DNA of 48,181 bases, taken from a virus. Below the pieces are notes generated by a model. That model was not told the origin of the DNA. It saw only the letters and a list, made by a program, of their open reading frames with translations, and did not search any database. Where the stretch lies: positions 1-48,181 of the IMG/VR virus record IMGVR_UViG_3300043772_003331. The stretch is one strand, 5' to 3'. Of this stretch, positions 1-48,181 are shown piece after piece; within the stretch, counting starts at the first letter, position 1; the number at the start of each line of letters is the position of its first letter. The translations under genes and the position numbers were made by a program.

Positions 1-31
1 CATGTGGACCGCCCGCGTCAACCAATACTAA
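1..31 (+). CDS. Head-tail adaptor, 3' end only
   Basis: Only the last nine codons and the stop are inside the window. They encode MWTARVNQY, identical to the end of the 205-residue adaptor at 41437-42054, and the following gene is also the same in both places. This identifies the fragment as the C-terminus of the copy A adaptor. Confidence 0.8.
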   Translation, partial: MWTARVNQY

Positions 32-34
32 ATT

Positions 35-289
35 ATGCACCCGAATACCCGCATCACCAACCGCACGTCCGGCAGCCAATTCATCGGCGACACCAACACC
101 GTCACCGCTGACATCGTCTCCATCGACGTGATGACCGATACAAAGTTCCACACGCTGACCGGCAACCTCACCGGCGCCGCCAACGCCACCGAGGCCAGCG
201 CCGCGCTCATCAAAGCAGGCACGACCCTCGACGGCTTCTTCAGTGCCATCAAGCTGCACAGCGGCACGGTGATTGCCTACCGCAAATAG
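35..289 (+). CDS. Small conserved virion-region protein (84 aa)
   Basis: Function not recognised. The protein is 84 residues, has no membrane segment or signal peptide, and contains GNLTGAANATE in the middle and a C-terminal part of the type GTTLDGFFSAIKLHSG. The homologue at 42061-42315 has the same length and is closely similar, with most differences in residues 5-25. It lies directly after the adaptor and before the lysis genes, so a minor head-tail or tail component is more likely than a lysis role. That is inference from position only. The ATG at 35 follows the adaptor stop by three bases. The TAG stop touches the next gene's ribosome-binding region. Confidence 0.75.
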   Translation: MHPNTRITNRTSGSQFIGDTNTVTADIVSIDVMTDTKFHTLTGNLTGAANATEASAALIKAGTTLDGFFSAIKLHSGTVIAYRK

Positions 290-303
290 TGAGGAGCCGG
301 ACG

Positions 304-513
304 ATGAGCCTGTCGTATTTTCATCATAACATGAGCACCACCGAGAAAGGTGTGCTTGGAACGGTTACTAGCATCGGCTCAAGCGTCTTCTCAATGCTCC
401 CTCACCTAGAAACAACCCTGCGAGTCGCTGGTCTGTGTGTCGGCCTCGCGGTCGGCATCGTCACCCTAATTTCGGTCCTTCACGACCTAAGAAAGAAACA
501 GAAGCAAAAATAA
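304..513 (+). CDS. Holin-like single-span membrane protein (69 aa)
   Basis: 69-residue protein with a short soluble N-terminus, one strong transmembrane segment at about residues 40-60 (VAGLCVGLAVGIVTLISVL) and a very basic tail ending KKQKQK. This layout resembles small phage lysis membrane proteins (holin, antiholin or XhlA-like). The homologue at 42330-42539 is nearly identical, unusual in this diverged segment. I chose the ATG at 304 because a GAGGAG ribosome-binding site lies 7-12 bases upstream; the in-frame GTG at 289 would only add five residues. It is followed two bases later by a second hydrophobic gene, which suggests a holin/antiholin pair. The exact role is inferred. Confidence 0.8.
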   Translation: MSLSYFHHNMSTTEKGVLGTVTSIGSSVFSMLPHLETTLRVAGLCVGLAVGIVTLISVLHDLRKKQKQK

Positions 514-514
514 T

Positions 515-688
515 ATGCGTAACTACAAAACAACCCTGCTCGGAATCCTCACCATCATCGCCTCGCTCTCGACCGCTGGCCGCGAGTTCCTCGCCAACGG
601 CAGCATCCCCGACCTCGGCCTCATCGCCGCGAGCCTGCTCGCCGGTTGGGGCTTGGTCATGGCCAAAGACAACAACGCCCGCCTCTGA
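515..688 (+). CDS. Putative holin, two membrane spans (57 aa)
   Basis: A 57-residue protein starting MRNYKTTLLGILTIIAS. Two hydrophobic segments are visible, at about residues 7-22 and 33-50, separated by a short polar loop with GREFLANGS, and the tail is charged. Small size, two spans and position between another membrane protein and a lipoprotein/lytic enzyme pair fit a holin that lets the endolysin cross the inner membrane. A close homologue with the same length sits at 42541-42714. The ATG begins one base after the preceding stop. Family assignment is by architecture and context, not by a specific motif. Confidence 0.75.
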   Translation: MRNYKTTLLGILTIIASLSTAGREFLANGSIPDLGLIAASLLAGWGLVMAKDNNARL

Positions 689-692
689 CTCC

Positions 693-851
693 ATGAGCCA
701 CGCCCGCGTCACAAAACTCATTGCAGTTGCGATCCTCGCCGCGTCTTGGGCTGCTCTTGCGGCTGGGTGCGTCACGCTGGGCTACGACTTCATTAAGCAA
801 CAAGCCACCGTCACGTTCGACCACAAGACTGTCAAAGAGCCAACCAAGTGA
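693..851 (+). CDS. Small lipoprotein, o-spanin-like (52 aa)
   Basis: 52-residue protein with a hydrophobic signal sequence ending in a lipobox, LAAGC, with the modifiable cysteine at residue 26. The mature part is only 27 residues. A tiny lipoprotein in a lysis cassette is the expected form of an outer-membrane spanin (Rz1-type), which links to an inner-membrane partner to disrupt the outer membrane at lysis. No separate inner-membrane spanin was recognised, so one of the neighbouring membrane proteins might serve, or this may be another lysis accessory. The homologue at 42719-42871 has the same lipobox and a different C-terminus. The stop overlaps the start of the lytic enzyme gene. Confidence 0.72.
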   Translation: MSHARVTKLIAVAILAASWAALAAGCVTLGYDFIKQQATVTFDHKTVKEPTK

Positions 852-1411
852 TCCCCAAGAGCCGACCACAACAAAAGCGCGACGAGACGCTGAAGCAGCT
901 CAAGGCTGCCAACGTCAGCGATCCGGTGTGTCTGGTCGGCATTCGTGGCTATTACCGCGACTCGATGGGCGCCAAGGGCAAGCAGGATCGCGGAATCTAT
1001 GACGATGCCATCATCCTTGTCTCGCCCAACGCGCACGTTGCCTTCAACGCCAACGTCGATCCGGCCCGCTACGGCATCAACCCAAAGATCGGCAAAGGCT
1101 ACGCATCCCTCAAGTCAGGCGTCTACCGCTACCGACTGGGCAAGCACGGCATTCGGAGCGGCAACCCTTACAAAGCTCTGGTGCAGGGCGATGCAGTCAC
1201 CGTCCAGCGCGACGGCGGCAAGGAGGAGACCGGCTTCTTCGGCATCAACATCCATCGCGGCGGAATCACCCGCACCAACAGCGAAGGATGCCAGACCCTG
1301 CCGCCCGCCCAGTGGCCCGCCTTCATCTCCCTCGTTGAGTCCGAGATGAAACGCAACAACGCCAAAACCGTCAGCTACGTTTTAACACACCCAAGAAAGG
1401 ACATCGCCTAA
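848..1411 (+). CDS. L,D-transpeptidase-fold (YkuD-like) lytic enzyme
   Basis: 187 residues. The C-terminal half contains IHRGG followed nine residues later by SEGCQTL, i.e. H136, S145 and C148, which fits the H...(S/T)xGC catalytic signature of the YkuD/L,D-transpeptidase fold. Cysteine would attack peptidoglycan or a similar amide. In phages such proteins occupy the endolysin position, and here it follows holin-like and lipoprotein genes, so a cell-wall lytic role is inferred; the exact bond is not known. It has no signal peptide. The start is a GTG at 848 overlapping the previous stop by four bases (GTGA), implying translational coupling. In copy B the same slot holds an unrelated amidase. 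Confidence 0.72.
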   Translation: MIPKSRPQQKRDETLKQLKAANVSDPVCLVGIRGYYRDSMGAKGKQDRGIYDDAIILVSPNAHVAFNANVDPARYGINPKIGKGYASLKSGVYRYRLGKHGIRSGNPYKALVQGDAVTVQRDGGKEETGFFGINIHRGGITRTNSEGCQTLPPAQWPAFISLVESEMKRNNAKTVSYVLTHPRKDIA

Positions 1412-1412
1412 C

Positions 1413-2144
1413 ATGGCCAAAACAATCACCCAACTACCAGACGCCACGACTGTCGGAGCTTCCGACGAAATCATCGTCCAACAATCCGGCGTAACCAAAC
1501 GCGCAACCGTCACCGAGCTAAAGGCCGAAGTTGCCTCCTTGGGCGCCAACAACATCACCGTCAGTGGAGCCAACCGCTCGATCACCAACACCGGCAACTT
1601 TGCATTGTCATTTGGGACGAACAACACGGAGCGGGTGCGGGTTCATGCCAACGGCGACGTTTCATTTAACTCAACCGGAGCCAGCATCAACACGACGGTT
1701 GGCGGTGCATCGTGGACGAGCACCGGATACCACGTTCTTTACAGCAACGCGACACTGGCCGCGAACGGCATTATTGACTACCATTCCGACTGGGTCGCAA
1801 CCAACCGCAACGTGTTCCGAGTGCAGGCGGATGGCAATGCTCTAAACTTCAACAACAGCTACGGTGCGCTGTCCGATGCTTCGATCAAAGAAAACATCGA
1901 AGACGCTACGCCGAAGCTCGACGCGCTGAAGCAAGTCCGCGTCGTCAACTTCAATCGCATCGGCGACCCCGATAACAAGCAGATTGGCATGGTCGCACAA
2001 GAGCTGGAAGCGATTTGGCCGAAGCTCATTTCCGAGGACCAAGACGGTCTGAAGTCGATCAAATACAGCGTGCTGGTGCCCATACTCGTTAAGGCAGTGC
2101 AAGAACTCGCCGCCAAAGTGGAAACCTTAGAAGCCGCACAATGA
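1413..2144 (+). CDS. Tail fibre with C-terminal S74 chaperone domain
   Basis: 243 residues. The N-terminus (MAKTITQLPDATTVGASDEI) resembles phage fibre attachment regions. The middle is Asn/Thr/Gly-rich beta-type fibre. From about residue 150 the pattern ALSDASIKENI, QVRVVNFNRI, IGMVAQELEAIWP and YSVLVPILVKAVQEL is that of the intramolecular chaperone, peptidase S74, which trimerises fibres and releases itself by autoproteolysis at the serine of SDASIK (Ser and Lys dyad present). It would act on the virion as a receptor-binding or accessory fibre. This gene is absent from copy B, so it is an insertion or a loss between the two lineages. A final coiled coil ends at AKVETLEAAQ. Confidence 0.88.
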   Translation: MAKTITQLPDATTVGASDEIIVQQSGVTKRATVTELKAEVASLGANNITVSGANRSITNTGNFALSFGTNNTERVRVHANGDVSFNSTGASINTTVGGASWTSTGYHVLYSNATLAANGIIDYHSDWVATNRNVFRVQADGNALNFNNSYGALSDASIKENIEDATPKLDALKQVRVVNFNRIGDPDNKQIGMVAQELEAIWPKLISEDQDGLKSIKYSVLVPILVKAVQELAAKVETLEAAQ

Positions 2145-2311
2145 AACAACAACTCGCCGAACTCATCGAAGCCTACGCCGCCGCCCGCGTGAGCGGGAAC
2201 CGGATGCTGATGGAGTTTGCCGCCGGAAGGCTGAACGACATGATGGCAACGATTGATCTGGTGGTTCCCAAGGAGGTTTTTGAGCAAGCGGTGGAGGAGG
2301 CCAAAAAGTAG
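2141..2311 (+). CDS. Small helical protein after S74 fibre (56 aa)
   Basis: 56 residues, predicted largely helical, no membrane span. The ATG overlaps the S74 fibre stop (ATGA) and its own stop is two bases before the nozzle gene, so it is tightly placed in the late operon. Absent from copy B together with the fibre, which suggests the two genes travel as one unit; a fibre-associated chaperone or adhesin accessory is possible. Function not recognised. Confidence 0.6.
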   Translation: MKQQLAELIEAYAAARVSGNRMLMEFAAGRLNDMMATIDLVVPKEVFEQAVEEAKK

Positions 2312-2313
2312 CT

Positions 2314-4338
2314 ATGCCCCTTGAGAGTCCAGTGCAGCGCGATGGCGACGCCGGTTTTGTCGGCTTTGCCTCTCGCTTGAATCCGATCACACTTCCAGCC
2401 GGTCTGCTGCAAGCCTCGGAGAACATGCGCTTGGATCGCGGCGTGGCGAGCACTCGGCGGGGCGCCAAACGGATGGCCAGCGGCGTGGCACCGGCCAATG
2501 CGCCGCTCACCGTTCCGTTCAACTTGGCCGTGAGCGAGGGCACCGGAGATCCGGTGGTCAAATCCATATACGATGGCGGCGTGTTTGCCTCGGCGGTAGT
2601 CCGCTCGCCCGATGCAGTGAACAGCTTTGAGCTGGTGGTGCTGGCCGCGCCCGCCGAAGCGTATCTGCAAATCTTCGATGACGGCAGCGGGTTTAGCGCC
2701 CAGTGGGGCAGCGGACCGATCTTGGCAACGGATGGCGTCAATCCTGACGAGGAGATCGTGACCAACGCTGGCGAAGAAATTTTGTCCACCCTTTTGCCCG
2801 ACACGCTGACGTATCCGGCGGGCGAGACGATTGAGACAACGGACAAGGTCAGTATGGTGCAAGCCTTCAATCGGCTTTACCTGCTGCGCGAGGCCAGCAC
2901 CAACAAGGAAGGCTGGCAGTCCAAGGGTGTCACCAGCGGCGGCATCACGGTGTCTGGAACCACGGCCACGGTCAACCTCACGGCGCATGGCTACAGCGCC
3001 AACATGCGCGTGCGCATCGAGGGAAGTAGTGTCGCCGCCTTCGATGGCGTGGAATACGACATCGCCACGGCGGCCACGGACACTTTCACGATTACGGTGC
3101 CAAGCGGCGCCGCACAGGACACGACTACCACCGGCCGCACCGTTCGCCGAGTGAAGGCGCCTCTCTACTGGGATCTCGACCCATCGACCGACTTTGTCCG
3201 CAGCCCTGCCGGTGTGCCATCAGCGGGTTCCACCTACAAGTCACTGCCCTCAGTGCCGTGGGCGGTCTATACGAACAACCGTTTGGTAGTTCCGAGCGGC
3301 CGTGATGGCGTTCTGCTTTCAGACTGGCTGGACCCCGAGGTCTACGATCCGTTCTGGCAGAGCTTCCGTGCCAATCAAGGCAGCAACGACTACTTGGTCG
3401 CCGTGCAGCCTTGGGTCGAAGGCAAATTCTTGGTCTTCATGCGCAAGTCGATCTGGCTGGCAACCGTGGCGCAATTCTCCAGCACAGACGGATCAGACTT
3501 CAGTATCGACACCCCACTTTCCAAGCTGGAGCTGCTAACCGACGAGGTCGGATGCCTCGCCCGCAAGACGATTGCCGTGGCCGGTCAGTATGTTTTCTTC
3601 CTAAGTGACGCAGGTGTCTATCGCCTCGACGCTCGCCTCGACCTGCAACTGCGCGGCGACACCAAGCCACTAAGCGATCCGATTGCCGACCAGTTTGAGC
3701 AGTTAGATCCGGCCGCCTCCGAAAACGCTGTCGGCGTCTGGCACGACAACCGCTACTTGCTCTCGGTTCCGCAGACAGCGGGCGTCAACCCCGCCGCGTG
3801 GCTCTTTATTTGGTCGGCGCTCAATGAGCAGTGGGAGACCCGCGACAACTATGGCTTCGGCATTGATGACCTCTTGATCGTCACCGCAGGCAGTCGCCGC
3901 CGCGTCATGGCAACAAGCCAAGCGGGCACCATTATGATGCTCAACGAGGAGCAGGCTGGCGACAACGCGCCCGACCCATCCATCACCGGATATGTCGGCA
4001 CCGTGTCTGGACGCATAGTCACGCGCCGCTATGGCATGGGAAGCATGCACAATAAGCGATTCCTTCGCTCGCTTTCGGATGTGGTGCTGCCGGATACCGC
4101 CAGCATCACCGTCAAGGCGCGCCTGACCAATCCCGACTCGGAAATTACGCTGGTGCCGGGGCAGACGAATCTTAGCGGTCTATCCGAAGATTACACACTC
4201 AAGCAGCCGATCCGGCAAAAGGCTCACTATTGCGAGCTTGAATTTCTAACCACGGCCAACCGACCGGAGATCCGCAACGTCAGCATCGAAGCCGCAGGGC
4301 CAAGCAACCCACCGACCGAAACGCGCAACGCAGCTTAA
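2314..4338 (+). CDS. Tail nozzle/hub protein, T7 gp12-like
   Basis: 674 residues, homologous along its length to the 708-residue protein at 43460-45586. The order resembles podoviral tail tubular protein B/nozzle proteins: an N-terminal anchoring segment (MPLESPVQRDGDAGF...), an inserted beta domain at about 210-285 (AHGYSANMRVRIEG...FTITVPSG), then a long propeller-like part with NNRLVVPSG, VYDPFWQSF, RKSIWLA, ELLTDEVGC and FFLSDAGVYRLD. The last quarter (MHNKRFLRSLSDVVLP) is well conserved between copies. It would form the distal tail channel. It is preceded by a small gene two bases upstream. The family call rests on motif resemblance and position after the adaptor and lysis genes; P22-type stabilisation protein is an alternative name for the same role. 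Confidence 0.72.
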   Translation: MPLESPVQRDGDAGFVGFASRLNPITLPAGLLQASENMRLDRGVASTRRGAKRMASGVAPANAPLTVPFNLAVSEGTGDPVVKSIYDGGVFASAVVRSPDAVNSFELVVLAAPAEAYLQIFDDGSGFSAQWGSGPILATDGVNPDEEIVTNAGEEILSTLLPDTLTYPAGETIETTDKVSMVQAFNRLYLLREASTNKEGWQSKGVTSGGITVSGTTATVNLTAHGYSANMRVRIEGSSVAAFDGVEYDIATAATDTFTITVPSGAAQDTTTTGRTVRRVKAPLYWDLDPSTDFVRSPAGVPSAGSTYKSLPSVPWAVYTNNRLVVPSGRDGVLLSDWLDPEVYDPFWQSFRANQGSNDYLVAVQPWVEGKFLVFMRKSIWLATVAQFSSTDGSDFSIDTPLSKLELLTDEVGCLARKTIAVAGQYVFFLSDAGVYRLDARLDLQLRGDTKPLSDPIADQFEQLDPAASENAVGVWHDNRYLLSVPQTAGVNPAAWLFIWSALNEQWETRDNYGFGIDDLLIVTAGSRRRVMATSQAGTIMMLNEEQAGDNAPDPSITGYVGTVSGRIVTRRYGMGSMHNKRFLRSLSDVVLPDTASITVKARLTNPDSEITLVPGQTNLSGLSEDYTLKQPIRQKAHYCELEFLTTANRPEIRNVSIEAAGPSNPPTETRNAA

Positions 4339-4356
4339 ACAATAAGGAGAACAATC

Positions 4357-5556
4357 ATGGCAACAGTAACAGCAGGATACACATGGACGAGCGGGGAAAC
4401 CGTTACCCCGACGAAACTCAACTCGGCAGCCACGCCGACCGTCACCCTCGCCGATGGCGAAGTCACCAATGCCAAGGTCGCCAGCGGTCTTGATGCAAGC
4501 AAACTCACCACCGGCACGCTGCCTGCGGCCAGAATCGCCGACGCCTCGCTGCCCACGACCAAGCTGGCCGCCGGTGCGCTGCCGACCAACGTGACAGTGT
4601 CCTCGGCAAACATTGACAACTTGAGCATCGTCAACGCGGACGTAGCGAGTGCGGCAGCCATTGATCTCGGTAAGCTGGCGACCGGCGCCCTGCCCACAGC
4701 TATCACCGTCGCCTCTGCCAACTTGGTAGACGGCACCATCGTGAATGCAGACATCAACGCCTCGGCAGACATTGCCGACACTAAGCTGGCCACAATTTCC
4801 ACGGCTGGCAAAGTCTCCAACTCTGCAACTACAGCGACCAACGCCAACACGGCCAATGCCATTGTGGCGCGGGACGCCAGCGGAAATTTCTCAGCCGGAA
4901 CAATCACGGCCGCGTTGACAGGTAGCGTGACCGGAAACGTGACCGGCAACCTCACCGGCAACCTCACCGGCACCGCCAGCGCCATCGCGGACGGCAGTGT
5001 CAGCACGGCGAAGATTGTGGATGCTAACGTGACCAACGCCAAGCTGGCCAGCGACATTGACGCCAGCAAGCTCACCACCGGCACTTTACCGATTGCGCGG
5101 ATTGCCGACGATGCCGTCACCGACGCCAAGCTCTCCCTTGCCGCCAATGCTGGTGAAGTCAAAAAGGCGCTGAACGCCGACAACTCGCCGCCGATTTTTG
5201 CGTGCAGGGCTTGGGTCAATTTTGATGGGACGAAAGACACAACTGGAGCCGTGTCAACCGCTAATACAAACCGACTTCTTCGCGGATCAGGCAACGTAGC
5301 AAGCGTTCTTCGTAATGGAGTTGGCGATTACACGATTACTTTCACCACGGCCATGCCAGACGCAAATTATGCGATAGCATTGGCAACGCATGAGGGGACG
5401 GTCACCACGGCTCGCGGCTCTTCTGGAGTAACTATCGGCCACCTCACAACACCGGCTGCTGGTTCGTTTAACATAAACTGCCGTATTGGATCAACAAGCG
5501 GCGCTGACGGCGTTCCAGATGATCCGCCTACAGTAACGGCTTCTATCTTCCGATGA
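4357..5556 (+). CDS. Tail fibre, repetitive trimeric type
   Basis: 399 residues. It begins with a conserved anchor (YTWTSGETVTPTKLNSA), followed by many imperfect repeats of the type DASKLTTGTLPAARIAD and GNVTGNLTGN, typical of trimeric beta-helical phage fibres. The last roughly 130 residues, after AGEVKKALNADNSPPIF, form a different, non-repetitive tip domain that probably carries receptor specificity. The copy B counterpart (45592-47274) shares the anchor and the GNLTGTASAIADG block but has a different middle and a Tail Collar tip. A good ribosome-binding site (AAGGAG) precedes the ATG. The gene overlaps the following gene by four bases. Confidence 0.85.
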   Translation: MATVTAGYTWTSGETVTPTKLNSAATPTVTLADGEVTNAKVASGLDASKLTTGTLPAARIADASLPTTKLAAGALPTNVTVSSANIDNLSIVNADVASAAAIDLGKLATGALPTAITVASANLVDGTIVNADINASADIADTKLATISTAGKVSNSATTATNANTANAIVARDASGNFSAGTITAALTGSVTGNVTGNLTGNLTGTASAIADGSVSTAKIVDANVTNAKLASDIDASKLTTGTLPIARIADDAVTDAKLSLAANAGEVKKALNADNSPPIFACRAWVNFDGTKDTTGAVSTANTNRLLRGSGNVASVLRNGVGDYTITFTTAMPDANYAIALATHEGTVTTARGSSGVTIGHLTTPAAGSFNINCRIGSTSGADGVPDDPPTVTASIFR

Positions 5557-5897
5557 CCCCATGGCAAAAGGCAAAACAATGGTGGGACAACCACTCGACG
5601 CAAGACTTCTGGGAGCTTGTCGGCGAGCATCTGTCGTCCGGCTTAGTCCACGCCACGCCGGAAGTCTTTCTGCTGGCCTCGGAGCTGCGGTGGAACGCGG
5701 AGGAAGAACGCTTTGAAGACGGCGAGCCTAACACTTGGTTCGTCACTCTGGCTGCTGCTGCTGGCCGCGCAAACCCTGTGCGGGAGTTTATGCGCGTGGC
5801 GACTCGGCCGCAGCAATACGCGGCATGGTGCCGCAGGGGCAGCTTTGAGCCGCGCGTCTACGATTGGGACAAACTAATTAAGAAAACAGGAGGATAA
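5553..5897 (+). CDS. Ejection-operon protein, possibly T7 gp13-like
   Basis: 114 residues, almost the same in copy B (47277-47621). Visible patterns are HSTQDFWELVGEHL, VHATPEVFLLASEL, a Trp/aromatic-rich core, and AAWCRRGSFEPRVYDWDKL at the end. Similar short proteins with a terminal arrangement of R.G...RVY..D.L occur beside internal virion proteins in T7-like phages, where they have been called gp13-like or acetyltransferase-like. The resemblance is from memory and weak. The start ATG overlaps the fibre stop (ATGA), and an AGGAGG site follows its stop for the next gene. A maturation factor for the ejection proteins is the best guess. Confidence 0.65.
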   Translation: MTPWQKAKQWWDNHSTQDFWELVGEHLSSGLVHATPEVFLLASELRWNAEEERFEDGEPNTWFVTLAAAAGRANPVREFMRVATRPQQYAAWCRRGSFEPRVYDWDKLIKKTGG

Positions 5898-5901
5898 TTA
5901 T

Positions 5902-7287
5902 ATGGGTGGAAAATCATCATCACCAGCGCCGCAGCCAGTGCCAGCCGCACCGGCGCCGATTGATTACAATGCAATGGCCGAGGCGAGCATTCGCGTGGCC
6001 CGCGCCCAAAGCGCAGAGGAAGAAGCGGCGATCAAACGGCTATACCCTGAGTATATCCGCATGCAGTTTGGCACAGCGGACCAGCTCTCGCGCAACCTCG
6101 ACAACCAGTTCTCCCAGTTTGCCCGCCAGACCATCCTCGATGAGATGGGCCGCGACATGGGGCCGAGCGCTCTGGAGAACCAGATGCGCGCCCTTGGCGC
6201 CAACGCCATGTCTTACCGGCCGGATCAAATCTCCGCGCCGACCAACATCCGCAACGTGCGCGCCAATCTGGCCAACGCCGCGCAGATGGGTCCGGTGCGT
6301 GACGTTCGCGGAGTAAATGCACAGCGAGTCGGCGATGTCCGCGCCCGCGAAGTCGGCGCCGGTGCCCTCGGCCAGTCGCTAGTCGGCGAGGCCATGAACC
6401 GCGTGGCCAGCGGCGGACGGCTCTCTGCCGAGGCCAGCCGCGATGCCGTGCAGTCGGCCCGCGCCGGTATGGCTGCGCGCGGCATGGCAACCGGAAGCGC
6501 CGGTCTCGCCGCCGAGCTGCTGAACCGCGACCGTTACTCCCGCCAGCGCAACATGGAGGACTTGTCCTTTGCGCAAAACGTGCAGAACGCCGACATCCAA
6601 CGCCAGATGGCGGGAGCGGAGATGGCACTGCAAGCCGACCGAGGCAACCAAGCGCTCGCCGGTCAGATGTCCCTCGCCGATCAAGCGGCGATGATGGACG
6701 CACAGCGGCTCAACCAAGCGAGCGACCTGACGCGCGGCCAGACAGACGCCCAGTTCGCCCAGCAGACCGCCCTCGCCAACCAAGCGGCGCGCATGGACGC
6801 ACAGCGCCTCAACCAAGTGCGCGACACAACGCTCGGCCAGTTCCTACTGAACTCGCAGATGGCGAACCAAGAGGCGAACATGAATCAGGTCAACAACAAC
6901 CGTGGATTCCTGTCGAGTGTTTCACAGCAGGCGCTGGCCAATGACCAGATGCGCTCACAGCGGCGCCTTGGTCTCGGCACGCTCTACGGCGACATGGACC
7001 CTTACCGGCAGGCGCTGGGACCGGCGTTCCAGCTTGGAATGGGAACGCTGGGGAATACGACGCAGCAAGTCGGGAATATCTTCGGCAACTCCCTGCAGCA
7101 AAGTGGCAACGTGGCCAGCTTCAATACCAATATGGGCATGAGCCTGAGAAATTCTGCGCTTAACAATAATGCCGCCATGCAGGCCGCAGCAATGCAGGCC
7201 GGTGCCTCGCAGAACGCGGGCATGATGGGGATGTTTGGCGGCATCGGTGGCGGCGTGGTCACCGGAATCGCGGCGGCCTCTTTCTAA
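5902..7287 (+). CDS. Internal virion/ejection protein
   Basis: 461 residues, highly helical, Ala/Gln/Met/Asn-rich with repeated units such as ADQAAMMDAQRLNQ and ANQAARMDAQRLNQ at about 255-310, a Pro/Ala-rich N-terminus, and a Gly/Met-rich hydrophobic C-terminus (MMGMFGGIGGGVVTGIAAASF). Such composition is usual for podoviral internal proteins that leave the capsid with the DNA and help build a channel across the envelope. The C-terminal glycine-rich segment could insert in a membrane. First 185 residues are nearly identical in copy B (47626 onward). An AGGAGG ribosome-binding site lies just upstream of the ATG at 5902. Its stop overlaps the next ATG (TAATG). Confidence 0.75.
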   Translation: MGGKSSSPAPQPVPAAPAPIDYNAMAEASIRVARAQSAEEEAAIKRLYPEYIRMQFGTADQLSRNLDNQFSQFARQTILDEMGRDMGPSALENQMRALGANAMSYRPDQISAPTNIRNVRANLANAAQMGPVRDVRGVNAQRVGDVRAREVGAGALGQSLVGEAMNRVASGGRLSAEASRDAVQSARAGMAARGMATGSAGLAAELLNRDRYSRQRNMEDLSFAQNVQNADIQRQMAGAEMALQADRGNQALAGQMSLADQAAMMDAQRLNQASDLTRGQTDAQFAQQTALANQAARMDAQRLNQVRDTTLGQFLLNSQMANQEANMNQVNNNRGFLSSVSQQALANDQMRSQRRLGLGTLYGDMDPYRQALGPAFQLGMGTLGNTTQQVGNIFGNSLQQSGNVASFNTNMGMSLRNSALNNNAAMQAAAMQAGASQNAGMMGMFGGIGGGVVTGIAAASF

Positions 7288-8096
7288 TGACCCTCCAAGA
7301 CAAAGTCTCCTACGCTCACCGGCTCATCGAGCAGTCGCTCGCTGAGTTTGACAATCCGTGCATCGCCTGCTCTTTCGGCAAGGATAGCATGGTGGTGCTG
7401 GACTTGGTGCGGCGGCACCGTGATGACCTGCCGGTGGTCTTCCACCGCGAGCCTTGGCAGCCGCACAAGTATCGGTTCGCCGATGCGGTGATCCAGCACT
7501 ACGGACTGCGGGTCTACGATTTCCCGCCCTCGGCCACGATGGTGCAGGACGGCGGTGGCGAGGTGGAGATCGCCGGATACTACCAGATTGGCGCCCGCTA
7601 CAATATGCTGCCGACCGGCATCCGCGCTCCGAAGGACGGCGAGGACTTTGTCTGCGGACTCAAGGACATCTACCAGCGGCCGACCGGCACGTTCAACTGG
7701 CCGTGGGATGCGATGTTCCATGGCCACAAGGCGAGCGATACGGATGCGGTCTACGGCGACATCACGATCCGCACCGATGTGGCGCGCAATCTGGACAGCG
7801 CCAGCCTCGTCTTCCCGATCCGCCTCTTTACCGATGAGGACGTGTGGCGCTACATTGAGGAGAACAATTTGCCCATCCACCATGGCCGCTACGAGAAGGT
7901 CGGCGAGTCATGGCAGGAGCGGGAGGACAAAGGCGACAACCCGGACTATGTGAGCGCCTGCACGGCGTGCATGGCCAAGGACGGACCCGCCGAGGTGCTG
8001 TGCCCACGGCTTGGCCAACTGGTGAGCAATGTGAGCGATCAGCTCCGGTGGTCACAAAAAGAACGCCCCAGCTACCTGCGGGCCGAAGCAGCTTAA
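7287..8096 (+). CDS. PAPS reductase-family protein (PP-loop ATPase)
   Basis: 269 residues. The N-terminus has ACSFGKDSMVVLDLV (PP-loop SxGKDS at about 29-34), the nucleotide-binding signature of the adenine nucleotide alpha-hydrolase/PAPS reductase superfamily. VFPIRLFTDEDVWRYIEEN matches the usual PLxxWTxxDVWxYI region of sulfate-assimilation enzymes, and a CxxC (SACTACMAKDG) follows near residue 230. Family members reduce PAPS, or act as sulfurtransferases for nucleic-acid modification. Which applies here is unknown. It is unusual that the gene sits inside the ejection-protein operon, starting by a TAATG overlap with an internal virion protein gene, so it is co-translated with late structural genes. 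Confidence 0.85.
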   Translation: MTLQDKVSYAHRLIEQSLAEFDNPCIACSFGKDSMVVLDLVRRHRDDLPVVFHREPWQPHKYRFADAVIQHYGLRVYDFPPSATMVQDGGGEVEIAGYYQIGARYNMLPTGIRAPKDGEDFVCGLKDIYQRPTGTFNWPWDAMFHGHKASDTDAVYGDITIRTDVARNLDSASLVFPIRLFTDEDVWRYIEENNLPIHHGRYEKVGESWQEREDKGDNPDYVSACTACMAKDGPAEVLCPRLGQLVSNVSDQLRWSQKERPSYLRAEAA

Positions 8097-8120
8097 TCAA
8101 CAACGAAGGAGAACAAAACT

Positions 8121-8720
8121 ATGTTTGCATACAACCCGACAGAGAACGACCAAAGCGGACGCATCATCGCCCAGGGCATGATGGGCGCCGCGCAAACCAA
8201 CGCCCAGACGATGGGACAAATGGGCCAGGATATTGGCGGGGCGCTGGCCGGTATCGGGCAGATGTATGGAGAGATCGAAGGACGCAAGGCCAAGGGCCGT
8301 GCCTTCAAGGATGTCTTCAAGGTCGTCTCGCCATCGATGGGCATCTCCATGGAGCAGCTCGAAGCGGTCTCCGGCGGCAAGCTCAAGAATGACATGGACT
8401 GGTACAATGTGAGCGAAACCATCTCGCCGCTCATGCCCTCGATGATCAACGCGCAGTTGGTTGGTAATAAACTTGGCGTGCAGCAGCAGCAGCCGTTTGT
8501 GAATGCAGGGCTGAAGAATGCCGGGAATATCGCTGGCGGCAATGCGACCTACACGCCGCCGGCGGGCATGGCTCCGGTTGAGCCTGCGCTGCCGACAGGC
8601 GGGCCTGCGCCTGTTGACGTTGCTCCGGCTCCTGTCGCGTCCGGCATACCCGGAGGACAGGCTTCTCTCGACGCAATCAACGCTGATCGCAAGCGCCGCG
8701 GGCTTCCTCCCATCCAGTAA
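8121..8720 (+). CDS. Putative internal virion protein (199 aa)
   Basis: 199 residues. The N-terminal half is helical with Met/Gln/Gly-rich stretches (AQGMMGAAQTNAQTMGQMGQ) like the other ejection proteins. The last 60 residues are Pro/Ala-rich and probably disordered (PVEPALPTGGPAPVDVAPAP). It has no catalytic motif. Good ribosome-binding site AAGGAG before the ATG. It lies between the PAPS reductase-like gene and two more ejection-type genes, supporting a virion role. No closer homology recognised. Confidence 0.65.
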   Translation: MFAYNPTENDQSGRIIAQGMMGAAQTNAQTMGQMGQDIGGALAGIGQMYGEIEGRKAKGRAFKDVFKVVSPSMGISMEQLEAVSGGKLKNDMDWYNVSETISPLMPSMINAQLVGNKLGVQQQQPFVNAGLKNAGNIAGGNATYTPPAGMAPVEPALPTGGPAPVDVAPAPVASGIPGGQASLDAINADRKRRGLPPIQ

Positions 8721-8722
8721 TT

Positions 8723-9598
8723 ATGGACGAAGACAACAACATCGGAGCAAATCTGGAGCAGCCGGAATACCTGCCGGATGTGCAACCGGCACCAGTCTTT
8801 GACATGGCACCCACCGGCGAGCAGATGGACTTGAGCTTTCTTAACGAGCCGTACAATCCAAGCTGGCCTGACGCCAAAAAGCTGCAGTGGGAGAAGCGCT
8901 GGGTCGCCAACATCAGCACTACCCCGGCGGCTGCGGCCAAGGAGACCTCCGAGATGATGCGCAAGGAGCGCGAGATGGAGGCGGCGGCCAAGACCGACCC
9001 AAGTAAAAAGATGACGAGCGCTGAAGTAAACGACTTAACTCAGCTCGCATCAGTTGGGTACTCTCTTGATCTGCTGGAGCAAAAACTAAAAGAGGTTCCC
9101 GAAAATGAGCGCGGCCCTCTGTTCGGCAAGGTTCGCGGAGCCAATCCTTATGATGTGCAGGCACAAGAAATTAAAAACATTATTTCAAGCATTGTACCAG
9201 GCTTGGCCCGAGGCGTGTTTATGGAAGTGGGCGTGCTTACGCCAACGGATGATGCTCGATACACGGCCATGCTTCCCAACCTTTCTAGTCCTCCAGAGCT
9301 GGCGCGGCGTGATTTGATGAATCTCCGCGACAAGTTGGCCGATTCTAAAATGAAAACTATCGAAACCATGCGCAAGGCCGGCATGGATGTCCGTGGCTTT
9401 GAGGAAGACTATAGCCGCCTCGTTCAAGAACGTGAGGCCAAGAAGCAGGCCGCGCAGCAGCAGCAGGCACAACAGCAGGCACCGCAGCAACAGGCGCCAC
9501 TGCCGGGAGTGATCGGAGGATACATGCTAAAAACGCCAAAAGACCCAGACTTCGATCCCAACGAGAACAACGGCAACCCGTATTATGAGGAGCGTTGA
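8723..9598 (+). CDS. Putative internal virion protein (291 aa)
   Basis: 291 residues. It has an acidic, proline-rich N-terminus, a central helical charged region (about 75-235) with likely coiled coil, then a Gln tract of the AAQQQQAQQQAPQQQAP type, and a polar end. Composition and place between other ejection proteins suggest it is part of the internal core. It begins two bases after the previous stop and its own TGA overlaps the ATG of the giant protein. Function not recognised beyond context. Confidence 0.65.
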   Translation: MDEDNNIGANLEQPEYLPDVQPAPVFDMAPTGEQMDLSFLNEPYNPSWPDAKKLQWEKRWVANISTTPAAAAKETSEMMRKEREMEAAAKTDPSKKMTSAEVNDLTQLASVGYSLDLLEQKLKEVPENERGPLFGKVRGANPYDVQAQEIKNIISSIVPGLARGVFMEVGVLTPTDDARYTAMLPNLSSPPELARRDLMNLRDKLADSKMKTIETMRKAGMDVRGFEEDYSRLVQEREAKKQAAQQQQAQQQAPQQQAPLPGVIGGYMLKTPKDPDFDPNENNGNPYYEER

Positions 9599-12500
9599 TG
9601 GCCAAGGCGCGTTTCAAGCCAGAGGAACTTCTCGCCCAGGGCCGCCCAACGGTGGCAACGCTGCCGGACAGCGCGCCGGCGACTCCGTTTCTTGATCCTG
9701 GCATTGCCCAGGCGGAACCGCAGGGCAGCGAACTGTACAATCTAGGAACGGTTCAACAGAGCGCGGCGTCTACGAGGGACGCCGACATGTTCAATCCCTC
9801 GTATCTCCAAGAGCCGCAGAACTACCCGACCGGCGCGGAGGGCGGTATCCCGCAGCCGCAGGGCGCAAGCCCCCTGCTCTATCCGACCGCCGCAGAAACG
9901 CAGCCTAAGCTCAAGGCTCGGCTCAAGCCGAATGAAGCTCTGGCCCTAGCTGAGGTCAATCGCCCGCGGCGCAAGTCGCCGGATGAGATGATGGATGAGC
10001 TTGCGGTCGGTATGTTTGATCCGAGCAAGACGCCACTGCCGCAGGATCTGTGGGGCGAAGCCACGCAGCGCCGGTCGAAGATGATCCAAGAGGGTCGTCT
10101 GCCGATGGAGTTTGGCGAGATTGATTCGCTGGCAGATGGCTTGGTGTGGACCAAGGACGCCGCCTACGGAGCTGCTTCGTATATCGCCGGAACGCTGGGC
10201 GGTGCGGCGGCCGCGGTAGCCACTAACCCAGCGGCCACGGCGCGACAGCTCCCAGCAACGATTGGGTCGGCGGCCCAGCGCACGGCAACGGAGTTTGGCC
10301 TGCAGACGTATCAAGACATTTTCAATCTGACGCACGAGCCGAAGTATCGCGTCAAAGAGACCGGCGAGTTTGTCGCCGTGAACAAGACCGGCCTGCCGCT
10401 GGTCATGCCTGCCGCGAGCGGCGGCAACAACGTGCTCAGTGGCGATGGCATCATCGATCCGCGTATGCCTGAGCAGGGCATTCGCTCGTTTGCCGAGCAG
10501 GGCAAGACACTGGTGCCGGTGACCGAGCAGGATCTGAAGGACTACCGCTACGGCCAATACCTTGACCGCATGGCGATGGGCGCCCAATCGCTCGAGGCGC
10601 AAAATTTTCAAGTGCCGTCCAATCTTGCGCAGCAGGTGCTGGCCACATCGGCAGTCACGGCGCCGCTGGCAGCATTTCTGGCGGCAACCGATCCGGGCGG
10701 CACGGTCGGGCCAAATCAAGCGCAGGCCGAGGTCGCTGTCTTGGCGGCGCAGAGCGCTGTTCCAATGGGCGCGGCTTCGCGTTCTTGGGGTATCAGCCGC
10801 CGCGTGGCGGGCGGACTGTCCAAGGTGGCCGGCGCGGCGGAAGGCACTGCGGGATTTTTCCCTGACGTAGAGACGGCGCTGCGGGCCAAGTTTGTCAAGA
10901 CGGTCACCAGCGGAACTAACCTTGATGCGGGCGCGCAAAAGACCGCTCTGCAGGCGGCTATCGACGGCGGCAAGACGCTGGGCATCGCCGGTGGTGCGTA
11001 TGCGGCGGCAACTGGGCTTTCGGCCATTGATGGCGTGCCGGGTGAGTTGAAGCAGGCAGCATGGACCGCGGCGAATCTTTACTCGGGATACAAGGGCGGC
11101 ATGTTTGTCGCGCGCCAGTTACGGTCTGCTTCTGGCTTTGCCAAGACCGTACTCAAGGAGGTCGCTGATCCGGCGCAGGGACTTGATGTCGGCGCCCGCA
11201 TGCGCGTGGCGGCCAACCCCGACGTGCCGGACTTTGTGCGCAATGTGCTGCGCAGCCCCTCGTCCTTCCGCGCTATGGAGTCAACGCCGGCGCGGCTGGC
11301 CAAGAACCAAGCGCTGTCGCCGGCAGCTCGCGCCGTCTTCGGCAGACTGAGCGACTACCGCTTTGTGCAGGCTGCTCGCTTGGCCAAGGACACAGCGGCG
11401 GGTGTGCCGAAGGGTATGGTGGCCAACGTGCCTTTCGTTGCGGGCGCCATGGCCAGCGATGACCCAGAGCGCGCCGGTCAGATGCTGGCTGCCGGTGGAG
11501 TCTTCGGCGCGATGGGCGGCGCGGCTGGAAGGTTCACCGAGGCAAGGCAGCGCAGCGTGGAGCGGGCCGAGGGCGACATCGCCCGCCTGCTCGTAGATAT
11601 TCAAGCGGGCAACGAGCTGGGCAGCGGACTCGGCGGCGACATCATGCGCAATCGCGTTCGCCCAGGGACACAATTCCAAGACGGCCCTGGCGGCTTTGTC
11701 CTCAACCCCGACCGCGAAGTGTCCTCGTTCCTTACCGAGGTGGAGATGGCGGGCGGCGATGTGTCGGCCTTTGTCCGCGGCAAGTCGTTCGACGAGCTGG
11801 CGCAGTGGGCAGCCTACCAAGGCTTCTTCCGCGACAAGGTCGATCTGGTGCCGCTCAATGCCACAGACTTCAAGCTCAACGCTGAGGCGAATGGGCAGAA
11901 CGGTGCGGGCGCTTACTTCTTGCAGCCGTCCGAGGGACGCCGCGCCCGCGTCTTTGTTAACGCCGAGAGCCGCCGCAATGGCTTGGCCCCGCACGAATAT
12001 GGACACGCCGTCTTGCGTGGCGGCGCCTTGTCGCCCGACCAGATCGACGCGGTGCATGCCGAGATCAATGCGCGCTACGCACCGGATGCGCTGCGCAACA
12101 TGGCCGGCGAGTATGCGGCAACGATGGTGCGCGCCGAGAATGCCAAGCAGGGCATCAACATCGAGCCAAGCCCCGCGGCGATCACGGCCAAGGTCAACGA
12201 GCTGTCGCAGGGCAGCATGATCAAAGGCAGCGCGGATGGCCTTGATTGGCTGCGCGAGGAGATTTTCGCCGAGGAGTTTCGCAACGCCAACATCGACATG
12301 AACAGGGCGCGGCGCAACATCCCGCTCGGTGCCAACCCGGTGTCGTTCTTTGAGAACCTGCTCGGCGCCCAGTCGCGCGCCCTGCACATGGCGGGTATCG
12401 ACATCGATCCGCAGACCGGCAAGCCGATGGGGCGCGACCAAATCTTCAAAGAGAATCGTGTGGCGGCCGGCGATCCGGTCGTGATGAAGAATTACGAGGA

Positions 12501-15500
12501 CTACGTTAAGCAGTGGAGGCGCTGGATCAATGACCCGACGCATGAGGCCGATCCTGGCGTGCCGCTGTCAAAGACCGGCAACGTGCGTGAGACGGCAGAC
12601 AGCCCGAACGTGACGTGGAAGGATTACGGGCGCGGTCGCATGGAGACAGAGTTTGCGGTCAAGAACCCGGACGGCAGCGTGACGCCGAAGGACTGGAACA
12701 AGGAGATTAAGCCGACCGTGAGAGCGCGCCAGCAAGCAGTGCGCGAGATGTCCAACCGATCCAAGGAGGTCGCCGCGGCAGACGATCAGACTTTCGGCAT
12801 GCGCCGCCGCCGCGATGGACGCCTCGAGACCAGCGGGCGCCGGCTGCCTGACTCGTTTTTCTTTATCCCGCAATACAAGCCCTTCCACGACATCCTTCGC
12901 AAAATCAACGCCGCGGACGACATCGGCGAGACACTGCAGGTGCGCTTCTTTGCCAAGGGCAAGTCGAAGGATGTGTTCAAGGACGGCATCAAGAACACCA
13001 GCGCCGTCAACCGCGAGGCGCTGCACGGCAACTTTGTCGCCAAGAAAGACGGCACGCTCATGTGGGGCTGGCTGGACATGACGCAGTTCCGCAACCGCGC
13101 CATGAAAGCTATTGCCGACCGCAACCCAGCGCTGTCGGAATATGATTGGAACCTCAAGGCGATCATGGATGACCTGCCGGTCCACCTCACCGACCAGCGA
13201 CGCGGCAAGGGCGGCGCCTTCTCAGTGGGACCGGAGCGTGCCAACATCCTCAACGGACTGATCGGCATCGGCGATGGTCCGCTGGTCGGCGCCTTCGGCA
13301 AGGGCACTGCTTACAAGACGATCCATCTCGACAGCATCGACGCCATCGTGCCGACCGGAAAGACCGGCGGCGAGTTTGATGTCTACCGCGCCAACCGCAA
13401 TGCCATGCCCGACGATCCCAAGCCGCCGGTAGACATGGAGACGGATGCGGACAACAACCGCATGCCCCAGCAGATCCCGCGGGAGGCTCGGGGGATGCCG
13501 GATGTGGCGGCTTCTGGTAGGGGTGATGGGATGCCCAGCGCGCCCCGCCGCTACGTTCCCATGGAGCAATTTATCAATGAGGCCGGCGACGACCTCGGTG
13601 CGGTGCTGGCCAACGCCTACGCCGATATGGACATCAACGAGGACAGGAACGCACTCGTTGGCTTCGTTGACACGCGCAACTCTATGTATCGCCAGCGCAT
13701 TCCGGTGAAGGAGTTCTTCGACTGGCTGCACTCGGATGAGCCGATGCGCGGCCTAGTCTTTGATAGCGAAAACAAGCCGGCCACGGCTGGCGAGGGCGCA
13801 AGCTACACGCGCGAAGGCTACGAGGCGCTGCTCAACAGGCTGCGGGACATCAGCCTTCGCAAGCCGAAGCCATCAGCCGCCCCGCGCGCCCAAGCCATGC
13901 CGAACTCCCTCGAGTCCGCTCCCACCGACCAACTCCTACGCCAATACGAGGAGAACCAAGGCTACCTCGGCCTGTCCACCCTGGGCATGCGCGAGGGCCG
14001 TCCGGTGCGTGGCGGCGCTGCGCAGACCCGCGAGCTGCTCCGGCGCAACGAGGCGATCAGCGCCGAGCTGGAGCGCCGCGGCGTGCGGGAGGAAGATCCG
14101 CAGTTGCAGCGGGCGCTGCAGAGGCGTGGGCAGGCGATGCCGGATGTTTCCGATGGACTTCCCCGCCGAGACATGCAAAGTAGAGGCAAGACAGACATCA
14201 GCAATGACGGCACGGTCACATACAGCGGCAAAGAGCCAAAAGACTGGTCTCCGCAAGACTTTGCGGGGTTTGGTAAAGACTTCGGTGTCCGAAACCTTGG
14301 CCCTCTCTCTAAAGTCACCACAATCACCGACAGCGTGGGACGGACTTTGGCGGACATACCTGGAGGGATCGAGGGGAAGTTTACCTACTACGACCTGCTC
14401 TGGCTCAAAGCCAACCCGGTAGACGTTGGCGCGCTCCCTCTGGAGTTGCACGGCAAGCTGACCGCCAAGCTGGCGCGCACCATGACGCCAGAGCGCGGCA
14501 ATGATGTGCAGAAATTCAACGGCATTCTCTTCGGAATGCTTTCACCCAACTCCCCGCTGCTGCCCAACGAGTTTGGCCAAGCGCGCATGCGCTTTGGCTC
14601 GATGGATGAGATCAAAAAGTTCGCTGGCCTGCTGCCCGACAACCCGACCAAGGAACAGCGCAAGTCGGTCAACCAGCGCCTCAAAAAAGAGCTTGGATTC
14701 ACATCTGCCAAAAGCGGCGGGCTAGGCATCGGCATCTCAGTTGATTTGTCCAACATCGTGATGGCGGCCAAGCTGTTTGTCAAAAAGCCGGACTTCTTCA
14801 TCAAGAAGCCCAACGAGTCTTGGGCAAACTTTGTAGACAAGCTGACTACGCAGGTGTCCGGCCTCGGGACCAAGACGGCATCATTCGGTGGCGTCTGGCA
14901 AGATCCCCTCATGGCTGGCATCTCGGCGATGGATCGCCACATGGCTCGAGCCTTTAGCGAAGAGCTGATCAAAAACCCAGATGTGCGCGGACGTTTTGAG
15001 GGCATTGTCGTGAAGCGCTTTAATGATCTGGTTGAGAAGTCGAAGAAGACGGCCAAGAAAGAAGACGCCAAGATCCGGCGAGCCAAAACTGAAGCGGCAA
15101 AAGCCAAGGCTATTGATGCCAAGACTGAGGCAATGGAGAATCTGCCTGACCCGCTGTCTCTCAAGGCCGACACGCTTGATGACGTGCTTGGACAGGCTGA
15201 GGTTTTCGGCGCTGACCGAATCAAGAACTTCGTCAACGAGGCTGTGTTTGCAGCCATGGGTAGCCGCAAGGCCAAGTATACGGTCAAGGGTGGAGCCATT
15301 AATCCGAATCTACCAGAATCCCTCCAAGGAGTTGAGTGGGTGGAAGCGCCGAAGGACTTCCAAGTAATGTCTGACGCCTATCGGTCAGCCCTTGAGATCA
15401 ACGCGCAGCAGGCCAAGAGGATCGGCATTGAAATCTTCCCTTCGCAGTGGACGCTGTGGGACCGCATCCGCGGGCGCGTAGAGCCGCATGAGGCGATGTT

Positions 15501-15702
15501 CCCCGGTCTTGAAAGACTGCCGGCGTTGAACGACCGCCAGCTCGGAGCCGCCTATGCAGCCAACAAGCAGGCTGGCTACGCGCGCAACGTGAAGGCTGGC
15601 CAAGAATGGAAGCGGAAGTCTGGCCTGTCGCCGTCTAGCCTCGCTTACTTCACTCCGGCGGTCTTGGCGGCTGGCGCAGCGTTAAGCCAAGAAGAACAAT
15701 AG
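9598..15702 (+). CDS. Giant ejection protein: metallopeptidase and HhH glycosylase-like
   Basis: 2034 residues, the last gene of the late operon and the largest in the window, as expected for a podoviral internal core protein that is ejected with DNA. I see a Pro-rich N-terminus, then several Ala/Gly-rich hydrophobic stretches (about 185-210, 345-365, 455-480, 620-640) that could insert in membranes. A zinc-peptidase motif HEYGH lies at residues 799-803 with a possible third ligand in WLREEIFAEEF about 85 residues on. A linker region follows with recurring MP motifs (1260-1520). Near residues 1640-1790, LSPNSPLLPNEFGQARMRF, GLGTKTASFGGVW and AMDRHMAR resemble the order of helix-hairpin-helix DNA glycosylases. 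A Lys-rich coiled coil comes after. Peptidase and glycosylase assignments are inferred from motifs. Confidence 0.8.
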   Translation: MAKARFKPEELLAQGRPTVATLPDSAPATPFLDPGIAQAEPQGSELYNLGTVQQSAASTRDADMFNPSYLQEPQNYPTGAEGGIPQPQGASPLLYPTAAETQPKLKARLKPNEALALAEVNRPRRKSPDEMMDELAVGMFDPSKTPLPQDLWGEATQRRSKMIQEGRLPMEFGEIDSLADGLVWTKDAAYGAASYIAGTLGGAAAAVATNPAATARQLPATIGSAAQRTATEFGLQTYQDIFNLTHEPKYRVKETGEFVAVNKTGLPLVMPAASGGNNVLSGDGIIDPRMPEQGIRSFAEQGKTLVPVTEQDLKDYRYGQYLDRMAMGAQSLEAQNFQVPSNLAQQVLATSAVTAPLAAFLAATDPGGTVGPNQAQAEVAVLAAQSAVPMGAASRSWGISRRVAGGLSKVAGAAEGTAGFFPDVETALRAKFVKTVTSGTNLDAGAQKTALQAAIDGGKTLGIAGGAYAAATGLSAIDGVPGELKQAAWTAANLYSGYKGGMFVARQLRSASGFAKTVLKEVADPAQGLDVGARMRVAANPDVPDFVRNVLRSPSSFRAMESTPARLAKNQALSPAARAVFGRLSDYRFVQAARLAKDTAAGVPKGMVANVPFVAGAMASDDPERAGQMLAAGGVFGAMGGAAGRFTEARQRSVERAEGDIARLLVDIQAGNELGSGLGGDIMRNRVRPGTQFQDGPGGFVLNPDREVSSFLTEVEMAGGDVSAFVRGKSFDELAQWAAYQGFFRDKVDLVPLNATDFKLNAEANGQNGAGAYFLQPSEGRRARVFVNAESRRNGLAPHEYGHAVLRGGALSPDQIDAVHAEINARYAPDALRNMAGEYAATMVRAENAKQGINIEPSPAAITAKVNELSQGSMIKGSADGLDWLREEIFAEEFRNANIDMNRARRNIPLGANPVSFFENLLGAQSRALHMAGIDIDPQTGKPMGRDQIFKENRVAAGDPVVMKNYEDYVKQWRRWINDPTHEADPGVPLSKTGNVRETADSPNVTWKDYGRGRMETEFAVKNPDGSVTPKDWNKEIKPTVRARQQAVREMSNRSKEVAAADDQTFGMRRRRDGRLETSGRRLPDSFFFIPQYKPFHDILRKINAADDIGETLQVRFFAKGKSKDVFKDGIKNTSAVNREALHGNFVAKKDGTLMWGWLDMTQFRNRAMKAIADRNPALSEYDWNLKAIMDDLPVHLTDQRRGKGGAFSVGPERANILNGLIGIGDGPLVGAFGKGTAYKTIHLDSIDAIVPTGKTGGEFDVYRANRNAMPDDPKPPVDMETDADNNRMPQQIPREARGMPDVAASGRGDGMPSAPRRYVPMEQFINEAGDDLGAVLANAYADMDINEDRNALVGFVDTRNSMYRQRIPVKEFFDWLHSDEPMRGLVFDSENKPATAGEGASYTREGYEALLNRLRDISLRKPKPSAAPRAQAMPNSLESAPTDQLLRQYEENQGYLGLSTLGMREGRPVRGGAAQTRELLRRNEAISAELERRGVREEDPQLQRALQRRGQAMPDVSDGLPRRDMQSRGKTDISNDGTVTYSGKEPKDWSPQDFAGFGKDFGVRNLGPLSKVTTITDSVGRTLADIPGGIEGKFTYYDLLWLKANPVDVGALPLELHGKLTAKLARTMTPERGNDVQKFNGILFGMLSPNSPLLPNEFGQARMRFGSMDEIKKFAGLLPDNPTKEQRKSVNQRLKKELGFTSAKSGGLGIGISVDLSNIVMAAKLFVKKPDFFIKKPNESWANFVDKLTTQVSGLGTKTASFGGVWQDPLMAGISAMDRHMARAFSEELIKNPDVRGRFEGIVVKRFNDLVEKSKKTAKKEDAKIRRAKTEAAKAKAIDAKTEAMENLPDPLSLKADTLDDVLGQAEVFGADRIKNFVNEAVFAAMGSRKAKYTVKGGAINPNLPESLQGVEWVEAPKDFQVMSDAYRSALEINAQQAKRIGIEIFPSQWTLWDRIRGRVEPHEAMFPGLERLPALNDRQLGAAYAANKQAGYARNVKAGQEWKRKSGLSPSSLAYFTPAVLAAGAALSQEEQ

Positions 15703-15731
15703 CTCATCTGGCACGTCCAGAAAGAGACTAA

Positions 15732-15760
15732 GGGTCAGCTACGGCTGGCCCTTTCTTTTT
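15732..15760 (+). terminator. Rho-independent terminator of late operon
   Basis: GGGTCAGC, loop TACG, GCTGGCCC form an 8-bp stem with one G-T wobble, followed directly by CTTTCTTTTT. It lies about 30 bases after the giant protein stop, so it ends the late transcript. The T-run overlaps the first arm-like repeat of the presumed attachment site. Confidence 0.88.
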
Positions 15761-15957
15761 GCCAGACTCCGCGCCAGAGTGGCAACCCGACACAGTAAGT
15801 CGGGGCATTTTCAGTCCTCTGCTCTGCCAACTGAGCTACCTAGCCGAATCCCTGTTTTCTCTGATGAACAGAGCAAAATTTGTGATTTGGTGCTATTTGA
15901 TTGCACCTGGTTTGACGCATTTTTTGTCAGACTCTGCGCCAACTTTTGCCAGACACC
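15756..15957 (+). repeat. Direct repeats flanking att core (integrase arm sites?)
   Basis: Three direct copies of TTTTG(C/T)CAGAC occur. The first (15756-15776) and second (15921-15941) agree in 19 of 21 bases, sharing also GCGCCA at the end. The third (15943-15957) is shorter and lies two bases further on. They lie on both sides of the tRNA-like core, just before the integrase gene, the arrangement expected for arm-type binding sites of a tyrosine integrase. No experimental support; the role is inferred from position and spacing. Confidence 0.6.
15807..15845 (-). other. tRNA-Phe 5' half; attachment-site core
   Basis: Read on the minus strand, this begins GGCTAGGTAGCTCAGTTGGC and continues through the D arm (GCTC/GAGC) and the anticodon loop CTGAAAA with anticodon GAA, so it is tRNA-Phe positions 1-39. 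Beyond position 39 the sequence does not pair with the anticodon stem and no T arm or matching acceptor strand is present. It is therefore a tRNA fragment, not a working gene. Next to an integrase it is best explained as the attP core, or a hybrid junction between tandem prophages. The host target would be tRNA-Phe. Confidence 0.8.
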
Positions 15958-15993
15958 TTGGCAGGGTTTGACGGCCGTGCTATTGGTTGCGGC

Positions 15994-17094
15994 ATGGACA
16001 CGCACAAGATCACGGTGGCCGGGCTGACCGGCAAACTCTACCAGACCAACGACTCCCCGCGGTGGCAGCTCGAGTTCCGGCACCCGCATACCAAGAAGCG
16101 GCTGCGCATTTCCACCGGCCTGCGCGACTTGGTCATGGCCAAGGAGAAGTCCAAGGGCATCCTGGTCGATGCCGGACGCGAGGGCTTGGCGGCGCTGCAA
16201 GCGCACCAGCAGCGGGCCACGTCGAAGTCGATTGGTGAGGCGATTGACCATTATTTGAAGGTGAGCAAGATCGGCAGCAAGCAGAGCAATGTCAATCGTC
16301 TGTTGCGGCTGCTGCGGGCCACGCTGGGCGGAACGAATGAGCAGGTGCGGGAGAAGCCGCTGAGTGTGCTGACGCCGGCGCTGGTGGCCAAGTATCTCGC
16401 GGAATGGAAGGGCAGCGTCTACACGCTGCGCGGTGTGCTGGTGTCGTCGCGCGCCGTGTTTTGTCATGCGCTGGACTGGGAGGGCTTTCCGTTACCGGAG
16501 TCGCTGGAGAAGTTTGCCAAGACGACCAAGGGCATGCGAGCGCCCTCGCCTACCTTTGAGCGGATCTCGCCGGAGATACTTAGCAACATGGATAATGCCA
16601 GCAAGCAGAGGTCGCCGTCGATCCGGCGCGCCTTCCTGCTGACGCGCTACCTCGGCATGACACCCAAGGAATGCTGGCTCTGCCGGCGGGAGTGGATTGA
16701 AGAACGCAACGGCAAGTTTGTCATGGTGGTCATTGAGCGCGACGGCGTGACGCTCAAGACCGGCAGCAAGCGGGGCCGCGCCATGTCCATCCCCGAGTGG
16801 ATGGCCGCAGAGCTGCTGACCGCGGACGACTTCATGGTGGACGGCAAGACGCCCGGGCGCCGGAAGTATTTCATGGAGCGGATCTTCAATGCGTTTGTCC
16901 GAGAGTTCCTGCCGGATCGTCGAACGGCCGCCTACGAGCTGCGGCGGCAGGCTGGCTCGGATATCCTCAACGCGACCGGCAAGATCAGCGTGGCGCAGCA
17001 CATGCTCGGCCATAGTTCCCCGACTACGACCTCAACCTGGTATGCGGTGTACGACCGCGAGGTGGACGTGGCGTCTGTCTGGGATCAGCAGTAA
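15994..17094 (+). CDS. int: Tyrosine integrase
   Basis: 366 residues from the ATG at 15994; an upstream in-frame TTG would add 16 residues inside the arm repeats and is unlikely. An N-terminal arm-binding/core-binding region is followed by the catalytic domain. C-terminal boxes are recognisable: YELRRQAG (Arg about 315), LGHSSPTTTSTWYA with the active tyrosine near residue 350. Two usual catalytic positions look different: the first arginine box reads LGMTPKE where TGLRxxE is normal, and the histidine of HxLR is a tyrosine. It catalyses phage integration and, with an excisionase, excision, at the adjacent tRNA-Phe core. Its 3' end overlaps the convergent minus-strand gene by ten bases. Confidence 0.88.
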   Translation: MDTHKITVAGLTGKLYQTNDSPRWQLEFRHPHTKKRLRISTGLRDLVMAKEKSKGILVDAGREGLAALQAHQQRATSKSIGEAIDHYLKVSKIGSKQSNVNRLLRLLRATLGGTNEQVREKPLSVLTPALVAKYLAEWKGSVYTLRGVLVSSRAVFCHALDWEGFPLPESLEKFAKTTKGMRAPSPTFERISPEILSNMDNASKQRSPSIRRAFLLTRYLGMTPKECWLCRREWIEERNGKFVMVVIERDGVTLKTGSKRGRAMSIPEWMAAELLTADDFMVDGKTPGRRKYFMERIFNAFVREFLPDRRTAAYELRRQAGSDILNATGKISVAQHMLGHSSPTTTSTWYAVYDREVDVASVWDQQ

Positions 17095-17306
17095 GCGGCC
17101 TCCCTGCGGAGAATGTGTTGCTCAATCGCCGCAACCTCCTCGGCGAATGGCAGCACATCGAGGTCCGCGCACGCATGCCGCACGCAGTTGTCGCTGAGGC
17201 ACTGCCGCTTCATCATGGCGAACAACTCGGGGCTGTCGAAGCGGCGGCCGGCGAGGCGTAGGCCAGACCATGGGAAGGTGCCGGTGGCGAAGTAGTCGTG
17301 GCGCAT
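17085..17306 (-). CDS. Small protein downstream of lipoprotein gene (73 aa)
   Basis: 73 residues beginning MRHDYFATGTFPWSGLRLAG. No known motif; three cysteines near the middle and a helical, acidic C-terminal third. The start overlaps the stop of the upstream lipoprotein gene (TAATG), so the two are an operon. Its end overlaps the convergent integrase gene. Function not recognised; it belongs to the only minus-strand block and is therefore a candidate lysogeny-expressed gene. Confidence 0.65.
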   Translation of the reverse strand: MRHDYFATGTFPWSGLRLAGRRFDSPELFAMMKRQCLSDNCVRHACADLDVLPFAEEVAAIEQHILRREAAYC

Positions 17307-17710
17307 TAGTTGACGGCGAAGGGTTGCGGTGGCTTGGGCTGGGTGGCGGAATACCAGTGCGTGTAGCCTGGCACGCGCAGCAGGACGCGGGACGGCACCC
17401 GGTAGCCGCTCGGATACACCATCTCCTCGAAGGCCACGCTGTCGTGCGGCACCACGGCGCGAATGATGGAGTCCTGCTTCCATTTGCCGAACTGGTCGGC
17501 GACCAGCTTGACCGTGACTGGCGAGGTGCCGATGTATTCGGCGTTGAGGTAGACGAGCGCGCCGGGTGGCAGCGTGGCGATCTCTACGTTGACGACCGGC
17601 TCGGCGGTGCGGTAGCGCTCGGGCACCGGATCGGTGGCGCAGCCGGCCAAGATCACCACCAAGGCCAAGGGAGCGGCGTGCTTGGCGATGGTGGCGAGGG
17701 CTTGGCGCAT
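17306..17710 (-). CDS. PEGA-domain lipoprotein
   Basis: 134 residues when started at the ATG complementary to 17708-17710. This gives a clean lipoprotein signal: basic start, hydrophobic core LALVVI, lipobox LAGC with Cys24. The mature part contains VVNVEIATLPPGALVYLNAEYIGTSPVTVKL, a PEGA-type beta domain, which occurs in surface and periplasmic proteins. It should be anchored in the envelope. The frame is open further upstream (to 17887 or 17959, adding 59 or 83 residues), but that would bury the lipobox, so the short form is preferred. As a prophage-side envelope lipoprotein it could alter phage adsorption, which is only a guess. Confidence 0.7.
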   Translation of the reverse strand: MRQALATIAKHAAPLALVVILAGCATDPVPERYRTAEPVVNVEIATLPPGALVYLNAEYIGTSPVTVKLVADQFGKWKQDSIIRAVVPHDSVAFEEMVYPSGYRVPSRVLLRVPGYTHWYSATQPKPPQPFAVN

Positions 17711-17880
17711 GCGCGGCGCCGCTGCGTATAGCTCGCCGGACTCATGCAGGGCAAGACCGGCGGCGATGAGCTGGCGGTATTGCTTGCGGTGGCGGCTACC
17801 GTTCAAGCGCTCGCTCGCCCACTGGCTGGCGGCGAAGCCGATGAGGCTGATCGTGCGGGCGCTAATGCGTGTGGTGCGTG

Positions 17881-17917
17881 TTGGCATTTGATGGCATTCT
17901 TTAGCGTCTGTTGGCAT
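17881..17917. promoter_or_regulatory. Operator-like array I: TTGGCAT boxes in 10-bp phase
   Basis: TTGGCAT at 17881-17887, ATGGCAT at 17891-17897 and TTGGCAT at 17911-17917, spaced 10 and 20 bp. On the minus strand these are (A/T)TGCCAA-type boxes lying between the RHH gene and the lipoprotein, upstream of the latter. The same box in the same phase recurs at 18238-18430 and 25733-25759. Likely binding site of a regulator, possibly the adjacent RHH protein. Confidence 0.6.
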
Positions 17918-17967
17918 TGTCAACGTGTTATTTGCAAAGTTGTTGCTAGTGCTTGTCATTACGCGAC

Positions 17968-18225
17968 TTACTTGAGCGCTTTTTCCATCCTGTCAGCCAT
18001 GCCGCCGACATTGCGCAGGATCATCGCCCGGAATTGCTCGGTGAGCGGGCCTTGGAAGGCGTCCTCCAAGTCCATGTAGAACTCGAGGGCAACGGCGACA
18101 TACTTGGCGGCTTTGTGGTCTGCGGCCGCGGCGCGCCGGTGCATGCGGTCGTGCAGGTCGGTGCTGAGGTTGGCGAAGACGCCCTTGCGGGTGTCCTCTT
18201 TGTATCTTGGCTTCTTGGTGCTCAT
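17968..18225 (-). CDS. Ribbon-helix-helix regulator
   Basis: 85 residues from the ATG complementary to 18223-18225. After a basic start (MSTKKPRYKEDTRKG) comes a short beta segment VFANLS and two helices, TDLHDRMHRRAAAADHK and AAKYVAVALEFYMDLEDA. That is the pattern of Arc/CopG/MetJ-type ribbon-helix-helix proteins, which bind DNA as dimers and often cooperatively on tandem short repeats. A helical tail of about 30 residues follows. The gene is flanked on both sides by arrays of (A/T)TGCCAA boxes at 10-bp steps, including its own promoter region. It is the best candidate for the regulator reading those arrays and for an immunity or early-gene repressor. Binding itself is inferred. Confidence 0.7.
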   Translation of the reverse strand: MSTKKPRYKEDTRKGVFANLSTDLHDRMHRRAAAADHKAAKYVAVALEFYMDLEDAFQGPLTEQFRAMILRNVGGMADRMEKALK

Positions 18226-18237
18226 AGGTGCTGCTGT

Positions 18238-18430
18238 TTGCCAATAGACTCCAACGGATGCCAAGGGATGTCAAATAGGGACTTTGCCCCATGCCAAGGA
18301 ATGCCAAAAATAATTCTTGCAGTGTTGGCAGTCTTTGGCATTATTTGGCTATCCGATGCACGCCCACTTCGTGAATCAAGTCGCCCGAAAGGGTTTGCCC
18401 ACGTTGCCAAGGAATGCCAAGGAATGCCTT
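18238..18430. promoter_or_regulatory. Operator-like arrays II-V between divergent genes
   Basis: Runs of a 7-bp box with 10-bp steps fill the space between the RHH gene and the excisionase-like gene. II: TTGCCAA 18238, ACTCCAA 18248, ATGCCAA 18258, ATGTCAA 18268. III: ATGCCAA 18291 and 18301. IV, inverted: TTGGCAG 18325, TTGGCAT 18335, TTGGCTA 18345. V: TTGCCAA 18404, ATGCCAA 18414, ATGCCTT 18424. One helical turn spacing puts all boxes of a run on one DNA face, as for cooperative repressors. The fourth box of II contains TTGACA on the minus strand, a possible -35 for the RHH gene. Confidence 0.68.
18317..18345 (+). promoter_or_regulatory. Candidate early promoter under array IV
   Basis: TTGCAG (18317-18322), 17-bp spacer, ATTATT (18340-18345). 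The spacer and -10 are covered by array IV boxes, so occupancy would block it. It would drive the excisionase-like gene and the early operon. Match to the sigma-70 consensus is moderate. Confidence 0.4.
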
Positions 18431-18433
18431 TCT

Positions 18434-18625
18434 ATGACAAACACCACACCACACCTGCTCACGATCCGCGATGCGGCGAACGCCCTCCGGGTGAGCTATG
18501 CACAGACCCGCCTCTGGGTCTTAGAAGGCCGGCTGCCGTCGATTGCCCTCGGGCAACGCACACGCCGGATTCCCGCACAGCAACTCGCGAAGTTCATCGC
18601 GAACAACACGACGGGAGGAAACTAA
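18434..18625 (+). CDS. Excisionase-like winged-helix DNA-binding protein
   Basis: 63 residues. LLTIRDAANALRVSYAQTRLWVLEGRLPSIALGQRTRRIPAQQLAKFI is (in pieces) the MerR-like/excisionase HTH_17 pattern: recognition helix, wing with R..RI, then a short helix. Such proteins bend DNA as excisionases or act as small regulators. It is the first gene rightward of the box arrays and divergent from the RHH regulator, the usual place of an excisionase or Cro-like gene in temperate phages. The ATG at 18434 directly follows array V, so an array-bound repressor would also cover its ribosome-binding region. Start further upstream would translate the operator and is rejected. Confidence 0.72.
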   Translation: MTNTTPHLLTIRDAANALRVSYAQTRLWVLEGRLPSIALGQRTRRIPAQQLAKFIANNTTGGN

Positions 18626-18745
18626 ATGAGCGCGCTCGAAGTTCTCTCCTACCTCACGGACACCACGTTCACCACGGTTGTCTTGCTGACCATCGGCACG
18701 TTCGCCGCGCTGCAGTTCATCAATCGGATTGGAGGCGCCAAGTGA
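18626..18745 (+). CDS. Small membrane peptide (39 aa)
   Basis: 39 residues with one transmembrane segment, TTVVLLTIGTFAALQFI, and a short basic end. A strong GGGAGGA ribosome-binding site lies 8-14 bases upstream, and its stop overlaps the next start (GTGA), so translation is likely despite its size. Function not recognised. Confidence 0.6.
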   Translation: MSALEVLSYLTDTTFTTVVLLTIGTFAALQFINRIGGAK

Positions 18746-19035
18746 TTGACCTCCGCATAGACCAACCCTACGACGAGGCGGCTCGCTGCGAATGCGGTGA
18801 CGCTGAATGCCTCGGCTCGGTGGAAGTCGCCGGCGTCATTGCTGCGAGCATTGCCGAAGCGCTGCCGCAACTTCAGTCGCCCATGCTGCGCCTCATCCAG
18901 GAGCGCAACGAAGCCCGCGAGCTGGTCAAGCGTGTGCTCATGGCGACCGATGGTGTGACGGACAGCGAGGAGTATTACGCTGCGATGTTGGCGGCGCATC
19001 GTGCGGTGATGACTTGGAAGGGCGGTGCGAAGTGA
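18742..19035 (+). CDS. Early-region protein with Cys pair (97 aa)
   Basis: 97 residues, GTG start overlapping the previous stop by four bases. The first third has CECGDAECLGSVEVAG, a compact cysteine cluster that might bind a metal. The rest is helical with RLIQERNEARELVKRVLMATDG. It ends in a GTGA overlap with the next gene. Function not recognised; part of the early chain of coupled small genes. Confidence 0.65.
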   Translation: MIDLRIDQPYDEAARCECGDAECLGSVEVAGVIAASIAEALPQLQSPMLRLIQERNEARELVKRVLMATDGVTDSEEYYAAMLAAHRAVMTWKGGAK

Positions 19036-19175
19036 GCCAGCAAGACATCACGCCGACAGCCAGCACCAACGTCCGCCGCGAGCGCACCCCGCAGGAAGAA
19101 GCTGAGTGGCTTGAGGATAAGCGCGCGGAGTACGAGGCCGACCGCATTTGCGGCCACGAGTGGAGCAACATATGA
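19032..19175 (+). CDS. Small acidic early protein (47 aa)
   Basis: 47 residues, GTG start with four-base overlap to the upstream gene and ATGA overlap to the downstream gene. Highly charged (RRERTPQEEAEWLEDKRAEY) and probably helical, ending CGHEWSNI. No motif recognised; supported mainly by the perfect stop-start overlaps on both sides. Confidence 0.55.
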   Translation: MSQQDITPTASTNVRRERTPQEEAEWLEDKRAEYEADRICGHEWSNI

Positions 19176-19363
19176 AGACCGTCGATTTCCAAACGGCCGA
19201 CATCCTCATGATGTTTATGGATGCGCATCGCAACGAGTTCCATACGTTCGCGCAGGAGTTTGGCGAGTATTCCCGTAGGGAAACGTCGGCGATGGTCACG
19301 GCCATCATCAACAACATCCACAAGATGCTTTTGGAGCATGAGTGGCAAGAGGAGGGCAAATAA
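19172..19363 (+). CDS. Small helical early protein (63 aa)
   Basis: 63 residues, MKTVDFQTADILMMFMDAHR..., amphipathic helices with no membrane span. The ATG overlaps the previous stop (ATGA), and its TAA overlaps the ATG at 19363 of the alternative frame that lies on the methyltransferase. Function not recognised. Confidence 0.62.
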   Translation: MKTVDFQTADILMMFMDAHRNEFHTFAQEFGEYSRRETSAMVTAIINNIHKMLLEHEWQEEGK

Positions 19364-20685
19364 TGTGGATACTGCCTCGCCAATTACACACGTCTCCCTT
19401 TGTGCCGGATACGGAGGCATTGATCTCGGACTCCGACGAGTTCTCCCAACTCTGCGCACAATCGCTTACAGCGAGAGGGAAGGATTCTGCTGCGCGAATC
19501 TGGTCAGCAAAGTTGAAGCGGGACTCATGGATGCAGCTCCTATTTGGACGGACGTTAAGACCTTCCCATGGGAGCAGTTTCGTGGATGCGTGGACATCCT
19601 CTCTGGCGGCTACCCGTGCCAGCCATTCAGCGCAGCCGGCAAGCGCCTCGGTGCCGAAGACCCACGACACCTCTGGCCCTACATATCAGCCGGAATTGCT
19701 GCAATGCGACCAAGTGTCTGTTTCTTTGAAAACGTCGAGGGACATATCAGCCTTGGGCTTCCCGACGTGCTGCAAGACTTGGCAGGAATGGGTTACCGAA
19801 CGACGTGGTGCGTGGCGAGCGCGAGTGAATGCGGCGCGCCTCACCAGCGGAAGCGGGTCTTTATCTTGGCCCACCGCAACGGCGTTCGACTTCAACAATA
19901 CGCCGCTCAATCGGATCGACGGCACTGGCAAGACCTACAAGAGCAATCTCAAGGAAGCGGTGCATCAGAACTGGCCGACAGTGCGAGCCTCAGAATACAA
20001 GGACGTTGGCCCAGTTGGATCGAAGAGTCACGACCACATGCTGGGCAAGCACTACCTCTGCGCGGTGGTGACGCAGGATGCGGCGACCAATGGCCAAGCC
20101 GCCCCGGCGAGCAGCAGTTCGCTTGGGAGCCGCCAAGGGTTGTGGCCGACAGCAAGAAGTCTGGACGGCTCAGTGAACGAATCGCTGGAGACATGGACGG
20201 CGAGATATCACCGGAAGGAAGCAGAGGGCATCAACTTGCATCGACCATTGCCGATTGCGGTGATGCAGGAGCAGGTGAAGGCTCAGGACTTTCCAACGCC
20301 ACGAACCTGCGACTGGAAGAGCAGTCCGAATGCGGACAGCAACATCAAGGGGATGAACGAGCAGGCGCAATGGCTGACGCCCAAGGTTCCGTCTGGCGGC
20401 GGTCAAGCAACGAGGACAACGGATGGCGGCGGATTACGGAAGCTGGAAGACCAAACGGAAGCGAGAGCGACCGGCAAGCTGAACCAAGCATGGGTTTGCT
20501 GCTTGATGGGAGTTCCAGTGGGTTGGGTGGACCCGCTGTGTCCGGCCTCAGTGATCAAGAACTGGCCGAGATTCGTCAGTGGATGGGTGCGTCCACAAAC
20601 CGCACAGATTCCCTGCGACTCCTCGGCAATGGAGTTGTGCCCGCCACCGCAGAGCGAGCTTTCCGAGTTCTCGTTGGCGAGCTGA
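19363..20685 (+). CDS. Overlapping alternative-frame ORF on methyltransferase
   Basis: A 440-codon ORF starts with ATG two bases before the methyltransferase GTG, in a TAATG overlap with the preceding stop, and ends 17 bases before the methyltransferase stop. Its translation (MWILPRQLHTSPFVPDTEAL...) has recurring (W/F)PTxxxxD units near SLSWPTATAFD, QNWPTVRASEYKD, GLWPTARSLD and DFPTPRTCD, then LNQAWVCCLMGVPVGW. LMGxPxGW next to motif X is, to my memory, part of some phage C5-methyltransferases and of stand-alone phage ORFs. Long open frames are common at this GC, so openness alone proves nothing. Whether it is translated, or a frameshift relic, is open. Confidence 0.4.
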   Translation: MWILPRQLHTSPFVPDTEALISDSDEFSQLCAQSLTARGKDSAARIWSAKLKRDSWMQLLFGRTLRPSHGSSFVDAWTSSLAATRASHSAQPASASVPKTHDTSGPTYQPELLQCDQVSVSLKTSRDISALGFPTCCKTWQEWVTERRGAWRARVNAARLTSGSGSLSWPTATAFDFNNTPLNRIDGTGKTYKSNLKEAVHQNWPTVRASEYKDVGPVGSKSHDHMLGKHYLCAVVTQDAATNGQAAPASSSSLGSRQGLWPTARSLDGSVNESLETWTARYHRKEAEGINLHRPLPIAVMQEQVKAQDFPTPRTCDWKSSPNADSNIKGMNEQAQWLTPKVPSGGGQATRTTDGGGLRKLEDQTEARATGKLNQAWVCCLMGVPVGWVDPLCPASVIKNWPRFVSGWVRPQTAQIPCDSSAMELCPPPQSELSEFSLAS

Positions 20686-20702
20686 TGGAGGCAGCCACAT
20701 GA
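19365..20702 (+). CDS. DNA cytosine C5-methyltransferase
   Basis: 445 residues from the GTG at 19365. Conserved motifs in order are SLCAGYGGIDLG (motif I), GGYPCQPFS (motif IV with catalytic Cys, about 85), ENVEG (motif VI, about 122), QRKRVF (motif VIII, about 161) and RLLGNGVVP (motif X, about 419). It methylates cytosine at C5 using SAM, probably to protect phage DNA or regulate expression. The 250-residue stretch between VIII and X is D/S/G/Q-rich with five (L/V/M)AD(S/A)-like repeats and would hold target recognition. A second frame is open over almost the whole gene (19363-20685). The stop overlaps the next ATG. Confidence 0.9.
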   Translation: MDTASPITHVSLCAGYGGIDLGLRRVLPTLRTIAYSEREGFCCANLVSKVEAGLMDAAPIWTDVKTFPWEQFRGCVDILSGGYPCQPFSAAGKRLGAEDPRHLWPYISAGIAAMRPSVCFFENVEGHISLGLPDVLQDLAGMGYRTTWCVASASECGAPHQRKRVFILAHRNGVRLQQYAAQSDRRHWQDLQEQSQGSGASELADSASLRIQGRWPSWIEESRPHAGQALPLRGGDAGCGDQWPSRPGEQQFAWEPPRVVADSKKSGRLSERIAGDMDGEISPEGSRGHQLASTIADCGDAGAGEGSGLSNATNLRLEEQSECGQQHQGDERAGAMADAQGSVWRRSSNEDNGWRRITEAGRPNGSESDRQAEPSMGLLLDGSSSGLGGPAVSGLSDQELAEIRQWMGASTNRTDSLRLLGNGVVPATAERAFRVLVGELMEAAT

Positions 20703-20854
20703 CCACCCACGACATCGACCTCGTCACCCAATGGCTCGCCGCGCGGGATAACGAGAAGTCCGGCGCCAAGGTGTATCACGGCGACCGGCCGTGTTTGCCG
20801 GCGAAGGCGATGATGGCTGTCGCTGAACGCATCTGGAGGAAGCGCGCACGGTGA
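20699..20854 (+). CDS. Small early protein (51 aa)
   Basis: 51 residues, MTTHDIDLVTQWLAARDNEK..., ending in a basic segment ERIWRKRAR. ATG overlaps the methyltransferase stop (ATGA). Probably helical. No family recognised. Confidence 0.58.
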   Translation: MTTHDIDLVTQWLAARDNEKSGAKVYHGDRPCLPAKAMMAVAERIWRKRAR

Positions 20855-21033
20855 TGACTTTCAAGCAGTGGCGAGCGTGCGGACGGAAGCGGCGGTTTCA
20901 CACCGCGGCAGAGGCGCGCCGTTGTCAGCCGATGATGACTGTCTACGAGTGCAAGTATTGCGGCTGCTACCACCTGACCAAGGGGATCGACTGGTGGGCC
21001 AAACACATCCTGCAGCGGAGGTTGGCGGCTTGA
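20854..21033 (+). CDS. Small zinc-finger-like protein (59 aa)
   Basis: 59 residues from the ATG at 20854, which overlaps the previous stop (TGATG); a GTG one codon upstream is an alternative. RFHTAAEARRC...YECKYCGCYHLTKG contains CxxCxC plus His, the arrangement of a small zinc knuckle seen in many short phage proteins. Basic throughout, so nucleic-acid binding is plausible but not shown. Confidence 0.6.
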   Translation: MTFKQWRACGRKRRFHTAAEARRCQPMMTVYECKYCGCYHLTKGIDWWAKHILQRRLAA

Positions 21034-21035
21034 AG

Positions 21036-21305
21036 ATGGCGCCTCTCCTTTGCGCCTGGCCGGTCGCCCACAATGAGTGGCGCATCCAGTCGCGCATCGG
21101 TGCGGCGTCCAAATATCTGCGCTCCGGGCTGAAGCTGACGCGGTGTGCCTGGGCGATTTGTGGCGGGCATCTGGTCATCTTCAAGGTGATCGGCGGCAGG
21201 GCTGACGCTCAGAGGGTGATGGCGAGTGTGACCCGCTATTTAAGGGAGATTTCTACAGAGAGGGCAATTTACGAAATGCCCCGCAGAGGCACTTTGATTT
21301 CATGA
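21036..21305 (+). CDS. Early protein of unknown function (89 aa)
   Basis: 89 residues from ATG 21036, which lies two bases after the previous stop. Mixed alpha/beta composition with IQSRIGAASKYLRSG, CAWAICGGHLVIFKVIGG, and a basic C-terminus (REISTERAIYEMPRRG). The TGA overlaps the next ATG. No family recognised. Confidence 0.58.
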   Translation: MAPLLCAWPVAHNEWRIQSRIGAASKYLRSGLKLTRCAWAICGGHLVIFKVIGGRADAQRVMASVTRYLREISTERAIYEMPRRGTLIS

Positions 21306-21919
21306 CCATGGCAAGACCGCGGACGACATCTAAACCCAAAAAGAAAGCAGCCAAGCCGGAGCCAGAGATTGCTCCGGTGCATGTGGGCCGCTCAACCGGC
21401 CTCGAGGTGCCCGAAGCGAAGGCTGAGAAGATCGCCGCAGCGCATATGGCCGGCATGTCGATCCGTGAGATGTGCCGCGCGTTCAACACGTCGTACCACA
21501 CGATCATGGCGTTGATACGCAACAGGCCGGAGCTGTTGGAACGCGCGCGGGAAATTACATCGAAGAATTGGAAGACCTTGGCCGCAGTTGGGACCGCGGA
21601 ACTCTTTGAGAGGATACCCGACATGAAGAGTCACGAACTCACTATCATGTCTGCGGTTGCAACAGAGAAATCTGAACTGCTGGCTGGTGGAGCAACGCAG
21701 CGTGTGGAGCATGTGATGGCTCCGGCGGCTGACTCTTGGAATAGCTTCGTGCGTGGGCTGAGGAGCGAGCAGGTGATCGATGTGGCGGCGGAGCGTGTCG
21801 ATATTACGGTTGGCTCGGTCGAATGCGCCGGACAAATAGACGTTCCTGCCCTGCCAGATGCACCGATAATGCATAACCAGCAAAGTGCGAGCGTTGAAGA
21901 TCAACACGTTACGCCATAA
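21302..21919 (+). CDS. Helix-turn-helix protein
   Basis: 205 residues. A basic, Lys/Pro-rich N-terminus (residues 1-25) precedes an HTH-like segment, EKIAAAHMAGMSIREMCRAF-NTSYHTIMALIRN (about 42-75), and then helical regions up to ATEKSELLAGGATQRVEHV. The first part looks like transposase/terminase-small-type HTHs that bind DNA. A small terminase or early regulator are both possible; the gene is 10 kb from the large terminase, which speaks against the former, though no other small terminase was found. ATG overlaps the previous stop. Confidence 0.6.
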   Translation: MTMARPRTTSKPKKKAAKPEPEIAPVHVGRSTGLEVPEAKAEKIAAAHMAGMSIREMCRAFNTSYHTIMALIRNRPELLERAREITSKNWKTLAAVGTAELFERIPDMKSHELTIMSAVATEKSELLAGGATQRVEHVMAPAADSWNSFVRGLRSEQVIDVAAERVDITVGSVECAGQIDVPALPDAPIMHNQQSASVEDQHVTP

Positions 21920-21928
21920 CCGAATACT

Positions 21929-22882
21929 ATGTTCAAAATGTATAATGGCGTAACTCTGATCAATTACTCGCACATTCCTCTGTCGGACCAGGGGGGGCGG
22001 GGATCGGTCGTTTCGTTTTCTTCAAACCCCCCGACCGTTTCCGAGCCGCCGGTGGTTAAAACAAAACGATTTCGCAGGGGCGATGTAAACCACTTTGATG
22101 GAACGATTTTCTGGGCTTACGACCACACTGGAAAAGAGCGATGGATGGCGCCTCAGAAGTATATTGAAGCAAGGCAGAGGAAATATCAATCTGACCGGAA
22201 ATACGAGAACACTGTAGACCGAAAGAAGAGAAACGCGCACGTCAAAATATGGTCGCAGTCTCAGCGCGGCAAGGAATCGCAGGCGCGCAGCAAAAATAAG
22301 CCAGAAAACCGCGCGAGGGCAAGGGAGCGGGACAGGCTCAGGCGCATCAAATACAACCAACGCCCAGAAGTAATTGCGGCCAAGGAGCAGCGCCGCAGAC
22401 AGCAAGAGGCCGCAAGGCGGCTACGAGCAACACCAGAATACCGGGCAGAGCTGCGCAAGCGCCAAAACGAACGCCAGAGGCAGTTGCACAAGAAGCGTTA
22501 TGGCAACGACCCGCAATACACGGTTGCCATGCGCGTGCGGTCACGAATTTATCAGGCGCTTAAGGCTGGCGGATATTCCAAGCCAGACAAAACAGACAAC
22601 CTCGTTGGCTGCTCCTTTGCTTTTCTGCGCCAACACATCGAGCGCCAGTTCAAGGGCAAGATGTCATGGGATAATCCGAATAGTTACCACATCGATCATA
22701 TAGTGCCGATGTCCGCCTTTGATCTCACCGATCCGGCGCAGCTCAAAGTCGCCTGCAACTGGCAGAACATGCGCCCTCTGTTGCCACGCAAAAACATGAG
22801 CAAGGGCGCCAAACTCCTGTACCCGCAGCAGCAACTACCGCTTTCCGTCCATAGCACAACATTCAACACACAAGCAGCATGA
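21929..22882 (+). CDS. HNH endonuclease-like protein
   Basis: 317 residues. A long, very basic Arg/Gln/Lys region (about 70-190) with repeated RARERDRLRRIKYNQRPE-like units precedes a C-terminal HNH domain: YHIDHIVPMSAFDL (the HIDHIVP strand-turn), then CNWQNMRPLLPRKNMSKGAK with the asparagine pair. This is the form of free-standing phage HNH nucleases, homing or DNA-processing. Base composition is more AT-rich than its neighbours, and the gene is not start-stop coupled upstream, so it could be a late insertion. The first 30 residues are uncertain because the region upstream of residue 35 contains a G-run. Its end couples to the next gene (ATGA). Confidence 0.8.
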   Translation: MFKMYNGVTLINYSHIPLSDQGGRGSVVSFSSNPPTVSEPPVVKTKRFRRGDVNHFDGTIFWAYDHTGKERWMAPQKYIEARQRKYQSDRKYENTVDRKKRNAHVKIWSQSQRGKESQARSKNKPENRARARERDRLRRIKYNQRPEVIAAKEQRRRQQEAARRLRATPEYRAELRKRQNERQRQLHKKRYGNDPQYTVAMRVRSRIYQALKAGGYSKPDKTDNLVGCSFAFLRQHIERQFKGKMSWDNPNSYHIDHIVPMSAFDLTDPAQLKVACNWQNMRPLLPRKNMSKGAKLLYPQQQLPLSVHSTTFNTQAA

Positions 22883-23280
22883 TCAAAGACATCCTCACCA
22901 AAGCAAAGTCAGCAATCAGTCAACCCATCAGTCAACCCGCTCAGGTTGCCGCCGCGGAACCCACCAAGCCAACCCCCGAAGCCATCCTCAAAGCCGCCCC
23001 AGTCACTGACCAGCAACTCGCCGAGACTGTCGCCAAACAAGTCGGCTACCAACCCGGCGACCAAGTGACCGGCGCGGTCCTCCCCAAAAAGATCCCCAAC
23101 ACCCGCCTGCTCTACGTCTCAGTGCCAGACTGGTCGGAGCCGGTGATCTGCTCAGTGCAGAATGCCGCGGACTGGTCGGCCGGCGAGCGCATCAAGTGCG
23201 TTTACGTCAAGGCCGACACCGAGGGTCGCCTCGTCTTCGAGAACCGCGACGGCATCCGCCGCAATAGGTGGCGCAAATGA
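22879..23280 (+). CDS. Early protein of unknown function (133 aa)
   Basis: 133 residues. An N-terminal Ala/Pro/Gln linker (residues 10-45) leads to a compact domain, from TRLLYVSVPDWSEPVICSVQNAADW to ERIKCVYVKADTEGRLVFENRDG, of mixed beta strands that resembles a small OB or SH3-type barrel. It lies directly upstream of the replication initiator with ATGA overlaps on both ends, so a replication or DNA-binding accessory is plausible. No family recognised. Confidence 0.6.
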   Translation: MIKDILTKAKSAISQPISQPAQVAAAEPTKPTPEAILKAAPVTDQQLAETVAKQVGYQPGDQVTGAVLPKKIPNTRLLYVSVPDWSEPVICSVQNAADWSAGERIKCVYVKADTEGRLVFENRDGIRRNRWRK

Positions 23281-24098
23281 GCGTAGCCGCCACCAACTAC
23301 GTCTGGACGCAATCGCCCGCGGAAGGCGCCGACCGGCTTGTCCTGCTGGCCTTGGCCGACTTTGCCGATGAGAGCGGCAACTGCTTTGGCTCATGGGGCA
23401 AGCTCGAGGAAAAGACCCGCCTCGCCCGCGCCACGGTCGCCCGCTGCCTTCGCCGCCTGCAAGACCGCGGCGAGCTGATCATGGTCGAAAAGGGCCACCG
23501 CAAGCTGGCTGGAGACGGCGCCGAGGCATCGATTTGGAAGATCCCCGGTGTGTCCGCCGAGATGGGTCTCAGAATGAGACCGGTCTCAGAAAGAGACCCA
23601 AGTAGTGTCAGAATGAGACCCAAGTGGTGTCAGAATGAGACCCCAACAATAAGGAACATAAAGGAACGTAATAAAGGCGCTGACGCGCCCACTCCGGCGA
23701 TTTCATCGCCTTCGCTACCTTCTTCGGAAAAGGAAGTCCCGAAACCCAAACGCGCCCCCGCTCCCAAATTCGACCCATCGTCCCTGCCCCTGCCCCACGG
23801 CCCCGGTCTCGCCAGCGCTTGGGCAGAGTTCGCCCAACACCGGCGCGAAATCAAAGTCCCGCTTACCCCAACCGCAGCCAAGCGCATCATCGATGACTTG
23901 GCCGCCGTGAACGAAGCCATCGCCGTCGAAGCCCTGCGCAAATCCGTCAAGCACGGCTGGCGCGGCGTCTTCGTGGACCCGCCGCCCACCGCGCCCAAGC
24001 TCGTCACTTTGCCACCCCAAGGCCAACCCAAACAAACCGCCCTCGAAAAACACCTCGCCGAACAGCGCGAACAGTTCGCCAAGGAGAACGCAGCGTGA
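23277..24098 (+). CDS. Replication initiator, lambda O/HTH_36-like
   Basis: 273 residues. ADRLVLLALADFADESG-NCFGSWGKLEEKTRLARATVARCLRRL-QDRGEL (about 18-68) is the winged-helix HTH_36 pattern of phage and plasmid replication initiators. The central part (about 97-122) is encoded by four DNA repeats and is Met/Arg/Glu-rich. A Pro/Lys linker and a C-terminal helical domain follow, which could recruit the DnaB-type helicase at 26006. Like lambda O it probably binds iterons inside its own gene. The ATG overlaps the upstream stop and the 3' end couples to the nuclease gene through GTGA. Confidence 0.82.
   Translation: MSVAATNYVWTQSPAEGADRLVLLALADFADESGNCFGSWGKLEEKTRLARATVARCLRRLQDRGELIMVEKGHRKLAGDGAEASIWKIPGVSAEMGLRMRPVSERDPSSVRMRPKWCQNETPTIRNIKERNKGADAPTPAISSPSLPSSEKEVPKPKRAPAPKFDPSSLPLPHGPGLASAWAEFAQHRREIKVPLTPTAAKRIIDDLAAVNEAIAVEALRKSVKHGWRGVFVDPPPTAPKLVTLPPQGQPKQTALEKHLAEQREQFAKENAA
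23566..23676 (+). other. Candidate replication origin: iterons plus AT-rich segment
   Basis: Four copies of a 15-bp unit lie inside the initiator gene, starting at 23567, 23584, 23606 and 23628 (steps 17, 22, 22). The first, with one more 5' base, is a perfect dyad GTCTCA-GAA-TGAGAC; the others differ at one position of the left or right arm. An AT-rich stretch with ACAATAAGGAACATAAAGG-type sequence follows (23644-23676). Iterons and a DNA-unwinding region within the initiator gene copy the layout of lambda ori. Confidence 0.72.
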
Positions 24099-24679
24099 CG
24101 CAGCCCAACCTATTTGCGCTGACCGATGGTGAGCACTCTGAAGTGACGGAGGGTGGAATCATGACGCTGTCGGACCACGAATTGCTGCAAGTTAAGGCTT
24201 CCAGCAACTTCGCGCGCGGCGACATTGCAGAGTATAGGTGCGCAGAGGCGCTTACTTGGCGGGGTTATTCTTGCACGGTTTTGGGCGGCAGGTTCAAGGG
24301 CTTTGATCTTATTGCTGACCGCGACGGCATCCGCGCGCAGCACGTTCAAGTTAAGCATGGTTTTTTGGACGGCAAAAACCGCTATCTCATAAATCACAAG
24401 TCACATAACAGACTCTATAGCGCCACAGACTACGACATTTTCGTTTATTACATGTGGGACCGTGATCAGTGGCTAGTCTTTAGCCGTGCAGAATTTGGAA
24501 ACATGGTCGGCATATCATATATCCCGCCAGATCTAAGGAAAAACTCAAGGTACGAGCGCTCTGGCCCCGCCGACCGCCAACCCAACAACTGGGAACTCTT
24601 CGACCAACTCGCAATGGCTAATTCCCAAGAATCTGTAGGGGTCACCCAACAAATGTCCGACCCCCAACTGTACATTTGA
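24095..24679 (+). CDS. PD-(D/E)XK nuclease-like protein
   Basis: 194 residues, GTG start overlapping the initiator stop. A core with GDIAEYRCAEALTWRGY (E46), FKGFDLIAD (D71) and HVQVKHG (Q85, K87) fits a restriction-endonuclease fold with E, D and QxK. The second half, with YDIFVYYMWDRDQWLVFS, continues the fold as in phage group-I-type or archaeal resolvase-like nucleases. GC is lower than in the flanking genes, suggesting an acquired gene within the replication block. The substrate is unknown; a recombination or homing function is possible. Confidence 0.68.
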   Translation: MTQPNLFALTDGEHSEVTEGGIMTLSDHELLQVKASSNFARGDIAEYRCAEALTWRGYSCTVLGGRFKGFDLIADRDGIRAQHVQVKHGFLDGKNRYLINHKSHNRLYSATDYDIFVYYMWDRDQWLVFSRAEFGNMVGISYIPPDLRKNSRYERSGPADRQPNNWELFDQLAMANSQESVGVTQQMSDPQLYI

Positions 24680-24690
24680 CCAGTAATTTT

Positions 24691-24864
24691 ATGAAACCCG
24701 CCAAAAGCACCAAAAAGGCGAGCGCCCGCAAAGCGCCGAAAACCAACCTCCAAGTCAACGTCGAATACGTCGAGCAGATCGCCGACGAAAGCATCGCCAC
24801 GATAATGGCCCTGCGCGCCCTCGTCCGGCAACTCGCCAACGAACTCGAGGAGGCCCGCAAATGA
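24691..24864 (+). CDS. Small basic-helical protein (57 aa)
   Basis: 57 residues. A Lys/Ala-rich basic N-terminus (MKPAKSTKKASARKAPK) is followed by one long helix with heptad character to the end. A small DNA-associated or protein-binding factor is likely. Start ATG chosen over an upstream TTG; stop overlaps the next ATG. Confidence 0.55.
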   Translation: MKPAKSTKKASARKAPKTNLQVNVEYVEQIADESIATIMALRALVRQLANELEEARK

Positions 24865-25058
24865 CCCTGCACAACGGCAAAACCTTGGCCCTCGAATATG
24901 AACCCACCGGCCCGCTGTTTGGCCGGCTCATGCTTGAGGCCACGTCGATCAACGCAGCGTGCGACAGGTTCCTCGCCAAGCGCGGCCTGGTCACGCAGCC
25001 ATCCTTCCGCAACTCCGGCTTCATCTTCGGCCGCGGCAAACGGAGGGCCCGCAAATGA
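24861..25058 (+). CDS. Small early protein (65 aa)
   Basis: 65 residues, MTLHNGKTLALEYEPTGPLFGRL..., basic C-terminus with FIFGRGKRRARK. ATGA overlaps at both ends tie it to its neighbours. No family recognised. Confidence 0.57.
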   Translation: MTLHNGKTLALEYEPTGPLFGRLMLEATSINAACDRFLAKRGLVTQPSFRNSGFIFGRGKRRARK

Positions 25059-25264
25059 GCACCATGATCCCCGAGTTGGTTGTCGGCTCGGTCGGCTTCG
25101 GCTCCAACTTCGCGGACAACACCGCCTCGCTCGAGGCGCAAGTCCGTGAGCTGATCCGCAGCAACAATCGGCTCATCCGCGTCATCAACCGCTGCGTCAA
25201 GCCGTCCAACGAAGTTGCCAACGAGGCGCACGACGCCATCGAAGAGGCCACCGCCATCCGATGA
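25055..25264 (+). CDS. Small coiled-coil early protein (69 aa)
   Basis: 69 residues. A beta-like start (MSTMIPELVVGSVGFGSNF) is followed by a helix SLEAQVRELIRSNNRLIRVINR with leucine/isoleucine heptads, which suggests an oligomeric coiled coil. ATGA overlaps on both sides. No function recognised. Confidence 0.57.
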   Translation: MSTMIPELVVGSVGFGSNFADNTASLEAQVRELIRSNNRLIRVINRCVKPSNEVANEAHDAIEEATAIR

Positions 25265-25470
25265 GCCTCCGCTACGAACAATACTGGGCGCTGCGCCGCA
25301 CCCGCCAGCTCTTGGCCGACCTGCTGCATCCTTCGACGCGGCCCCGGACGGTCAAAGAGCTGCGCGGCCGCGCGTCCGCCTGCCTGCGCCACTTCCCGCT
25401 CCTCGAAGAAAGCGGCAAGCCCATGTTCTCGCAGGACGAGTTCGCCTCACCGGAGGGCCACCAACTATGA
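25261..25470 (+). CDS. Small basic early protein (69 aa)
   Basis: 69 residues, helical, Arg/Leu-rich, with YWALRRTRQLLADLL and VKELRGRASACLRHFPLL. Coupled on both sides by ATGA overlaps. No family recognised. Confidence 0.57.
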   Translation: MSLRYEQYWALRRTRQLLADLLHPSTRPRTVKELRGRASACLRHFPLLEESGKPMFSQDEFASPEGHQL

Positions 25471-25727
25471 GCGCCGGCAAAGGCGACAGCCCGCGGCCGG
25501 TCAACGGCGACCGCTACCGGCGTAACTACGAGGCGATCTTCTCACCGCCCTACCCCGCGTGGATCTGCCGCCCCTGCGGCGAAGCCCACGGCCGCGGCAT
25601 GCCCGCCGGCCACGTCTCGACTTGGCACGAAGACCCCTGCGGCGTGTGCGGCAAGGTGACTTCCGTCAGCGAACCCCGCGATTTCGGCCACCTAAAAAAA
25701 TGGCCCATCCCCCCAAAAAACCCTTGA
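25467..25727 (+). CDS. Zinc-ribbon-like early protein (86 aa)
   Basis: 86 residues. It starts MSAGKGDSPRPVNGDRYRRN, a beginning shared by many small phage proteins. Two cysteine pairs with histidines (CRPCGEAH and CGVCGK) could form a zinc ribbon. The end is Pro/Lys-rich. The gene ends the coupled chain; the following gap holds an operator-like array. Function not known. Confidence 0.62.
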   Translation: MSAGKGDSPRPVNGDRYRRNYEAIFSPPYPAWICRPCGEAHGRGMPAGHVSTWHEDPCGVCGKVTSVSEPRDFGHLKKWPIPPKNP

Positions 25728-25732
25728 TTCCC

Positions 25733-25759
25733 ATGCCAACACATGCCAACATTTGCCTA
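25733..25759. promoter_or_regulatory. Operator-like array VI before helicase operon
   Basis: ATGCCAA at 25733, ATGCCAA at 25743 and TTGCCTA at 25753 repeat at exact 10-bp steps in the only gap of this gene chain. Same box and phase as the arrays round the RHH gene 8 kb upstream, which suggests one regulator controls both. The flanks hold homopolymer A and C runs; no convincing promoter was found. Confidence 0.6.
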
Positions 25760-25793
25760 CAGGTCACGCCACGACAGAAAGCCGTAAAACGTC

Positions 25794-26009
25794 ATGGCCA
25801 CTGAGCATCAACCACCACCACCGCCCGAACACCACATCACACCATGGCTCGAAGAATCATTTCGCTTAGTCGATGCAGCCTGCGACCGCTGGGAACGTCG
25901 CCGCGCACAACTCGCCCGCAGGAAGGAAGAAAATGAACGCGCTCATTCTGACCTACCTTGCGCTGATCGTGCTGGCATTCATTGTCATAGTCGTTCTGGA
26001 AAACAATGA
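25794..26009 (+). CDS. Small protein upstream of helicase (71 aa)
   Basis: 71 residues. Pro/His-rich start (MATEHQPPPPPEHH), then a helix rich in Arg/Glu (VDAACDRWERRRAQLARRKEEN). Its last 25 codons overlap another small frame and the stop overlaps the helicase ATG. The final stretch looks less protein-like, so either this gene or the overlapping membrane peptide may be dominant. No family recognised and no strong ribosome-binding site. Confidence 0.5.
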   Translation: MATEHQPPPPPEHHITPWLEESFRLVDAACDRWERRRAQLARRKEENERAHSDLPCADRAGIHCHSRSGKQ

Positions 26010-26028
26010 CGACGGAGGCGCCGCCTAA
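25933..26028 (+). CDS. Overlapping membrane micropeptide (31 aa)
   Basis: 31 residues: MNALILTYLALIVLAFIVIVV then a short acidic tail. A purine-rich GGAAGGAAG ribosome-binding site sits immediately upstream. It overlaps the 71-residue gene in another frame and the first codons of the helicase. The very clean single transmembrane segment supports translation, but its size makes this tentative. Confidence 0.4.
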   Translation: MNALILTYLALIVLAFIVIVVLENNDDGGAA

Positions 26029-27412
26029 AATGAAACGCACCGTCCCACAAAGCCCCGCCGTTGAGCAAGCCGTGCTCGGCAGTCTTCTCGCCGACCCTAA
26101 GCTCATCGACGAGATCGCCGCGCTGCACGCCGATTTGTTTTACACGCCCGCGCACCGTTTCATCTACGAGACCATCTGCGAGATCCGCGGCGAAGGCGGC
26201 ACGCCGAACCTCATCGCCACCACCCAACGCATCGATGCGCAGCACAAACTCAACTTCGTCGGCGGCGCCGGCGCCCTCACCGAACTTCTCTCCCAGTCCG
26301 CCGGCGGACCCGCGGGCGTTGAGTACCACGCGCAAACCCTCCGCGACCTCCACGCCCGCCGCCGCATCATCGACGCCAGCGTCGCCATGCAAGCCGCCGC
26401 CCAAGACATGGCCAGCGATGCCGACAGCGTCCTCCAGCAGGCCGGCGAGTCCGTCCTCAGCCTTTCGCTCACCACCGCCACCGACAGCATGCGCGCCCCG
26501 AGCGCCATCGTCCCCGGTCTCCTCGAAGAGCTAGAGAGCCTCATGGCCGGCGGCAGGAAGCTCGGCCTACAGACCGGCATCCGCGACTTCGATCAAGTCA
26601 CCGGCGGACTCCGCGGAGGACAACTCACCATCATTGCCGGCAGACCCGCCATGGGTAAAAGCGCCCTCATGCTCAACATGGCCGACAACATGTCCCGCCG
26701 CGGCGTGCCGGTCGTCTACTTCAGCCTCGAAATGCCCGCCACTGAGTTGGCCGCCCGCGTTGTCTTGGGCCGCGCCGAAACGAACACCGAGATCATTCGG
26801 AACGGCTTTTTGACCGCATCGATCAAACACCGCATCTTCGACGCCGCCACGCAATTTTCCACAGAACCCCTCTATGTGGACGATCGTGGCGGCCTCACCC
26901 TCTTAGACATCCGCGGCCGCGCCCGCCTCGCCGTCCGCCGCTGGGGCGTGAAGTGCATCTTCGTTGACTACCTGCAACTCGTCAGCCATTCCGGCGCCCA
27001 GTCCCGCGAGAACGAAGTCGGCTTCGTCTCCCGCGGCCTCAAAGCCATGAGCATGGAACTCGGCATCCCGGTTGTCGCCGCCGCCCAGGTCAACCGCCAA
27101 GCCGAGCAGCGCAGCGACAACCGCCCAAAACTTAGCGACCTCCGCGAGAGCGGCAGCATCGAGCAGGACAGCGACATTGTTTGCTTGATCCATCGCCCCG
27201 CGTATTACGCCGTGCAAGACGAGGAACCGGAAGTGCAAGACGCCGAGCTGATCGTAGCGAAGCACCGCGCCGGCAGAACCGGAACGCTCAACCTCACATG
27301 GCGTCCCTCACTCACCCGCTTTGAGGGCACCGCACCCGCGGGACGCACATCCGACAGCGACGGCTCGGTCTACGCCCCGGCGAAACAACTTTGGGAGGCC
27401 ATCAATGAATAG
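26006..27412 (+). CDS. dnaB: Replicative DNA helicase, DnaB family
   Basis: 468 residues. The N-terminal helical domain (PQSPAVEQAVLGSLLADPKLIDE) and a RecA-type C-terminal domain are both present. Walker A GRPAMGKSAL is near residue 211, Walker B CIFVDYLQLV near 317, followed by QVNRQAEQRSDNRPKLSDLRESGSIEQDSD, the DnaB motif 4 region. It unwinds the fork as a hexamer and loads primase; no separate phage primase was seen, so host primase is probably used. The initiator at 23277 would recruit it. Length matches the family. ATG 26006 overlaps the previous stop (ATGA). Confidence 0.95.
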   Translation: MTTEAPPKMKRTVPQSPAVEQAVLGSLLADPKLIDEIAALHADLFYTPAHRFIYETICEIRGEGGTPNLIATTQRIDAQHKLNFVGGAGALTELLSQSAGGPAGVEYHAQTLRDLHARRRIIDASVAMQAAAQDMASDADSVLQQAGESVLSLSLTTATDSMRAPSAIVPGLLEELESLMAGGRKLGLQTGIRDFDQVTGGLRGGQLTIIAGRPAMGKSALMLNMADNMSRRGVPVVYFSLEMPATELAARVVLGRAETNTEIIRNGFLTASIKHRIFDAATQFSTEPLYVDDRGGLTLLDIRGRARLAVRRWGVKCIFVDYLQLVSHSGAQSRENEVGFVSRGLKAMSMELGIPVVAAAQVNRQAEQRSDNRPKLSDLRESGSIEQDSDIVCLIHRPAYYAVQDEEPEVQDAELIVAKHRAGRTGTLNLTWRPSLTRFEGTAPAGRTSDSDGSVYAPAKQLWEAINE

Positions 27413-27767
27413 CCGAGCCAAAGGCGCCCGCGGAGAGCGCATGTGGCGCGATGAGTTGCGCAAAGCCTTCGGCGACTCCGGTATCCGCCGCGGCCAGCAG
27501 TTCAGCGGTCTCGGCGACTCGCCCGATGTCGTCTGCCCGTGCCTGCCCGACTTCCACTGGGAGGTGAAGTTCTGCCAGGTCGTGAAGATCCGCGACTGGA
27601 TGGCCCAGGCCATCCGCGACGCCAAGGCCAAGCTCTTCCCGGTCGTCGCCCACAAGCGCAACGGCGAGGAGTGGTTCATCACGCTGCGCGCCGCTGACTT
27701 CCTCACCATCCTTCGCCGCTCCGATTTTCTAGTCCCAATACAAAACCAACAACCAACCAACGCATAA
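27405..27767 (+). CDS. Hjc-like PD-(D/E)XK resolvase/nuclease
   Basis: 120 residues. SRAKGARGERMWRDELRKAF (E11), GLGDSPDVV (D41) and FHWEVKFCQ (E53, K55) give the E...D...ExK set of small Holliday-junction resolvase-like nucleases. It probably processes branched replication or packaging intermediates. The start at 27405 overlaps the helicase 3' end by eight bases. It is followed by an SSB and a RecB-type nuclease, a coherent replication-recombination set. Confidence 0.72.
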   Translation: MNSRAKGARGERMWRDELRKAFGDSGIRRGQQFSGLGDSPDVVCPCLPDFHWEVKFCQVVKIRDWMAQAIRDAKAKLFPVVAHKRNGEEWFITLRAADFLTILRRSDFLVPIQNQQPTNA

Positions 27768-27768
27768 T

Positions 27769-28362
27769 ATGCCAAATAAAACCCTAACCACACCCGTGGG
27801 CATCGCCCGCTATCCTCACCTCAACCGTCCCGACACCAAGTTCGACGACGTGGGAGTGTTCAAAGTCAACCTCGAGCTGACCGCCGAGGAAGCCGAACCG
27901 TTCATCAAGCAAGCCGAGGAACTTTTCTCCGCGTTCGTCGCCGAGAAAAAGGCCGAGCTGAAGAAGGACAAACTCAAGCTCCACGCCGCGCCGTGGGAGG
28001 ACAACGACGGTCTCGTCCAGTTGAAGCTCAAGGTCAAAGCCGTGGGCAAAGACAAAGCCGGTGAGACGTATAGCCGCGCACCGAAGCTCTTCAACGCTTC
28101 CGGCGACATCATCACCGACAACATCGGCGGCGGCAGCAAGATCCAAGTCGCGGTCGTGCCTTACTGCTGGTACACGGGCACGCTCGGCGCCGGCATCACG
28201 CTGCAGCCCAAGGCTGTCATGGTGCATGACCTCGTCACATGGGGCGACGGCGGCAGCGCCACCGCCTACGGCTTTGATGTGAGCGAGGCCAAGGATCAGC
28301 ACGTTGAGCGCGAGCTGCGCATAGCCAAGACCGGCACCGACGACGAAGAGATCACCTGGTAA
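27769..28362 (+). CDS. ssb: Single-stranded DNA-binding protein, T7 gp2.5/DUF2815-like
   Basis: 197 residues. TPVGIARYPHLNRPDTKFDDVGVFKVNLEL at the start, KLKVKAVGKDK and DIITDNIGGGSKIQVAVVPYCWY in the middle and an acidic C-terminal tail (GTDDEEITW) resemble phage OB-fold SSBs of the DUF2815/gp2.5 type. The acidic tail usually contacts replication partners. It lies between the resolvase-like gene and the RecB-type nuclease. Recognition is by motif order and context rather than by catalytic residues. Confidence 0.82.
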   Translation: MPNKTLTTPVGIARYPHLNRPDTKFDDVGVFKVNLELTAEEAEPFIKQAEELFSAFVAEKKAELKKDKLKLHAAPWEDNDGLVQLKLKVKAVGKDKAGETYSRAPKLFNASGDIITDNIGGGSKIQVAVVPYCWYTGTLGAGITLQPKAVMVHDLVTWGDGGSATAYGFDVSEAKDQHVERELRIAKTGTDDEEITW

Positions 28363-28367
28363 TCGTC

Positions 28368-29141
28368 ATGCCAGCCAAAAACACCACAGTCAAAAGGGGG
28401 GCGGCAAAACGCCGCTCCCCTTCCAAAGCCGCCAAGCCTGTTGAGCCGGATCGCTTCACCGAGGACGGGCGCAAAATCGTACGCCTTGAGAAGACCCGCG
28501 CCCACCAGAAGTATCCGTTGGCAGACGGCACCGACGTTCCCGGCGCCAGCACCATCGCCAAGATCGGCGAGGACAGCAGCGGCCTCATCCACTGGGCATG
28601 GAAGCTCGGTATGGACGGCCAAGATTACCGCAAGGTCCGCGACAAGGCCGCCGACATCGGCACCGTGGCGCATTTTATGATCGAGTGCTTCCTGCATAAT
28701 CACGAACCCGACCTCTCGGAGTTCTCCCCGGCAGACGTTGAGAAGGCGACCATCGCCTACAACAACTTCCGCCGCTGGTGGGACAGCGAGGGCTTCACCG
28801 TCATCGAGCCAGAGGTTCAGCTCGTCTCCGAAGAGTTCCTCTTCGGCGGCACTATCGACGCCCCTGCGCGCGACCGCGACGGCAAGATTGTGCTGCTCGA
28901 CTGGAAGACCAGCAAGGCCATCGTCCCAGCGCACAAGATCCAGTTGGCCGGCTACGAGCAACTCTGGAACGAGAACCGCCCGGACATGAAGGTCCAGCGC
29001 CGCGGGATCGTGCGCATCGGCAAAGAGTCACCGGATGACTTCGAGGTGTCTTGGATCTTCTCCGCAGAGCCGCTGTGGGAAAACTTCAAGGCCCGCCTCG
29101 CGCTCCACTACGCGAACCTGCGCCTCAAGAAAGCCGCCTAA
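28368..29141 (+). CDS. RecB/Cas4-like PD-(D/E)XK exonuclease
   Basis: 257 residues. A basic N-terminus of about 25 residues (KRGAAKRRSPSKAAK) is followed by an alpha-helical region with GTVAHFMIECFL (H102), then FGGTIDAPARD (D164) and IVLLDWKTSK (D178, K180), and IQLAGYEQLW. This is the RecB nuclease signature found in Cas4/AddB-like and phage exonucleases. It probably resects double-stranded ends for recombination; no annealase was recognised, but the SSB upstream could cooperate. The stop overlaps the next ATG (TAATG). Confidence 0.85.
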   Translation: MPAKNTTVKRGAAKRRSPSKAAKPVEPDRFTEDGRKIVRLEKTRAHQKYPLADGTDVPGASTIAKIGEDSSGLIHWAWKLGMDGQDYRKVRDKAADIGTVAHFMIECFLHNHEPDLSEFSPADVEKATIAYNNFRRWWDSEGFTVIEPEVQLVSEEFLFGGTIDAPARDRDGKIVLLDWKTSKAIVPAHKIQLAGYEQLWNENRPDMKVQRRGIVRIGKESPDDFEVSWIFSAEPLWENFKARLALHYANLRLKKAA

Positions 29142-29437
29142 TGCAAACCGCCAAGCAAACCCTCGACGCCGCATCATCTGCCGTCTGCGGAGCGCGCAAC
29201 GAAGACTACGGCTCGCCCGCGGATGACTTCGCAACGCAGGCCGAGATGTTCAGCAGCTACCTGTCGCGCACCAACGGCGCGCAGGTCTTGGTCACGGCAT
29301 CCGACATCGCCGCGCTGATGATCTTGGTAAAGATCGCCCGCCAAGCGCACGCCGCCAAGCATGACAACTGGATCGATGTCGCCGGATACGCCGCCTGCGG
29401 CGCCGAGTGCGATTCCAAACAAGCCGACCTCGCCTAA
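29141..29437 (+). CDS. DUF6378-like protein (98 aa)
   Basis: 98 residues. NEDYGSPADDFATQAEMFSSYL, ASDIAALMILVKIARQAHAAKHDNWIDVAGYAA follow the pattern of a widespread phage family of unknown function (DUF6378 to my recollection). Helical and cytosolic. TAATG overlaps at both ends place it in the replication operon. Confidence 0.72.
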   Translation: MQTAKQTLDAASSAVCGARNEDYGSPADDFATQAEMFSSYLSRTNGAQVLVTASDIAALMILVKIARQAHAAKHDNWIDVAGYAACGAECDSKQADLA

Positions 29438-29685
29438 TGCCCCCACGCAGAACCATCGCAATCGTCCGCAAGAAGCTCGGCCGCGAAAAAGCGGACGGCA
29501 TGACCATGGGCGACGGCAAAGTCTACATCGACCCGCGTCAATCCGGCGCGGACGAGCTAGACACGGTTCTGCATGAGCTACTGCATCACGTTTGTCCCGA
29601 CATGAGCGAAGAAGCGGTCGCCGAGAAGTCCGCCACGATGGCGAGGTCGATGTGGAAAGACAAGTGGAGGCGCGTTCACGAATGA
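29437..29685 (+). CDS. Small HExxH zinc-peptidase-like protein
   Basis: 82 residues. TVLHELLHHVCPDMSEEAVAEKSATMARSMW carries HELLH at 46-50 and a downstream Glu-rich helix that could give the third ligand, the layout of small zincins such as ImmA or SprT-type domains. Those often cleave repressors in prophages. No HTH is fused here, and whether it is a protease is unproven. ATGA and TAATG overlaps link it with neighbours. Confidence 0.68.
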   Translation: MPPRRTIAIVRKKLGREKADGMTMGDGKVYIDPRQSGADELDTVLHELLHHVCPDMSEEAVAEKSATMARSMWKDKWRRVHE

Positions 29686-29804
29686 CCGCCGCCGGCTTTA
29701 TCCTCATCGGCCTCGCCGCAGGCATGCTTATCGGCGCCCTCGCCGCCTATGGCTTTATGTTCATCTGGGCGATCCGCTGCGGACGCGAGGAGGATGCGGA
29801 ATGA
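29682..29804 (+). CDS. Small membrane peptide (40 aa)
   Basis: 40 residues. One long hydrophobic segment, GFILIGLAAGMLIGALAAYG, and an acidic tail (GREEDAE). Coupled to both neighbours through ATGA overlaps. Function not recognised. Confidence 0.57.
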   Translation: MTAAGFILIGLAAGMLIGALAAYGFMFIWAIRCGREEDAE

Positions 29805-29956
29805 CCTCCGGCATCCTTATTGCCTTGGTCGGCTTCATCTATTTCGCCGTTGCCATCGACCTCGGCCTTATCCAGCACCGCTACTGGCACGGTCTCATAT
29901 GGCTCGGCTACAGCATCGCGCAAATCGGGCTATGGAGGGTAACAATTTATGACTAA
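29801..29956 (+). CDS. Small two-span membrane protein (51 aa)
   Basis: 51 residues. Two hydrophobic segments, about 4-22 (GILIALVGFIYFAVAIDLG) and 30-46 (HGLIWLGYSIAQIGLW). ATG overlaps the preceding stop, and its 3' end overlaps the next gene by eight bases. No family recognised; with the previous gene it forms a membrane pair in the early region. Confidence 0.57.
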   Translation: MTSGILIALVGFIYFAVAIDLGLIQHRYWHGLIWLGYSIAQIGLWRVTIYD

Positions 29957-30128
29957 GCCTCGAGATATGTACGATCTGACGAGCCATCCCACCGACACGC
30001 CAGAGATTAAGGCCAAGCTCAAGCAGGCCATCAAACTTTACAACGAAGTCGGCCGCGACCGCGCCAGCAACAATTTGCCCGCCCTCGCCGCCGCCTTCGC
30101 CGCGCGCAAGCGCAAACAATCCAAATGA
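29949..30128 (+). CDS. Small helical basic protein (59 aa)
   Basis: 59 residues: MTKPRDMYDLTSHPTDTP, then helices with KAKLKQAIKLYNEVGRDR and a basic C-terminus ARKRKQSK. It overlaps the previous gene by eight bases with the Shine-Dalgarno-like ATGGAGGG inside that gene. No family recognised. Confidence 0.57.
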   Translation: MTKPRDMYDLTSHPTDTPEIKAKLKQAIKLYNEVGRDRASNNLPALAAAFAARKRKQSK

Positions 30129-30168
30129 CTTTCAAGTTGCAGGCTCAAGCGGGTTCTCGCCGGCGTTC

Positions 30169-30357
30169 ATGTGGTGTGACGCCGCGGACCATCTCCGGGA
30201 TGCCCAGCTCCACCGAGCGAGACGAGTGGGGCGCCTGCACATCTTTTGGCAGGGTGCTGAAAGCGGCAGACATAACATCTGTGCGGCCAGGTTCAGCTCA
30301 ATGTGGTATCGCCCAGCCCTGCCTCACTTTGTCCGGGCAGCGCAGCAACACGGATGA
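30169..30357 (+). CDS. Doubtful small gene (62 aa)
   Basis: An open frame MWCDAADHLRDAQLHRARRVG..., Trp/His/Arg-rich, whose TGA overlaps the next ATG (ATGA) exactly as at other junctions of the operon. The frame is open further left without a normal start codon, and the upstream codons (SSGFSPAF) look protein-like. Another frame (from 30125) is also open. Translation is uncertain; I recognise no family. Confidence 0.35.
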   Translation: MWCDAADHLRDAQLHRARRVGRLHIFWQGAESGRHNICAARFSSMWYRPALPHFVRAAQQHG

Positions 30358-30647
30358 GCGCTACATCGGGAGACGGAGGTTCGGCCTCAGTCCGAGAACG
30401 GTGGGCGCCACATCGAGGTCGGGAGACGCAAATGGATAGTTGGGTAATGCCTCGAAATTTGCGTCGCAACCTTGGCAACCCGTGCGCTGAAAAGGTGCTG
30501 CAGCACCGTCCCCGGCAAAACAATGTCTCTGAACCGGCTTTAGTTGCCGGTGTAGGAGGCCACTGGCAGGGAACGCTAACCATCACCGGCTCCAATGTGC
30601 GTCTGGGCGCTGAAATGCCGGTGGCCCTGTCTTCTTTTTGCAAATGA
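30354..30647 (+). CDS. Doubtful gene with coupled ends (97 aa)
   Basis: 97 residues, MSATSGDGGSASVRERWAPHRG..., low in hydrophobic core early on, with LVAGVGGHWQGTLTITGSNVRLGAEM near the end. ATGA overlaps at both ends argue for translation, while composition is unlike its neighbours. Could also be non-coding or a diverged remnant. Function unknown. Confidence 0.4.
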   Translation: MSATSGDGGSASVRERWAPHRGRETQMDSWVMPRNLRRNLGNPCAEKVLQHRPRQNNVSEPALVAGVGGHWQGTLTITGSNVRLGAEMPVALSSFCK

Positions 30648-30970
30648 GCACTCCGCTTCAGCCAATCAACTACATGCAACAGCGCGACCTCACTCCGTCT
30701 GAGTGGTGGGAGCTTTACAAGAAAACAAAAATGGATGGCGAGGCATCTGTGCGCGAGTGCGAGCTTGAAATTAAGGACTTAACAATTCGCGCACAAAAGG
30801 CAGAACGCGAGCGCGATGAAGCCAACGCGCAGATGTGCCAAGCCATCGGCCATCTAAGCGACATTGCCCAAACCTGCCAAGACTGGCTCGACAGCATCAT
30901 CCAAGAGCCGGCGGTAGATTTTATTAAGGCGATCCGCGATTGGGCGAAGAGAAAGGTGGAGGGAAAATGA
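30644..30970 (+). CDS. Coiled-coil protein (108 aa)
   Basis: 108 residues. SEWWELYKKTKMDGEASVRECELEIKDLTIRAQKAERERDEANAQM forms a long charged helix with heptads, then a helical domain with two cysteines. The position three genes before the large terminase and its helical build make it a weak candidate for a terminase small subunit, but no HTH is visible. ATGA overlaps both neighbours. Confidence 0.6.
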   Translation: MSTPLQPINYMQQRDLTPSEWWELYKKTKMDGEASVRECELEIKDLTIRAQKAERERDEANAQMCQAIGHLSDIAQTCQDWLDSIIQEPAVDFIKAIRDWAKRKVEGK

Positions 30971-31179
30971 TCCACGAGTTCGCCCGCCCCGTTGCCGTCA
31001 AGACCCCGCTCGGTCTTGGCTCGGTGTGGTATGTGGAGTCGCAGGGCGCCTATTTCAACAACATCTACGCCGTGATCCTCGAGGACACCGGCGAGACGCG
31101 CTACATGCGCAGCGATCAGTTCGTCGTTTTGGAGAATCCCACGATGGACATCAAGAATTTGGGCGCTGGCACGGCTTAA
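30967..31179 (+). CDS. Small beta-rich protein (70 aa)
   Basis: 70 residues, FARPVAVKTPLGLGSVWYVESQGAYFNNIYAVILEDTGETRYMRSDQFVVLEN. Strongly beta, like a small SH3-type domain. It is the last gene before the terminase. ATG overlaps the preceding stop. No family recognised. Confidence 0.6.
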   Translation: MIHEFARPVAVKTPLGLGSVWYVESQGAYFNNIYAVILEDTGETRYMRSDQFVVLENPTMDIKNLGAGTA

Positions 31180-31232
31180 CAAAATCGGCCCTGGGGAGGG
31201 TCCGAGCGTCAACCAGCCAGCGCCCATTTTAT
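31161..31232 (+). terminator. Long-stem hairpin at early/late boundary
   Basis: GGGCGCTGGC (31161-31170) and GCCAGCGCCC (31216-31225) form a perfect 10-bp stem, followed by ATTTTATTT. The 45-base interior contains a second small stem around CGGCCCTGGGGAGGG. It overlaps the end of the 70-residue gene and precedes the terminase GTG by twelve bases. A terminator or attenuator is inferred; the big loop is unusual. Confidence 0.45.
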
Positions 31233-31236
31233 TTCC

Positions 31237-32862
31237 GTGAACGAGCACGCACAACGCTTCAAGCCCACACCACACCCAGTCATGCAGGTCGATCTCGACT
31301 TGCTTGAGAAACTGGGACCGGACGAAGGCTGGAAATATCTCAAAACACGCGAAGAGCTGATCGCCCGCGAGGCATCAGACCCGTTCCGCTATGGCTACAT
31401 CCCGCCGGTGTGGAAGCGCGCGTCCGAGCTGCTGGAAAAGCACCGCGAGATCCTCGTCATGGGCGGAAACCGCAGCGGAAAGACCGAATGGGCGGCGAAA
31501 GAGGTCATCAAGACGCTCTACAGCAAGCCCGGGGCAGTCGTCTGGTGCTTCCAAACCACAGCACCCAACTCCATTGAGTTGCAGCAACCCAGAATTTGGA
31601 AATATATGCCGCCGGAATGGCGCAATGCCCGCAAATCGCAGGTCGTTAATATAACGTACAGCGTTAAGGGTGGTTTTACAGAATCCAAGTTCGTGACACC
31701 GTCAGGCGGAAGCATTTGCATCTTCCGCAACTACGCGCAAGACCCGAGCACGATTGAGGGCGGCGAAATTGACTTCGCATGGTGCGATGAGCTGGTCCCG
31801 CTTGATGTCCTCGAAACCCTTCGCTTCCGCCTCATAGACCGAAACGGCAAGTTGGCCGTCACCTTTACCCCGGTGCAAGGCTGGTCGCCGACTGTTGCTG
31901 ACTACCTAAGCGGCGCCAAGACCATCACCGATACCGACGCCGAGCTGCTCCCGCTCAAAAACGACAAAGGCGAGATCTCCGGCTACGACAAAGTGCCCAT
32001 TGAGCAGATCAATCCCAAGGGCCGCCCGATCCTCTACTTCCACACCCAAAGCAATCCCTGGGCCGGCTGGTCGCGGATGAAGAAGGAGCTGCAATCCGAG
32101 ACGAAGGAAAAAATCCTCTGCCGCGCTTACGGCGTCCCGACCAAAGCCATCAGCGGCCGCTTCCCCTTGTTCAATCCCAAGGTCCACGTCATCCGCCACA
32201 GCGATGTCCCGCAAGGCACCCGCTACCACTGGGTCGATCCAGCGAGCGGCAAGAACTGGGCCATGATCTGGACTGTTCATGACACCGCTGGCCGCATTGT
32301 GGTGCATCGTGAATGGCCAAACCAAACGTCATACATCGAGGGCATCGGTTATGCCGGCGAGTGGGCACTCCCCGATGGCAAAAAGCTCGACGGCAAGCCC
32401 GGACCCGCGCAGCAGGACTTCGGCTTCGGCTTAGAGCGCTACAAAGACGAAATCCTCCGCGTCGAAGGCGGCGAGGAAATCTTTGAGAGATGGATGGATT
32501 CGCGCTACGGCAATGCCCGCACGCTCGGCAAGGAATCCCCAACGACCCTCATCGACGAGATGGCCGACCTCGGCATGCTCTTCACCGCAACTCCGGGCGA
32601 TTCCATCGACGAAGGCGTCAGCATGATTAACGATGCCCTGTCATACAACCCCGAGAAGCCGGTGGACGCGCGCAACCAGCCGAAGCTCTACATCAGCGAG
32701 AGCTGCAAAAATGTCATCTACGCCCTACAAACTTACACTGCGGCTGACGGTAAAAAGGGAGCAACCAAAGACTTCATCGATTTGCTTCGTTACGTTTGCC
32801 TCTCCGATGCCATCAACGTCGAAGGCGACATCCTGCGATCAACCGGAGGAGGTAGCTACTGA
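31237..32862 (+). CDS. terL: Terminase large subunit
   Basis: 541 residues, GTG start. The ATPase domain has Walker A MGGNRSGKTEWA near residues 75-86 and Walker B IDFAWCDE near 177-184, with the acidic pair. The nuclease domain begins around WVDPASGKNWAMIW (Asp near 332) and runs to DFIDLLRYVC. It cuts concatemers and pumps DNA into the prohead through the portal encoded at 37268. Length matches the family. No small subunit was identified with certainty. The 3' end couples to the next gene by a TGATG overlap. Confidence 0.93.
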   Translation: MNEHAQRFKPTPHPVMQVDLDLLEKLGPDEGWKYLKTREELIAREASDPFRYGYIPPVWKRASELLEKHREILVMGGNRSGKTEWAAKEVIKTLYSKPGAVVWCFQTTAPNSIELQQPRIWKYMPPEWRNARKSQVVNITYSVKGGFTESKFVTPSGGSICIFRNYAQDPSTIEGGEIDFAWCDELVPLDVLETLRFRLIDRNGKLAVTFTPVQGWSPTVADYLSGAKTITDTDAELLPLKNDKGEISGYDKVPIEQINPKGRPILYFHTQSNPWAGWSRMKKELQSETKEKILCRAYGVPTKAISGRFPLFNPKVHVIRHSDVPQGTRYHWVDPASGKNWAMIWTVHDTAGRIVVHREWPNQTSYIEGIGYAGEWALPDGKKLDGKPGPAQQDFGFGLERYKDEILRVEGGEEIFERWMDSRYGNARTLGKESPTTLIDEMADLGMLFTATPGDSIDEGVSMINDALSYNPEKPVDARNQPKLYISESCKNVIYALQTYTAADGKKGATKDFIDLLRYVCLSDAINVEGDILRSTGGGSY

Positions 32863-33071
32863 TGACCATGTCGCCGCCATCCCCGCCCAGCCGCCTTCGC
32901 CCCGGACGCCGCGGCAGTGACATCCCGCGCTGCGGCATCTGCGCAAAGCCACTTCGCATCCAAGACATCCACGGCCACGACGCCCACCTCGGCCCCGCCT
33001 GCTGGGAATGCGGCCCGCACCTACAGAATGCCATCCACGCCTTGGAGATCATCATAATGCGCCGCGGCTAA
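32862..33071 (+). CDS. Small zinc-binding protein (69 aa)
   Basis: 69 residues. PRCGICAKPLRI and PACWECGPHLQNA make two CxxC pairs about 24 residues apart with two histidines between, a zinc-ribbon layout. The N-terminus is basic and Pro/Ser-rich. It is coupled to the terminase stop. Function not known. Confidence 0.6.
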   Translation: MTMSPPSPPSRLRPGRRGSDIPRCGICAKPLRIQDIHGHDAHLGPACWECGPHLQNAIHALEIIIMRRG

Positions 33072-33138
33072 AGCATCACGAACGATGCCCTAACCCATTC
33101 GCCATTCGCAAACCCCGAACACAAACAGCTTAAAAATT

Positions 33139-33429
33139 ATGCTATTCACGCAAAAAACCAAAACCATCCCCATCGACCGCTACCAAGTCACCGACAACTA
33201 CGACCCCAAGGGCGCCTTGTCCTTCACCCGCGAACAAGCCCCGCCGGCGTTCCTCGCCGTGATGACCGAGATCCAAGACCGTATCGCCGACACCTCCCTG
33301 CTTGTCAGCACCATGGCGACCGCCAAAGAACCCGGCTGGCTCGCCCACGCCAGCGGACAACTCAACGCCCTGCTCGAGCTGTGGGACACCTTAGAGCAGC
33401 GCCGCGCCGAAGCCTCCCGCTTGGAGTAG
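33139..33429 (+). CDS. Small helical protein (96 aa)
   Basis: 96 residues. It starts MLFTQKTKTIPIDRYQVTDN and continues in amphipathic helices ending LLELWDTLEQRRAEASRLE. No motif; the ATG at 33139 follows a gap of 67 bases that holds no recognised signal. Possibly part of the head module. Confidence 0.58.
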   Translation: MLFTQKTKTIPIDRYQVTDNYDPKGALSFTREQAPPAFLAVMTEIQDRIADTSLLVSTMATAKEPGWLAHASGQLNALLELWDTLEQRRAEASRLE

Positions 33430-33461
33430 CATTTGCGCCACGCCCAACCTATACTGGCCAC

Positions 33462-33644
33462 ATGATCGCCGTCTTGATCTTCGGCTTGGCCATCTTGGCC
33501 CCAGTCGCGGTCTTGTTCCCTTGGCTGACGTGGCAAAACTGGTCGCAGTTTGACCGCTTCGACAAGTTCGCTTGGCCCTGCATGGTGCTTATGATCTTCG
33601 CCGCCGGATTCTTCACCGCCCAAAAGCTCCTGCAACTCTTGTAG
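33462..33644 (+). CDS. Small two-span membrane protein (60 aa)
   Basis: 60 residues with hydrophobic segments at about 2-23 (IAVLIFGLAILAPVAVLFPW) and 38-57 (FAWPCMVLMIFAAGFF). No ribosome-binding site as strong as in neighbouring genes. It closes the terminase cluster before a long non-coding gap. Function not recognised. Confidence 0.55.
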   Translation: MIAVLIFGLAILAPVAVLFPWLTWQNWSQFDRFDKFAWPCMVLMIFAAGFFTAQKLLQLL

Positions 33645-33679
33645 CGTCCGGTAGGGGCGGCTGGCCTTAGCCGACCGCT

Positions 33680-33749
33680 GCATACTTTTTGCGCAATAGT
33701 TTTTGCGACTAAAGGGCAAGCGGGAATAACAACTCAGCAAAAAGTATGC
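33680..33749. repeat. Spaced inverted repeat, 13-bp arms
   Basis: GCATACTTTTTGC (33680-33692) and its exact complement GCAAAAAGTATGC (33737-33749) are separated by 44 bases. The outer flanks continue with a partly matching GACCG/CGGTC. It could form a long stem in RNA or mark a protein site. Role unknown. Confidence 0.55.
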
Positions 33750-33930
33750 GCCGGTCAACTCTTCGACAGTTTGGAATAGTTGCCGCAGATCGACCCTAAC
33801 TCCATCTGCCGCCGCCAAAGTAAACATCCCGCGACATTAACCCGCTTAGTGTAAAGCCATGCTCCCGCTCGCACCCCTTCGGGTATAATCCGGCCGCTTT
33901 CCCGGTATTTATCCCCGATCGGGAACCCTG

Positions 33931-33995
33931 TTACAGAAACAATCCTGTATTTGTAACGAAACCTGTAAGAAAAACACCCCTGTTTTTCTTACAGG
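33931..33995. terminator. Two tandem hairpins, second a perfect 15-bp stem
   Basis: First: TTACAGAAACA, loop ATCC, TGTATTTGTAA with one mismatch and one wobble. Second: CCTGTAAGAAAAACA (33962-33976), loop CCCC, exact complement 33981-33995. The arms of the two are related. The U-rich descending arm of the second could serve as a bidirectional terminator; a mobile small repeat or a regulator site are other options. Confidence 0.5.
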
Positions 33996-34205
33996 TCGCC
34001 GCTCGCCAACATTCCGAAATGTCGCCGCTCGATTGTTGCAAACCGTATAACTCCGCGCGCAAGTGCATACACTTCGCAACAAGTAGTGCCTTTCCTATCC
34101 ACGCCACACCTGCCAAATGTCTCTCGGCGACACAATCAAAGTATCACATAACGAGACTTTCCCGCTCTCTCCCTCAACCCTCATCTCTCAACCCTCAACT
34201 TTTTG

Positions 34206-34241
34206 CTGGACATTTGTCCAGTAGCCGCTATACTGTATAGT
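34206..34241 (+). promoter_or_regulatory. Candidate capsid-operon promoter with operator dyad
   Basis: CTGGACA-TT-TGTCCAG (34206-34221) is a perfect 16-bp palindrome. TTTGTC (34213-34218), 17-bp spacer and TATAGT (34236-34241) could be a sigma-70 promoter with the palindrome across its -35. CTATA-CTG-TATAG (34228-34240) is a second dyad at the -10. A GTGCC/GGCAC hairpin (34256-34270) lies in the leader of the scaffold gene. Confidence 0.45.
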
Positions 34242-34325
34242 ATCAAAGTGGAGTCGTGCCCTCATGGCACATCGGTTTGATCGGACTGGCGGACGCACCG
34301 CCTGGCACTTCTTGAGGGTTTACTC

Positions 34326-35345
34326 ATGGACGAAGGGAAAGCAGCTCCGGCTGCAGGTAAGGACGATATACTCTCGCTGGCTCTTGAAGAGCTGACCGGG
34401 CAACCGGCGAAAAGCGAGGAAGCGAAACTGGATGATGAATCTGGTGATCTTTCACAAGACGAGACAACCGAGGAATCCGCGGAGCAATCCGAGGAGACCT
34501 CCGAAGATAACGAGGAAACGACGAGCGAAAGCTCCGAGGACGAAGACGAGGCCGGCGAAGACGAAGCGCCCACGCAGGACAAGGTCCAGAAGCGCATCGA
34601 CAAGCTGACGGCTCAAAAGAAAGCCGCCGCCGAAGAAGCCGCCACCGTCAAAGGCCAATACGAGGAAGCCCAAAAGCGCCTCGCCGAGCTGGAAGCCCAG
34701 GTCAACGAAGCTGCACGCCCTGTGCTGCAGCCGACCGCGGAGAACCCGCTGGCCGATGTAGACACCTCCGAAGCGCTGGACGCCAAAATCAAGTCCGCGC
34801 AGGAAGTCCGCCGCTGGGCACTAAAAAACAGCGACGGCGCCACGGTCAAACGACCGGACGGCACCGAGGTCTACGTTGATAGCGACCAGGTCAAAGACTA
34901 CCTCCTCAAAGCCGACGATGTTCTAACCATCCACGCCCCGGCACGCCAGCAATGGCTCGCCCAGCGTCAACCGGCCGTCGAGGCAGCGAAGAACCTCTTC
35001 CCCGACATCTTCAAAAAAGGCACGCCGATGCACACGGCGTTCCAAGCCACAGTCAAGCAGGCGCCCGAGCTATTGAAGCTCCCGCAAGCCGAATACTGGG
35101 TCGGTCTGGCCCTCTACGGAGAGCAGACCCTCATGGCCAAACAAGCCGCCGACCAAGCCAAGAGCAAGGCCGCCGGCAAAGTCTCGTCCGCGAAAGCAGC
35201 AAGTAAAACGCCCACACCTGTAAAGCCGATCAGCGCGCCGAAAACTTCGACCAAAGGCGCGTCCAAAGTGACGCGCGACAGAATGCTCGCCTCGGGTCGT
35301 CTTGATGACGTTGCCGATTTTATGAGCGAAGCGCTGTTCGGATAA
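34326..35345 (+). CDS. Capsid scaffolding protein
   Basis: 339 residues. The N-terminal 90 residues are extremely acidic (SEETSEDNEETTSESSEDEDEAG), followed by a coiled coil (QKRIDKLTAQKKAAAEEAAT to AELEAQVNEAA), a helical middle and a basic Lys/Ser/Thr/Pro-rich C-terminus (about 275-320). Acidic start, coiled coil and basic end directly before the major capsid gene is the standard form of podoviral scaffolds, which template the procapsid and leave before packaging. Ribosome-binding site TGAGGG lies 9-14 bases upstream of the ATG. Confidence 0.83.
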   Translation: MDEGKAAPAAGKDDILSLALEELTGQPAKSEEAKLDDESGDLSQDETTEESAEQSEETSEDNEETTSESSEDEDEAGEDEAPTQDKVQKRIDKLTAQKKAAAEEAATVKGQYEEAQKRLAELEAQVNEAARPVLQPTAENPLADVDTSEALDAKIKSAQEVRRWALKNSDGATVKRPDGTEVYVDSDQVKDYLLKADDVLTIHAPARQQWLAQRQPAVEAAKNLFPDIFKKGTPMHTAFQATVKQAPELLKLPQAEYWVGLALYGEQTLMAKQAADQAKSKAAGKVSSAKAASKTPTPVKPISAPKTSTKGASKVTRDRMLASGRLDDVADFMSEALFG

Positions 35346-35376
35346 ACCCAACAAACCTTAGAAAACTCTAAATATC

Positions 35377-36399
35377 ATGTCAGCTCCCGCAGGAACTCTC
35401 TTCCCAGCAGTTGGCAACCGCGAGGATCTCCTCGACGTGTTGACAGTTGTTGATGCGAAGAACACCCCCATCTCCAGCTCGGTCGCCAAAACTGGCGCCG
35501 ACATCACCAATCCCTCCGTCTACTCCTACCTCGCCGATTCCTACAACACGCCCTCCACGGACGGCGTTGTCGATTCCGCCGACGTGTCCGAGTTCTCGGA
35601 TGCCACCGCCAACCGTGTCCTCCTGAGCGCCCGCGCCCAGAAGATGCGCCGCACCGTCCGCGTCAGCGACTTTCAGGCGAACCTCGCCGATGTCGCCGCG
35701 ATTGGCCGCAAAAAAGAATTCGCCCGCGCGACCGCCAAGGCTCTTACTGAGCTGAAGCGCGACATCGAGGCGACCATCAGCTCCGACAACAACTCCGTCG
35801 AAGGCTCCGGCTCCGTTGCGTACAAAACGCGCGGCCTCGGCTCTTGGATCGCAGCCTACACCGGCACAGGCGACTTGCCCGTCCCGGCCTCGCAGGCCAC
35901 GCCGTCCGCGTCGCTCAACAACACCGCGACCGCCTCGCTCACCGAGACCAACCTGCAGAACGTCTTGCAGTCGATCTACGAGCAGACTGGTTCGCAGGAC
36001 CGCTTGATCTTGGTTGCTGGCCCGAGTCTCAAGAAGGCCATCACCAACTTCACGCGCTTCACGGTGAACAGCACCTCGAACGTGTTCAACTTGCGCCAAA
36101 CCGCGCAGGCCGCATCGTCCGACAAGCTGGTGTCGAACATCTCCTTCTACGAAGGCGACTTCAGCACCGTCGAGATCGTCACGTCCTTGTTCCTGGCCGC
36201 TAACGCCAGCACCGACGCCGAGAAATACGCCCGCGGCTACGTCATGTCGCCTGACCACCTCATGCTCCGCTACGGACGCCGCCCGCGCTTCCAAGAGCTG
36301 GAAGACCAAGGTGGTGGACCTCGCGGTTTGGTGGACGCCATCGTCTCCCTCGCCGTCATGTCGCCCAAGGCCATGGCGAAGTTCAACGCGACTGCCTAA
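35377..36399 (+). CDS. Major capsid protein, SU10 type (HK97 fold)
   Basis: 340 residues. ANRVLLSARAQKMRRTVRVSDFQANLADVAAIGRKKEFARATAKALTELKRDIE and YKTRGLGSWIAAYT follow the pattern of the SU10_MCP/DUF5309 capsid family, an HK97-fold shell protein. No N-terminal delta domain is obvious, in keeping with the separate scaffold gene just upstream. It assembles the icosahedral shell. The assignment rests on several conserved stretches and on the scaffold-capsid order. Confidence 0.88.
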   Translation: MSAPAGTLFPAVGNREDLLDVLTVVDAKNTPISSSVAKTGADITNPSVYSYLADSYNTPSTDGVVDSADVSEFSDATANRVLLSARAQKMRRTVRVSDFQANLADVAAIGRKKEFARATAKALTELKRDIEATISSDNNSVEGSGSVAYKTRGLGSWIAAYTGTGDLPVPASQATPSASLNNTATASLTETNLQNVLQSIYEQTGSQDRLILVAGPSLKKAITNFTRFTVNSTSNVFNLRQTAQAASSDKLVSNISFYEGDFSTVEIVTSLFLAANASTDAEKYARGYVMSPDHLMLRYGRRPRFQELEDQGGGPRGLVDAIVSLAVMSPKAMAKFNATA

Positions 36400-36437
36400 G
36401 TCAAACTCTTAACAACTAACTAGAAAAAACTAATCAG

Positions 36438-36887
36438 ATGAAAGTGTTTGAACTTCCCGCAGAGACCAAAGCCGCCACCGGCTACACGCACAAGGCCGTC
36501 GTTACCCACGCCGACCTCACCGAGTCCACCGCCGACACCGACCAGACGCTCTCGCTTCTGGCCTTGGCCGCCGGCGACGTGGTCACCACGGCCGCTTGGA
36601 AACTGGTCACGCCCTTCAAGGATGCCAGCGACAGCGCCCTCAACGACACCAAGGTTCAGCTCGGTGACAGCTCCGACGACGACGAATACGTCGCCGCCAC
36701 GCAGGTCAACGAGAACGGCACCGAAGTCCTCTTCGCCGCCGCTGCTCCCGCCTCCGTCCCGTTCGTTTACACGGCGGCCAACGCAGTCGAACTCTTGGTT
36801 GAATCGATGACGGCCAAAAGCCTCAGCGACATCGACACCGGTGAACTTCACGTTTACCTCGGCGTCGCCAAACTGAGCGACCTCTAA
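36438..36887 (+). CDS. Head decoration-like protein (149 aa)
   Basis: 149 residues, beta-rich, Ala/Thr/Val/Asp-rich, with YTHKAVVTHADLTESTADTDQTLSLLAL and TGELHVYLGVAKLSDL. No signal peptide. A single beta-type protein just after the capsid gene is normally a decoration, cement or head-fibre protein. Function inferred from context. A GC hairpin follows its stop. Confidence 0.65.
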   Translation: MKVFELPAETKAATGYTHKAVVTHADLTESTADTDQTLSLLALAAGDVVTTAAWKLVTPFKDASDSALNDTKVQLGDSSDDDEYVAATQVNENGTEVLFAAAAPASVPFVYTAANAVELLVESMTAKSLSDIDTGELHVYLGVAKLSDL

Positions 36888-36902
36888 GCGTCTTAACACA
36901 CG

Positions 36903-36922
36903 GCGGCTCCTTCGGGAGCCGT
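36903..36922 (+). terminator. GC hairpin after decoration gene
   Basis: CGGCTCC (36904-36910), loop TTCG, GGAGCCG (36915-36921): a perfect 7-bp stem on a UUCG-type tetraloop, extendable by a G-T pair. No U-tract follows, so it may act as an mRNA-stabilising element or weak attenuator that sets the high capsid/portal ratio. Confidence 0.45.
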
Positions 36923-36932
36923 CGCAGTTAGG

Positions 36933-37271
36933 ATGTCAGATCAAATCTTCGGCGATCTGGTCGCCGACATGGATGGCGAGTTAGCGCAACTCGTCCGGGA
37001 TGAGCTAAAGACGGGCTGGCACGCTCAGCAAGTCATGGCCGGCATCCAATCCACCCGCGCCAAGCAGCTCAACGACCAGATCGAGCACTGCACCGTCGAT
37101 GGTCTCGGCCAGCATGTCATGGACGTGCCGGCCGATGCCTATTTTGCGTGGCAGCAACACCTTGGCCGCGACTGCTGGGGCGACAAATCGTTCCGCTCTT
37201 GGTTCCTCAAGAAAAACCCGCAGTGCGCGGTCAACTACACTCCACGCAATCCCTCCATCCTCGTCCCATGA
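36933..37271 (+). CDS. Head-region protein (112 aa)
   Basis: 112 residues. Helical first half (LVADMDGELAQLVRDELKTGWHAQQVMAGIQ), then an aromatic-rich end with YFAWQQHLGRDCWGDKSFRSWFLKKNP. Similar short proteins often precede phage portals, but I recognise no function. AGGATG context gives a modest ribosome-binding site and the end overlaps the portal ATG (ATGA). Confidence 0.62.
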   Translation: MSDQIFGDLVADMDGELAQLVRDELKTGWHAQQVMAGIQSTRAKQLNDQIEHCTVDGLGQHVMDVPADAYFAWQQHLGRDCWGDKSFRSWFLKKNPQCAVNYTPRNPSILVP

Positions 37272-39364
37272 CTCTTAAACGAGAAGACCTCACCAAGATC
37301 ATCGGCGACATCGACCAGGCCGACGCTGACGGCAGTCAGTATCAGCAGCGCAAGGTCAAAAACTTCAACACCCGCTACTGCATTTGGCCTGGGCAGACGG
37401 ATGACGGCCGCAAGCACCAGAGCGCCTACGGGAAGAAAATCTTCCCCTTCGAGAATGCGGCCGACACCCGCGTTTTTCTTTCCGAATCGCTGATCCGCGA
37501 GCGTGTCATCGCCTTGGTCAACGCTTTCTTCAAGGCCCGCATCCAAGTGCAGCCCGTCGAGTCCATGGACGTGGCCAAAAAGAACGCCATCGACACCGTC
37601 CTCAAGTGGCTCATGGGCCATTGCCTTGATGACCTCCGGCGCGAAGTCCGCCTCGCCGCCGAGACCCGCGAAACCTATGGCCTCGCCATCATGGCCGTCG
37701 ATTGGGAGCAGCAGACCCGCGTCGAAATCAAGACGTTCACCATGGAAGAGGCCATGACGATGCTGCAGGAAAGCCAAGACCCCAACCTGCAAGCCCTCCT
37801 CGAGGTCATCCTCGACCCAGAGCAGGAAGAACTCGCCGCGCAGTTGATGGGCGAAATCATCCCCGAGCTAGGCGCCACGACCAAAGTTCGCCAGTTCCGC
37901 GAAAAGGGCGAAGTCGAATGGGAGCAGCCCTACATTTTCTCCAGCAAGCCGGTCGTCCGGAGTCTTGAACCTTGGGAAGACATCATCTTCCCCATCCAGA
38001 CCGACAGCATCCAGCGCGCCCCCTTTGTCGCCCGCCGGGAACTCCTCAGCGAATTTGAACTGCGTGAGCGCGCCACGCTGGAAGGCTGGGACAGCGAATG
38101 GGTTGAGCGCGCCGTGAAGCACAAGGGTGAGCTGAAGCGCATCCACCTCAACATCCACCGCTCCGACAACTTCCTCTTTGAGCAGCTCCGCGACCTCATC
38201 GAGGTCTGGCACGTCTACAAAAAGGAGCACGACCCGCGCACCAACGCCACCAAGGTCACCCGCACCGTCCTTAGCTACAACATCACCGACAAGCCGGCCA
38301 TCCATGAGCTGATGCCGTATGACCACGGCCTGTATCCCTTCGTTGAATTGCCCCGCGAGCGCAACACGCGCCCGCTGCTCGAGGCGCGCGGCATCCCCGA
38401 GATCACCCAGACCGCGCAGGAAGAGTGCAAGATCCAGCGCGATGCGCGGGTTGATGCCACCAGTCTCAGTATCATTCCTCCGCTCAAAACCCCGGCCGCG
38501 CGCGGAAAATTTGACCTTGTCCTCGGCCCCGGTGTGCAAATCCCCGAGCGCCGCCCAGGTGAAATCTCTTGGATGGCCCCGCCGCCATTCGGCCAGGGCA
38601 GCATTGAGGTCGAGATGGCCACCCGCGCCGATGTGGACCGCTACTTCGGCCGCATGACCGACACGGTCAACCCCAACATCTCCATGCTCCACATGCAGGA
38701 GCTAGTCGATTCGTGGCTCCTCGACATGAAGCTGGTCGTCGCCCAGATCATGCAGCTCGCCCAGCAATACATGACGCCGGAAGAAGTCGCCCGCATCACC
38801 GGCAACCCGGTCGCCATGACCGAAGGCGCCGCCGACATCCGCGGACAGTTCGACGTGACGGCAGATTTCGACGCCCGCACGTTGGACGCCGCCGCCCTCG
38901 AGGCCAAGCTGACGTTCGTCGCGCAAACTCTGGTGCCGCTGGACTCCTTCGGGATTTTGGACCGCGCAAATTTGATCCGCTACATGATGGCCGCTCTGGA
39001 TCAAAACCTCTCCGACCTCATCGTGCAGGACATCGGAGTAGCCACCGCCGCCGAGCAAGAAGACGAACAAACCGCCTTCGCAAAAATCGCCGCAGGCACC
39101 GAACCGCCATTGAAAGAAGGCGGCCAAAACGCGCAAGTAAGACTGCAAACCTTGCAGCAAATCATTCAGTCCAACCCCGCCGTCCAGCAGCGCTACGCCC
39201 AAGACGAAATCTTCCGCAGCATGATCGACGCGAGGGCACAAGCCTTCCAGTTCCAGCTCCAACAACAGCAAAACGCCGTCATCGGCCGCACCGGCGCGCA
39301 ACCCGCGCTGCAAAAGCTGGCCCAAGACCAGCAGCTCGGCATGCCGCAACAACCCGCCGCCTAA
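37268..39364 (+). CDS. Portal protein
   Basis: 698 residues from the ATG at 37268 (overlapping the previous stop). A longer frame upstream overlaps the preceding gene and is rejected. GKKIFPFENAADTRVFLSESLIRERV, WEDIIFPIQTDSIQRAPFVARRELLS, YPFVELPRERNTRPLLEARGIPEI and LDRYFGRMTDT-like segments follow the order seen in large podoviral portals. The C-terminal 90 residues are Gln-rich and helical (QRYAQDEIFRSMI, FQLQQQQN), matching the barrel extension of P22-type portals. It forms the dodecameric ring for DNA entry and tail attachment. Confidence 0.85.
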   Translation: MTLKREDLTKIIGDIDQADADGSQYQQRKVKNFNTRYCIWPGQTDDGRKHQSAYGKKIFPFENAADTRVFLSESLIRERVIALVNAFFKARIQVQPVESMDVAKKNAIDTVLKWLMGHCLDDLRREVRLAAETRETYGLAIMAVDWEQQTRVEIKTFTMEEAMTMLQESQDPNLQALLEVILDPEQEELAAQLMGEIIPELGATTKVRQFREKGEVEWEQPYIFSSKPVVRSLEPWEDIIFPIQTDSIQRAPFVARRELLSEFELRERATLEGWDSEWVERAVKHKGELKRIHLNIHRSDNFLFEQLRDLIEVWHVYKKEHDPRTNATKVTRTVLSYNITDKPAIHELMPYDHGLYPFVELPRERNTRPLLEARGIPEITQTAQEECKIQRDARVDATSLSIIPPLKTPAARGKFDLVLGPGVQIPERRPGEISWMAPPPFGQGSIEVEMATRADVDRYFGRMTDTVNPNISMLHMQELVDSWLLDMKLVVAQIMQLAQQYMTPEEVARITGNPVAMTEGAADIRGQFDVTADFDARTLDAAALEAKLTFVAQTLVPLDSFGILDRANLIRYMMAALDQNLSDLIVQDIGVATAAEQEDEQTAFAKIAAGTEPPLKEGGQNAQVRLQTLQQIIQSNPAVQQRYAQDEIFRSMIDARAQAFQFQLQQQQNAVIGRTGAQPALQKLAQDQQLGMPQQPAA

Positions 39365-39367
39365 CGT

Positions 39368-39577
39368 ATGCACCCCAACGTCTCAGTCAGAAACATCGCC
39401 GGTCTCAACATTCCGCAGCATAACGCCGTCGAGCTGAATTACGTCTCAACGACAAACAATCTCTCCACGGTGGTCTACAAAGAAGGCAGCCAGACAGTCG
39501 CCACGCTCACCTTCACCTATGTCGGCGGCACGCCGACAGCGAATGACGCCAAGATTGCCACCGTGACCCGCTCCTAA
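39368..39577 (+). CDS. Small beta protein after portal (69 aa)
   Basis: 69 residues, MHPNVSVRNIAGLNIPQHN..., with VYKEGSQTVATLTFTYVGGTPTANDAKI, all-beta composition. The beginning MHPN is also seen in the 84-residue gene at 42061, but the rest is unlike. TAATG overlap with the next gene. Possibly a fibre-base or small structural protein; not recognised. Confidence 0.6.
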   Translation: MHPNVSVRNIAGLNIPQHNAVELNYVSTTNNLSTVVYKEGSQTVATLTFTYVGGTPTANDAKIATVTRS

Positions 39578-40971
39578 TGGCCTTCGGATTCAATCCTTTT
39601 ACCGGCAACTTCGACCTCACCGGAGGAGGCGATGCTGCGCCGTTCGCCGGACAGGTAGACGCCTACGCTGACCTGCCGCTCGGCACTACCGCCGCGCTCA
39701 ATAGTCGCTGGCTGGTGAAAAACAATTCCGGCACTTGGCCGTTTAGCACCTACAAGCAAGGCGGCATTTATATTCGTGTCAACACGGTCGGCGCCTCCCG
39801 CGACACCGACTACCAGTTTGTCGGCACGTTGCCCTCGGTGATGAACGACAGCGAGTTTCTCGTCTACGACGATACGGACGCGACCAAGAATCTAAAGTTC
39901 CAACTCTCCGGCATCACCACCGGCACCACCCGCACGCTCACGGCCCCCGATGCCTCCGGCCGCATCCAGCTCGAAGGCCAAGCCATCGGCGACACCACGC
40001 CCGCCGCAGGCACCTTCACCACGCTTCGCATCAACAGCACAAGCACACTTGAGGCGGGTATAGGCAGGCCGAACTTGGGCGTTATGGGCTTTAATCGGCA
40101 AGACAATCCGACTCAATATAATGCCGCCATAGGATTCGACGGCACGTTGCGCGGTTTTATTGTAAATTCAGCCGCACTCATCGGCTTTTCCAACGGAAAC
40201 CCAACATCAGTTTCTGGAGCGGACACACGCCTATGGCGCGACGCCGCAAACACCCTCGCGTTGCAAAACACGACCAACGCCCAAACCTTCAACATATACA
40301 ATACCCATAGTTCGAGCACGAACCACGAACGTCTACGTTTGGCTTGGGCAAGCAATGTCGCCATCATCGGCACGGAGAAGGGATCGGGCGGCGGGACGGC
40401 GAGGGCGCTGGAGTTTCAGACGGATGGGGTGACGCGGTTTTCAATTTCAGATGCAGGTGCTGTGCGGGTTATTGGGGCATTGCGCGTTGGGCCAAATTTT
40501 AACAGTGGTTCTTTAGTTGTTCAACATGGTGACGGGGTGGAAGCGTTTCGCTGCCAATACAACGCCACATTCGATTTTGGTGGTCGCTTGTTTCAAATGG
40601 GCGCGGGGGGCACGGGAGGAACAATCCAAATTCACACCGATGGCGACAACTTGATGGCCCTCCGTCGAGGAACGAACGCGCAAAATCTCCGCATCTACAA
40701 CACCGTCAGCGGCACCAACAACGTCAACTTCGAGCGGACGAATTTCCGCTGGGCCTCCAACGAGTTTATCCTCGACGCCGAAGCAGGCGGCACAGGAACC
40801 CTGCGCGGCATCAAGATCGGCAGCGCGACTTCCTCGCTGCTTGGCTTCTTTGGCGCAACGCCAGTAGTGCAACAAGCCGCCGTAGCAGACGCAACAGACG
40901 CCGCCAGCACGCAAGCAGGACTCAACGACCTGCTCGCCCGCCTCCGCACACTCGGCCTCATCGCCACCTAA
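39577..40971 (+). CDS. Fibre-like structural protein (464 aa)
   Basis: 464 residues. The N-terminus MAFGFNPFTGNFDLTGG resembles fibre attachment regions in several phages. A beta-rich body follows with AQTFNIYNTHSSS and AQNLRIYNTVSG repeats, FRWASNEFILDAEAGG, and a helical Ala-rich end that could trimerise. No S74 or collar domain is present. It is encoded between portal and adaptor, an uncommon position for a receptor fibre, so a head fibre or appendage is as likely. DNA around 40440-40620 is more AT-rich than the rest of the gene, perhaps a transferred tip segment. Confidence 0.68.
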   Translation: MAFGFNPFTGNFDLTGGGDAAPFAGQVDAYADLPLGTTAALNSRWLVKNNSGTWPFSTYKQGGIYIRVNTVGASRDTDYQFVGTLPSVMNDSEFLVYDDTDATKNLKFQLSGITTGTTRTLTAPDASGRIQLEGQAIGDTTPAAGTFTTLRINSTSTLEAGIGRPNLGVMGFNRQDNPTQYNAAIGFDGTLRGFIVNSAALIGFSNGNPTSVSGADTRLWRDAANTLALQNTTNAQTFNIYNTHSSSTNHERLRLAWASNVAIIGTEKGSGGGTARALEFQTDGVTRFSISDAGAVRVIGALRVGPNFNSGSLVVQHGDGVEAFRCQYNATFDFGGRLFQMGAGGTGGTIQIHTDGDNLMALRRGTNAQNLRIYNTVSGTNNVNFERTNFRWASNEFILDAEAGGTGTLRGIKIGSATSSLLGFFGATPVVQQAAVADATDAASTQAGLNDLLARLRTLGLIAT

Positions 40972-40974
40972 TTT

Positions 40975-41283
40975 ATGATACCGAATCCAACACCCATCGA
41001 AACGCCCGCCGTAGCCGCCAAGGTCTACGACCGCCTGCACGTTTACAGTCTGTCCGCCATCCAGCCGACCGCTGATTCCGGCAGCATTACGGTCGAACTC
41101 CTGCCCGCAACCGCAGACGGCGAACTGGCCAACGGCTCGCTCGTCCAAAAGATGACCGCGCCGTTGAGTCCCGAAATCATGCAGGCGGTTCCCGAACTCG
41201 CCGCCGCGTTTGAGGCAGTCCTCGCCGCGATTCCCGCGACCCAAGCCTACTTGGCCAGCCAGCAGGAGCAGCCCAATGAATAA
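40975..41283 (+). CDS. Small structural-region protein (102 aa)
   Basis: 102 residues. Beta-type middle (RLHVYSLSAIQPTADSGSITVELLPATADGEL) and a helical Ala-rich end (PELAAAFEAVLAAIPATQAYLASQQ). Its last codons overlap the next gene by eight bases. Possibly a fibre-associated protein of the preceding gene; no family recognised. Confidence 0.58.
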   Translation: MIPNPTPIETPAVAAKVYDRLHVYSLSAIQPTADSGSITVELLPATADGELANGSLVQKMTAPLSPEIMQAVPELAAAFEAVLAAIPATQAYLASQQEQPNE

Positions 41284-41437
41284 GCAAGTCACACTCACCG
41301 AGGCCGAGGCCAAGGTCGTCATGCAGTGCCTTGATCTCGCCGTCAAAACCGGCGGGCTGAATGCCGCCGCGCAGATCCTGCCGCTGGCGACCAGCATCGA
41401 AAAACAACTCACGGAGGAAGCACCCGCTACTGAATAA
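41276..41437 (+). CDS. Small helical protein (53 aa)
   Basis: 53 residues, MNKQVTLTEAEAKVVMQCLDLAVKTGGLNAAAQILPLATSIEKQL, an almost complete helix pair. Similar short helical proteins are common beside phage fibres and adaptors. The TAA overlaps the ATG of the adaptor (TAATG). Confidence 0.57.
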   Translation: MNKQVTLTEAEAKVVMQCLDLAVKTGGLNAAAQILPLATSIEKQLTEEAPATE

Positions 41438-42054
41438 TGAGGACTGTCACCTTACAGTCTATCTTGCTCCGCGCATGGCAACGTGTCGGCAACGACGCCA
41501 GCACCATCGACGCCATCCCATCCGGCGCAAGAACCATGATGGTCGCCGCCGCCAACGAGCGCATCGCCGACTGCTGGGAGTGGAGTGACTGGTCTGAGCT
41601 TATGCGCGTCGAAAGCCGCACCGTTCAGGGCGATGCCACGAACGGCTATTACATCGACTACGAGCAGAGCGGCCAGACCGCCATGGGAGAGGTCTTTGGC
41701 GTTTTAAGAGACAACCCTGCAACCCACGCCGCGCCCCGCGCCATTGGCTATACGCTCCTCGGAGATGCCATTCGCTTCCCCGAAGACACCGACCTACCAA
41801 CCACCGTCTGGGTCAACTTCCGCATCCGCCCGACCGAATACAGCGCCAGCAACCTCTCCGCGACCGTGCCCGCCGTCATCGCCAAAGCAGTCGCCCTTAT
41901 GCTGACCTCGGACCTGCTCACCGAAGACGGCCAGCTCGACAAAGCACTCGCCATGGAACAGATGGCCGAGTCCGAGCTGATCTCCCAGCGCGACAAATAC
42001 TATTTCCAGCAGGGCCAGCCCTCCATGTGGACCGCCCGCGTCAACCAATACTAA
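41437..42054 (+). CDS. Head-tail adaptor, podovirus type
   Basis: 205 residues. VTLQSILLRAWQRVGNDASTIDAIPSGARTMMVAAANERIADCWEWSDW starts a helical domain; a beta hairpin region (DYEQSGQTAMGEVFGVLRDNP, VWVNFRIRPTEYS) and terminal helices (ALAMEQMAESELISQRDKYYF) follow. The layout of helices around a beta part fits adaptors such as P22 gp4 or T7 gp11, which join portal and nozzle. The copy A equivalent is cut at the left window edge with an identical C-terminus. Its place between head and lysis/nozzle genes supports the role. Confidence 0.68.
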   Translation: MRTVTLQSILLRAWQRVGNDASTIDAIPSGARTMMVAAANERIADCWEWSDWSELMRVESRTVQGDATNGYYIDYEQSGQTAMGEVFGVLRDNPATHAAPRAIGYTLLGDAIRFPEDTDLPTTVWVNFRIRPTEYSASNLSATVPAVIAKAVALMLTSDLLTEDGQLDKALAMEQMAESELISQRDKYYFQQGQPSMWTARVNQY

Positions 42055-42060
42055 AAACCT

Positions 42061-42315
42061 ATGCACCCTAACGTCAGAACAACCAACCGCCAGTCCGGCG
42101 CCGTCTCTATTGCCAACACCGACACCGTCAGCGGTGAGTTCGTCAGCATCGACGTGATGACCGACGCAAAATTCCACACGCTCACCGGCAACCTCACCGG
42201 CGCCGCCAACGCCACCGAAGGCAGCGCCCACACGATCAAGGCCGGCACGACCCTCGACGGCTTCTTCAGCGCCATCAAGCTGCACAGCGGCACCGTCATC
42301 GCCTACCGCAAATAG
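42061..42315 (+). CDS. Small conserved virion-region protein, copy B (84 aa)
   Basis: 84 residues, homologue of 35-289. The segment from SIDVMTD to the end is nearly unchanged, while residues 5-25 differ (TTNRQSGAVSIANTDTVSGE). Function not recognised. The TAG stop leads directly into the ribosome-binding site of the next gene, as in copy A. Confidence 0.75.
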   Translation: MHPNVRTTNRQSGAVSIANTDTVSGEFVSIDVMTDAKFHTLTGNLTGAANATEGSAHTIKAGTTLDGFFSAIKLHSGTVIAYRK

Positions 42316-42329
42316 TGAGGAGCCGGACG

Positions 42330-42539
42330 ATGAGCCTGTCGTATTTTCATCATAACATGAGCACCACCGAGAAGGGTGTGCTTGGAACGGTTACTAGCAT
42401 CGGCTCAAGCGTCTTCTCAATGCTCCCTCACCTAGAAACAACCCTGCGAGTCGCCGGGCTTTGTGTCGGCCTCGCGGTCGGCATCGTCACCTTAATTTCG
42501 GTCCTTCACGACCTCCGCAAAAAACAGAAGCAAAAATAA
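42330..42539 (+). CDS. Holin-like single-span membrane protein, copy B
   Basis: 69 residues, essentially the same protein as 304-513, with one transmembrane segment and a basic tail. DNA differs at only a handful of silent positions, far fewer than in flanking genes, which points to recent exchange or strong constraint. ATG 42330 with the same GAGGAG site. Confidence 0.8.
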   Translation: MSLSYFHHNMSTTEKGVLGTVTSIGSSVFSMLPHLETTLRVAGLCVGLAVGIVTLISVLHDLRKKQKQK

Positions 42540-42540
42540 T

Positions 42541-42714
42541 ATGAGAAACTGGAAAACATCACTCCTCGGAGTCCTCACAATCATCGCAAGTCTCAGCACC
42601 GCTGGCCGCGAGTTCCTCGCCAACGGCAGCATCCCCGACCTCGGCCTCATCGCCGCGAGCCTGCTCGCCGGTTGGGGCTTGATCGTCGCCAAGGACAACA
42701 ACGCCCGCCTCTGA
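42541..42714 (+). CDS. Putative holin, copy B (57 aa)
   Basis: 57 residues, MRNWKTSLLGVLTIIASLS..., two hydrophobic segments with the same GREFLANGS loop as 515-688. The N-terminal codons are diverged, but from the loop on the DNA is nearly identical to copy A. It follows the membrane protein by one base and precedes the lipoprotein, completing the same lysis order. Confidence 0.75.
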   Translation: MRNWKTSLLGVLTIIASLSTAGREFLANGSIPDLGLIAASLLAGWGLIVAKDNNARL

Positions 42715-42718
42715 CTCC

Positions 42719-42871
42719 ATGCCCGCCCGCGTCACAAAACTCATTGCGTGTGTGATCCTCGCCGCGAGCTGGGCTGCTCTTGCGGCTGGTTGCGTCACGG
42801 TGGGCTACGACTTCATTAAGCAACAGGCAACGGTAACTGTCACGCCGAGCACTAAGGGCCACGCGAAGTAA
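42719..42871 (+). CDS. Small lipoprotein, o-spanin-like, copy B (50 aa)
   Basis: 50 residues; hydrophobic signal and lipobox LAAGC identical to the copy A protein, while the mature end (VTVTPSTKGHAK) is different. The break between similarity and dissimilarity falls at this C-terminus, just before the exchanged lytic enzyme. Spanin role inferred as for copy A. Confidence 0.72.
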   Translation: MPARVTKLIACVILAASWAALAAGCVTVGYDFIKQQATVTVTPSTKGHAK

Positions 42872-42875
42872 GCGC

Positions 42876-43460
42876 ATGTGGAAGTGGATCAAGAGACTAT
42901 TTGGAAAGCCGTCCGCGACTGGCCCAGCGCCAGCCTCGCCGAGCTTGCCATTAGAATCCACAACCGTCTCCACACCCGCCGCGAGCAAAGCCTACGACGA
43001 ACGCCGTCTCAACACCCCGAACAAAAGCGGACGCCCCATCACACCGGCCATGATCGTCCTGCACCATACGAGCGGCAGCTATAACGGCTCCGTCTCTTGG
43101 TGCATGAACCCCGCCAGCAAAGTGTCCTACCACGTCATCATCGCCAGAAACGGCAACCGCACCGTCCTCGCCGACGACACGGCCCGCTGCTGGCATGCAG
43201 GCATCAGCTCATGGCAAGGCGCTCCAGACTGCAACAGCTACAGCCTCGGCGTGGCGTGGGATGGAAACACCTACGAAGACCCGCTCGGTGAAGCGGCGAT
43301 GGACAGCGCCATCCAATACATCGTGCCCCGGATGAAGCGCTGGCACATCCCCATGTCCCGCGTCGTGACCCACCAGCAGATCGCACCCAATCGCAAGAAC
43401 GACATCTCTCCCGCCGACGCAGCGCGGTTCAAAAGCAGGCTGAAGGCGGCGCTCAACTAA
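42876..43460 (+). CDS. Endolysin: N-acetylmuramoyl-L-alanine amidase (amidase_2)
   Basis: 194 residues. After an amphipathic basic start (MWKWIKRLFGK) and a Pro/Ser/Thr linker comes a T7-lysozyme/PGRP-type amidase domain: IVLHHTSGSYNG with the zinc His at about 63, YHVIIARNG, CWHAGISSWQG, YSLGVAW, then VTHQQIAPNRKNDISP with the second zinc His near 164 and an Asp. It cleaves the bond between muramic acid and the L-Ala of the stem peptide. The N-terminal helix could be a membrane-active addition. In copy A the same slot has an unrelated YkuD-like enzyme. The stop overlaps the nozzle ATG (TAATG). Confidence 0.9.
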   Translation: MWKWIKRLFGKPSATGPAPASPSLPLESTTVSTPAASKAYDERRLNTPNKSGRPITPAMIVLHHTSGSYNGSVSWCMNPASKVSYHVIIARNGNRTVLADDTARCWHAGISSWQGAPDCNSYSLGVAWDGNTYEDPLGEAAMDSAIQYIVPRMKRWHIPMSRVVTHQQIAPNRKNDISPADAARFKSRLKAALN

Positions 43461-45586
43461 TGGCATTAGAATCTCCAGTGCAGCGCGATGGTGACGCCGG
43501 TTTCCTCGGCTTCGCCAGCCGCTTAAACCCGCTCACGCTTCCGGCAGGCATGCTGCAAGACAGCGTGAACATGCGCTTGGATCGCGGAGTCGCCCAAACC
43601 CGCAAGGGCAGCAAGCGCCTCACCGACACCATCGGCACAACCGGCGCCCCGCTGACCCTCGACTTTACCCTCGGCACCGACAAGGCCGTTACCTCAATCG
43701 CCCGAGCATCGACCACGGCGACCGTTACGGCCACCGCCCACGGCTTTACGACCGGCGACCAAGTGAACATCCGTGGCGCCGTGCAGACCGATTACAACGG
43801 CGACTTCATCGTCACCGTGACGGACGCCAACACGTTCACCTACACCGTTATCGGCAGCCCCGCGACACCGGCCACCGGCACCATCGTTGCCAACAACGGC
43901 CCCGAAGTCCGCGACTCCTACGAGGGCGGGCTTTACGCGGCCGGAGTCTTTGCCAGTCAGAACTACGACAACGCGAACGAATACATTGTCCTCGCCGGAT
44001 CGGATAGCGCCACGCTTTACCGGCAAGGACAATCTCCTGTGGTCAAGACTTACCCGACCAGTCCCGCAGAAAAGATCGAAGGCACAGACACCGTCAGCGT
44101 TGTCCAAGCCTTTGACCGTCTCTACATCCTCCGCGAAGCCGACCGCGCCGTCACCGGCTGGGAGCAAAAGCTCACAACCGCTTCCGGCATAACGGTCAGC
44201 ACCACCACGGCCACCATTAACGTCACCGCCCACGGCTACCCCGAAGGCGCCCGCGTCCGCATTGAAGGCAGCACAACGCCCGCCTTCGACGGCCACGAAT
44301 ACGACATCACAGGCATCGCCACCGACTCTTTCACCATCACCGTTCCAAGCGGCACTGCAACCCACGCTGCCGCAGGCATCAAGGTTCGCCGCGTGAAGCC
44401 CCCAATCTATTGGGACGGCGGCGCTGGCAACTTCGTCCGCGCCACCGCAGGTGTGCCAAGCGAAGGCGTCACCTACACCCGCATGCCGAGCATCGGCTGG
44501 GCGAGCTACCACAACAACCGCATGTGGATCGCCAAGACCCGCAACACGGTTGGCATCTCGGACGTTCTGGACGCCGACCTCTACGATCCGTTTTGGAACA
44601 GTTTCCGCGCAGGCGTTGGCGGCGATGACCGCATTGTCGCAGTGCATCCATGGATCGAAGGGCAAGCCCTCGTCTTCTGCCGCAAAAGCATCTGGCTTGC
44701 CACCCTCGGCCAAGTGTCTTCCACAGATGGCAGCGACTTCGCGGTGGATACTCCGGTGTCGCAGCTCACGCTCCTCACCAACGAGATTGGGTGCAGCGCC
44801 CGCAACACCATTGTCACCGCTGGCAGCTTCGTCTTCTTCCTTTCTGACGCAGGCATCTACCGCCTCGATAGCCGCCTCGACCTCAAGGTGCGAGGCGACA
44901 CCAAGCCGCTCTCTGAACCTATCGCCGACCTCTTCAGCCAAGTTGTCCAGTCCCGCGTCGAGAAGTCTGCATTCGGCGTATGGCACGCCAACCGCTACCT
45001 CATTGCGCTCCCGACCAGCACAGAACCGCTCGACGGCAACCAGCTCGTCATTGCGTGGAATGCCCTGACGGACACATGGGAATACCGCGACATCTATCCG
45101 AGTAGCGCCTCGGTCAACCAGATCCTTGTCGGCACCTACGACAACCAGCGCCGCGTCTTTTCAATCCCCCGCTCTGGCAACCTCTACCTGCTGGAAGAAG
45201 AGAACACTGCCGTGGACGCCAATGCGGCGAGCAGCTTGGTCGGCAGCAACCCTGTTACCGGCAGCCTCAAGACCCGCCGCTACGATTTCGGCGACATGCA
45301 CTCCAAGCGCTTCCTCCGCACCATCGCCGATGTGGTCATTCCGGTAGGCGCCAGTGTCAGCACAAAGATAAAGACCATCAACCCTGACACCGAGACAACG
45401 GTCGGCACGCTGACCAATAGCGCAACCAGCGCCGAGGATTACAACATGAAGGCGCCGGTGCGCTACAAAGCGCACAGCGCCGAAGTCATTTACGAAACAT
45501 CCAACGGCCGACCGGAGATCCGCTCGGCATCCATTGAGGCATCGCCCAAGTCGTTGCCTCCGACCGAAACAAGATCAGCAGCATAA
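43460..45586 (+). CDS. Tail nozzle/hub protein, copy B
   Basis: 708 residues, homologous to 2314-4338. The ends are similar (ALESPVQRDGDAGFLGFASRLNP; MHSKRFLRTIADVVIP). It has an extra N-terminal beta domain (about 75-145, AHGFTTGDQVNIRGAVQTDYNG) in place of a shorter, unrelated stretch in copy A; this resembles its own second domain (AHGYPEGARVRIEGSTTPAFDG), so it carries two such modules. The propeller part, RKSIWLATLGQVSSTDGSDF and FFLSDAGIYRLDSRLDL, is well conserved. Role as for copy A. Confidence 0.72.
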   Translation: MALESPVQRDGDAGFLGFASRLNPLTLPAGMLQDSVNMRLDRGVAQTRKGSKRLTDTIGTTGAPLTLDFTLGTDKAVTSIARASTTATVTATAHGFTTGDQVNIRGAVQTDYNGDFIVTVTDANTFTYTVIGSPATPATGTIVANNGPEVRDSYEGGLYAAGVFASQNYDNANEYIVLAGSDSATLYRQGQSPVVKTYPTSPAEKIEGTDTVSVVQAFDRLYILREADRAVTGWEQKLTTASGITVSTTTATINVTAHGYPEGARVRIEGSTTPAFDGHEYDITGIATDSFTITVPSGTATHAAAGIKVRRVKPPIYWDGGAGNFVRATAGVPSEGVTYTRMPSIGWASYHNNRMWIAKTRNTVGISDVLDADLYDPFWNSFRAGVGGDDRIVAVHPWIEGQALVFCRKSIWLATLGQVSSTDGSDFAVDTPVSQLTLLTNEIGCSARNTIVTAGSFVFFLSDAGIYRLDSRLDLKVRGDTKPLSEPIADLFSQVVQSRVEKSAFGVWHANRYLIALPTSTEPLDGNQLVIAWNALTDTWEYRDIYPSSASVNQILVGTYDNQRRVFSIPRSGNLYLLEEENTAVDANAASSLVGSNPVTGSLKTRRYDFGDMHSKRFLRTIADVVIPVGASVSTKIKTINPDTETTVGTLTNSATSAEDYNMKAPVRYKAHSAEVIYETSNGRPEIRSASIEASPKSLPPTETRSAA

Positions 45587-45591
45587 CTACT

Positions 45592-47274
45592 ATGGCCTCA
45601 TATAATTACACCTTCACCTCTGGGGATACCGTGACCCCGACTAAGTTGAATTCCGCCCGCACCGTCAGCGAAATCGTCAACGCTGACATCAAGAGCGATG
45701 CGGCGATTGCTGGAACGAAGGTTGATCCTAATTTTGGAAGTCAGAATGTTACAACGACTGGAGTAGGAACATTTTCGATATTAGACATCCGGCAAGGCGC
45801 TCCTCGGGTGCAAATCAATGAAACCGATGCGTCAACGAACAATAAGCAGTGGGACATTCTTGCCGATAACGAGGGAATGTTTATCCGCGCGGTCAATGAC
45901 GCTTACAACGCCGCCGGAAACGCCATCGAAATCCAGCGGACTGGAACGACCATTGATTCTGTCTCGATGCCGAATGGCAATGTGGGGATTGGGACGAGTT
46001 CGCCGCAGTCGAAGCTGGAAGTTGCCGGAAATATACACACAAAGTCTTCGGAGCAATACAGCGGCCTTGCGGTAAGGAACGCCACTAACACGGTAGGCTT
46101 TATTATTGGCAGTTCCGCGACCAATGACTCAGGTTCGCTCGGCCTGCTAAACGGCGGAACCCAATCCGTTGCCCTGCAAGCCAGCGGAGTGTCTTATCTT
46201 AACGGAGGCAACGTCGGCATCAACACCAACAACCCCACCTCCAAACTAACAGTCGTAGACAACAGCGCCAACGACGCCGTGCGCATCACGCAGACCGGCA
46301 GCGGCAATGCGCTGGTGGTGGAGGACTCGGCGAATCCTGACGCTACACCGTTTGTGGTGACGGCGGATGGGAGTGTGGGCATTGGCACTGCGCCCAGCGC
46401 CGGAGTAAAACTAGATGTTGTTGGGGTCATTCGTTCTGCTTTCGTAAGTGTAATTAATGGCGCGGCGTCTACATATCGCTTTCTTGCTTTTGAAACAAAC
46501 GCCGTAAGGCGCTGGGACATTGGGGCCACCGATGACGCAGAAAGCGGTTCCAATGCTGGTTCAAACTTATTCCTGCATAGATTTTCGGATGCTGGAGCGT
46601 TTCTTGAACGAGTCCTGCACATCTCAAGAAGCACTGGAAACATTGGCATCAATACCAGCATCCCCACCGAACGCTTAGAAGTCAACGGCACGGTCAAAGC
46701 CACAGCATTCAGCGGGCCGCTCACCGGCAACGTCACCGGCAACCTCACCGGCACCGCCAGCGCCATCGCGGACGGCAGTGTTAGCACGGCGAAGATTGTG
46801 GATGCGAACGTGACCTTGGCAAAGCTCGTCACCGCAGTGCAGGAGGCGCTTGTTCCGGCGGGTGCGGTCCAAGCGTTCGCCATGAACAGCGCCCCCAGTG
46901 GCTGGCTGGCGGCAGACGGCACCAATGTCAGCCGCAGCACCTACGCCGCGCTATTCAGCGCCATCGGCACGACCTACGGAGCTGGCGACGGCAGCACGAC
47001 TTTTGCCCTGCCCGACCTGCGCGGCTATTTCGTGCGCGGCAGCGGAACCAACAGCGACGCCACGGCGTCTGGCACGTTTGGCGCAAAGCAGGCGGATGAA
47101 CTTAAAAGCCATAGTCACACAGTTGATGATAACAGCGTGGCAAGCAACGGTAATTTCGGCCCCGGAGGGGCAGCGCCGTATCCATCGGGTGGCGTCACAA
47201 GAACAACGTCCGACACCGGCGGCACCGAAACCCGCCCGAAGAACATCGCCATGTTGTATTGCATCAAGTTCTAA
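45592..47274 (+). CDS. Tail fibre with Tail Collar tip
   Basis: 560 residues. The anchor (YTFTSGDTVTPTKLNSA) is like that of 4357-5556. A beta-helical body follows with IGTSSPQSKLEVAGN, IGINTSIPTERLEVNG-type repeats, then the shared GNVTGNLTGTASAIADGSVSTAK block. The C-terminus is a phage Tail Collar domain: APSGWLAADGTNVSRSTYAALFSAIGTTYGAGDG, FALPDLRGYFVRG, and SHSHTVDD. That tip probably binds the receptor. It replaces the different tip in copy A. Confidence 0.88.
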   Translation: MASYNYTFTSGDTVTPTKLNSARTVSEIVNADIKSDAAIAGTKVDPNFGSQNVTTTGVGTFSILDIRQGAPRVQINETDASTNNKQWDILADNEGMFIRAVNDAYNAAGNAIEIQRTGTTIDSVSMPNGNVGIGTSSPQSKLEVAGNIHTKSSEQYSGLAVRNATNTVGFIIGSSATNDSGSLGLLNGGTQSVALQASGVSYLNGGNVGINTNNPTSKLTVVDNSANDAVRITQTGSGNALVVEDSANPDATPFVVTADGSVGIGTAPSAGVKLDVVGVIRSAFVSVINGAASTYRFLAFETNAVRRWDIGATDDAESGSNAGSNLFLHRFSDAGAFLERVLHISRSTGNIGINTSIPTERLEVNGTVKATAFSGPLTGNVTGNLTGTASAIADGSVSTAKIVDANVTLAKLVTAVQEALVPAGAVQAFAMNSAPSGWLAADGTNVSRSTYAALFSAIGTTYGAGDGSTTFALPDLRGYFVRGSGTNSDATASGTFGAKQADELKSHSHTVDDNSVASNGNFGPGGAAPYPSGGVTRTTSDTGGTETRPKNIAMLYCIKF

Positions 47275-47276
47275 GC

Positions 47277-47621
47277 ATGACCCCATGGCAACGCGCAAAA
47301 CACTGGTGGGACAACCACAGCACGCAAGACTTCTGGGAGCTTGTCGGCGAGCATCTGTCGTCTGGCTTAGTCCACGCCACACCGGAAGTCTTTCTGCTGG
47401 CCTCGGAGTTGCGGTGGAACGCGGAGGAGAAGTGCTTTGAAAGCGGCGAGCCAAATTGTTGGTTCGTCACTTTGGCTGCTGCTGTTGGCCGCGCAAACCC
47501 TGTGCGGGAGTTTATGCGCGTGGCGACTCGGCCGCAGCAATACGCGGCTTGGTGCCGCAGGGGCAGCTTTGAACCGCGAGTCTACGATTGGGACAAACTA
47601 ATTAGCAAAACAGGAGGATAA
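47277..47621 (+). CDS. Ejection-operon protein, copy B (114 aa)
   Basis: 114 residues, nearly identical to 5553-5897. ATG 47277 is chosen because it matches the copy A start; an upstream in-frame start would add six residues and overlap the fibre gene. The same AGGAGG site for the next gene follows. Role uncertain, possibly T7 gp13-like. Confidence 0.66.
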   Translation: MTPWQRAKHWWDNHSTQDFWELVGEHLSSGLVHATPEVFLLASELRWNAEEKCFESGEPNCWFVTLAAAVGRANPVREFMRVATRPQQYAAWCRRGSFEPRVYDWDKLISKTGG

Positions 47622-47625
47622 TACT

Positions 47626-48181
47626 ATGGGAGGAAGATCATCATCACCCGCGCCGCAGCCAGTGCCAGCCGCACCGCCGCCGATTGATTACGACAAGATG
47701 GCCGAGGCCAGTATCCGCGTAGCTCGCGCACAGACAGCGGAAGAAGAAGCAGCGATCAAGCGGCTATACCCTGAGTATATCCGCATGCAGTTTGGCACAG
47801 CGGACCAGCTCTCGCGCAACCTCGACAACCAGTTCTCCCAGTTTGCCCGCCAGACCATCCTCGACGAGATGGGCCGCGATATGGGGCCGAGCGCGCTGGA
47901 GAACCAGATGCGCGCCCTTGGCGCCAGCGCCATGTCCTACCGGCCGGATCAAATCTCCGCGCCGACCAACATCCGCAACGTGCGCGCCAATCTGGCCAAC
48001 GCTGCGCAGATGGGTCCGGTGCGTGACGTTCGCGGAGTCAATGCCCAGCGGGTTGGCGATGTCCGCGCCCGCGAAGTCGGCGCCGGTGCCCTCGGCCAGT
48101 CGCTAGTCGGCGAGGCCATGAACCGCGTGGCCAGCGGCGGACGGCTCTCTGCCGAGGCCAGCCGCGATGCCGTGCAGTCGG
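47626..48181 (+). CDS. Internal virion/ejection protein, copy B, 5' part
   Basis: First 185 codons of a protein nearly identical to the start of 5902-7287 (MGGRSSSPAPQPVPAAPPPIDYDKMAEAS...). Open to the window end, so incomplete by truncation, not by mutation. The remaining ejection genes of copy B are expected beyond the edge. Confidence 0.85.
   Translation, partial: MGGRSSSPAPQPVPAAPPPIDYDKMAEASIRVARAQTAEEEAAIKRLYPEYIRMQFGTADQLSRNLDNQFSQFARQTILDEMGRDMGPSALENQMRALGASAMSYRPDQISAPTNIRNVRANLANAAQMGPVRDVRGVNAQRVGDVRAREVGAGALGQSLVGEAMNRVASGGRLSAEASRDAVQS

Follow-up and report, generated by a model that had tools for sequence, protein, structure and literature searches.

The 48,181-nucleotide stretch of DNA analysed here (hereafter the window) is the IMG/VR virus record of a temperate tailed phage, and it carries a real, conserved and phase-locked operator system, in which arrays of short boxes are repeated at 10-bp steps on both sides of a gene for an 85-residue ribbon-helix-helix (RHH)-like protein. 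The reader of these boxes is most likely the RHH-like protein itself; the arrays would then be the operators of the main lysogeny repressor of the phage, which probably occludes the underlying promoters cooperatively. The genes, arrays and predicted promoters concerned are the following.

15757–15967, no strand: attP-like site, with the 5′ half of tRNA-Phe (reverse complement of about 15811–15849) flanked by three TTTTGYCAGAC arm-type repeats
15946–17094, plus: tyrosine integrase (PHROG integrase, E 2.5e-19)
17306–17959, minus: cargo gene, lipoprotein-like, PEGA domain (Pfam PEGA, E 4e-5)
17881–17917, minus: Array I, four 10-bp units, boxes read at 17917, 17907 (degenerate), 17897 and 17887
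17896–17923, minus: P_cargo, candidate promoter, TTGACA (17923–17918), 16 bp, AAGAAT (17901–17896)
17968–18225, minus: open reading frame of the RHH-like protein, 85 aa, candidate repressor
18238–18274, plus: Array II, units at 18238, 18248 (degenerate), 18258 and 18268, in the RHH gene leader/promoter
18291–18307, plus: Array III, two exact units
18317–18351, plus: Array IV, boxes on the minus strand at 18325, 18335 and 18345, within the candidate promoter P_E
18404–18440, plus: Array V, units at 18404, 18414, 18424 and 18434, the last of which includes the HTH start codon
18434–18625, plus: HTH_17/excisionase-like winged-helix protein, type A (Pfam HTH_17, E 2e-8; PHROG excisionase-type matches)
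25724–25759, plus: Array VI, units at 25733, 25743 and 25753, at the candidate promoter P_dnaB, upstream of dnaB
26006–27412, plus: DnaB-like replicative helicase (PHROG, E 8e-95), second gene downstream of Array VI

Exact copies of WTGCCAA start at 17881(−), 17911(−), 18238, 18258, 18291, 18301, 18335(−), 18404 and 18414, i.e., nine within 17881–18420, and 30 occur across the 48-kb window, compared with 14.5 in whole-window shuffles. To these are added members with one mismatch (17891 ATGGCAT, 18268 ATGTCAA, 18325 TTGGCAG), others with one to two (18345 TTGGCTA, 18248 ACTCCAA and 18424 ATGCCTT) and extra units that fall in phase, namely the degenerate TTAGCGT at 17901 and ATGACAA at 18434, which is the start codon of the HTH gene. 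When TGCCAA pairs with at most one mismatch are counted in 17860–18450, six lie at lag 10, five at lag 20 and three at lag 30, and no other lag exceeds one; 200 dinucleotide-preserving shuffles gave about 0.1 pairs at each of these three lags, the largest count being 2. The boxes are real, and their 10-bp phasing in the window lies far above the shuffled controls, which bears out the exact 10- and 20-bp steps reported in the preliminary description. Its count of about 15 boxes had the coordinates right, but nine are exact and the larger figure is reached by allowing one to two mismatches; its list of arrays was likewise right in position, yet it left out the array at 25733/25743/25753.

The arrays overlap promoter-like sequences and likely cover −35 and −10 elements at three predicted promoter sites: that of the cargo gene, that of the divergent RHH/early pair, and that of the dnaB operon. 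A further array (Array V) occupies the leader of the HTH gene. Phased arrays are found over the candidate early promoter and the leaders, where boxes had been described at the outset. The left array (Array I, 17881–17917) lies downstream (3′) of the RHH gene and over P_cargo, the candidate promoter of the next leftward gene, with units in its spacer, on its −10 and downstream of it, and the cargo gene likely starts near 17887/17880, within the last box. P_cargo was the sole consensus promoter-like site to emerge from a scan of 17800–18520 (10 of 12 matches); at its position the relatives have TTGCAG-16-TATAGT and similar sequences, where a unit again falls in the spacer and a second one over the −10. 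The last unit of Array II is the TTGACA of the predicted RHH promoter (minus strand, 18274–18269), a hexamer conserved in 29 of 29 distinct upstream regions aligned. The −10 candidate of this promoter is weak (GAGTCT at 18251–18246, giving TTGACA-17-GAGTCT), and the RHH gene's own promoter, with so poor a −10, is the least certain of those predicted. P_E, the candidate rightward early promoter (TTGCAG at 18317–18322, 16 bp, CATTAT at 18339–18344), was assigned by comparison with relatives, in which two boxes of Array IV and their TTGC/CATNNT flanks are kept; the consensus scan did not pick it up. In these relatives, AAATAATGCTTGC-like DNA precedes both P_cargo and P_E. The candidate P_dnaB consists of TTGATT (25724–25729), 17 bp and CAACAT (25747–25752). 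Overall, the operator-like arrays II–IV and VI overlap candidate early promoters or the candidate promoter of the RHH gene itself, all of them predictions, and this arrangement is conserved in relatives. A sigma-54 promoter reading of TTGGCA-N4-TTGGCA was also considered and dropped, as the −12 GC element is absent.

Relatives were gathered from viral contigs by three protein searches, which returned about 35 contigs carrying an RHH-like gene, and by one HTH search, which returned 15 loci. The RHH-like proteins encoded there are 49–100% identical, and the boxes drift to TGCCAA, TGCCCA, TGCCTA or TGCACA at a constant 10-bp step (29 distinct upstream and 28 downstream sequences, the window included). 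Spacings counted in relatives are 10 bp in 80 cases, 20 bp in 13 and 30 bp in 24. The phasing, whose absence from relatives had been named as one observation that would refute the proposed reading, is kept in every relative with the RHH gene, and the four-unit phase of Array I is kept in 27 relatives across the aligned downstream regions. A motif-free autocorrelation of the relatives is highest at lag 10 both upstream of the RHH gene, with z of 12.7, and downstream of it, with z of 13.8, 10.5 and 10.8 for lags 10, 20 and 30, values that overstate independence among sequences of common descent; the coding control gives a lag-10 z of 3.0 and a period-3 pattern instead. In addition, a protein-blind DNA scan with TGCCWACANRTGCCWACA (two units of TGCCWACA) returned 119 stretches, 99 of which have at least three homologues of window proteins. 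The array upstream of dnaB is present in 69 of 70 distinct sequences; among its 39 distinct three-box versions, the second box is TGCCAAC in 38, forming the −10 of P_dnaB, and boxes 1 and 3 have A or T about half and half, the pattern of an operator constrained in box 2 by the promoter −10.

The gene content around the arrays is partly constant and partly exchanged. The RHH-like protein is encoded in all 49 loci that span the switch and in all 11 found by the DNA pattern alone, and an HTH_17 protein is likewise present in every intact switch. The HTH protein comes as type A or type B, which are 33% identical, and the integrase as type I, II or III; they combine as A+I, A+II, B+II and B+III, in every case retaining one or more strict 10-bp pairs on the upstream side of the RHH gene. 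In relatives with the other HTH type, the equivalent of Array V precedes a gene whose product begins MTNTT. The cargo slot is hypervariable: its promoter and boxes are conserved, and the gene behind them differs between phages (17306–17959; L009–L056), the contents ranging over PEGA lipoproteins, 71-aa MNINAIAQ proteins and many small proteins of no known kind. This exchange of HTH, integrase and cargo genes around constant arrays amounts to a natural experiment on which protein reads the operator.

The box sequence at the switch also varies with the class of RHH-like protein. Of 50 boxes that accompany a KG...HDRM protein, 37 have a purine at base 7, compared with 1 of 68 that accompany a (R/K/A)(S/A)...H.RL/I protein, whichever HTH type is encoded, although these arrays are physically linked to the RHH gene and the relatives are not independent. 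L019, whose protein is otherwise of the second class but has KG...HDRM, shows a purine at base 7 in two of its four boxes. At the unlinked dnaB and cargo arrays, base 7 is C with both protein classes. The placement of the RHH gene, divergent from the early operon and beside the integrase, is where a repressor gene is expected, and no CI-like repressor was found among the early ORFs scanned.

An RHH fold for the 85-residue protein is probable, not established, and the label given to it in the preliminary description draws weak support from profile comparison. The hhalign comparison used 25 aligned CopG-type proteins drawn from genomes of the presumed host's order; in it, the FANIS-helix-helix segment fell in strand-helix-helix register with a score of 14.7, which was reached by 4 of 300 column shuffles (p ~0.01), and the best curated match, FitA-like_RHH, gave E 0.06 in 4 of 17 homologues at about 13.6 bits, against a cut-off of 27. 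On the other side, the protein matched no Pfam, PHROG or NCBIfam model, PF01402 and PF22513 had no match in the window, and AlphaFold2, given 12 and 17 sequences, returned low-confidence models (mean pLDDT 59 and 65) that were all-helical, without a strand and below 50 at the N-terminus. Structural comparison of such a model gave one weak match, CFP10-ESAT6 (Z 2.6), an unrelated helical protein and not meaningful at such pLDDT. NCBIfam CopC matches (E down to 0.0015) were judged to be due to chance, since they cover a short stretch with no other copper-protein feature.

Homologues of the RHH-like protein outside the present phage group were found in none of the phages, plasmids or genomes searched: blastn of 15.9–19.0 kb against phage records gave no match, tblastn of the protein gave none in phages and three chance matches in plasmids, and a sequence search of solved structures gave one chance match. 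Neither the genome scan nor the 213 genomes of the presumed host's order contained the protein, so no integrated prophage was seen.

The setting of a lysogeny switch, proposed from the outset, agrees with the temperate-phage context indicated by the tyrosine integrase and the attP-like site. The RHH-like gene (17968–18225, minus) and the leftward cargo gene face a rightward early operon that begins with the HTH_17 protein, and the further genes include a DNA methyltransferase, an O-like replication protein, the DnaB helicase, a Gp2.5-like SSB, an exonuclease, a terminase and a major head protein. The 41-base tRNA-Phe sequence of the attP core occurs exactly in 13 genome contigs, all titled Verrucomicrobiota, under the names Chthoniobacter, Chthoniobacterales and Spartobacteria, with one labelled Akkermansia. 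The core of the type III attP (34 bases of tRNA) is exact in 2 of 388 Verrucomicrobiota genomes, one of which, the Chthoniobacter-labelled G023, matches both cores. The tRNA-Phe matches in these contigs suggest Chthoniobacterales hosts for a phage group without a named relative (15757–15967; G023, L298–L310), and the phage is probably a temperate phage of freshwater Verrucomicrobia. Separately, the ends of the record (1–6457 and 42024–48181) carry the same tail-region genes at 67–93% nucleotide identity, which may represent either a duplication or an assembly that continued beyond a single genome length and picked up a related strain.

We propose that dimers of the RHH-like protein, or one subunit per unit, would bind each 10-bp unit of the ATGCCWACAG type, and that subunits bound side by side would touch one another along a single face of the helix, so that two to four adjacent units fill cooperatively and cover the −35/−10 region. 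RNA polymerase would thereby be kept off the early, dnaB operon and cargo promoters; the repressor would also limit its own gene, and the HTH protein behind the early promoter would be the likely lytic partner or excisionase. The phasing, the overlap with promoter-like elements and the constancy, placement and covariation described above speak for the binding, repression and lysogeny role that we infer for this protein; its fold is likewise inferred.

The strongest competing reader is the HTH_17 protein (18434–18625), which may be a recombination directionality factor (RDF) of the Apl/Cox/Xis kind. Its monomers would then occupy the boxes head to tail at one-turn intervals, shut down the repressor promoter and the early promoters, and take part in excision; we consider this unlikely, although it merits serious attention. 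Known RDF sites are, like the boxes, direct repeats spaced by one turn of the helix (PMC7498355), Array V adjoins the HTH start codon, and HTH type A has excisionase-type PHROG matches while type B has a weak Phage_Cox match. Moreover, two to three TGCCAACAG units occur at attP in most relatives with integrase type III, lying, in loci L057, L047, L018, L046 and L027, upstream of the integrase, in the interval that separates the tRNA core from a second array, made of TGCCACA repeats, and two boxes beside attP, as in some relatives, suit an excisionase. However, the site sequence does not track the HTH protein: the recognition-helix regions of types A and B differ, yet the RHH-side arrays are nearly alike in the window and L014, whereas the near-identical type-B proteins of L019 and L027 face different box subtypes. 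The attP sites of integrase types I (the window) and II are also without 10-bp TGCCAA arrays, and the dnaB and cargo promoters, unusual targets for an RDF, do carry them. The constancy of the RHH gene, the shuffling of HTH and integrase types, the base-7 pattern and the box-free attP types favour the RHH-like protein over the HTH protein, without proving it.

It is improbable that the boxes are read by a host regulator or by the phage's 21302 HTH protein (HTH_28-like), acting as an activator or repressor of several promoters. The 21302 protein has weak HTH and late-activator matches and is widespread in the phage family, and in other phages TGCCAA arrays with a 10-bp step adjoin genes of no relation, such as DUF1492/sigma-region-4-like and HNH genes in Firmicutes-type phages; nevertheless, the 21302 gene lies within the early operon, away from the arrays, which flank the RHH gene's own locus and whose box subtype tracks the RHH class. 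It is very doubtful that the boxes are integrase arm-type sites, which can be tandem and about 10–11 bp apart and which in this phage family also contain TGCCA, since the window attP has its own arm repeats (TTTTGYCAGAC), unlike the boxes, the arms vary with integrase type while the promoter arrays do not, and Array VI is 8 kb away. Equally far-fetched is a parC-like partition centromere, in which the prophage would be a plasmid and the RHH-like protein would act as ParR, an RHH protein whose direct-repeat sites of 10 or 11 bp flank a promoter (PMC9426499, PMC5016525), given that no ParM/ParA-like gene was found among the ORFs scanned, that the arrays are short and occupy four or more separate sites, and that an integrase and attP are present.

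A survey of unrelated contigs that started from the arrays showed no general association of TGCCAA arrays with RHH genes, and the box alone is therefore not diagnostic. Three-unit ATGCCAAACTGTGCCAAAGTGTGCCAACTTTT arrays at the 10-bp step occur in unrelated phages that are Firmicutes-like by gene content (L062, L073, L085, L106, L113, L115, L128, L131, L151, L163, L169, L175, L089, L098 and L102); where read, they adjoin a DUF1492/sigma-region-4-like or HNH endonuclease gene and are perhaps a late promoter element. In L155 (2032–2217 and 2467–2503), TTGCCAAAAA-like units occur four times with a 10-bp step, at a distance of 250 bp from a 61-aa protein that is RHH-like by eye and matched no Pfam model, and L082 (12917–13150), a contig unrelated to the present phage, has a long GTGCCAAGGT/GGGCCAAGGT tandem tract, also at 10-bp steps.

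Returning to the RHH-like protein as repressor, there is a reasonable possibility, which we put somewhat short of even, that it represents a new repressor family confined to the present temperate tailed phages (probably of Chthoniobacterales), which would run lysogeny from decameric arrays on one face of the DNA at four or more promoters, with a rapidly exchanged cargo gene under the same control. If so, a newly acquired cargo gene would at once be part of the repressor's regulon. The repressor reading itself, if right, would offer a handle on lysogeny in phages of Verrucomicrobiota, which are hardly studied hosts.

Several known systems share parts of this arrangement. Mnt and Arc of P22 are RHH repressors in a temperate tailed phage, but they act on paired half-sites at one operator region, in a secondary immunity region, and not on arrays at several promoters. 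The omega repressor of pSM19035 and MetJ place RHH dimers on tandem short operators and regulate several promoters, as proposed here; their 7- or 8-bp steps wind the dimers round the DNA, in contrast to the one-face 10-bp step of the phage. The omega heptads are cited in PMC5016525. The preliminary description held that known RHH proteins use 7–8-bp steps or half-sites and that a decameric RHH switch would be novel; the first statement is not right, and the second needs correcting: ParR of pB171 binds 10-bp direct repeats and ParR of R1 11-bp repeats (PMC9426499), and in SSV1 lysogeny is maintained by the RHH protein F55, which binds tandem repeats at its own promoter as well as at early ones (PMC5569661). 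Both RHH binding to 10-bp repeats and an RHH lysogeny repressor are already known, and what was not found in the literature searched is the two together in a tailed phage, at several promoters, one of them in front of a hypervariable cargo slot.

ParR/parC of pB171 and R1 resembles the present system in its RHH protein and in 10- or 11-bp direct repeats that flank a promoter (PMC9426499, PMC5016525) but serves partition with ParM, on long arrays at one locus, whereas no ParM was found in the phage. Apl of phage 186, with seven sites in the interval from pR to pL and a further five at att, and Cox of P2 are alike in binding direct repeats about one turn apart over the lysogenic and lytic promoters of a temperate phage (PMC7498355); they are winged-helix or HTH excisionases, whereas the constant neighbour here is RHH-like, two of the three attP types lack boxes, and the dnaB and cargo promoters are boxed. 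F55, compared here by its description, is a small RHH protein credited with lysogeny maintenance, which acts by occlusion from tandem repeats that lie at its own promoter and at several early ones (PMC5569661). F55 belongs to an archaeal virus with archaeal promoters and ATAGATAG repeats, whereas the phage has four to six bacterial-type sites, 10-bp units and HTH and integrase neighbours; if the present reading is right, RHH-type lysogeny repression on tandem repeats, as in the archaeal SSV1, would extend to tailed bacteriophages, the 10-bp spacing leaving all subunits on a single face of the helix.
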